35,347 nucleotides of DNA from a virus, in IMG/VR virus record IMGVR_UViG_3300006810_000160, positions 1-35,347 of that record. The stretch is one strand, 5' to 3'. How positions within the stretch are numbered: position 1 is the first letter of the stretch; every line of letters starts with the position of its first letter. This document shows, piece by piece, positions 1 through 35,347 of this stretch. A program made the translations under genes and the position numbers. Below the pieces are notes generated by a model that saw only the letters and a program-made list of their open reading frames with translations, was not told the DNA's origin and made no database searches.

Positions 1-112
1 CTCCTGATGCCATTTTTAAATTTTCATTCATCATTGACATCTCTTTATCAGAAGTTGCTCCTTTTCCTAAAAGAGTTTGCATCTGTTGCATTATTTCTTC
101 TTTACTAGCCAT
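1..112 (-). CDS. Small ORF after portal, cut by window start
   Basis: Starts at ATG 112 (minus), overlapping the portal stop by 8 bases in ATGGCTAG, and reads 37 codons to the window edge (begins MASKEEIMQQMQTLLG). It is Met/Lys/Glu-rich and probably helical. If the window is a circular map, the frame continues GTA CAA TGA from the right end, giving a 39-residue protein whose stop overlaps the ATG of the EF-hand gene at 35343. If the window is linear, this is the N-terminus of a longer protein, and a scaffolding protein would be expected here. Function unknown. Confidence 0.6.
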   Translation of the reverse strand, partial: MASKEEIMQQMQTLLGKGATSDKEMSMMNENLKMASG

Positions 113-2540
113 TTTTAATTATCTCCTGTTGCATTTTAATTTGATTTTTTTCTCGCTCTAGTTGTAGTTCTAATTCAAGTTTTTTAACTTTCGCTTCAAG
201 GTCTGCTGCAAGTTTTGCTTGTTCAATTTGCAGATCTTGCTTAGCTTCTGCTTCGTTGATTGCAAGTTTTTGTTGAGCTTTGGCTTGATCTGCTTGAATC
301 TGTGCTTGTGTCCTTGCTTGAAGTGCTTGTGCTTCAAGTGCTGCGAGTTGTTGTGCATATTGTAATGGATTCTGTTGTTGCTGCTGCTGTGCTAATGCAG
401 CCAATGGTTTAATTGCAGCCATCTGAGGAGATTGTGCTACAACCTCTGCTGCTCTCTGACTTATTTGCATGTCAAGTTCTGGACTTATATTCTCAAACTT
501 AAATTTAGGATCAAGCAGATTTGGCAATGGTGCTAATGAAACTCCTATACTTGCCTGCATTCTCTGGCGATATAATAATGCTATATGCTCAGCAACGTGT
601 GCAATTAATATTGGTTGCATAGCTTTTGCTCCAGGATTCCCTGCAAGCGATGGGTCTGAAAGAAACTGTAAATGAACTGCGATATGAGATTCATGATCCT
701 GCTCAGGAAAAGCTCTTATTGGTTTACCATACATCGTGCTAAGGTTTTCATCTATTGGATCGAGTCTTGCTGCTTCTTCTGGAGCTTTTAATATCTCATC
801 AACATTATTTATTCTTATAGCTTCATACATTCTTTTGTATGCTTCATATTGATCATGTAGCTGAGGTGCTGCTTGGCTCATCTGTAATATTGCCTGAGCT
901 TGTGCGATTCTTTGTGCAGTGCTAAATATGTTCGGATCACTAACAGGAATAATGTCTATACGATCATCAAAGTCTGCAGCATATATTATTCCTGTTGCAC
1001 CAGCCATAGAGAAATTACCAGACTCAGGTAAGTAAATTGCATTTAATTTTGATAATAATTTAAACTCTTGACCTTGTGAATAATGCAATCTTTTGTGTAT
1101 AGCTGAAAATGATTTACTGCCTTGTTCAATTAAAGCAACAGTTGAGCCGACAGGTGCATTTGGATTTGCATCTCCGACATTTAGATCTGCAGTGCTTGCG
1201 AATCTGCGACCAGCATCAGCTATCGCATTCATTAAATTAAACAATGTACCACTTGGCTCTTTAAATGGTAAAGGCATTATTGCTTTATTTACATCGTCAA
1301 CTGTGGCATCAAGATCAGCAAACTCTCCAGGATTGATTTGCATATCGCCACCTGTAACTCTGCCTTTTAATTTAAATCCACCTTGCATATTTGCAAATGC
1401 AGCGGAATCTAACAATGCTCTAAGAGATCCAGTTGCAGCTTTACCTAGTCCACCAATCATATGGAAAAGTCCAAAACCATAAAAGCCAGTTCCAGGAAGA
1501 AATTTATAACTTACAAACCAATCTCTTCTTTTTTGTTGCTCATCTTCTTGCATCCAGTTTCTGCGGATACTTACAATCTTTTCAGAATCATAGTCTATTG
1601 TAACAACATAAGGCAAGGCAACTGCATTCTCATCATCGTCATCTATGTTATCTATTCCTTCAAACGAATCATAAACATGCATCTCTAATAAAGTCATAAC
1701 CTCATCAGAAGAGTCGCCATAAGGATCAACACCTTCAATCTCACTGCCTATATCTCCAGATGGATCAATATCATCTGATGAATATTTACTTGGTAGATAC
1801 CAACCTGCTTTTACATATTTGTTAAAATCATTTCTTGGTATTCTGATCAGATGTGTATATCTTGATGATGTATATAAATCTTTGCTCTCTGGTGATACAA
1901 TAAAGTCTTCTGCTTTTACAAACTGCGAACACTGTCTGTCTAAGTTTGCATCCCACCATACCTTTTTAAAAGTATGCCCAACCAAAGGCAACTGAAATAA
2001 CATTTGATCCAGATCAGGGAAATACTCAGGCATCTCTTGAGTGATCTGATAATTCATATAGTCTTTGACTCTTCTGGCTTGCTCTTCTAGTTCTTCATTT
2101 GGCTCGCCAACAATAACTGTTTTAACTGGACCACCTGATGGATATAATTCTGCTATTGCTCTTGCATTAAATTGAGTTGCTGCTTCAGCAATCATAGGAT
2201 GAACAACTGTGCTCAGACCTCTTGTTGCTCTTTGATTCTCTTCCTCTTGCTGACCACCTTCAGGATCTAATGTTTCAAGACCTTGTTTATATCTATGTTC
2301 CCATTCAGATCTTGCTTCTTTATCAGACTCATAACTACTGATCAGAGAGCCTGACTTTTCATCCAGCTCGTTCTTGCTAACTGACTCTGCTAGGTTTTCA
2401 TCAAAAGCAGTTTTATCTTCTTCTACAATATCAAGACTAGGATCACCAATAAGAACTTCATCGTCATTTATCTTCTCTATTTGGAAGTCGTCAGCAGGCA
2501 TACTTTCTGCGAATGGAATAACTGTTGGGGATTTAGCCAT
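105..2540 (-). CDS. Portal protein, P22-type long portal
   Basis: Forms the dodecameric ring at the capsid vertex through which DNA is packaged and ejected. The protein is 811 residues, in the size range of P22-type portals (P22 about 725). It has an acidic N-terminus, the stretch HPMIAEAATQFNARAIAELY near residue 115, and a long alpha/beta core. The last ~120 residues are Gln/Ala/Lys-rich continuous helix with a QQQQQQ run, which I read as the extended C-terminal barrel seen in P22 portals. It follows TerL with an 8-base start/stop overlap and is preceded by AAGGA. The call rests on family resemblance, size and position beside TerL. No capsid gene follows it before the window edge. Confidence 0.88.
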   Translation of the reverse strand: MAKSPTVIPFAESMPADDFQIEKINDDEVLIGDPSLDIVEEDKTAFDENLAESVSKNELDEKSGSLISSYESDKEARSEWEHRYKQGLETLDPEGGQQEEENQRATRGLSTVVHPMIAEAATQFNARAIAELYPSGGPVKTVIVGEPNEELEEQARRVKDYMNYQITQEMPEYFPDLDQMLFQLPLVGHTFKKVWWDANLDRQCSQFVKAEDFIVSPESKDLYTSSRYTHLIRIPRNDFNKYVKAGWYLPSKYSSDDIDPSGDIGSEIEGVDPYGDSSDEVMTLLEMHVYDSFEGIDNIDDDDENAVALPYVVTIDYDSEKIVSIRRNWMQEDEQQKRRDWFVSYKFLPGTGFYGFGLFHMIGGLGKAATGSLRALLDSAAFANMQGGFKLKGRVTGGDMQINPGEFADLDATVDDVNKAIMPLPFKEPSGTLFNLMNAIADAGRRFASTADLNVGDANPNAPVGSTVALIEQGSKSFSAIHKRLHYSQGQEFKLLSKLNAIYLPESGNFSMAGATGIIYAADFDDRIDIIPVSDPNIFSTAQRIAQAQAILQMSQAAPQLHDQYEAYKRMYEAIRINNVDEILKAPEEAARLDPIDENLSTMYGKPIRAFPEQDHESHIAVHLQFLSDPSLAGNPGAKAMQPILIAHVAEHIALLYRQRMQASIGVSLAPLPNLLDPKFKFENISPELDMQISQRAAEVVAQSPQMAAIKPLAALAQQQQQQNPLQYAQQLAALEAQALQARTQAQIQADQAKAQQKLAINEAEAKQDLQIEQAKLAADLEAKVKKLELELQLEREKNQIKMQQEIIKNG

Positions 2541-4038
2541 AGAATGTCATCCTTTTTTGAGGTTGCTCATTATCTTCATCATAATCAGTTGAATGTGTTA
2601 TAAACCAACCTTTTCTTAATCTTAACCATGCTTGTGTACATGTGTCAACTATATCATCATTGTCGCCTGCAGGAAATGCTGCACATATATCTATTAAATT
2701 TTTAGCCCATTTTTTGTCAGAAGGAAAGTAAATTCTTCCATCTTCTAATAATGCACTGCTCGCGTGAGCTCTTGCTTCCTTGTCTCTATCAGGATTATAA
2801 GCCAAAACTGGTACACCTGCCATGCGCAAATCTTGTAGCAAACTTTGACCAGAAGCTTTCTTTTCTATCAGAACTGCATCTGGTTGCCAATCATCATAAG
2901 ACTCCTGAGCAAGTTTTCTTAATTGAGGATATGTAACTCTATCATACCACATCTCAATAACAATAGCATTTACCTGCCCATCTTCTCTAAAGACTCCCCA
3001 TGTTGTTCTAGCAGAATAAGAACTTTTTTCTTTTGTAGAAAATGCAGTATCGTAACTTTGTATTACATATTCAATATGTGGCAGTTCTTCTTTCTCCCAT
3101 GGCACCCACCATTTGGATTTTAATATCCCACCACCTTTGGGCATTGGTCTCTGCTGCAATTGACCTGCACTTGCGTATGTCCCAAGACTCGTTTCAAGAG
3201 TCTCAAGAGTTTTCTCGTCCACTCTCTCTGGCCACAACAACTCACCTTCTTTCGTTCGAGGATCCCCAAATCCGAGAGTAGATCTTGTTGGTGTTGGATG
3301 TCCGACTTCATATCTTGCAGGTAAACATAGATGATCCCAAGCATTGTATTCATTCCCTAATATGTGGCCAGTGAGATCGTTCTCATGAACTCTCTGCATT
3401 ATAATAATAAAGGCACCAGTCTTTGGATCATTCAATCTAGTCTGCATCGCTTGATCCCACCAGTCAAGAACACCTTGTCTAACTGTGGAAGATTCTGCTT
3501 CTCTTACATTGTGAGGATCATCAATAACTATTATATCACCACCTTCACCAGTCAATGCTCCATCTACAGATGTTGCGATTCTCTGACCAGTTTTATCATT
3601 CTCGAATCTTTGCTTTTGATTCTGATCAGATGTAAGATTATACATATCTCCAAAATAAGTTTTGTACCATTGACTGTCAATCAGTCTTCTGCACTTTACT
3701 GAATCCCTGATAGAAAGTGAACCAGCATAACTCGCAAACAAAAATCTTTTTTCTGGCTGGATGGTCCAAGTCCACGCAGGTAATGCAACAGCAACACTAA
3801 TTGATTTCATATGCCTAGGAGGAATATTTATTATCAATCTTTTTATCTTGCCTTCAACAACAGCTTGAAGATGTTCACTGACAGCATCTATATGCCAGTT
3901 GTCATAGAAGTCTCGTCCTGGCTCAATCGCTTGCCATGAATTTCGAGTAAACTCCTTCAGCGATCTCTTCATCTTCTCTGCTCTCACTTGCGTCAATGAC
4001 AGAGTGTTCAAGAACTCGCTCAATGGTGGTGAGGTCAT
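2533..4038 (-). CDS. Terminase large subunit (TerL)
   Basis: ATP-driven DNA packaging motor with a headful or site-specific nuclease. The ATPase half shows the variant Walker A IPPRHMKS, Walker B as GGDIIVIDDPHN, and NWHIDAVSEHL upstream. The RNase H-like nuclease half shows acidic residues in QSYDTAF, VLIEKKASG and DDIVDTCTQAW. About 501 residues, normal for the family. Start choice: ATG 4038 has AGGA about 9 bases upstream, but this makes the gene overlap the TerS-like gene by 116 bases. ATG 3972 (MKRSLKEFTRNSW) would reduce the overlap to 50 bases and fits the usual TerL N-terminus (helix, then W..IEPG). The function is secure; the start is not. Confidence 0.93.
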   Translation of the reverse strand: MTSPPLSEFLNTLSLTQVRAEKMKRSLKEFTRNSWQAIEPGRDFYDNWHIDAVSEHLQAVVEGKIKRLIINIPPRHMKSISVAVALPAWTWTIQPEKRFLFASYAGSLSIRDSVKCRRLIDSQWYKTYFGDMYNLTSDQNQKQRFENDKTGQRIATSVDGALTGEGGDIIVIDDPHNVREAESSTVRQGVLDWWDQAMQTRLNDPKTGAFIIIMQRVHENDLTGHILGNEYNAWDHLCLPARYEVGHPTPTRSTLGFGDPRTKEGELLWPERVDEKTLETLETSLGTYASAGQLQQRPMPKGGGILKSKWWVPWEKEELPHIEYVIQSYDTAFSTKEKSSYSARTTWGVFREDGQVNAIVIEMWYDRVTYPQLRKLAQESYDDWQPDAVLIEKKASGQSLLQDLRMAGVPVLAYNPDRDKEARAHASSALLEDGRIYFPSDKKWAKNLIDICAAFPAGDNDDIVDTCTQAWLRLRKGWFITHSTDYDEDNEQPQKRMTFYG

Positions 4039-4450
4039 TATCACTTATCCTAGTTATATCTATTATCTTTTTTTCTTCAACTTGTGCTTTGATCTCTACT
4101 GCTTTCAAATCAGGAACACATTTACCAAGTAAAGTTTTTGCAGCCATAACTCTTAATTCAGGATCTGCAGAAATCTTACCAACAGTTGATAACTCGCCAC
4201 CATCATCTGAATAAACAGGAAAGATCTCTTTGCCTTGCATAACTTGCGCAAGGAATCCAACAGGATCTGCTTGTCCCATTATCCAGTTAATAGTTGTATG
4301 GTGATTCCATTTATATGGTCTTTCTCTTGCTGGCTTCTGATACTTCATTGGCTCAACTGATTTAAATTTGCCATTAAATTTCTCAGGTTGTATTGGTGGT
4401 CCATCTTTAACAGGTCTCTGCACCTGCACTTTCTTATTCTTTGTAGCCAT
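3923..4450 (-). CDS. Putative terminase small subunit
   Basis: 175 residues with a basic, proline-rich N-terminus and a central WNHHTTINWIMGQADPVGFL segment. DPELRVMAAKTLLGKCVPDL is followed by a Lys/Glu-rich stretch, a pattern I associate with proteins encoded just before TerL that act as small terminases (DNA recognition at packaging start). The acidic C-terminus overlaps the TerL reading frame. It is the first gene after the terminator at 4520-4552 and has AAAGGAATAAAAC before its ATG. No helix-turn-helix can be assigned by eye, so the name rests on position and this motif. Confidence 0.6.
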   Translation of the reverse strand: MATKNKKVQVQRPVKDGPPIQPEKFNGKFKSVEPMKYQKPARERPYKWNHHTTINWIMGQADPVGFLAQVMQGKEIFPVYSDDGGELSTVGKISADPELRVMAAKTLLGKCVPDLKAVEIKAQVEEKKIIDITRISDNDLTTIERVLEHSVIDASESREDEEIAEGVYSKFMASD

Positions 4451-4519
4451 GTTTTATTCCTTTAAACCTTATTTCCAGTGGTAAACTGATAAACTAACTG
4501 TCACAATTATTACTCTTTT

Positions 4520-4552
4520 TTAGAAAAAAGAAAAGCCAGAATTTATCTGGCT
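4520..4552 (-). terminator. Intrinsic terminator before the terminase genes
   Basis: On the minus strand a 7-bp perfect stem (AGCCAGA / TCTGGCT, loop of 5) is followed by TTTCTTTTTTC. It lies between the coiled-coil gene at 4612 and the TerS-like gene and is oriented to stop leftward transcription from the early minus genes. Confidence 0.8.
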
Positions 4553-4611
4553 GATCTCAATAGGGGAGGAAACAATAGAAAGATATCCTTTTCTGATCAG
4601 AAAAGATAGTT

Positions 4612-4791
4612 TTAATTATCGTAATGTTGCATAAATTTTAATTTAGCAGAGACAACATGAACAATCCTCAACATATTTTTAACAGAAGATAATTTTGCTT
4701 CGGACTTCTCCTCTGATAATTGATCCCTTAATCTGATCAACTCTTTGTTAAGACCCTCCACTTCGTCTTTAATTTCTTTTATCAAAACCAT
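4612..4791 (-). CDS. Small coiled-coil protein, unknown function
   Basis: I place the start at ATG 4791 because GGAGG lies 9 bases upstream. A longer frame to ATG 4839 has no ribosome-binding site and would begin almost on the terminator at 4853. The 59-residue product (MVLIKEIKDEVEGLNKEL...) is a charged heptad-type helix over residues 5-40, with no membrane segment or catalytic motif. It lies alone between two intrinsic terminators (4853-4875 upstream, 4520-4552 downstream), an unusual arrangement that suggests read-through expression or a weak local promoter. Function not recognised. Confidence 0.6.
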   Translation of the reverse strand: MVLIKEIKDEVEGLNKELIRLRDQLSEEKSEAKLSSVKNMLRIVHVVSAKLKFMQHYDN

Positions 4792-4852
4792 TTGTGCAGT
4801 CCTCCGAATCATATAATTGTAATAGCTTTCTTGTATCATCTACTAACCATAT

Positions 4853-4875
4853 AAAAAAGGGGAGCCATGCTCCCC
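4853..4875 (-). terminator. Strong intrinsic terminator after 191-residue gene
   Basis: A perfect 7-bp GC-rich stem, GGGGAGC / GCTCCCC, with loop ATG on the minus strand, is followed directly by TTTTTT. It begins 6 bases past the stop of the gene at 4881-5456 and ends the unit driven by the promoter at 5636-5664. This is the clearest terminator in the window. Confidence 0.9.
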
Positions 4876-4880
4876 AGTTA

Positions 4881-5456
4881 TTAGAAATTATAATCATGAA
4901 ATTTTAAAGGTTGTTCTCTTAAATAATGCCTGCCCATAATTGATTTATAAGAACCATCTTTTTGTAATCTTGCTCTGACTGAATTATTTGAACTATTGGA
5001 ATTGTAATTATATTCTTGCTTATCTTGGTCTACACAGTGAGCAGAAAAACCTCCAGGAATAAATTCTTTTGGCTTTACAGTCTGAACTGTATCCATCTGC
5101 CTGACCTCAATAGTCTTTGGAGAAATAACTCTTACAATCTCGCAAGGTTGAATATCAGTATACATATGATTGTTACAATATTTATAGTCAACATCTGTCA
5201 CATCTGAATAAACAATCACCTCATATCCTCTATCAGTAAGATATTTAAAACAAGGTAAAGTTTCGAAATCAAAATTAGTTCTGAACTCTTCAGCTTCATC
5301 ATATGAATAGAAGCTCATAGCCATTGACTTAGAGGGATTGAAGTTATAACGTGTGCCATTATTAACTAGAAAATTATCAACAGCATAATTTGAAACTTCA
5401 TTTGTTTCTGTATTCTTAATCTCAATAGTAACAGTAATAAAATATTTTTTAAGCAT
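4881..5456 (-). CDS. Conserved phage protein, unknown function
   Basis: 191 residues. The N-terminal half is beta-rich (KKYFITVTIEIKNTETNE). The C-terminal half has SPKTIEVRQMDTVQTVKP, FIPGGFSAHCVDQDKQEY and ends LKFHDYNF. That C-terminal arrangement (TIEV, a PGGF.AH segment, an aromatic terminal tail) is one I have seen in unrelated phage proteins of unknown role. It is the second gene of a two-gene leftward unit. Its ATG lies within the end of the 52-residue gene (8-base overlap) and is preceded by GAGAAAGGAAAA. Its early-type promoter and terminator set it apart from the structural genes, so a host-interaction or regulatory role is plausible but unproven. Confidence 0.75.
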   Translation of the reverse strand: MLKKYFITVTIEIKNTETNEVSNYAVDNFLVNNGTRYNFNPSKSMAMSFYSYDEAEEFRTNFDFETLPCFKYLTDRGYEVIVYSDVTDVDYKYCNNHMYTDIQPCEIVRVISPKTIEVRQMDTVQTVKPKEFIPGGFSAHCVDQDKQEYNYNSNSSNNSVRARLQKDGSYKSIMGRHYLREQPLKFHDYNF

Positions 5457-5607
5457 TTGTTTTTTCCTTTCTCAATGTCTTAATTATTTTTAATGCCTTA
5501 GTTAAATTAACATTTGTTTCTTTGCTATACTCTTCAGAATCGTTGAAAACAATTTCTGCGTAATCATCTAGAAGATTATGAATTAATTTAAGTTCATCGC
5601 TTTTCAT
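5449..5607 (-). CDS. Small early protein (52 aa), unknown
   Basis: Reads MKSDELKLIHNLLDDYAEIV... to ...LRKEKTNA and stops at TAA 5449-5451. It is charged and predominantly helical, with no recognised motif. Its ATG is preceded by the phage's standard ribosome-binding element (TTGAGAAAGGAATAAAA) and, 29 bases further up, by a promoter of the shared class at 5636-5664. The stop overlaps the ATG of the 191-residue gene, so the two are translationally linked. Confidence 0.72.
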   Translation of the reverse strand: MKSDELKLIHNLLDDYAEIVFNDSEEYSKETNVNLTKALKIIKTLRKEKTNA

Positions 5608-5635
5608 TTTTATTCCTTTCTCAATTTATACAGAT

Positions 5636-5664
5636 ATCTTATCTTTTTTTTACAGGGAAGTAAA
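5636..5664 (-). promoter_or_regulatory. Leftward early promoter, shared class
   Basis: On the minus strand -35 TTTACT (5659-5664), 17-base A-rich spacer, -10 TAAGAT (5636-5641). The spacer, hexamers and following TTGAGAAAGGAA match the promoter before 21297 closely (AAGATAAGATA shared). Confidence 0.7.
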
Positions 5665-5721
5665 CAATATTCGTAAAAAAGATATTCAATGAAAACAACA
5701 ACTTAGAAAAATAGTTACCAG

Positions 5722-5768
5722 AGTCTGGGATACGTTTCCTTTAATCCATTAGATAGGAAACGCAGACT
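5722..5768. repeat. Nested inverted repeat in the divergent region
   Basis: Outer arms AGTCTG (5722-5727) and CAGACT (5763-5768) enclose inner perfect 8-bp arms CGTTTCCT (5733-5740) and AGGAAACG (5755-5762), with a 14-base loop and a one-sided 5-base bulge (GGATA). The right arm and its flank, CAGACTAACA, are repeated exactly at 8308-8317. Confidence 0.75.
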
Positions 5769-5851
5769 AACATCATGTTATAATTAAATAAAATCACTGA
5801 CGAAACCAACGTTCCCACAATTCTCTAAATTTCAAACAATAAATTTTTTTC

Positions 5852-5880
5852 TTTAATTTTCTTTCTATATAAGATATAAG
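5852..5880 (+). promoter_or_regulatory. Probable rightward promoter
   Basis: TTTAAT (5852-5857), 17 bases, TATAAG (5875-5880), 31 bases upstream of the first rightward gene. A good spacer and -10, weak -35. The region is very AT-rich, so chance matches are easy. Confidence 0.45.
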
Positions 5881-5911
5881 GTTAATAATATTTATTCAGA
5901 AAGGAAATGCA

Positions 5912-6097
5912 ATGACAACAAGCAAACATAATTATGTTGAAAGACAAAAGAATAGAGATCTGATTCAGATAAGTAATCCACAATTAATTAGTGATATTAA
6001 AACAATACAAAAAGTTATATATGATAAAACAGGATTTGATGTAAGTCTTCAAAATGTTGTAAGCCATTTAGTAAAAAAATATATGGAGGAAAAATAA
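5912..6097 (+). CDS. Small early protein (61 aa), unknown
   Basis: First gene of the rightward block, with CAGAAAGGAAATGCA before its ATG. The protein is Lys/Asn-rich, with ISNPQLISDIKTIQKVIYDK and a helical C-terminus (VSLQNVVSHLVKKYMEEK). The end resembles the helix pair of small ribbon-helix-helix proteins, but no beta strand motif is convincing. A regulator of the divergent region is a possibility only. It is followed directly by the next gene. Confidence 0.65.
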   Translation: MTTSKHNYVERQKNRDLIQISNPQLISDIKTIQKVIYDKTGFDVSLQNVVSHLVKKYMEEK

Positions 6098-6454
6098 ATG
6101 AAGATGCACAGATTAGAAAATTATGATGTTGATGGTTCACTGCGTGATTCTTGTGAGAGTACAAACATAAGAAATCTTATAAGCATTAGAGATTATATTC
6201 ATGAGAGCGATAATTACACTGGCGATATTAAATCTAAAATAATATTTAATGGCAATAGAGATTTATTAAAACAATTCAATTCAGTTGCAAATAAATACAT
6301 GCATAATAATAAATTGTATGAGTTTATATATCCAGATGGTGAAGTTGAATACATGATATTGACCAGAAAACAATATGTTGAAGAGTTAGCAAGATTAAAA
6401 GAAATACATGGCAAAAAATTAAAAACTATGGACATAGGGAAATATTTATCATAA
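6098..6454 (+). CDS. Hypothetical early protein (118 aa)
   Basis: The ATG immediately follows the previous stop, with GGAGGAAAAATAA upstream, so it is the second gene of a pair. The protein is mixed alpha/beta with IRNLISIRDYIHESDNY, KSKIIFNGNRDLLKQF and a C-terminal Lys-rich helix. No membrane segment, zinc site or enzyme motif is visible. Not recognised. Confidence 0.7.
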   Translation: MKMHRLENYDVDGSLRDSCESTNIRNLISIRDYIHESDNYTGDIKSKIIFNGNRDLLKQFNSVANKYMHNNKLYEFIYPDGEVEYMILTRKQYVEELARLKEIHGKKLKTMDIGKYLS

Positions 6455-6463
6455 CAACAGTAT

Positions 6464-6493
6464 TTGATAAATTCTTCTTTTAATTACTATAAT
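6464..6493 (+). promoter_or_regulatory. Sigma-70-like promoter before 6535
   Basis: TTGATA (6464-6469), 18-base spacer, perfect TATAAT (6488-6493), about 40 bases upstream of a ribosome-binding site GAGAAAGGA. It differs from the TTTACT class and lies just past the stop of the preceding gene. Confidence 0.6.
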
Positions 6494-6534
6494 AATAAGA
6501 CATAATAATAAAAATACTGAGAAAGGACTTTAGA

Positions 6535-6918
6535 ATGTCAAAAGTTTATGTGGTCAATCGACCAATAAAAAATAAGTTTGGATGGGTTCCAGATCTTACT
6601 GATGCTGCAAGATATGGAGCATTAGAAGTAATATTTGAAGCTAATGATAAGCCACAGTTTCTTCCTGGACCATCTATATATAAAGCAAGACAAATAATGA
6701 AAGATTTCTGTCCAGAGGATTATTTACTTTGGCCAGGAGGTGGAGATCCTATCGCTGTTATGATATGTTGTATGATAGCTGGCGAAAAAGCATCCACAGT
6801 AAGAGTGCTCCGATGGGAGCGAAATATGGAAGAGGGCGAAAGGGATAGACGCAAAGGATGGTACATGCCAGTCGCTCTTGAATTAAGAAAGGAAAAAGAT
6901 GAGTATAAATCTGCTTGA
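6535..6918 (+). CDS. Conserved hypothetical protein (127 aa)
   Basis: Begins MSKVYVVNRPIKNKFGWVPD. It contains LPGPSIYKARQIMKDFCPEDYLLWPGGGDP and VRVLRWERNMEEGERDRRKGWY. The WPGGGDPIAVMICCMIAG segment looks like a buried loop-helix, and the C-terminus is charged. Preceded by GAGAAAGGACTTTAGA and a good promoter. It heads a unit with the coiled-coil protein and the SSB-like protein, so a role in replication or replisome setup is inferred from context. No domain recognised. Confidence 0.75.
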   Translation: MSKVYVVNRPIKNKFGWVPDLTDAARYGALEVIFEANDKPQFLPGPSIYKARQIMKDFCPEDYLLWPGGGDPIAVMICCMIAGEKASTVRVLRWERNMEEGERDRRKGWYMPVALELRKEKDEYKSA

Positions 6919-7486
6919 CGATGTAGCACCTGCATCAAATGAACTAGGTGCAATCGCTGATATGGCACAACAAATGTTTGATCTTGAAGAAGAGATTTCA
7001 ATAATTGAATTGTCATTGAAGCACAAAAAGCAGGATCTCAATAAGTTGGCTAATCAAGACTTGCCTGATCTAATGCAAGAATTGAACATGAAAGACTTTA
7101 CTCTTAACAATGGTGCTAAGGTTAAAGTTGAAGATGTTGTTTCAGCTTCTGTCCCATCACAAAGCTCTATTATAAGAGCCAAAGGCGATGACAAGGCAGA
7201 ACTTGAAATTAGGCAACAGCAGTGTTTTGAATGGTTGCGTACTAATGGTGGTGCGGAATTAATTAAGAGCAATGTTGAGGTTCAATTTGGTCGTGATGAA
7301 GATGCTTTGTGCAATGAGTTCACTCAAGAACTTAAAAACAGATCACTTCATTACAAACGTGCAATAGGTGTTCACCCAGCAACTATTAATTCTTTTATTA
7401 AAGAAAAAATAGATAATGGACAGAACATCCCTCGCGATCTTTTTAAAATTTATGAAGGTCGCAGAGCCAAGATTAGGAAAGGATAA
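6899..7486 (+). CDS. Coiled-coil protein next to SSB, unknown
   Basis: 195 residues. ATG 6899 overlaps the previous gene by 20 bases and is preceded by AAGAAAGGAAAAAG. Residues ~25-50 form a coiled coil (FDLEEEISIIELSLKHKKQD), followed by a beta-type segment (FTLNNGAKVKVEDVVSASVP). A C-terminal alpha-rich domain contains FEWLRTNGGAELIKSNVEV and YKRAIGVHPATINSFIKEK. The architecture (helical hairpin plus 'NGxKVKVEDV' strand) recurs in marine phage proteins beside ssDNA-binding proteins, from memory. Its location directly before the SSB-like gene suggests a replication or recombination partner. Confidence 0.72.
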   Translation: MSINLLDDVAPASNELGAIADMAQQMFDLEEEISIIELSLKHKKQDLNKLANQDLPDLMQELNMKDFTLNNGAKVKVEDVVSASVPSQSSIIRAKGDDKAELEIRQQQCFEWLRTNGGAELIKSNVEVQFGRDEDALCNEFTQELKNRSLHYKRAIGVHPATINSFIKEKIDNGQNIPRDLFKIYEGRRAKIRKG

Positions 7487-7491
7487 ATATC

Positions 7492-8292
7492 ATGGCAAAT
7501 AATAAAGTAGCGAAAAAGGAGCAAGGCTCCAATATAGTTGATATCAGCTTACTATTAGAAGATGCTGAAACTGGTCACAATATGTCAAATGATGACATGA
7601 TGATACCAAGATTGAGGATTCTACAAACTGGATCCCCTCAAGTAAATAAAAGAGAAGGGCAATATGTTGAAGGTGCTGAGGCAGGTCATATATTTGATTC
7701 TGTATCAAACAAAGCATATGATGGTGAAGCTGGACTTACAGTTGTTCCAGTAAGTTATCGCACAACATTCATAGAGTGGAAAGCTGATAGGAAAGGTTTG
7801 GTCGCTGATCATGGTAACAAACCAGAATTATTAAATAATTGCACTCAAAGTGAAAAAGGAAAATATTTTACACCAGAGGGAAATGAAATGGTTCGCTCTG
7901 CAGAGTATTTTGTTTATGTTGTAGCTGAGGATGGTAGTTATACACCAGCACTTATTTCAATGGCAAGTTCTGGATTAAAGAAATCTCGTCGTTGGAACTC
8001 TATGATTAATCGTTTACAGATACCTCATCCAAATGGTAGTGGTACGATTAATCCTGCAATGTTTTGGACTGCTTATAAAATATTCTCAGTGCCAGAAAGT
8101 AACGATGATGGTTCATGGTTCAATTGGGAGATTGAAATGTTATACGATGCCAAATCTGGTGGTGTAATAGATAACCTTGAGAATGGTACACAACTTTATC
8201 TTGAAGCAAGATCTTTTAAAAAGAAAATTGCTGAAGGTGATGTTAAAGTATCTCCAGAAACTGAGACATCTTCTGAAGAAGATTCATTCTAA
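7492..8292 (+). CDS. Putative ssDNA-binding protein
   Basis: 266 residues. The core is beta-rich (GLTVVPVSYRTTFIEWKAD, YFVYVVAEDGSYTPALISM, MFWTAYKIFSVPES) with basic positions (SSGLKKSRRWNSM). The tail is strongly acidic and ends in phenylalanine (SSEEDSF). An acidic tail ending in an aromatic residue is the feature by which SSB and T7 gp2.5-type proteins contact partner enzymes. Together with its position before the primase and helicase, this supports an SSB role. No sequence similarity to E. coli SSB is visible, so the assignment is by architecture. Interestingly the primase ends SSVEEDF. Confidence 0.6.
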   Translation: MANNKVAKKEQGSNIVDISLLLEDAETGHNMSNDDMMIPRLRILQTGSPQVNKREGQYVEGAEAGHIFDSVSNKAYDGEAGLTVVPVSYRTTFIEWKADRKGLVADHGNKPELLNNCTQSEKGKYFTPEGNEMVRSAEYFVYVVAEDGSYTPALISMASSGLKKSRRWNSMINRLQIPHPNGSGTINPAMFWTAYKIFSVPESNDDGSWFNWEIEMLYDAKSGGVIDNLENGTQLYLEARSFKKKIAEGDVKVSPETETSSEEDSF

Positions 8293-8293
8293 T

Positions 8294-8384
8294 TAGTCTG
8301 CTTAATCCAGACTAACAGTGAGCCACTCCCCCAAGAGTTAAGTTTTTTTGGGGTTTAGTGGGCTTAACTCTTACAGTGGCTCAC
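8294..8384 (+). promoter_or_regulatory. Structured leader upstream of the primase gene
   Basis: Three elements. A 7-bp hairpin TAGTCTG/CAGACTA (8294-8314). An outer 10-bp perfect stem GTGAGCCACT (8318-8327) / AGTGGCTCAC (8375-8384). An inner 10-bp perfect stem AAGAGTTAAG (8333-8342) / CTTAACTCTT (8363-8372). The internal-loop CCCCC (8328-8332) can pair with GGGG (8350-8353) in the apical loop, an H-type pseudoknot geometry. The outer right arm is followed by GTCTTTTC and then the ribosome-binding site AGAAAGGAAA, so folding could affect termination or translation of the primase gene. Confidence 0.7.
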
Positions 8385-8405
8385 GTCTTTTCAGAAAGGA
8401 AATAT

Positions 8406-9941
8406 ATGTCTGACCTTACAAAAAGATTTATGAAATTATTTAATGGCTATGAATATGCTCATGGCCAATACAGAGTTCAAAAAGAAGAAGCAGATGGTAA
8501 AATGTCTGGTCGTGCGATTACGATGAGCGAACCAGCAAGTCAAAAAAACTTTGAAGAACATTTAAGAGGTGGCGAATATATTCTTGGCATAATAATGCTG
8601 AAGCAAAACAACTCATGTAATTTTGGAGTGGTTGATGTAGATATTCGTGGCGATGTAAAGTTAAATGAATCTCTTGAGAGTCTTGAAAAGAAAATTAGAG
8701 ATACACCACTTGTACTCTGCAGAAGTAAATCTGGTGGTGCTCATTTATATTTATTCTGTGAACCTGCAATTGCTGCAATTGATATGGTAAGTAAGTTAAA
8801 CGAGTTTGCCGCACAATTAGGTTATGGTGGTGCAGAAATATTCCCAAAGCAAATTAGCAGAGCCAATGAACGTGATAGAGGAAACTGGATTAATCTTTGC
8901 TATTGGGATGGGGATAAAAGTGAAAGGCATGCAATACACAAAGGCAAAAAATTAAATTTATCTGAATTTATTAATCTGGCTGAAAAGAAAAGAACAACAT
9001 TTGAAAAATTAGAATCATATACACCAAAGCTAGTTGAAACATTTAATGATGGTCCTCCGTGTTTACAACACATACTGACGATGGGTTTTCCTGAAGGTGG
9101 TCGCAATATATCACTATTTAATGTTGGTGTGTATTATCGCAAAAAGAATCCAGACGATTGGCAAGAAGATTTAATGAAGTTTAATTATGAGCATGTATCT
9201 GAACCATTGCCTGCATCAGAGGTAAATGGTCTTGTTAAAGCAGTCAGCAAAAAAGATTATGCATATACTTGTAAACAAACACCAATATGTAACTATTGTG
9301 AAAAGTCTAAATGTATGAAAAGAGACTATGGAGTTGGGAGCATAGGTGGTGGTGGAGCGTCCATTGAGGTTGATGCCATAACTAAATATGAAACTGAAAA
9401 TAGATCATCAGTAAGATGGTATATTGAAATGCAAGGAGAAAGAATAGAAATAACAACTCAACAATTACTTGATCAGAAACAGTTACAAAAGATATGTGTA
9501 GAAAAATTAAATAAGTGCCCAAGCACTATGCCTGCACAAAGATGGGAGCAAAGGATAAATGAATTACTAAGCACAGTTGAAGTTGTACAAGATCCAGACG
9601 ATGCTAGTCCTCAAGGTCAGTTTGAAAAGATTCTCGATTTATTTGTTACTGGAAAAGTACAAGCACGTCAAAAAGATGAGATAATGAATGGCAAGCCATG
9701 GCATAGTTCTGACGAGGGCAAAGTTTATTTTAGGTCAGAAGATTTATTTATATTTCTTGAAGCAAGAAGATTTAGATATCCATCTCAACATCAAGTGTGG
9801 TCTTGGTTAAGGAACTTGGGTGGTGATAGAAAAGCATTTAGAATTAAATCAAAGCCAGTTAAAGTATGGTCAGTGCCATCGCCAGACTTTTATGACGATG
9901 AAGACTTAACGATACCATCAAGTGTTGAGGAGGACTTTTGA
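8406..9941 (+). CDS. AEP-type DNA primase (primase-polymerase)
   Basis: Makes primers for DNA synthesis. 511 residues from ATG 8406, chosen because CAGAAAGGAAATAT precedes it; a GTG at 8358 lies inside the leader hairpin and is unlikely. The catalytic core of the archaeo-eukaryotic primase fold is visible: metal-binding VVDVDIR (D77, D79), SKSGGAH (H113) and EIFPKQ (144-149), the last typical of the TOTE-type AEP group. Residues ~210-305 match a PriCT-like region with five cysteines (C219, C289, C295, C298, C303), probably a Zn or Fe-S site. The C-terminal ~200 residues are unassigned and end in an acidic SSVEEDF tail. No fused helicase domain; separate helicases are encoded nearby. Confidence 0.85.
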   Translation: MSDLTKRFMKLFNGYEYAHGQYRVQKEEADGKMSGRAITMSEPASQKNFEEHLRGGEYILGIIMLKQNNSCNFGVVDVDIRGDVKLNESLESLEKKIRDTPLVLCRSKSGGAHLYLFCEPAIAAIDMVSKLNEFAAQLGYGGAEIFPKQISRANERDRGNWINLCYWDGDKSERHAIHKGKKLNLSEFINLAEKKRTTFEKLESYTPKLVETFNDGPPCLQHILTMGFPEGGRNISLFNVGVYYRKKNPDDWQEDLMKFNYEHVSEPLPASEVNGLVKAVSKKDYAYTCKQTPICNYCEKSKCMKRDYGVGSIGGGGASIEVDAITKYETENRSSVRWYIEMQGERIEITTQQLLDQKQLQKICVEKLNKCPSTMPAQRWEQRINELLSTVEVVQDPDDASPQGQFEKILDLFVTGKVQARQKDEIMNGKPWHSSDEGKVYFRSEDLFIFLEARRFRYPSQHQVWSWLRNLGGDRKAFRIKSKPVKVWSVPSPDFYDDEDLTIPSSVEEDF

Positions 9942-10228
9942 TGCTATGTGTAAAATGCAAGACTGGCAAAACAAGTGTTGAAGATAGTCGTTTGATTATT
10001 TACCAACAAAAAGGTGAATTTGCAGGAACATCAACTATTAAAAGGAAAAGAGTATGTTTAGTCTGTAAACATATATTTAGGACAAATGAAATTCCAATTG
10101 AAGCGAAGATCCCAAACTTAAAAGTAATTGAAAAGAAAAATAAAACTAAATTAAATCCAAAAACTTTTAAAAATTTAAGTGATGAGGAGCTTGAAAAGAT
10201 GTACATGAATGGTGAGTTTGATGACTAG
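9941..10228 (+). CDS. NrdR-like zinc-ribbon protein without ATP cone
   Basis: 95 residues from ATG 9941, which shares its A with the primase stop (TGATG) and has GAGGAGG 8 bases upstream. The first 50 residues match the zinc ribbon of the ribonucleotide reductase repressor NrdR: C3xxC6, then TSVEDSRL, a basic KRKR, and C39LVC42 followed by HIFRTNE (NrdR: DSRL...RRRxxC..C..RFTTxE). NrdR's ATP-cone domain is absent; instead there is a Lys-rich linker and an acidic helix. A DNA-binding role is likely, though no ribonucleotide reductase gene is present. It may regulate phage or host genes, or serve the primase and helicase genes it is coupled to. Confidence 0.78.
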   Translation: MLCVKCKTGKTSVEDSRLIIYQQKGEFAGTSTIKRKRVCLVCKHIFRTNEIPIEAKIPNLKVIEKKNKTKLNPKTFKNLSDEELEKMYMNGEFDD

Positions 10229-11684
10229 GCATGTTGAACTAATACTTGGTCCTCCAGGAACAGGAAAGACAACAACATTACTAAATATAGTCCAATCTGC
10301 TATTGGTCGTGGTATACCACCAGAAAGAATAGCATATCTTGCTTTTACTCGTAAAGCTGCATACGAAGCACAAGAAAGAGCAATGGTTCAGTTTAACTTT
10401 GATGAAAATAGATTTCCATATTTTAGAACTTTGCATTCACTTGCTTTTAAACAATTAGGAATGCAAAGAGATGAAGTTATGACTAACACTCATTATCGTA
10501 AATTTGGCAAAGCTCTCGGTGTTGAGTTTAGAGGAATATATGATGAGGATTTAGGTTTACACACTGGCGATGGTCTTGGGGATAAATGTTCAAGACTTGA
10601 GTCTCTGGCCAGAGTAGGCATTCGTACAATTGAAGACCAATATAATATTACACAAGTAAATGATTTGACTTTACATGCAGTGAAACAATACCACCATTCA
10701 TTAATGAAGTATAAAAAAGAAAATGGTTTATATGATTTTACAGATATGCTTGAAAGTTATGAATCAACTTTACCAATAGATATTTGTATAATAGATGAAG
10801 CACAAGATTTATCTTCTTTACAATATAAAATGGCTATAAGAGCAAGTTTGTCTGCCAGTGAGGTTTATATAGCTGGGGATGATGATCAAGCCATATTTGG
10901 TTGGGCTGGGGCAGATATAACTAAATTTTTGAGTTTAAAAGGTAAAAAAAGAATATTGCCAAAAAGTTATAGAATACCATCATCAGTTCATAGTCTTGCT
11001 GGAGATGTTGTAAAAAGAATAAAAAATAGGTATCCAAAAGAGTGGCAACCAAGAGATGAAAAAGGTTCAGTAGAATATGTAGTAAGTGAACAAGACATAG
11101 ATTTTTCTGCTGAAGGAACATGGATGCTTTTAAGCAGGAGTAAATATTTATTAAATAGATACAAACAAGCAGTTCGCCAGCAGGGATTTGCTTACAACAT
11201 ATATGGTAAAAGTTCTCTTGACAGCGAAGAAACTCGTGCTATAATAAGTTGGGAGAAAATGAGAAAAGGCGAATCAATATCAAATCATGAAGCAAAAAAT
11301 ATTATAAACTTTTTAGGATTTAAAGTTAAAATTGAGAAGCTAGAAAAATATTTTATTAACGATATTGGTCTGCCATCTGACGCAAAACAGTATGATTGGA
11401 TGAAAGTTTTAAAAGGTATAGCACCAGACGAGAGAGAATATTTAAGATCATGTTTAAGGAATGGAGAAAAATTTAGTAGCAAACCAAGAATAACTATATC
11501 TACAATTCATCAATCAAAAGGTGGTGAAGCAGATAACCTAGTGCTATTAACAGATATGGGAAAGTTATCTTGGGAAAATTTAGGTGGGGATGAGGAAAAC
11601 AGAGTTTGGTATGTTGCTTTGACTAGAACAAAACAAAACTTATTTTTGGTCAGACCTAGAGGTCTTCGATACTTTGAAGTATAG
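10221..11684 (+). CDS. SF1 DNA helicase, UvrD/Rep-like
   Basis: ATP-dependent 3'-5' type DNA helicase by family. All core motifs are readable: Walker A GPPGTGKTTT, motif Ia YLAFTRKAA, motif II IDEAQD, motif III GDDDQAIFGWAGAD, motif IV LPKSYRIP, motif V ISTIHQSKGGEADNLVL, motif VI WYVALTRTKQNLFLV. About 487 residues, shorter than UvrD/Rep (~720), so the 1B/2B insertions are reduced. I chose ATG 10221 (GGTGAG 5 bases upstream) over ATG 10209. It overlaps the zinc-ribbon gene by 8 bases, so primase, zinc ribbon and helicase form one coupled unit. Confidence 0.93.
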   Translation: MTRHVELILGPPGTGKTTTLLNIVQSAIGRGIPPERIAYLAFTRKAAYEAQERAMVQFNFDENRFPYFRTLHSLAFKQLGMQRDEVMTNTHYRKFGKALGVEFRGIYDEDLGLHTGDGLGDKCSRLESLARVGIRTIEDQYNITQVNDLTLHAVKQYHHSLMKYKKENGLYDFTDMLESYESTLPIDICIIDEAQDLSSLQYKMAIRASLSASEVYIAGDDDQAIFGWAGADITKFLSLKGKKRILPKSYRIPSSVHSLAGDVVKRIKNRYPKEWQPRDEKGSVEYVVSEQDIDFSAEGTWMLLSRSKYLLNRYKQAVRQQGFAYNIYGKSSLDSEETRAIISWEKMRKGESISNHEAKNIINFLGFKVKIEKLEKYFINDIGLPSDAKQYDWMKVLKGIAPDEREYLRSCLRNGEKFSSKPRITISTIHQSKGGEADNLVLLTDMGKLSWENLGGDEENRVWYVALTRTKQNLFLVRPRGLRYFEV

Positions 11685-11696
11685 TGTTGAAAAAGC

Positions 11697-11752
11697 TGAA
11701 TTAAAAAAAAGTTTCTTTTTTGCTTTACTTTTGTATTGAAAAGAGAGATAAC
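11697..11752 (+). promoter_or_regulatory. Middle promoter with A/T-tract, copy A
   Basis: Block 11697-11730 is identical over 34 bases to 20246-20279 and ends in TTTACTT. -35 TTTACT (11724-11729), 17-base spacer, -10 GATAAC (11747-11752). The A8 and T6 tracts directly upstream of the -35 resemble an UP element. A shared GAAAAGAGAGATA follows in both copies. Confidence 0.75.
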
Positions 11753-11758
11753 ATATTT

Positions 11759-11781
11759 ATAAGCTGAATTGTTCGGCTTAT
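11759..11781 (+). promoter_or_regulatory. Leader hairpin before 11800
   Basis: A 10-bp stem ATAAGCTGAA / TTCGGCTTAT with one G-U pair and a 3-base loop. It lies between the promoter's -10 and the ribosome-binding site, so it would be at or near the mRNA 5' end and could protect the message. Confidence 0.6.
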
Positions 11782-11799
11782 ATTTAGAAAGGAAATAAA

Positions 11800-12351
11800 A
11801 TGACTATATATATATTTGATAATAAAACTTATAAGACTAAATCTTTTGCTTCAAGGAAGCAAACTCAAAGTTATGGCAATGGTTTCATTGTTGCCAGCAC
11901 TCCTACAGAATTAGCTAATAATGATAATACAACTCTTCAAAAATTAGTTAACATCTTTAATAATCTTAGTGGCGATCAAACTAAAAAGTTTCCAGATAAA
12001 ATAACTGGTGCCAAAAGAATATTTTCTAAATTACTTTCAATTGCTCCTGAAAAAGGTTGGACTCCAGGAATGGATGAAAAGCTAGTCTCAGACTCTGTTC
12101 CATCAAAACCTAAAAAAGTTGCGTCACAAGAAACTACTAAAGGCAGATTTGCTGGTAAGATGATTCGGTGTAATGTAACTGAGAATCCTAGAAGAGAAGC
12201 AACTAAAGGTTTTCATTCAATGGGCATACTTATTAATGCCAGTGGGGATATTCCTTATGAAGAGTATATTGCTCTCGGAGGTCGCAGACAAGACCTTGCT
12301 TGGGATCTTGATAAAGGTTATGTTCTTGTTGAGGATAAGTTTAATGATTAG
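11800..12351 (+). CDS. Hypothetical protein (183 aa), basic C-terminal domain
   Basis: The N-terminal half has MTIYIFDNKTYKTKSF and a helical segment. A linker rich in Pro/Lys/Ser (VPSKPKKVASQETTKG) leads to a C-terminal domain: KMIRCNVTENPRREATKGFH, MGILINASGDIPYEEYIALG, GRRQDLAWDLDKGYV. This C-terminal pattern (basic ENP.R..TK..., small helix, D-x-x-x-GYV) is reminiscent of short winged-helix-like domains in phage proteins, which would suit DNA binding, but I cannot name it. It heads the next rightward unit under a strong promoter. Confidence 0.72.
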   Translation: MTIYIFDNKTYKTKSFASRKQTQSYGNGFIVASTPTELANNDNTTLQKLVNIFNNLSGDQTKKFPDKITGAKRIFSKLLSIAPEKGWTPGMDEKLVSDSVPSKPKKVASQETTKGRFAGKMIRCNVTENPRREATKGFHSMGILINASGDIPYEEYIALGGRRQDLAWDLDKGYVLVEDKFND

Positions 12352-12589
12352 AGTTCTGGCTCTAATCTCTGTTGGGGTGCTTTCTGCTTGTAGTAGTGGC
12401 ACTCCCAATACAAAGCTAATTGTCGAGGAGGAGATGAACATCATGGATCGGCAAGAAGTTATAAACGCAATTGAAGATTGTAAAAGTGTAAATCTAAGAC
12501 CTGTTATGTTCTATGGTCGTAGAAAAATCAATGGTCAAATGATCCCAGTTGTAGTAGATATAACTTGCGGACCAAAGTCAGGAGTTTAA
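12344..12589 (+). CDS. Small lipoprotein, possible dual start
   Basis: From ATG 12344 (GAGGAT upstream; 8-base overlap with the previous gene) the product is 81 residues with a signal sequence MIRVLALISVGVLSAC and lipobox LSAC (Cys16), so a lipid-anchored envelope protein is predicted. The rest is soluble (RQEVINAIEDCKSVNLRPVM, a YGRRKINGQMIPVVVDITC strand pair). A second strong ribosome-binding site (GAGGAGGAG) precedes in-frame ATGs at 12434 and 12443, which would give a ~48-residue cytoplasmic form without the signal. Possible roles are superinfection exclusion or a spanin component, but no lysis gene is adjacent. Confidence 0.65.
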   Translation: MIRVLALISVGVLSACSSGTPNTKLIVEEEMNIMDRQEVINAIEDCKSVNLRPVMFYGRRKINGQMIPVVVDITCGPKSGV

Positions 12590-12590
12590 T

Positions 12591-12857
12591 ATGATGCAAC
12601 TTACAGATGCTCAGATGCTCTTAAATAATATTATGTCTTGTGCTGAAAAAGATCCAAAAGACTTGACACTTTATTATATTATGAAAAAGTATGATGATGA
12701 TATTCCTTTTCCAGACCCAAAGACTGGTAAAAGAATGCCTACTAAGAAAAAAGTATTAAAGCATTTTGTTGCAGAATGTAATCAGAATATTCGTGCTTGG
12801 CAGGCAATCATAACTAGGATTAATAATTTTCAAGGAGTATTTAAAGATGACAACTAA
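12591..12857 (+). CDS. Hypothetical small protein (88 aa)
   Basis: Starts ATGATG one base after the lipoprotein stop, with AGGAG upstream. MQLTDAQMLLNNIMSCAEKD and a C-terminal helix (VLKHFVAECNQNIRAWQAII) flank a short PFPDPKTGKRMPTKKK loop. All-helical, soluble, basic centre. Not recognised. Confidence 0.65.
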   Translation: MMQLTDAQMLLNNIMSCAEKDPKDLTLYYIMKKYDDDIPFPDPKTGKRMPTKKKVLKHFVAECNQNIRAWQAIITRINNFQGVFKDDN

Positions 12858-13008
12858 ACTAGATAGTAATGAATTGAGATTAATTCTTAGTGTTTTAGAT
12901 TCTTGTTCTTACCCAATAGAACCAACCAGAGAACCAGCGACAACTACTCATGCTCTGGCTGTAAGAGTAACAAGAAAGATTAAAAAAATTTTAAAGGAAC
13001 TAAAATGA
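12847..13008 (+). CDS. Hypothetical small protein (53 aa)
   Basis: ATG 12847 overlaps the previous gene by 11 bases, and its TGA overlaps the next ATG (ATGA). MTTKLDSNELRLILSVLDSC is followed by a Thr/Pro-rich loop and a very basic C-terminal helix (RVTRKIKKILKELK) that could bind nucleic acid. Its position in an unbroken chain of overlapping genes is the main evidence that it is translated. Confidence 0.6.
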   Translation: MTTKLDSNELRLILSVLDSCSYPIEPTREPATTTHALAVRVTRKIKKILKELK

Positions 13009-13937
13009 TTATTTATGGAGCAGGTCTGGCAGGACTTTTATCAGGAAATATATTAAGGAAATATCATCCTAAGATTTATGAATCTCAGAGCGAGCTTCCT
13101 AATAATCATTCAGCTTTATTAAGATTTAGAACAAGTGATGTAGGCACTGCTTGTTCTATTCCATTTAAAAAAGTAAGTGTTACAAAAGGTATTAAATCTG
13201 AGAAAGGTTTGATAACAGAGCCAAACTTATATTATAGCAATATGTATTCTCAAAAGGTTACAAATTCAGTATTGAGTCGCTCTATAGATAATTTAAAACC
13301 TGTTGAAAGATATATTGCTCCAGGGAATATAATAAGTCAGATGGCAAGTGATTGCAATATAGTTTATGATTATAAAGTAAATGGATTAGATATTATTGAA
13401 AACAGAGAAAGAGAACCATTAATATCTACACTGCCTATGCCTACATTAATGAAAATAGTTCAATGGAAAGATATACCAGAATTTCCTTATCAAGAGATAT
13501 GGACTCAAAAAGCTATTATTGATTCTCCAGAAGTTGATATACATCAAACTGTTTATTACCCAGACCCAAATGTTAAGCATTACAGAATATCTGTAATAGG
13601 AAATATTGTAATATCTGAATCAATAGAAAAGCCAGATGCAAGTGCTGGTTCTCATATTATGTCAGCATTATATGATGACTTTGGTTTCCGTGCAAATAAG
13701 TTAGTAGGTCTTGAAGAGTCTTATCAGAAATATGGTAAGATAAGACCAATCAATGAAAAGTTAAGAAAAGATTTTATTTATGAAATGACTAGTAAATATA
13801 ACATATATTCTATTGGTCGTTTTGCTACATGGAGACAATTATTACTTGATGATGTTGTTAATAATATACAATTGATAGAGAAATTTATTAATACAAATTC
13901 AAACTATGAGAAGTGGATGCATAAAAATGGAGCATAG
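13005..13937 (+). CDS. FAD/NAD-binding oxidoreductase-like protein
   Basis: 310 residues. The N-terminus is a Rossmann dinucleotide fold: IIYGAGLAGLLSG (GxGxxG), then an acidic residue at the end of strand 2 (KIYESQ), as for FAD or NAD binding. The C-terminus has YSIGRFATWRQLLLDDVVNN, similar in shape to the FAD-contacting end of UDP-galactopyranose mutase/amine oxidase-type flavoproteins. The middle (HSALLRFRTSDVGTACSIPF) is conserved, from memory, in phages of alphaproteobacteria near thymidylate synthase genes. Substrate unknown. It overlaps the methyltransferase-like gene by 11 bases, and ThyX follows. Confidence 0.7.
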   Translation: MIIYGAGLAGLLSGNILRKYHPKIYESQSELPNNHSALLRFRTSDVGTACSIPFKKVSVTKGIKSEKGLITEPNLYYSNMYSQKVTNSVLSRSIDNLKPVERYIAPGNIISQMASDCNIVYDYKVNGLDIIENREREPLISTLPMPTLMKIVQWKDIPEFPYQEIWTQKAIIDSPEVDIHQTVYYPDPNVKHYRISVIGNIVISESIEKPDASAGSHIMSALYDDFGFRANKLVGLEESYQKYGKIRPINEKLRKDFIYEMTSKYNIYSIGRFATWRQLLLDDVVNNIQLIEKFINTNSNYEKWMHKNGA

Positions 13938-14442
13938 AGTTCTAGCCAAGTTGGCACTTGACAGAGATATAGGTATTCTTAAAACACCTATATCTGGAAT
14001 TACAATAGGTATTGGAGAAAGTGGTGAAAAGAAATCATTAGCAGATATGTATCTTGGATTACCAAACTGGAACTTTCCTAAAAACCCAATACCAACGACT
14101 GATGGTAAGGTATCAATGATGCATTGTTACCACTTCCTCGAGCACCTAACAGGCGAGGATGCTATATTATTTTTAAAAGAAGTTCAAAGAGTTTTAATGT
14201 ATGGTGGTATATTCCAATATGGTGTACCATATTACACATCAGAATTAGCATATCAAGATCTTACTCACAAATCCTTTTGGACAGAGTCATCATTTAAAAT
14301 GCTAATGAATAACCCATATTATGATCCAGAAACAACGGGATTTAAATGGGAACTAGAACTACAATCACAATGTATAATCGGAGTGGTTGGAAGAAATTTA
14401 ATGTTAATAGGTCAATTAATAAAGAAAGGAAAAGATCAATGA
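13927..14442 (+). CDS. SAM-dependent methyltransferase-like, shortened
   Basis: 171 residues from ATG 13927 (the longer frame to 13906 has no ribosome-binding site). It contains the C-terminal core of class I methyltransferases: MMHCYHFLEHL, then FLKEVQRVLMYGGIFQYGVP, as in the H.LEHL ... E..RVLkpGG pattern of the type 11 family. The SAM-binding glycine motif is poor; ITIGIGESGEKKSLADMYLG is the only candidate, and the protein is shorter than usual (~200-250). It may be a divergent methyltransferase or one that has lost cofactor binding. It lies between the FAD-type protein and ThyX. Confidence 0.7.
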   Translation: MEHRVLAKLALDRDIGILKTPISGITIGIGESGEKKSLADMYLGLPNWNFPKNPIPTTDGKVSMMHCYHFLEHLTGEDAILFLKEVQRVLMYGGIFQYGVPYYTSELAYQDLTHKSFWTESSFKMLMNNPYYDPETTGFKWELELQSQCIIGVVGRNLMLIGQLIKKGKDQ

Positions 14443-15083
14443 AAGTTAAATTAATTAATGCGACCAGCGACGCAGTCAATCTATTGCTGTTTACTAAAAA
14501 TACAAGGTTAATGAATGAGGACGATTCTTATTCTAAAATATCAGCATGGTCTGAAGAAGCTAAGCAAAAAGAATTAGACTACATGCTTAATACTATAAAA
14601 TCATCTTGGGAGTTTATTGATTACACTTTTGATATAAGAGATGTATCAAGAGGATTCACTCATCAGTTTGTAAGGACTCGTCAAGCATCATATGCCCAGC
14701 AGTCTCAAAGGACTGTAGATATGGCAGGATTTGATTATTATGTCCCAGAAGCAATAGCTAATAATGAAGCAGCAAAAATGATTTACGACCAGACTATGGA
14801 AGTAATAAATATGAGATACCAGCAGATGAGAGAGATGGGTGTTGCTGCAGAAGATGCTCGTGGAGTTTTACCAACAAATATTTATACTAATATTGTTGCT
14901 AAGTTTAATCTAAGGACTTTACATGAGATGGCTAAGAGTAGATTAAGCCCAAGAGCTCAAGGTGAATATCGTGAAGTTTTCAAAGGCATGGTTGACGCAG
15001 TAGTAAAAGAGCATCCATGGGCAGAGCCATTTTTAACTCCAAAGGAGTGGGCTGCACCATCAATGGCTAAATCTTTAAATTAA
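14439..15083 (+). CDS. thyX: FAD-dependent thymidylate synthase ThyX
   Basis: Converts dUMP to dTMP using methylene-tetrahydrofolate and FAD/NADPH. 214 residues from ATG 14439, chosen because AGAAAGGAAAAGATCA precedes it and ATGA overlaps the previous stop. The ThyX signature RHRxxSxNxxSxR appears as RTRQASYAQQSQR, with Gln in place of some usual residues. The C-terminal NLRTLHEMAKSRLSPRAQGE segment is also typical. A length near 215 is normal. It supplies dTTP for an AT-rich phage genome and completes the FAD-protein/methyltransferase/ThyX cluster. Confidence 0.92.
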   Translation: MKVKLINATSDAVNLLLFTKNTRLMNEDDSYSKISAWSEEAKQKELDYMLNTIKSSWEFIDYTFDIRDVSRGFTHQFVRTRQASYAQQSQRTVDMAGFDYYVPEAIANNEAAKMIYDQTMEVINMRYQQMREMGVAAEDARGVLPTNIYTNIVAKFNLRTLHEMAKSRLSPRAQGEYREVFKGMVDAVVKEHPWAEPFLTPKEWAAPSMAKSLN

Positions 15084-15108
15084 AACTTTTAATATTAGTT
15101 TTAATTAT

Positions 15109-15114
15109 TATAAT
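15109..15114 (+). promoter_or_regulatory. Possible -10 box before 15142
   Basis: A perfect TATAAT in a short AT-rich gap after thyX. The flanking TTTTAATTATTATAATAA resembles the one at 6480-6495. No good -35 at 17-18 bases. Confidence 0.35.
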
Positions 15115-15141
15115 AAATTTATATTTTAGAAAGGAAAATTA

Positions 15142-15669
15142 ATGAATATATTTATGTTAGATAGAGACCCAAGAGTCGCTGCAAATATGCACTGTGATAA
15201 GCATGTTGTTAAGATGATACTTGAAACTGCACAATTACTTTGTACTGCTCATAGAGTTTTGGATGGTGACCAATGGGCTGATGAAACTGGTTTATATAAA
15301 ACTGCTTTTAAAAATCATCCTTGTGCTGTTTGGGTAAGAGATTGTGTTCCTAATTATGTATGGGCATATCAATTATTTTTAGGTTTACTTGAAGAATATT
15401 TTATAAGATATGGTAAGGTTCACTCTTGTAAAAAATTAGAGGAGTGGCTTTATTTTCAACCAGATAATATGAAAAGGTTTTCTTGGGAATTACACCTCGA
15501 TCACAATCAACCTATAAGGCATCGTGCAGTTACAACTGTTCCTCAGTGTATGCCAGACCAATATAAATGTGATGATCCAGTTCAGGCATATAGAAATTAT
15601 TACAATGGTGAAAAATTAGGTTTTGCTATTTGGAAAAGTTCGGAGGTGCCATCATGGATAAACGTATAA
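15142..15669 (+). CDS. Conserved phage protein, HCDKHVVKM family
   Basis: 175 residues beginning MNIFMLDRDPRVAANMHCDKH, followed by VVKMILETAQLLCTAHRVLDG, FKNHPCAVWVRDCVPNYVW and RYGKVHS. This highly conserved pattern is found in many T4-like and marine phages. Databases often call it hypothetical and sometimes 'pyrimidine dimer DNA glycosylase', a label I cannot support from sequence. The clustered His/Cys/Asp (HCDKHVVKM, NHPC) suggest a metal or catalytic site. Preceded by TAGAAAGGAAAATTA. The gene overlaps the next by 16 bases. Confidence 0.8.
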   Translation: MNIFMLDRDPRVAANMHCDKHVVKMILETAQLLCTAHRVLDGDQWADETGLYKTAFKNHPCAVWVRDCVPNYVWAYQLFLGLLEEYFIRYGKVHSCKKLEEWLYFQPDNMKRFSWELHLDHNQPIRHRAVTTVPQCMPDQYKCDDPVQAYRNYYNGEKLGFAIWKSSEVPSWINV

Positions 15670-16088
15670 TAATCAGCGATCTGGATGGTACAATATCAAA
15701 CTATGAAAAGAGAGCTCATTTTTACAATAGTAAAAATTATTATGAATTTAATAAAGCAGGAATAGAAGATACTCCTATTGAAAGTGTTTGTAATATTCTT
15801 AGGAATCTAAAAGACGATGATACTGATATTGTTATAATGACTGCTCGTGATGAGTATCACAGACATGCAACTTTAGAGTGGTTGAAGATTTACGATATAC
15901 CATGTGATAAATTAATCATGAGGAAAAGTGAAGATAATCGTTATGATGATGAAGTTAAAGAATCTCTATTTAAAGATAATTTTAAATCGTCTCAAATATG
16001 GTTTGTTTTAGAGGATAGAAGAATATGTGTAGATATGTGGAGGAAATTAGGATTAACCTGCTTACAACCTAGAGATGGAGACTTTTAA
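15654..16088 (+). CDS. HAD phosphatase, PseT 3'-phosphatase-like
   Basis: 144 residues from ATG 15654 (GGAGG upstream). HAD motif I is SDLDGT (D9, D11), motif II IVIMTARDEY, and the C-terminus VLEDRRICVDMWRKLGL...QPRDGDF closely follows the end of the phosphatase domain of T4 polynucleotide kinase (DDR..VV.MWR..G..C.Q...GD). The kinase domain is absent, so this is a stand-alone phosphatase. Likely substrates are nucleic-acid 3'-phosphates or nucleotides, i.e. end repair or nucleotide salvage. It is followed by a coupled gene (TAATG). Confidence 0.85.
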   Translation: MDKRIIISDLDGTISNYEKRAHFYNSKNYYEFNKAGIEDTPIESVCNILRNLKDDDTDIVIMTARDEYHRHATLEWLKIYDIPCDKLIMRKSEDNRYDDEVKESLFKDNFKSSQIWFVLEDRRICVDMWRKLGLTCLQPRDGDF

Positions 16089-16288
16089 TGGATATTAGGA
16101 TTATTGGTAACGACATCGAACTAGGTGGAGAAAAGGTTGCTAGAATATTTGATGTAAGAGCAACTTTAAGGTCAGAACTTGAGTCTCTGATCAATAAAGC
16201 TGATACTTATGATGAGGAAATTAAAAAAGCATATGATAGAGGTCATGATGATGGAACAGAAGAAGAAGCTGGTAAAAGAGACGATTGA
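16088..16288 (+). CDS. Small acidic helical protein (66 aa), unknown
   Basis: Starts within the previous stop (TAATG). MDIRIIGNDIELGGEKVARI suggests a short beta hairpin, followed by a charged helix (LRSELESLINKADTYDEEIK) with coiled-coil periodicity and a DE/GHDDGTEEE tail. It overlaps the next gene. Unrecognised. Confidence 0.62.
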   Translation: MDIRIIGNDIELGGEKVARIFDVRATLRSELESLINKADTYDEEIKKAYDRGHDDGTEEEAGKRDD

Positions 16289-16460
16289 ATCTAAAAAGAG
16301 AGCATCATATCTTTCATTCTTTGAAGATGGTGTTACAGATGCTATCTGTGAAGGTGAGAAAGATCCTGATAAAACTTTTTCTCACTATTATAAAAAAGGT
16401 TATGATTGTGGAACTCGTGCATATGCAAAATTATTAAAAAAGGAGTATCAAGTTGAGTAA
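16251..16460 (+). CDS. Hypothetical small protein (~69 aa)
   Basis: Three tandem ATGs at 16245, 16248 and 16251 follow AGAGG; spacing favours 16251 or 16248. MEQKKKLVKETIESKKRASY is followed by FFEDGVTDAICEGEKDPDKTFSHYYKKGYDCGTRAYAKLL, a pattern of tandem helical segments each ending in a GxxxG/GYDxG-like turn. It is coupled to its neighbours by overlaps on both sides (38 bases with the previous gene, 8 with the next). No known family. Confidence 0.6.
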   Translation: MEQKKKLVKETIESKKRASYLSFFEDGVTDAICEGEKDPDKTFSHYYKKGYDCGTRAYAKLLKKEYQVE

Positions 16461-16758
16461 AAGTAAAAAACCAAATCCTGCATCAAATATAAGAGAAGCA
16501 TTAAAAACATTTGAGCAAAGAGGAAAAGCATATGGCAACTCTTATAATCAATATGGGGAAGTTATGAAAGTTTTATTTCCTAATGGTATTGAATTAAAAA
16601 CAGTTGATGATTTTAATCGCATGGGTCTTTTAAATATGATTGTTAGTAAGTTAATTAGATATTCAAATCAATGGGAAACTAAACACAAAGACTCAATGCA
16701 CGATTTGGGAGTTTATTCATTTATGTTGGAGTCATATGATGATAGTATTCGATCTTGA
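16453..16758 (+). CDS. DUF6378-like nucleotide pyrophosphohydrolase candidate
   Basis: Begins at TTG 16453 with AAGGAG 7 bases upstream; no ATG alternative gives a full protein. 101 residues with ERGKAYG-type start (FEQRGKAYGNSYNQYGEVM), LLNMIVSKLIRYSNQW and HKDSMHDLGVYSFMLES. The R.K.YG ... K..R ... H.DS..D..GY pattern matches small all-alpha proteins in the MazG/DUF6378 group, found in phages near nucleotide metabolism genes, which hydrolyse non-canonical dNTPs. The KxxR and HxDSxxD residues would form the metal site. It overlaps the exonuclease gene by 20 bases. Confidence 0.7.
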   Translation: MSKSKKPNPASNIREALKTFEQRGKAYGNSYNQYGEVMKVLFPNGIELKTVDDFNRMGLLNMIVSKLIRYSNQWETKHKDSMHDLGVYSFMLESYDDSIRS

Positions 16759-17272
16759 GACCACTGGTCTTCCAAAAGCTGAAGGATCTGATTTAGATAT
16801 ACAACCAAGGATTATAGAGTTAGGTGCTATAAAACTTGATAAGGATCTTAAAGAAATAGATAGATTAGAATTTTTTTGTAATCCTGGACATCCACTAGAT
16901 CCTATAATTACAAAAATTACTAAAATAACAGATGATGTATTAAAAGATGAAAAACCTTTTATAGCATATTACTCTAAACTTTGTGAATTCTTTTTAGGAG
17001 AGGAATGTCTTGTTGCTCATAATTTAGCTTTTGATAGAAAGATATTAAAATTTGAATTAGAAAGAAATGATAAGCTGACTAAATTTCCATGGCCACCAAA
17101 TCATATATGCACAGTTGAAGTGGGTCAAGCAGTTTGGGGAAAGATGAAAAAACTCGGAGATATATATGAAGAGTTATTTGGTAAAAAGATTGATGGTGCA
17201 CATAGGTCTTTAGTTGATGTTGAAGCTACAGTTGAGATTATTAAATGGTACAAAAAAGAAGGACATATGTAA
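16739..17272 (+). CDS. DEDDh 3'-5' exonuclease (epsilon-like proofreader)
   Basis: 177 residues from ATG 16739 (GGAG 7 bases upstream; ATG 16736 is also possible). Motif Exo I is FDLETTGLP (D5, E7), Exo II LVAHNLAFDRKIL, Exo III HRSLVDVEAT (HxxxxD), the DnaQ/epsilon arrangement. It lies two genes before the C-family polymerase, which lacks its own exonuclease, so it most likely proofreads for it. The C-terminal polymerase-binding segment of bacterial epsilon is not obvious. Confidence 0.9.
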   Translation: MIVFDLETTGLPKAEGSDLDIQPRIIELGAIKLDKDLKEIDRLEFFCNPGHPLDPIITKITKITDDVLKDEKPFIAYYSKLCEFFLGEECLVAHNLAFDRKILKFELERNDKLTKFPWPPNHICTVEVGQAVWGKMKKLGDIYEELFGKKIDGAHRSLVDVEATVEIIKWYKKEGHM

Positions 17273-17421
17273 TGACTTCCAGCGAAATAGATAATGAGAT
17301 AGAGAAGACAATCAAAATATGGGAGTCAAGTTTTACAGTGTCGCCACTTGATCAACTAGCAAAATTTCAAATAAAAAGCGATATTATTAGAATGATTATG
17401 AAAGTGAGGGAGGAAAGTTGA
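17272..17421 (+). CDS. Small helical protein (49 aa) before polymerase
   Basis: ATG 17272 overlaps the exonuclease stop (TAATG), and its TGA overlaps the TTG start of the polymerase. The product MTSSEIDNEIEKTIKIWESS... is acidic then basic, wholly helical, ending VREES. Its place directly between proofreader and polymerase, with overlaps on both sides, suggests an accessory subunit (theta-like in position only); no similarity is recognised. Confidence 0.6.
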   Translation: MTSSEIDNEIEKTIKIWESSFTVSPLDQLAKFQIKSDIIRMIMKVREES

Positions 17422-20231
17422 TAAATGTTAGAACAAGAACAGAATACTCGTTTAGGAAATCATATGGTCCGATATCTAAAATTATCGAATCATGTCAAGA
17501 AGATACTATTGGTATATGTGACACTGGCACTTGGGGGCATGTTTCTTTTAACAACGCATGCAAAAAGTCAGGAAAGAAACCATTGTTCGGAACTGAAATC
17601 GCAGTCGTATCAGACCCATTCGATAGATCAAAGCAACCAGCAAATCAAATGTCTTTCATCGCAAAAAATAATTCAGGACTCGAAGAAATATATAAACTCG
17701 TCACAGACTCAACTAGTCTTCAGCGATTTTACTATTTCCCTCGTCTTGGGTATTCTGAGCTCTTTGATATATCAGACAATGTTATAATATTAAGTGGAAC
17801 TCACCCAGAGTGGGGAATGTTACCTCTGAGCAAAAAAGATAATCTTTATATAGAGATTAATCCTATGAGCACTCGTAAATCTCTTGAGTTTGCAAATCAG
17901 AAGGGATTTAGAACTATAGCAACAAGTGATAATTATTATCCAAAAGTTATTGATAAAAAAGCATATGAAGTTCTTGTTGGAAGGAATAGGACAGATAGAA
18001 CTGCACCAATGCACATATTAAATGAATGGGAACTTAAAGATTGTGTTCCTTGGATACCAGATGATTCTTTTAAAAATACTTATTTATTAGCCGACCAGTG
18101 CAATGTTGATTTACCAGTAGCACAAATGATTTCATTTCACTCAGATAAAACTCTAAGGAAATTGTGTGAAGAGGGAGCACCAGCAAGGAATATAGATTTA
18201 AAAGATAAAATTTATTCTGCAAGATTGACAAGAGAAATAGATATGATTGCAGATAAAAAGTTTGAGGATTATTTTTTTGTTATAGCTGATATGATTAATT
18301 ATGCAAAAAAGCATATGCTGGTTGGTCCAGCAAGAGGATCATCAGCAGGATCATTAGTATGTTATTTAACTGGAATTACTGATATAGATCCGATAAGGCA
18401 TAATTTATTGTTTGAAAGATTTATAGATATAACTCGCGAAGATTTACCAGATATAGATATTGACTTTCAAGATGATAGACGTGAGATGGTTATACAATAT
18501 TTAATAGAAAAATATGGTTTAGAAAAAGTTGCCCATCTAGGAACAGTTTCTCGTTATAAAGCCAAAAGCACTATAACAGAAGTTGCCAAAGAACTAGGAA
18601 TACCAGCATGGGAAGTAAATGATTTAAAAGGTGCTATTATTGAAAGAAGTTCTGGTGATGCTCGTGCTGCGATGTGCATCATGGATACATTTAATGATCT
18701 TGAAGTTGGTAAGCAAGTCCTTGCTAAATATCCTCAAATGAAAATAGCATCGACTATGGAGAATCATGCTAGGCATACTGGTGTTCATGCTGCAGGAATA
18801 ATAGTAACAGAAGAGCCAGTGCATAAATATTGTTCAGTTAACAATCAATCTGGTGCAGCACAAATAGATAAAAAAGATGCAGAAGATTTAAACTTACTTA
18901 AAATAGATGCATTAGGTTTAAGGACTTTATCTGTATTGCAAGATATTTTGGATCAAGTTGGCTGGGAACGAGAAAAATTAATAAATTATAGATTAGATGA
19001 TGAAAAAGCATTCAAGATATTAAATGATGAGAAATATGCAGGAATATTTCAATTTGAAGGATATGCTCTTCAATCATTAACTAGACAAATGAAAATAGCT
19101 GATTTTGAGGACGTTGCTTCAATTACTGCTTTGGCTCGTCCTGGACCACTTAACTCTGGAGGAACAACTCAATATATAAAAAGAAGAGTTGGGGAAAGTC
19201 CTACAGAATATTTGCATCCCTTAACAAAAGAAATAACAGAAGTTACATTTGGTGTTGTAGTTTACCAAGAGCAAGTCATGAACATAGCCAGAGATGTTGG
19301 CAAACTAAGTTGGGAGGACGTTTCTCAATTAAGGAAAGCTATGAGTAAAAGTTATGGTGAAGAGTTCTTTGATAGGTATTGGCAAAGGTTTAAAGTTGGT
19401 GCAGAACAGAATGGTATTGAAGAAGACCAAGCATTAAATATATGGAAAAATATTAATACAATGGGATCATGGGCATTCAATAGAAGTCATGCAATAGCAT
19501 ATGGAATGGTCAGTTATTGGTGTTGTGTGTTAAAAAGTAAGTTCCCACTTGAGTTTGCTGCTGCATGTTTAAGAAATGTAAGAGATGATGAGCAAGGTGT
19601 AAGACTTTTAAGAGAAGTTGTAAAAGAGGGATTAGTTTACAAACCATATGATAAATATAAATCTAAAATAAATTGGTCTGTGCAAAATGGTGAACTCATA
19701 GGTGGTTTAATAGGTATAAAAGGTGTTGGTCCAAAACTTGCTGAAGACATAATTAATCGTAGAAATTTACAGCAACCTTTAACTCCAAGGCAAGATCGTC
19801 TTTTAAACGAGGGAGGAACACCATACGACGATATATTTGAATGTGAACGCAGGTTTGGACATATTAAGAAAGATCCAGCTTCTCACAACATTAAATCGGA
19901 TATAATAGATATAGACACACTTGAAGCTGATAATCCTGGAGTATATGTATTTTTTGGCAAGTTAAAAGAGAAAAATTTAAGAGACTTAAATGAAACTGTC
20001 AACCTAGCAAAAAGAGGTGGTCGCATAGCAGAAACTCACAATCTATGGCTGAATATGACATTTGAAGATGACACTGGTCCAATTATAAGTACAATAGATA
20101 GATTTAAATATCCTAAGATGGGCAAACCTATAGTTGAGGATGGAAGATTGAATGATTGGTATCTTGTAAAAGGAACTCTAAGAAAAGGTTTCCGAAAGAT
20201 ATATATTGATAAGATTCGCAAGTTAAGTTAA
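17418..20231 (+). CDS. C-family DNA polymerase (DnaE-like alpha subunit)
   Basis: 937 residues, replicative polymerase. TTG start at 17418 with GGAGG just upstream; the N-terminus VRTRTEYSFRKSYGPI aligns with the DnaE PHP domain. The palm shows GPARGSSAGSLVCYLTGI (from 303), PDIDIDF with catalytic D345 and D347, and LLKIDALGL with D497, matching the three catalytic Asp of DnaE. The PHP metal motif HxH is RTR here, so PHP activity is probably lost. A helix-hairpin-helix (IGIKGVGPKLAED) and OB-like C-terminus (DWYLVKGTLRKGF) follow. It is shorter than E. coli DnaE (1160) and lacks the tau-binding end, so it should work outside the host's standard loader contacts. Confidence 0.93.
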   Translation: MINVRTRTEYSFRKSYGPISKIIESCQEDTIGICDTGTWGHVSFNNACKKSGKKPLFGTEIAVVSDPFDRSKQPANQMSFIAKNNSGLEEIYKLVTDSTSLQRFYYFPRLGYSELFDISDNVIILSGTHPEWGMLPLSKKDNLYIEINPMSTRKSLEFANQKGFRTIATSDNYYPKVIDKKAYEVLVGRNRTDRTAPMHILNEWELKDCVPWIPDDSFKNTYLLADQCNVDLPVAQMISFHSDKTLRKLCEEGAPARNIDLKDKIYSARLTREIDMIADKKFEDYFFVIADMINYAKKHMLVGPARGSSAGSLVCYLTGITDIDPIRHNLLFERFIDITREDLPDIDIDFQDDRREMVIQYLIEKYGLEKVAHLGTVSRYKAKSTITEVAKELGIPAWEVNDLKGAIIERSSGDARAAMCIMDTFNDLEVGKQVLAKYPQMKIASTMENHARHTGVHAAGIIVTEEPVHKYCSVNNQSGAAQIDKKDAEDLNLLKIDALGLRTLSVLQDILDQVGWEREKLINYRLDDEKAFKILNDEKYAGIFQFEGYALQSLTRQMKIADFEDVASITALARPGPLNSGGTTQYIKRRVGESPTEYLHPLTKEITEVTFGVVVYQEQVMNIARDVGKLSWEDVSQLRKAMSKSYGEEFFDRYWQRFKVGAEQNGIEEDQALNIWKNINTMGSWAFNRSHAIAYGMVSYWCCVLKSKFPLEFAAACLRNVRDDEQGVRLLREVVKEGLVYKPYDKYKSKINWSVQNGELIGGLIGIKGVGPKLAEDIINRRNLQQPLTPRQDRLLNEGGTPYDDIFECERRFGHIKKDPASHNIKSDIIDIDTLEADNPGVYVFFGKLKEKNLRDLNETVNLAKRGGRIAETHNLWLNMTFEDDTGPIISTIDRFKYPKMGKPIVEDGRLNDWYLVKGTLRKGFRKIYIDKIRKLS

Positions 20232-20245
20232 ACACTTGATTTATA

Positions 20246-20301
20246 TGAATTAAAAAAAAGTTTCTTTTTTGCTTTACTTCTGACCAGAAAAGAGAGATAC
20301 T
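20246..20301 (+). promoter_or_regulatory. Middle promoter with A/T-tract, copy B
   Basis: Shares the 34-base block with 11697-11730. -35 TTTACT (20273-20278), 17-base spacer, -10 GATACT (20296-20301), followed by GAGAAAGGAAATTAA before the next ATG. Confidence 0.75.
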
Positions 20302-20328
20302 TCCTTATAGATTGAGAAAGGAAATTAA

Positions 20329-20832
20329 ATGCAAAATCTTAAACATACTCCAGAGCAAAGAAAAGTTACTTGTGTATATGGTAACAAAAGAAAAACATGG
20401 TGTGGTCCATACGCAGTCGCAGTTGTTACTGGTCTTCAATATGAGGACACTTATAAATCTCTTAAGAAGATAAGAGGTAAAAGGTCAACAGCAGGTGTTA
20501 CTATGAAGAATATGATGACTGCTTGTTCTAAGTTTAGTGTCAAAACAGAAAGAACTAAACTTGAGAAAAGAAAAAAGTTAAATAATTTTCTTAGAGATAA
20601 CCTTGCTGCGAATAAAGTTTACATCGTCGAGATAACAAGGCATGTTATAGTAGTTGATACTAGAGATTGTCAGACTATTGATAATCAATCTTTGAAGTGG
20701 GAAGATATGTATTCAACTAAGCATAAGAATAAATTGGTTCGTTCATTTGTTGAGATAAAGAATCCTAAATTTGATCCTATGCATGATAATATGGATTTTA
20801 GGTTTACAGAGCAACTTGCAGCTCAAGGTTAA
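20329..20832 (+). CDS. Papain/C39-like cysteine peptidase candidate
   Basis: 167 residues. WCGPYAVAVVTG places a nucleophile Cys25 at a helix start; VEITRHVIVVDT gives His105; TIDNQSLKW gives D118/N119. The order Cys-His-Asp/Asn and the CGP(YA)-helix are as in C39/papain-like peptidases of phages. A basic middle (RTKLEKRKKLNNFL) is unusual. No signal peptide, so it would act in the cytoplasm. It might mature virion proteins, cleave a host factor, or act as a deubiquitinase/amidase-like hydrolase. It has its own promoter. Confidence 0.65.
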   Translation: MQNLKHTPEQRKVTCVYGNKRKTWCGPYAVAVVTGLQYEDTYKSLKKIRGKRSTAGVTMKNMMTACSKFSVKTERTKLEKRKKLNNFLRDNLAANKVYIVEITRHVIVVDTRDCQTIDNQSLKWEDMYSTKHKNKLVRSFVEIKNPKFDPMHDNMDFRFTEQLAAQG

Positions 20833-20834
20833 AA

Positions 20835-20873
20835 ATGTAAGGTCTAATCCTACATGGGCTGTTATTTACAGCC
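20835..20873 (+). promoter_or_regulatory. Tandem hairpins between two genes
   Basis: Hairpin 1 pairs ATGTAAGG with CCTACAT (one bulged A, 20835-20855). Hairpin 2 pairs GGCTGT (20857-20862) with ACAGCC (20868-20873), loop of 5. A T-run (GTTTTTT) lies about 25 bases downstream. This may form a partial terminator or a structured leader for the next gene. Confidence 0.5.
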
Positions 20874-20920
20874 TGTGTATGGGTCTTAAAACAAGTCGTT
20901 TTTTATTAGAAAGGGATATT

Positions 20921-21154
20921 ATGGAGAACTCAAATCAATACGACGAATATTTAGCAAGTCATGTAAAGCATTATATGGTTACAGAATTTCTAGGCAGAGG
21001 GAAATATGAAAAGACTGCTTTCAACTCTCTTCAGGATGCTCGTGGTTACCAAAGCCAAGTAAAAGTAAAACGACCTAATGCTAGGATTGCTGTATATGGT
21101 ATTTCATTCCCACCACACTCCCATTCTAAAGATGGAATAAACATCATTATCTGA
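20921..21154 (+). CDS. Hypothetical small protein (77 aa)
   Basis: Start ATG 20921 is fixed by TTAGAAAGGGATATT; longer in-frame starts have no such site. MENSNQYDEYLASHVKHYMV, then FLGRGKYEKTAFNSLQDARG, VKVKRPNARIAVYGISF and a His-rich PPHSHSKDG loop. One strand-helix domain with a His cluster near the C-terminus. Not recognised. It sits in a short leader-rich region between two promoters. Confidence 0.65.
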   Translation: MENSNQYDEYLASHVKHYMVTEFLGRGKYEKTAFNSLQDARGYQSQVKVKRPNARIAVYGISFPPHSHSKDGINIII

Positions 21155-21238
21155 TCAGATATAAGTGTTATGATAAAAATAAAATCAATAAATATTTGTA
21201 AGTATATGTTTTTAATGAATATTTTTTTATGTTTCTTG

Positions 21239-21267
21239 CTTTACTTATTGATCAAAAAGAGATAAGA
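21239..21267 (+). promoter_or_regulatory. Middle promoter, copy C
   Basis: TTTACT (21239-21244), 17-base spacer, TAAGAT (21262-21267). TTTCTTGCTTTACTT and AAAAGAGATA are shared with copies A and B, but the long A/T block is shorter. A ribosome-binding site GAGAAAGGAAA follows. Confidence 0.72.
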
Positions 21268-21296
21268 TACTTACATAATTGAGAAAGGAAAAAATT

Positions 21297-21998
21297 ATGA
21301 ACATTGATACAGCGATTTTTATGCAGAACGAAAAGATTAGAAGATTCCCAAATAGCATTGAAGCAAAAAAAGCAAAGTTTTATGATGATAATGGATATCT
21401 TATAAATAAACTTATGGATATAAAACATTGGAATACTTTTGCTGCTAGTCTTATTGAGCAGTATAATTCTAAAGGAACTCTTTCTGAAGGTCAAATTTTT
21501 TCAGCTTCTGCGATGATTATGAAGATTGATAATAATGCTGAGGAAAGAGCTGCAAAATCAGCAGAGCAGAAAAAGAATATGATATCTATTGATATCTCTA
21601 AAATTTTAGCTATCCTTGATAAGACTGAAGGTCTTGAGAGAAGATATTCTAATGGTCGTGAATTTGTTACTAAAAAAGTTCAGTTTCCTAAAGTTCGTGT
21701 TGGCGATTTAGTTTTCTCTAAAGCATCTGATTCTTCAAAAAATGCTGGTGCTGTTTATATCAAGTATCAGAAAGAATATATTGGTAAGGTGCTTGGTGGT
21801 TATTACTTACCTGTTAATTCTCCTTGTGATGAGGTTATCTCAGAAATAAAAAAGATCTGTAAAGATCCTCTTGATTCTGCTATTGCTTATGGTAAAAGAA
21901 CTGGCAACTGTGCAGTTTGCTCTAGAGATTTAACTAGGCATGATAGCATTGATCGTGGCATTGGTCCGATATGTGCTGAAAGATTAGGGATCTTATAA
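21297..21998 (+). CDS. DUF6011-like zinc-binding protein
   Basis: 233 residues from ATG 21297 (GAGAAAGGAAAAAATT upstream). The N-terminus is helical and Lys-rich; the middle has KVQFPKVRVGDLVFSKASD. The C-terminus GNCAVCSRDLTRHDSIDRGIG-PICAERLG holds a CxxC...GIGPxC zinc site typical of DUF6011 domains, which are found at the ends of phage and mobile-element proteins and probably bind nucleic acid. It is directly coupled to the SNF2-type helicase downstream (one-base overlap), suggesting a shared role in DNA processing. Confidence 0.75.
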   Translation: MNIDTAIFMQNEKIRRFPNSIEAKKAKFYDDNGYLINKLMDIKHWNTFAASLIEQYNSKGTLSEGQIFSASAMIMKIDNNAEERAAKSAEQKKNMISIDISKILAILDKTEGLERRYSNGREFVTKKVQFPKVRVGDLVFSKASDSSKNAGAVYIKYQKEYIGKVLGGYYLPVNSPCDEVISEIKKICKDPLDSAIAYGKRTGNCAVCSRDLTRHDSIDRGIGPICAERLGIL

Positions 21999-23698
21999 TG
22001 AAGATTTCTAAATCACCATTTGGTAAATACTGCGTCATCAAGAGCGATCTTGGTGGCGATACATTTCAAAAACTTTCTGGACTTCCTGGATATAAAAAGT
22101 GGGTCGGCAGGGATATGCTTTTTGATCCGACTGGTGCAAGTATATCTTATATAAATAATAATTTCCCAGAAGTAGAATGGTCTGAAGATACTCAATCAAT
22201 AGTAGATAAATATATTGAATCTTTAAAACAAGCTCAAGAAACAAGAGAGCATAAAGTTAAAGATTTACCATCAAATGATGATTTTAAATTTAAAACAAAA
22301 CCTTTTGATCACCAAAGGAAAGCATTCTATCTTTCTCGCGATAAGCAATCATTTGCTTTATTAATGGAGCAAGGCACTGGTAAGACTAAAGTTATTATTG
22401 ATAATGCTGCATATTTATATGCTAATAATAAGATAACTGCTCTTGTTGTTATTGCTCCTAATGGTGTACATCGTAATTGGCTATCAACTGAAGTTCCTGC
22501 TCATATGCCAGATTGGTGTCCAATGAAGTCAGTATTTTACCAATCAAGCATATCTAAGAAAAAGCAAGATGAAAGATTCGATGAGGTTTTAGGTGCTAAT
22601 GATTGTTTAAAAGTATTTGCTTTTAATGTTGAGGCATTTGTTAGTAACACAGCAGTATTTTATATGAACAAAATATTGATAAGTAATAATGTTATGCTTG
22701 TTGTTGATGAAAGCTCTAGAATAAAGACTCCTGGAGCAAAAAGAACTAAAATAATAACGAAGTTTGCCAAGCATGCAAAATATCGCAGGATAATGACTGG
22801 GACTCCAGTAACAAAAGGACCAGAGGACGTTTACACTCAATTTAAGTTTTTAGATGCAAATATATTAGGTTATGAAAGTTTTTACTCTTTTAGAGCAAGG
22901 TATTGCGTTATGGGTGGTTTTGAAAACAGACAGATAGTATCTTATCAAAATACTGAAGAATTAATAAATAGCATTGAAGGAAGTTCTTATAGAGTTCTTA
23001 AAAAAGATTGTTTAGATCTGCCTTCAAAGATATACCAGAGACATTATGTTGAATTATCTCCTAAGCAGAGAAAAATTTATAATGATATGAAAAAGAATTT
23101 TATTACAGAACTTGAAGGTGAGTCTGTATCTGCACCAGAAGCAATAACTCGTCTATTGAGACTTCAACAGATACTGTGTGGTTGGTTTCCAACAGAGGAC
23201 AAAGTTATTCCGATAGATACTAAAAATGTAAGATTAGAAGCATTAAAAGAAGTATTGTCCGATATTGACTCCAAAGTAATTATATGGGCACGATTTAAAG
23301 CCGATTTAAGAGCCATACAAGGCATGTTAGGAGATTCTGCAGTAGCTTACCACGGAGATATAACAAACGATCTTAGAGAGGTTGCTGTACAAAGATTCCA
23401 AAACGATCCTAAAATTAAATATTTCATAGGTCAGCCACAGTCTGGAGGAATAGGTTTAACTCTAACTGCTGCAAATTATGCAATATATTATTCTAATAGT
23501 TTCGATTTAGAAACAAGACTTCAATCAGAAGATAGATGCCATAGAATCGGAACTACTAAAAATGTAACATACATTGATTTAGAATCTCCAAAGACTATTG
23601 ATACTAAAATTATAAGAGCATTGCGAGATAAAAAGAATCTTGCTGATTATATTAACAAAGATCCAGTTTCATTATTTTTAACTGAAGAGGAAGAGTAG
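21998..23698 (+). CDS. SNF2-type SF2 helicase/ATPase
   Basis: 566 residues. The N-terminal ~90 residues (GYKKWVGRDMLFDP) form a small accessory domain. The helicase core has the Q/Walker A region FALLMEQGTGKTKVIID, motif II VVDESSRIK, motif III MTGTPVTKGPEDVY, motif V GGIGLTLTAANYAIYYSN and motif VI QSEDRCHRIGTTK. DESS in place of DEAH plus the EDRCHRIG end marks SNF2-family translocases. Such phage helicases are thought to remodel branched DNA in replication/recombination. It is coupled to the VRR-NUC gene next to it. Confidence 0.92.
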   Translation: MKISKSPFGKYCVIKSDLGGDTFQKLSGLPGYKKWVGRDMLFDPTGASISYINNNFPEVEWSEDTQSIVDKYIESLKQAQETREHKVKDLPSNDDFKFKTKPFDHQRKAFYLSRDKQSFALLMEQGTGKTKVIIDNAAYLYANNKITALVVIAPNGVHRNWLSTEVPAHMPDWCPMKSVFYQSSISKKKQDERFDEVLGANDCLKVFAFNVEAFVSNTAVFYMNKILISNNVMLVVDESSRIKTPGAKRTKIITKFAKHAKYRRIMTGTPVTKGPEDVYTQFKFLDANILGYESFYSFRARYCVMGGFENRQIVSYQNTEELINSIEGSSYRVLKKDCLDLPSKIYQRHYVELSPKQRKIYNDMKKNFITELEGESVSAPEAITRLLRLQQILCGWFPTEDKVIPIDTKNVRLEALKEVLSDIDSKVIIWARFKADLRAIQGMLGDSAVAYHGDITNDLREVAVQRFQNDPKIKYFIGQPQSGGIGLTLTAANYAIYYSNSFDLETRLQSEDRCHRIGTTKNVTYIDLESPKTIDTKIIRALRDKKNLADYINKDPVSLFLTEEEE

Positions 23699-24106
23699 AT
23701 GAGTGAAAACAACTTTTGGGTATTATTAAGAGTTTCTTTAAAATTAAAAATGTACAGAGTAGAAAATAGAGTTGCTCAAGGTATGCCAGATGTTCATTAT
23801 TTAAAAAATGGTAAGTCTGGCTGGATAGAATTAAAATATATGCCTAATTGGAATCCAAGAAGAGTTTCTATAGGATTAAGAAAAAATCAGGTCTTTTGGT
23901 TAAAAGAGTATGATGAGAATAAAGGTCGATGCTGGATTCTTGTTAGAATCGGTCGTGATTTTATAGGATTAATTGATGGGAAGAATGCTGATAAATTATT
24001 CAAAAGACCTAGCAAAAAAGATTTTTATGAAATGTTATCATGGAGCAAAAGAGGAAATATGAAAAACGAAGACTGGCAAGATCTGGCCAATAACATAGCT
24101 TGTTAA
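23699..24106 (+). CDS. VRR-NUC family nuclease
   Basis: 135 residues; the ATG directly follows the SNF2 stop. The nuclease motif is readable: VENRVAQGMPDVHYLKNGKS then GWIELKYM, giving E22, D31, E44 and K46 of the PD-(D/E)xK fold, and a conserved RKNQVFWL. VRR-NUC proteins often partner with SNF2-type helicases and cut branched structures. The last ~30 residues (SKRGNMKNEDWQDLANNIAC) are a basic/acidic tail. It ends 1 base before the convergent minus-strand gene. Confidence 0.88.
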   Translation: MSENNFWVLLRVSLKLKMYRVENRVAQGMPDVHYLKNGKSGWIELKYMPNWNPRRVSIGLRKNQVFWLKEYDENKGRCWILVRIGRDFIGLIDGKNADKLFKRPSKKDFYEMLSWSKRGNMKNEDWQDLANNIAC

Positions 24107-24107
24107 T

Positions 24108-24860
24108 TTATTTCGCTATGCTTCTTAAACTTTCCATAACAGAATCAATACTAGGTTCTTTGCCATTAGGATTTAAAATACATCTAAATTTCCTTACACA
24201 ACCAATACTCATATCTTGGAATGACAACTCAAATGTTTTGTTAGCACCTTGATATATACAAGCAACTTTGTCTTTATATGTTTTTTGTTTTTTCAATCTG
24301 CATAATGTAAGTTTAGGTGGTTGTATTATGCCTTGATTAATTTTTTGTTGCCTTGTGTAATCTTTAGGTTTGTATTTATAACTGTCTGCATAAGATTTAA
24401 ATGCAAGCACTACACATATTCCTAATACAGCTATAACACAAAATATTATACCCATAGTTTGCAAAGTATCTATTATTTCTTTTTGTTGTTGTCTTTTTTC
24501 AACTCTTTTCAATCTGCTTGCTTCTTTCGCTTCGCTAATTCTATTGGCTCTTTCTGCAATTATCTCATCCCAAGTAGTGGGTCCAAATCTTAAATTTACT
24601 AATTGTTTTAATTCGTTTCGTTGCTCTTCTAATAATTTCATATTTATAAAATCATTAGCACTATTCTCAACAGACCCAAATTGTTCAGCAATAGACATGC
24701 CTTTGCCTTTGCTTTTATTCATTTGTTTTTCACCTAAAAAGAAGCCATCTATCTGTTTAGCAATACCAGAAATATCATTTACAGTATCAATATTGCTTTT
24801 TATGAATGCTACGGATTTCTGAACTAAGGCGATTCCAGTAAGGATTTCTGCAACGACCAT
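24108..24860 (-). CDS. Membrane-anchored late protein, unknown
   Basis: 250 residues. It has helical segments, a charged region with coiled-coil character (residues ~75-128) and one hydrophobic helix at 134-156 (GIIFCVIAVLGICVVLAF). A Cys-rich C-terminal domain of ~90 residues follows (TLCRLKKQKTYKDKVACIYQ, GCVRKFRC), probably disulfide-linked if outside. It is the last gene of the late block. The placement with ejection-type virion proteins suggests a virion-associated or ejection-channel role; lysis regulation is the alternative. No family recognised. Confidence 0.65.
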   Translation of the reverse strand: MVVAEILTGIALVQKSVAFIKSNIDTVNDISGIAKQIDGFFLGEKQMNKSKGKGMSIAEQFGSVENSANDFINMKLLEEQRNELKQLVNLRFGPTTWDEIIAERANRISEAKEASRLKRVEKRQQQKEIIDTLQTMGIIFCVIAVLGICVVLAFKSYADSYKYKPKDYTRQQKINQGIIQPPKLTLCRLKKQKTYKDKVACIYQGANKTFELSFQDMSIGCVRKFRCILNPNGKEPSIDSVMESLRSIAK

Positions 24861-24864
24861 AGCA

Positions 24865-27144
24865 TTACCTTACAGCTTCTAATATCTTATTTATATCCTT
24901 ACCAGATATACTTTCAACCAGTGGTTGTATGGCTGATGGATCTATTTCTTCTGTCCCAATTAACTCTTCTCTTACTGGTGCAGATAGAGCTTGTATTTCT
25001 GATTCAATAAAAAGTGGCTGTCTTGCTCTGGTAATATACTGCTTCACCATATCTTTTGCTTGATTTATATTTGATATAGTTTGTACAGTTTCTATTCCTT
25101 CTCTAGCTAGTGGTACAGCTTTAAGATAGTTTAAAACACCAGTCCTAGCCATAGCACTCAGAACAGTATAGCTTGTCCCTGAAGGATTAAGTTTTATCTC
25201 TGCCCATAATGTTGGCATAACATCATTTCTAAATTTTGATATTTTATTAAGTTCATTTTTAGTAAATAACATATTTATAAGATCTTTGTTTTTCTTAAAA
25301 ACCTCATTATAATTATTCACAATGTTAGTTCTTGTTATTCCTGATTTACCTTTACCAGCAAATGCTTTCTCTAAAACTGCATCTTTGACTAATGCTGTTA
25401 TCTCAGAAACTTTCTCTGGTGGTAAATTATCTTTAAATCTTTTTAATACACTAGCCATAACTGGAGATGGATTAAATTTAGCATGACCAAAAAAAGAACT
25501 TACTACTGAATCTGCTTCTAATCCTTGGCTTGTAAGTTTCTTTAGAATACCATTAACTGATTTTTGAGCAATATCACCAGATGTTCCTTTACCAGTAAGA
25601 CCTATATATTGTCTATACATATCTTTTGAATTCTGTAATATTTTTATTACATTTTCATTGCCTTCAATAAAACCTTTTTCAACACCATTAAAAACAAAAT
25701 TATCAAGCTCACCTTTTAACTTGCTTAATAGTAGTGCTTCTGGAGATCCTGGAGTTGCAGTTCTTGCTGCTCTATTTAATTCTTTCTGATATGCTGCAAT
25801 TTTTTTAAATGGTTGATCAGAACTTATTTTAGAAAGCTCATTGTTAATATAACTTATCTCTCTTTTCAGAATAGGCATATCATCTAGACTTCTAAATGAT
25901 CCATCAAACTCATCATTTATAATTTTCTTAAGATTGCTAACCATATTCTTGGTGCCATCTACAGTAACAATAGGTTGATTCATTGCTCCTTTTACAAACT
26001 CGTATCCTTCACCAGCTTCTTTTTTTAACTTACTAGCTTCTTTTGTAACTATACCTTTTATCTCTCCAGCAGCTTCTGTAGAAACTAATTCTGAATCAAC
26101 ATCAGCCATTTTACCAGAGCCAAACTCTTTTTGTAATTCTTTAGCATCGTTCCTTATAGCAGTTAGCTGAGCTTCATCAAATCCTGATACTATACCTTTG
26201 GCAGATGGATCTGTGCTTGGTGCATTACGAACAACATCTTCTGCTTCTAACTTTGAAGTGGTTTGGCTGGATATTAATCCTTTTTTTACATCAGGTGGAG
26301 AAGAAGTTCTTTGTCCTTGTGTAAGAGGATATTTAGAAGTTTGTATTGTTTTTTTAGCGAACTCAGGAACTTCCTTGCCTAATACTTCAGCAGTTTTTCT
26401 TGTTGCAAGTTTTCCAGCTTGAATTGGAGCTCTTAACAGTGGTGGTGTAATTACATCAAGACCAGCACCTAATGTTCCCATCTTTGCTGCGTCCATAATT
26501 CTATCACTATAAGTCCTTTGGTCTGTTGAAGTTGTCTTAGGAGTTAAAGTTGCCTCAATACCTTGACCTGCTGCTTCTGTTGCAGTGTATGCTGGAATTC
26601 CAGATAATAATTTTCCTGCTACAGTTTTTGCTCCAGAAGTTAATTTTGTTGCTGGTAAATACTTTATAACTTCACCAACTAATGTTCCTGTGTCCTGCAT
26701 ACTAATTCCTGGCTTGTTTATATAATATCTTTCGCCATTCCATACAATCATAGGATTCTTAAATTTATCTGTAAAGACTCCTCCGAATCTTTCATCACCT
26801 TTAAATGAGTCTGCTATTATTTCAGCTTTGCCAAAATCATCTCTCGCAAACATTAATTTTATATTAGGAACTAAAGACTCAAAGAATCCTACATCTTCTA
26901 TCGCAGTTGATTCTTTCGCATCAGGAAATTCAATAAGTGCATCCTCTCCAGTTGCTGCTTTGTATAGTTGTCCTGGAATCTCAGAAGCAGTATCAATTAT
27001 AGACGATACATTCTCGGAAACAGAAGCACCAGTATCAAAAACTGGCTCTTTACCATCTTCAAACTGATCGTCTATTTTATCATCATCTTCTTGTTTCTTT
27101 GTAGGATCTATTGCTCCTGTAAGATTTTTTAAACTAATTCCCAT
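24865..27144 (-). CDS. Large internal virion / DNA ejection-type protein
   Basis: 759 residues. It is the longest late gene after portal. Acidic N-terminus (EDDDKIDDQFEDGKEPVFDT), a small soluble domain with GERYYINKPGISMQDTG, then repeated Gly/Ala-rich amphipathic stretches (GKLLSGIPAYTATEAAGQGI) and long helical parts. The layout resembles ejection proteins of P22/T7-like phages (large, helical, membrane-active). It is adjacent to another probable ejection protein with a 1-base gap, so they are co-produced. The exact homologue is not recognised. Confidence 0.6.
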   Translation of the reverse strand: MGISLKNLTGAIDPTKKQEDDDKIDDQFEDGKEPVFDTGASVSENVSSIIDTASEIPGQLYKAATGEDALIEFPDAKESTAIEDVGFFESLVPNIKLMFARDDFGKAEIIADSFKGDERFGGVFTDKFKNPMIVWNGERYYINKPGISMQDTGTLVGEVIKYLPATKLTSGAKTVAGKLLSGIPAYTATEAAGQGIEATLTPKTTSTDQRTYSDRIMDAAKMGTLGAGLDVITPPLLRAPIQAGKLATRKTAEVLGKEVPEFAKKTIQTSKYPLTQGQRTSSPPDVKKGLISSQTTSKLEAEDVVRNAPSTDPSAKGIVSGFDEAQLTAIRNDAKELQKEFGSGKMADVDSELVSTEAAGEIKGIVTKEASKLKKEAGEGYEFVKGAMNQPIVTVDGTKNMVSNLKKIINDEFDGSFRSLDDMPILKREISYINNELSKISSDQPFKKIAAYQKELNRAARTATPGSPEALLLSKLKGELDNFVFNGVEKGFIEGNENVIKILQNSKDMYRQYIGLTGKGTSGDIAQKSVNGILKKLTSQGLEADSVVSSFFGHAKFNPSPVMASVLKRFKDNLPPEKVSEITALVKDAVLEKAFAGKGKSGITRTNIVNNYNEVFKKNKDLINMLFTKNELNKISKFRNDVMPTLWAEIKLNPSGTSYTVLSAMARTGVLNYLKAVPLAREGIETVQTISNINQAKDMVKQYITRARQPLFIESEIQALSAPVREELIGTEEIDPSAIQPLVESISGKDINKILEAVR

Positions 27145-27145
27145 T

Positions 27146-28444
27146 TTATAAACCTTTAACTATGTATGGTCCAGCATCTGGAACTATCTTTTGACCTTTT
27201 GCGTCTGAGTTCCTGAAAACAGAACCTTTTGGTAGAGCTTTCCAATAATCTTCAAATGCTAATGAGAAGTCTGAATCTCCAAAATCATCTTCTTCTTTAC
27301 TATATACATCGATCATCTTCCCATCTTCGTCTTTTTCAAAAACTTTAAATTTATCAAATATTCCTATATCAGCTTTTTCTATTTGATCATTTATGTATGC
27401 TTTAGAATAATTTTGAGGACTTGTTAATAACTCTGTTTCTAATTTAGTTAATTTCATAGAGTTTTCAGTCATCTTACTCAATGAATATAAATTTATATAG
27501 TTTGCAAATTTACTGTTACCCAAGTCAAGTATTGCTTGCTGGTATGCTTTAAATTCCATATCAGAGGTTGATCCTGAACCAGCAGGTCTCATCTGTGGGG
27601 CAAGTTTGAAAGATATTGACCTTAAGAATTCTTGGTCCTGTAAATCTTCATCTTTGAATCCAAATATACTTTTTAAGAATTGTTTTGCAGGTAAGAGAGC
27701 ACCTTCAATACCACCAGTCTTTACATTAGGATCTAATAAAACATTCATGGCTGTTTTCAAATTAGGTAAGAATGTTGTCATCTTATTTATATAATCTTTT
27801 TCTGTTTTTGCTATTTCCTGAAGTTTTTTAGTTTTATAAACTGCATAATCTGTTTTTTCAGAACCTTTTATCTGCGATATATTAGCATCAAAAATAATTC
27901 CACCTCTAGAAGAAAAATTTATTTCTGCAGGTTTACCAGAGATAATTAAAGGAGATCCAATTAAGTTTGTATCTTTTGTAGATATTTGTTCAACTAATCT
28001 TTTAAATGTTGATGCATTTTCTGGTAAACCTTTATTAATTAAATATTGTTTAGCATCAGCTTCACTCATGTAACTTAATGCATCTCCAGCACCCATGCTC
28101 TTGACAGTTTGAACTTTTGGTTTCAATGCTGTAACGAGACTAGCACCTAATGATGCTCTAGATTTATCGTCTGCTCTTTCTAATTCTCTTTCTTTCATTA
28201 AATATGCAACTGGCTGTTGTGCTGCTGCACCTGCTGCACCTAATGCTGTGGCTCCTGGCTTAGATGCTTCTGCTGCCATATTAGAGAAATATAAAAATGA
28301 TAATAGTGCAGGATCTATTCCTTCTCTTTTAGGAATAAATTGCTCTGCTAAACCTTTTAGAGCACCTGCGTCTAATTGATTGAGTTGGCTAGGAGTTGTG
28401 CCTGCTGCACCAATAGTAAGATTATTATTAGTAATTGCCACCAT
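27146..28444 (-). CDS. Putative internal virion / ejection protein
   Basis: 432 residues. Ala/Gly-rich N-terminus (TIGAAGTTPSQLNQLDAGAL; ATALGAAGAAAQQPVAYLMK), helical middle, then LAPQMRPAGSGSTSDMEFKA: the RPAGSGSTSD segment is one I associate with ejection-type proteins of podoviruses. An acidic C-terminus follows. It lies between the repeat protein and the 759-residue protein, 1 base from each. The HK97 capsid fold is not suggested by its helical composition. Confidence 0.6.
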   Translation of the reverse strand: MVAITNNNLTIGAAGTTPSQLNQLDAGALKGLAEQFIPKREGIDPALLSFLYFSNMAAEASKPGATALGAAGAAAQQPVAYLMKERELERADDKSRASLGASLVTALKPKVQTVKSMGAGDALSYMSEADAKQYLINKGLPENASTFKRLVEQISTKDTNLIGSPLIISGKPAEINFSSRGGIIFDANISQIKGSEKTDYAVYKTKKLQEIAKTEKDYINKMTTFLPNLKTAMNVLLDPNVKTGGIEGALLPAKQFLKSIFGFKDEDLQDQEFLRSISFKLAPQMRPAGSGSTSDMEFKAYQQAILDLGNSKFANYINLYSLSKMTENSMKLTKLETELLTSPQNYSKAYINDQIEKADIGIFDKFKVFEKDEDGKMIDVYSKEEDDFGDSDFSLAFEDYWKALPKGSVFRNSDAKGQKIVPDAGPYIVKGL

Positions 28445-28445
28445 A

Positions 28446-29651
28446 TTACCTTCCTCTATTCATATAATAAGCACTGGCCAATGCACCTAGTCCTCCAAGA
28501 GTTTGACCATAAACACTTGGTGATTGTATAAATTGTTGACCTTGTGACAGACTTATATTTCTTGTATCATATGGAACACCTTGTAAAGCACCCAATGCAA
28601 AATTTAATTGCGAGTATGGATATTCCCTTTGCTCTACATAATCAGCATATGCTAAGTCAAGTGCTTGCTGGTCTAATGCTCTTCTTGCTTGACCTGCTGT
28701 AAATAATCCTGATGCAGCTTGATCCTGAAGACCTTGGGCAAGAGGTGCAAAGCTCTGTAATGTTTCTGCTCTTCTTAATCTTGATGCTTCATCAGTTTCA
28801 AATCCTGTTCTTGCTGCTTCATTTGTTGCAAATCTAGCTTGTCTATCTTGCTCATATTGACCACGCATCATATTTTCAGCATCGAATCTTCTTTGAGTGT
28901 CTGTATCAAATTGACCTCTCATAAGATTTTCTGCACCAAATCTTGCCTGCCTATCTCTTTCTGCTGCTGCTCTATCAGCTTCAAACTGACCTGCTGCAAA
29001 ACTTAATCCTTCTCTGCTAGCTTGAGCTCTTAAATCCCCTGCTGCTCTAGCACCTTCCCCTGCAGTAAGACCTTCTTGTATTCCTAATCTTGATCCGCCA
29101 AAAGCTCCTGATCTTGCAGCAGTTGCTCTATTTTGCATATTAGCTAATTCTGTTTGTCTTCTTATTTCATCTACTGCTGCATCTTGAGAGCCTTGATATA
29201 TATCTAAAAATGGCTGAGCTTGTTCCATAGTAAACTGTTGACTTGGATCCCCTATTAATTCTTGCCTAGATGCACCTGAATATTGACCAGTTAATTGATC
29301 TCTATTCAATCCATTGAAAGCACCTCCCATAAGTTCTGAAGATGACATCCTGTCATAACCTTGACCAAGCTGTTGTGCAGTTTCACTAGCCATATCCAAA
29401 TATGGTTTATAAACATCTTGTCCTTGAGATAATAAACTTGCTGCTCTCTGTTCTTCTGGTGATAATTTAGATCCGCCATAGCTTGCTATTCTTGGACCAC
29501 CATAAGCAGGATATGGAGAAGAAGTTAACTCTGCTGCTTCTTCAAATATTCTTTTACCACCTTCTGATACCCATCCTGGCAGTTGAGTTCCTGTTACAAC
29601 TTCGTCATATTTAGGAAGCGTGTCTACATTTGTATTACAGAAACCACCCAT
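28446..29651 (-). CDS. Helical-repeat virion protein
   Basis: 401 residues. A Pro/Gly-rich N-terminus with YPAYGGPRIASYGG, a Gly/Ser/Gln-rich middle, and from residue 223 a run of 18-residue Arg/Ala/Asp helical repeats beginning at F248, Y266 and F284 (FDTDTQRRFDAENMMRGQ type). The C-terminus is GGLGALASAYYMNRGR. Location in the late block implies a structural or ejection role. No recognised family. Confidence 0.62.
   Translation of the reverse strand: MGGFCNTNVDTLPKYDEVVTGTQLPGWVSEGGKRIFEEAAELTSSPYPAYGGPRIASYGGSKLSPEEQRAASLLSQGQDVYKPYLDMASETAQQLGQGYDRMSSSELMGGAFNGLNRDQLTGQYSGASRQELIGDPSQQFTMEQAQPFLDIYQGSQDAAVDEIRRQTELANMQNRATAARSGAFGGSRLGIQEGLTAGEGARAAGDLRAQASREGLSFAAGQFEADRAAAERDRQARFGAENLMRGQFDTDTQRRFDAENMMRGQYEQDRQARFATNEAARTGFETDEASRLRRAETLQSFAPLAQGLQDQAASGLFTAGQARRALDQQALDLAYADYVEQREYPYSQLNFALGALQGVPYDTRNISLSQGQQFIQSPSVYGQTLGGLGALASAYYMNRGR
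28752..28985 (-). repeat. 18-residue helical repeats in the 401-residue protein
   Basis: Residues 223-300 hold units starting F223 (25 residues), F248, Y266 and F284 (18 residues each), with a conserved aromatic, D at position 4 and RF/RL near position 8-9. Confidence 0.7.
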
Positions 29652-30091
29652 TATTTTTTCTCCACATAAACAGAACCAGCTTTAATTAATCCTAATCTTT
29701 CGTAAAATTTATCTTTACGAGAAAGATCTCCAGAATAAATATGACCCATCCTTAATTTCATTTTAGCTTTTTTGACAATTTTTATAAAGTCTTTTATTAA
29801 TATTAGTCCAGCTCTTGATTTTCTATGTAATGGAGAAACATAAAACCATAAATCAGAAACAAACAAATCTTCAGACCACCAGTCTGTTGTAGTTGTTCCT
29901 GCTATTGACCCTGTTATTTCATTCCCATTACAACTTACCAAAACCACTCCTTTGTGTATCACTTCGTTAATTTTATTCATTAACTTGTAATCATCTATAG
30001 TTGAAACTTCTAATTCTGTATTATTATGCATATCTTTAAGCATAACAAATATTGCAGAAATATCTGTCGCAACTGCTCGTCTTATGTGCAT
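29651..30091 (-). CDS. GNAT-family acetyltransferase
   Basis: 146 residues. MHIRRAVATDISAIFVMLKD matches the GNAT N-terminal strand-helix (IRrA...Di.ai..l). VSDLWFYVSPLHRKSRAGLILI is the acetyl-CoA-binding motif A region (V.P..R..G.G). FYERLGLIKAGSVYVEKK is motif B (FYe.lGF). Acetylates an amine of a small molecule or protein, target unknown. It is embedded in the structural block with one-base overlaps on both sides. Confidence 0.85.
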   Translation of the reverse strand: MHIRRAVATDISAIFVMLKDMHNNTELEVSTIDDYKLMNKINEVIHKGVVLVSCNGNEITGSIAGTTTTDWWSEDLFVSDLWFYVSPLHRKSRAGLILIKDFIKIVKKAKMKLRMGHIYSGDLSRKDKFYERLGLIKAGSVYVEKK

Positions 30092-30414
30092 TACATATTG
30101 CCCAATGCACCCATATCTCTTGGCATCATGTCGTCCTCGTTTTCCATATTGCCTTGATTTTCAACTGCAGAAATTAATTCTTGAAGCTCTGGTAAAAGTT
30201 TCATTAGAACTCCAGCAACTCTTGGAGTTATAGCTTCATCAAGTTGCCTTAACTCCTCTGGCTCCATTTCTGTTAATCTTGCCATTAATACTGCTTGTAT
30301 ATTTTCATCAGATGATAAAAGACTTTGCCTCGCTTCTTCAGGCATACCAGATTTTAAACTTACCTGATCTCCTGCAGGCATTCTTTCACCCATCATATCC
30401 ATTTCTTCAGCCAT
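30091..30414 (-). CDS. Acidic hypothetical late protein (107 aa)
   Basis: Met-rich acidic protein: MAEEMDMMGERMPAGDQVSL, a helical middle (MARLTEMEPEELRQLDEAIT, VLMKLLPELQELISAVENQG) and an acidic NMENEDDMMPRDMG tail. It could be a small chaperone-like or scaffold-like virion factor; composition is like short phage assembly proteins, but this is inference. Located between the Gly-zipper protein and the GNAT. Confidence 0.6.
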   Translation of the reverse strand: MAEEMDMMGERMPAGDQVSLKSGMPEEARQSLLSSDENIQAVLMARLTEMEPEELRQLDEAITPRVAGVLMKLLPELQELISAVENQGNMENEDDMMPRDMGALGNM

Positions 30415-30416
30415 AA

Positions 30417-31775
30417 TTAAATCTCCTTCTTTTTATATAATATAGACCAATCTGTTTGTTTGCAAAATGCACCTACAGCCCAACAGATAGGCTCTAGGAT
30501 TTTCCTGTACAACTTACCTAAATAATCTGGCTTATTTCTTTCACCATATATATAAGCTATTTCATTTGCTCTGTGCCCAGCAACGTGAGACCAGAAATTA
30601 ATTAATCTGCCTTTACGCATCTGTTTAACCATGAATACAGCCCATATATGGTACCCAAGAACATGCTGTGGTGTTAAGTGATCTTTAGTAAATTTGTAGT
30701 CTAATATGACTTGTTTACGATCCATAATACCTTGTCTCATAAGTTCGTTACATATAACTCTTCCACCTAAAGCACCACCAATAACACTACCGACAAATCC
30801 ACCTATTGGACCACCAAATGCTGTTCCTATTGCTTGACCAAGTGCAGCACCTCCTGCGGACTTTGCAGCTTCAGTAGGTTTTTGACCTGAAGCAAGACCA
30901 ACTATAAATCCAATACCAGCAGTTCCTGCAGAGGATGCCCAGTTTGCTTGACCTGCTGTTGAACTAAAACTTAACTTGTCTAAAGATTTATCTAAATAAC
31001 TAACAGGAGCAGTTGTGCTTGAAACTACACCACCAGATAAATTTGCTCCTTTAGCATTAGCAACACCATCTTTTACTGTTACACCTGCATTTGCTAATTC
31101 TTTATCACTATATACTTTAAACCCATCTTTTGTTACTTTGCCTGATGAATCTTTAAGAATCATTCCTTTGTCAGATAGTTTATTGTGAAGATCTAAATTT
31201 CCTGTTACATTCGCAGTTGATTTATTAGCTATATCTGGAAGAGCACTATAACCTTTTGGAATATCATACATGCTCGGATCAAGTAATTTAGATTTAGCAG
31301 AAGCTGATACTTGATATGGTGTTGAACTAAAAGTTAATGCATCAGCTGCACCACTCAATGCTCTTTTTCCTGCACCACCAGTTAAATATTGTCCAGGATT
31401 AAGTATGCTTTCTCCAATCTTAACTCCAAGAGGTTGGACTAATGATGTAGCAGTTTCACCAATTATTTCTCCGAATGTAGGAAACCCAGGAGGTTGTCCT
31501 TGTTTATCTATTAAATCTTTATATCTTCTAGCAAGATCATCATCCTCAGGATTCTCTCCAGGAATATAAGTTCTCTCTCCAGTTTTTATAGTTCTGACCC
31601 ATTCAAAAACTGGCATTGCAGTAGTACCATATATATCCTGTAAATTTGTTAAATCCATTTCTGGTGCAAATGATCTGTTCTGGTAAACATTATAAACAAC
31701 AGGTTTATTTGCTTCTTCATCATTTTTGATATTTAATATATCTCCAAATGCTCCATAAATTGGTTCTTCTGCCAT
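30417..31775 (-). CDS. Gly-zipper virion protein (ejection-type)
   Basis: 452 residues. N-terminal soluble part (PVVYNVYQNRSFAPEMDLTN), a central Ser/Ala/Lys-rich region, then a Gly-zipper membrane segment around residues 285-345 (AIGTAFGGPIGGFVGSVIGG). The C-terminal ~105 residues contain ICNELMRQGIMDRKQVILDY, GYHIWAVFMVKQMRKG and FWSHVAGHRANEIAY. That Gly-zipper plus C-terminal 'NELxRQG...GYxxWA' arrangement is common in marine podovirus virion proteins (from memory). It fits a pore or ejection role. Confidence 0.68.
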   Translation of the reverse strand: MAEEPIYGAFGDILNIKNDEEANKPVVYNVYQNRSFAPEMDLTNLQDIYGTTAMPVFEWVRTIKTGERTYIPGENPEDDDLARRYKDLIDKQGQPPGFPTFGEIIGETATSLVQPLGVKIGESILNPGQYLTGGAGKRALSGAADALTFSSTPYQVSASAKSKLLDPSMYDIPKGYSALPDIANKSTANVTGNLDLHNKLSDKGMILKDSSGKVTKDGFKVYSDKELANAGVTVKDGVANAKGANLSGGVVSSTTAPVSYLDKSLDKLSFSSTAGQANWASSAGTAGIGFIVGLASGQKPTEAAKSAGGAALGQAIGTAFGGPIGGFVGSVIGGALGGRVICNELMRQGIMDRKQVILDYKFTKDHLTPQHVLGYHIWAVFMVKQMRKGRLINFWSHVAGHRANEIAYIYGERNKPDYLGKLYRKILEPICWAVGAFCKQTDWSILYKKKEI

Positions 31776-31785
31776 ATTTTACTCC

Positions 31786-32106
31786 TTAACTAATTTCTAA
31801 ATAACTAGCAACTACATGAAGTCTATTTGCTGTTGCTGCTGTTACTTTTAATATTTCTGTTTCTTGCACAACTAATGGTTGTGTTAATAATTCTATTGTA
31901 GTATTTGCTGCAACTGCTGTTACTTTAAATAAACTAAACACATCACTTCCATTTGTTATTGTTGCTGTTATTGTGTCTGCACTACCAGAATCATTAGATA
32001 CTAAAATAGATTTAAATATTCCAGTGACTGCACTTGCTGCTGTATAAAGTGTTGTTGCACTTGTTGCTGTTAAATCTAGTTTTGCATTTTTATAATTATT
32101 AGCCAT
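31786..32106 (-). CDS. Small beta-sandwich virion protein
   Basis: 106 residues, almost all Thr/Ala/Val/Ser beta strands: LDLTATSATTLYTAASAVTG, FKSILVSNDSGSADTITATI, LLTQPLVVQETEILKVTAAT. The pattern suggests a jelly-roll or Ig-like decoration or tail-knob protein. It overlaps the 60-residue gene by 8 bases. It is too small to be a major capsid protein. Confidence 0.65.
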   Translation of the reverse strand: MANNYKNAKLDLTATSATTLYTAASAVTGIFKSILVSNDSGSADTITATITNGSDVFSLFKVTAVAANTTIELLTQPLVVQETEILKVTAATANRLHVVASYLEIS

Positions 32107-32281
32107 TAAACCAACTTACTGCCTCAGAACTCTCTTGTGTAATTTTTTTAGATGCATCCTCAGCTAAGTTTGCAACTCTTATCTGGTTCTCAATCATATT
32201 TACTAAATTATTAGCCCAAATCAAACTGTAATTATTAGGTGGCTGTGGGAGTCGTAAAGCTCTATTTAATGTAGCACTCAT
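32099..32281 (-). CDS. Small late protein (60 aa)
   Basis: MSATLNRALRLPQPPNNYSL then NNLVNMIENQIRVANLAEDA and an end in SWFNG. Helical, soluble, with a proline-rich start. Overlaps both neighbours. It may be a small tail-linked factor. Not recognised. Confidence 0.6.
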   Translation of the reverse strand: MSATLNRALRLPQPPNNYSLIWANNLVNMIENQIRVANLAEDASKKITQESSEAVSWFNG

Positions 32282-34182
32282 CTTAGACCATCCTGTCTAG
32301 TGTTTATTCTAAAATCACCAAGTTGCCAATCATCTTCTGTTCCACTGCTCTCTAGCTTCATAGCCATCTGACGACCTCTAGCTCTTGTACTTAACTTTGT
32401 AGTCTCGCTTGTAATTGTAAATGGACCTTTTGTTATGTCGGAATCACTAGGATATTTCCTAGTTTTTATGGTAAGAGAAAGACTTGTATCAGATGTGGCT
32501 GTAAGATCAGGAATAACTTTATCAACTAAAAATAATGCATCACCACCTTGTGATATTTCTAAAGAAGAACTTTCAATAAAACTTGACATAGCAGACCCAT
32601 TATCATTATTTCCTGTTTCATGATTATATAATATACCAGAACTGTCAAAAGCAAAAGGAACTTTCCTGACTCCAAATGCATCCGACCATACTGTTCTTGT
32701 TAAAGATCCTATAGACCAAGCAGCATCCTGATAATTAAATGTAACATAGCTGTCTGGTTCTGGATTTGCAGTTCCTGCACTATTTGCATTGCTTACATAA
32801 AACCAAGTAACTTCATTAAATGCTTTGTTGTGTGCTGCAAACGATTTATCTATATAATCTTTTTGCATTCTTTCAAATACAAAATGTTGTACTGAACATG
32901 GTAACTCTTTTACAACTCCGTCATAGACAAAGAAATTTGATCTTCCCATCCAGAAAACTGTACTATCTACAGTCATCATAACATTCTTACCAGCTGATCC
33001 GCAGTTGGTTGCTAATAATCTAAAAGAAAATATAAAAGGAGGACCAACAAAAGTCATACCATATAATGCTTCATCAGTTGCTATTACAGTTTCATCTTTA
33101 GATGATGTTGCTGAAACTATTTTATTTCCTATCTCTAATCTTTGATCACCTGCACTATTTGTAACAGTTGGTGCCCATACAGCAAAATCCTCTTGGTCTG
33201 ACCATCTAACTTGCATTGGGTCTATATTACCACTTGATGATAAAGGATCAGTTCCTAATGCTAATACATGACGATCAGGAAATGATATTGTTGTTAAAGT
33301 TGTTGTTGTAGGTACACTTGTTGCTCCTGCTAAACTTGAAACTAAAACTGCTCTGTTAGGACTTGATGATGTATCATAATAATAAATAGCACCACCTCTT
33401 ACAGTTGCTATTAAGTCTTCACCCCATAAATTAAGTGACCATTGTGAGTTTGATAGTTTAACATCACTTGAATCTGTTGATCTTGGAGTACCCCATGTAC
33501 TGCCACCCCATGAACCAGTTCCCCAACCTAATGCTGGATCACCTGATTGTTGACCTAATCCTGCTGCTACACCAATCAAATACTTTATATCTATAGTTGT
33601 GCCACCACCAGCTGATACTGTGCTTGTTGCTGCTGATGATACAGTTATACTATAGCTATTAGCATTAATATATGTAATTTGGTAACCTTCACTTTGATTT
33701 AATGTATCAGCTGTTACCCCACCTGTTGCAGTTGCAGAATTTATAACTACAAAGTCACCATCAGTTGCACCATGACTATTATCAGTTATTACAACTGTTG
33801 TACTACCATCTGTTGTAGCAAGTGGATTTGTTAAATTAGATGTGGTTTTTCTTAATGGTGTAATGTCATAAAGTGCATTGTTTTCTAATATATATAAATG
33901 ATTATGTGTGCCTATTGCAATTCTATCTTCACCATCAGTTATGGCTCTCCACAAAACCATAGTTCTTGCTATACCTACTAATGATGTTTCTGTAGATGTA
34001 ATGTTTCCTGCTGCATCTACTCTTGTATATGCTTCTTTTAACCACCCACCAATTTTTTCTGCATATCCATTTTTAAATCTAATAAGATTACCATCAATCC
34101 AATATGGACCATTCTTACCAGCAGAGTATTTTGTAATATCTTTTACAATTCCTGGCTTTATTTGCATGAGTTGATATGGCAT
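32278..34182 (-). CDS. P22 gp10-like packaged-DNA stabilisation / tail protein
   Basis: 634 residues, beta-rich. It opens MPYQLMQIKPGIVKDITKYS with GPYWIDGNLIRFKNGYAEKI, the typical start of the phage stabilisation family (P22 gp10). Repeated beta-propeller-like strands follow (DRIAIGTHNHLYILENN, DSTVFWMGRSNFFVYDG), plus an Asp/Ser/Thr-rich insertion (AATGG to GGTTIDI) and WSDQEDFAVW. In P22 this protein closes the portal vertex and keeps DNA in. It ends by overlapping the 60-residue gene and starts right after lysozyme. Confidence 0.82.
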   Translation of the reverse strand: MPYQLMQIKPGIVKDITKYSAGKNGPYWIDGNLIRFKNGYAEKIGGWLKEAYTRVDAAGNITSTETSLVGIARTMVLWRAITDGEDRIAIGTHNHLYILENNALYDITPLRKTTSNLTNPLATTDGSTTVVITDNSHGATDGDFVVINSATATGGVTADTLNQSEGYQITYINANSYSITVSSAATSTVSAGGGTTIDIKYLIGVAAGLGQQSGDPALGWGTGSWGGSTWGTPRSTDSSDVKLSNSQWSLNLWGEDLIATVRGGAIYYYDTSSSPNRAVLVSSLAGATSVPTTTTLTTISFPDRHVLALGTDPLSSSGNIDPMQVRWSDQEDFAVWAPTVTNSAGDQRLEIGNKIVSATSSKDETVIATDEALYGMTFVGPPFIFSFRLLATNCGSAGKNVMMTVDSTVFWMGRSNFFVYDGVVKELPCSVQHFVFERMQKDYIDKSFAAHNKAFNEVTWFYVSNANSAGTANPEPDSYVTFNYQDAAWSIGSLTRTVWSDAFGVRKVPFAFDSSGILYNHETGNNDNGSAMSSFIESSSLEISQGGDALFLVDKVIPDLTATSDTSLSLTIKTRKYPSDSDITKGPFTITSETTKLSTRARGRQMAMKLESSGTEDDWQLGDFRINTRQDGLR

Positions 34183-34625
34183 TAGGAGATATTCCTCATT
34201 CTTTCACAAAGCCTTCCTGCTCTGTTCGGCACTTGCTTGTACCATTTACTATCTTCCATCTGTATTGATGCCTCTTGCCAATCACCTTTGTTAACAGCTT
34301 GTCGCATGCGAACAAAATTAGTTAATCTTGGTCTGCCTAAATTGAACATCATATTTGCTATAATTAATTGAACTTCATCAGGCAATGTATAAAAATTATC
34401 ATATAATATAATACAATCTTCTATAACCTTTTCAATATCATTTACAAAACACTCTGTCACTCTCTGATCAGAAACTGGTGTTCCTACATCCAAGTTATTC
34501 TCTGGGTCAATAGATTTAACAAGATGACCAATACCAAATGTTTTATATCCAAGGTGATCTAAATATATTTCAGCTTTACATCCTTCGTCTTCTGTAAGCT
34601 CTTTTTTTAAAATCTCTATATCCAT
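34182..34625 (-). CDS. Lysozyme, T4-type (GH24)
   Basis: Muramidase that degrades peptidoglycan at the end of infection. 147 residues. The T4 catalytic triad spacing is kept: E14 in TEDEG, D23 in YLDHLG, T29 in KTFGIGH (T4: E11, D20, T26). NMMFNLG and PNRAGRLCERM also match the family. No signal peptide, so release depends on the holin encoded upstream (TAATG overlap). Confidence 0.93.
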   Translation of the reverse strand: MDIEILKKELTEDEGCKAEIYLDHLGYKTFGIGHLVKSIDPENNLDVGTPVSDQRVTECFVNDIEKVIEDCIILYDNFYTLPDEVQLIIANMMFNLGRPRLTNFVRMRQAVNKGDWQEASIQMEDSKWYKQVPNRAGRLCERMRNIS

Positions 34626-35020
34626 TATTTCGTTAAACCTTTTTGTTTCTCATAAGTTCTTAATCCACCTAAACCAAGCATTCCCATAAGCACAGTCATT
34701 AACGAACCCATATCAAATGTAGGAAGCTCTGGAATTACAACACCTAGATAAGCACATAAAAATATAGTTATAGGTGCTAATACAAAATGCCAACACAAAG
34801 CAACACCACAAGTCCAACCAATAAATGGTCGCCATCCTGCAACAAATATAGATTTATGTGTGGCTTCTGCTTTGTTTATTTCTAGCTGACCTTTTGCAAG
34901 CTCTTGAGCATGACTCTCTGCCATAGTAGCAACTTCATGTGCCAACTTATTCTTCATGTCTTTGTCTTCTATAAACTTACCTAGAAGATTTGATACTGGT
35001 CCAATTAATGCAGTCAACAT
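34625..35020 (-). CDS. Holin, 3-TM GTA-type
   Basis: 131 residues from ATG 35020 (AAGGA upstream; a GTG at 35023 is also in frame). The N-terminal helix (LTALIGPVSNLLGKFIEDKD) is amphipathic. Then a WRPFIGW motif and two hydrophobic helices (CGVALCWHFVLAPITIFLCA; MTVLMGMLGLGG) as in the holins of alphaproteobacterial gene-transfer agents. Forms lethal membrane holes that let the lysozyme out. It lies immediately before lysozyme and after the EF-hand protein, so this is a three-gene lysis cassette. Confidence 0.85.
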   Translation of the reverse strand: MLTALIGPVSNLLGKFIEDKDMKNKLAHEVATMAESHAQELAKGQLEINKAEATHKSIFVAGWRPFIGWTCGVALCWHFVLAPITIFLCAYLGVVIPELPTFDMGSLMTVLMGMLGLGGLRTYEKQKGLTK

Positions 35021-35343
35021 CACTTAACATCCTTTTTTGCCATCTGATTAAAACCAATAAATGAGCCGATAACACCCATATTACTAAGTACCCATATTTC
35101 AGCTATGCCAGATAAATGATCAATTCTTTCCATAGGTAGTAATGGTGTCATTAATACAACTATAAATAATGTAACAGATAATGCACTAAACCAAACTAAA
35201 TATCTTTGTTGGTCTTCTTTTTTGTCTCTGTTTTCTAAAAGAATAATTTTTTCTTTCATTTCAAACTCTTTGTCTGAAACTACACCATCACCATTAGTAT
35301 CTAATTTAGCAAACTTTGAGTTTTTTTCTAATTTTTTTGTCAT
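35020..35343 (-). CDS. EF-hand protein with two membrane helices
   Basis: 107 residues. The loop DTNGDGVVSDKE (D15, N17, D19, V21, S23, E26) is a canonical calcium-binding EF-hand. Two hydrophobic segments follow at about 48-68 and 82-98. It precedes holin with a TGATG junction. The ribosome-binding site is only complete (GGAG) if the window is joined to its other end. Possible regulator of holin (antiholin/pinholin-like) responding to calcium; inference only. Confidence 0.75.
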   Translation of the reverse strand: MTKKLEKNSKFAKLDTNGDGVVSDKEFEMKEKIILLENRDKKEDQQRYLVWFSALSVTLFIVVLMTPLLPMERIDHLSGIAEIWVLSNMGVIGSFIGFNQMAKKDVK

Positions 35344-35347
35344 TGTA

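Follow-up and report, generated by a model that had tools for sequence, protein, structure and literature searches.

The genomes of the Roseobacter phages CRP-901 and CRP-902, reported to be complete, measure 53.0 and 52.0 kb, and a bifunctional DNA primase-polymerase is the defining feature of the CRP-901-type genus (PMC10149686). In both phages the capsid gene (gp57 in CRP-902) is located between the genes encoding the portal and a head/packaging structural protein. The Pelagibacter phages HTVC023P and HTVC027P are more distant from the virus described here and have larger genomes (57.6-60.9 kb), encoding a homologous portal (41-42%) and a capsid with 57% identity to that of CRP-902.

The whole stretch of DNA analysed here, hereafter the window, is IMG/VR record IMGVR_UViG_3300006810_000160, a linear fragment of 35,347 bases, to which CRP-901/902 are the closest annotated phages. 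The likeness to CRP-902 extends to TerL (77%) and the portal (73%; 73-74% across CRP-901/902), which are adjacent and in the same order, and several late genes are common to both. Two gene clusters are encoded on the minus strand, one at the left end of the window (TerS, TerL and portal, from 4450 to 105) and one at the right end (EF-hand-like, holin, endolysin, head/packaging structural protein and other late genes, from 35343 to 24108):

1..112, minus strand: 5' portion of a gene that runs off the contig, beginning MASKEEIMQQMQTLLGKGATSDKEMSMMNENLKMASG; 202 aa long in G018, a near-identical contig
105..2540, minus strand: portal protein, 811 aa (PHROG 1216, E 3e-33)
2533..4044, minus strand: terminase large subunit, TerL (PHROG 38, E 1e-94)
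3923..4450, minus strand: probable terminase small subunit, TerS (judged by its position and by a 52-aa match, 52% identical, to the TerS region of CRP-902)
24108..32281, minus strand: rest of the late block, without a capsid gene; collinear with the relative G001 and partly with CRP-902
28446-29651, minus strand: protein matching a DNA-ejection family
32278..34182, minus strand: head/packaging virion structural protein (PHROG 3287, E 8.5e-69; 'constituent protein' in the CRP-902 annotation)
34182..34625, minus strand: endolysin, a phage lysozyme (PHROG 7; Pfam Phage_lysozyme)
34625..35023, minus strand: holin (PHROG 3427, E 8e-33)
35020..35347, minus strand: EF-hand-like gene (35020-35343; Pfam EF-hand_5, E 2e-4, under its cut-off) and the last codons of a cut upstream gene

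A first-pass annotation had the portal and EF-hand genes at the left and right ends, respectively, and described a window with TerL, portal, structural and ejection-type proteins but no capsid; family searches and tblastn bore out this description. No capsid match was obtained in family searches of the window late proteins, some of which gave absent or weak family matches, and a tblastn search of the window with the capsid protein of G018, described below, retrieved nothing at E<=1.

The sequence beyond the window edges was recovered from other contigs. G018 (IMGVR_UViG_3300034375_006542, 37,000 bases) belongs to the same virus population as the window and encodes an identical (100%) portal; its positions 1-20264 matched window 20264-1 at 99.94%, with 13 mismatches and 0 gaps. 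It then passes window base 1 and continues for 15,815 bases before reaching the sequence of the right end of the window (G018 36080-36540 versus window 35347-34887, 89.6%). The left edge was also crossed by three contigs from other samples (L163, L165 and L167), which were 99.8-99.9% identical to the window and tracked G018 at 99.87-99.97%. To the right of the missing interval G018 and the window belong to different strains (89.6% at first, about 80% further on), and this edge was crossed by contig L095, the last 1,638 bases of which matched window 35347-33710 at 99.94% (one mismatch) and the first 3,212 bases of which matched the end of the G018 interval at 99.25%. The exact interval of the window is therefore one assembled from overlapping contigs of several samples, no single contig or read following it at 99% throughout. 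Addition of the 15,815-base interval to the window gives a total of about 51.2 kb, resembling the genome size of CRP-901/902.

These sequence comparisons make it almost certain that an ordinary marine tailed phage, with a genome of approximately 51 kb, is incompletely represented by the window, a linear contig lacking a 15,815-base stretch of late genes that includes the capsid gene. This stretch sits between the portal and the EF-hand, holin and lysozyme genes, and holds major capsid, putative scaffold-like, GroES and tail genes, in the following order (coordinates on G018 unless otherwise given):

17725-20157: portal, followed by the 202-aa gene truncated in the window, a gene of 363 aa and small genes
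L256 7024-7431: GroES co-chaperonin (PHROG 3188), just ahead of the genes for the scaffold-like protein and capsid
After GroES: charged protein of 297 aa, putatively scaffold-like, in the usual scaffold position
Between the scaffold-like gene and the capsid gene: proteins of 160 and 184 aa
27926-28828: major capsid protein, 300 aa, 7.8 kb downstream of the portal
After the capsid gene: more virion and tail genes, including a putative fibre-like protein of 705 aa
Preceding the EF-hand gene: small genes

In CRP-902, too, a GroES co-chaperonin (gp61) is encoded just ahead of the scaffold-like and capsid genes.

The capsid protein of G018 matched PHROG 371, 'major head protein' (E 1.4e-22), and the Pfam capsid families Phage_capsid_4 and Mu-like gpT (PF25209, 50.8 bits against a cut-off of 27; PF10124, 37.5 bits against 20.1), and was 84% identical to CRP-902 gp57. 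No PDB relative was detected by sequence among solved structures, and an AlphaFold2 model built from a shallow alignment was unusable for recognising an HK97 fold (mean pLDDT 33). Such a capsid was present in all 18 long IMG/VR relatives tested, although 12 of these had been retrieved with the capsid itself and count only for its co-occurrence with the portal, and in 18 of 18 annotated phages having a portal of the window type. A comparison of the portal-to-lysis interval with relatives had been proposed as a check, and the capsid gene was found there in both G018 and G001. In the latter (50,215 bases) the genes on either flank of the gap keep the order of the window, whilst some 26 kb lying between the portal and EF-hand genes, including the capsid gene, has no window counterpart. 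End repeats were not detected in five long relatives tested, hence their exact lengths are uncertain.

Both window ends were found to cut through genes when compared with near-identical or close contigs. At the left, an ORF beginning at 112 on the minus strand (MASKEEI...) runs off window base 1, and is missed by an ORF list with a minimum of 60 aa. The full gene, which follows the portal (L256 1653-2261), contains repeated units of the GATSD/GATSE type, three in G018 and two in L002, such that copy number differs between strains. At the right, the closing TACAATG holds the final codons (..TA CAA TGA) of a truncated upstream gene, which shares an ATGA overlap with the start of the EF-hand gene. 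Joined end to end, the two edges would read CAGGAG-TACA-ATG, resembling a ribosome site, and had been taken to meet as a seam. There is no terminal direct repeat in the 35,347-base record by an end-repeat test, and a 26-nt exact search for the joined sequence gave 0 hits among the IMG/VR contigs searched. In L095 a T precedes TACAATG, and CAGGAG is part of the truncated left-end gene; on sequence grounds, therefore, the seamless appearance of the join, with its false Shine-Dalgarno site, is a coincidence.

The positions of these ends suggest why the contig was cut. At the left, L002 (G) and G018/L163 (C) part ways one base past the window, the preceding 62 bases being identical between L002 and the window, and the base following the right end is T in G018, A in L088 and C in L084. 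Short-read assemblers stop at such branch points. Assembly was probably halted at both ends where co-occurring strains are the same up to that position and differ just beyond it, and the repeated GATSD-E units of the left-end gene would make assembly harder.

Of the explanations offered in the first-pass annotation, that of a window lacking capsid genes, with ends that only seem to join, was upheld, though the gap spanned by the edge-crossing contigs is 15.8 kb rather than the 2-4 kb envisaged. The other two invoked a shell made from an unrecognised protein or a capsid supplied by another phage, and both are contradicted by G018, in which a standard capsid gene lies 7.8 kb past a portal identical to that of the window; a new capsid protein and helper dependence were rejected on this basis. 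A complete circular genome of 35.3 kb, with a shell built from an unrecognised late protein, would account for the empty capsid searches and for the late proteins with weak or no family matches. However, the lack of a terminal repeat and of the seam in any contig searched, the continuation of both cut genes in contigs of 99-100% identity, the standard capsid gene in the same virus and the counterparts of the window late genes in G001, which also carries a capsid gene, render it vanishingly improbable. The family searches proposed for uncovering a hidden capsid among the late proteins came back empty, as the location of the capsid gene outside the window would lead one to expect.

The window might alternatively derive from a real deletion of 15.8 kb, or be a capsid-less satellite borrowing capsids from a full-length relative, and the existence of a near-identical full-length relative means that a helper would be available. 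This is very unlikely, given that no deletion junction was found among the IMG/VR contigs searched, that no end repeat is present, and that each end interrupts a gene at a position where strains diverge, which fits assembly breaks. The portal, terminase, lysis and replication genes of the window are, moreover, all intact, unlike those of known capsid-stealing satellites. Whereas a helper-dependent satellite would be a complete element without a capsid gene, this record is incomplete and the contigs crossing its edges lead to one. There is likewise only a very slight chance that the source sample held a minority deletion form missing exactly the 15.8-kb capsid block and packaged by the full-length phage. 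Under the incomplete-contig reading, the absence of a capsid is true of the window and not of the virus, an artefact rather than a real feature. A phage that seems to lack a capsid can thus turn out to be a truncated contig with ends that appear, by chance, to fit together, and claims of absent genes in metagenomic viral records call for a check of near-identical contigs past both ends.

The recovered interval places the virus, by its structural genes, in a widespread group of marine phages with a known capsid. With TerL and portal in the window and the capsid downstream of the portal on G018, its structural module is that of Roseobacter phages CRP-901/902 and pelagiphages HTVC023P/027P. The gp11 primase-polymerase that marks the CRP-901-type genus is not found in the window, no ORF of which matched the CRP-902 gp11 region (3120-5414) at E<=1e-4. 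The replication module of the window instead encodes a DNA polymerase III alpha-like protein (937 aa; 17418-20231, plus strand) and an AEP-TOTE-type primase-like protein (8358-9941, plus strand). As the structural module is of the CRP-901/902 type, whereas those phages use a bifunctional primase-polymerase, module exchange is suggested.

Other plus-strand genes of the window encode a protein of 310 aa (13005-13937) with an N-terminal dinucleotide-binding-like motif (MIIYGAGLAGLLSG) and no Pfam match at E<=0.01, and a ThyX-type thymidylate synthase (14346-15083; Pfam Thy1, E 3e-42). A GNAT acetyltransferase is encoded within the structural block (29651-30091, minus strand), and is retained in CRP-902 (51%) and G001 (66%).
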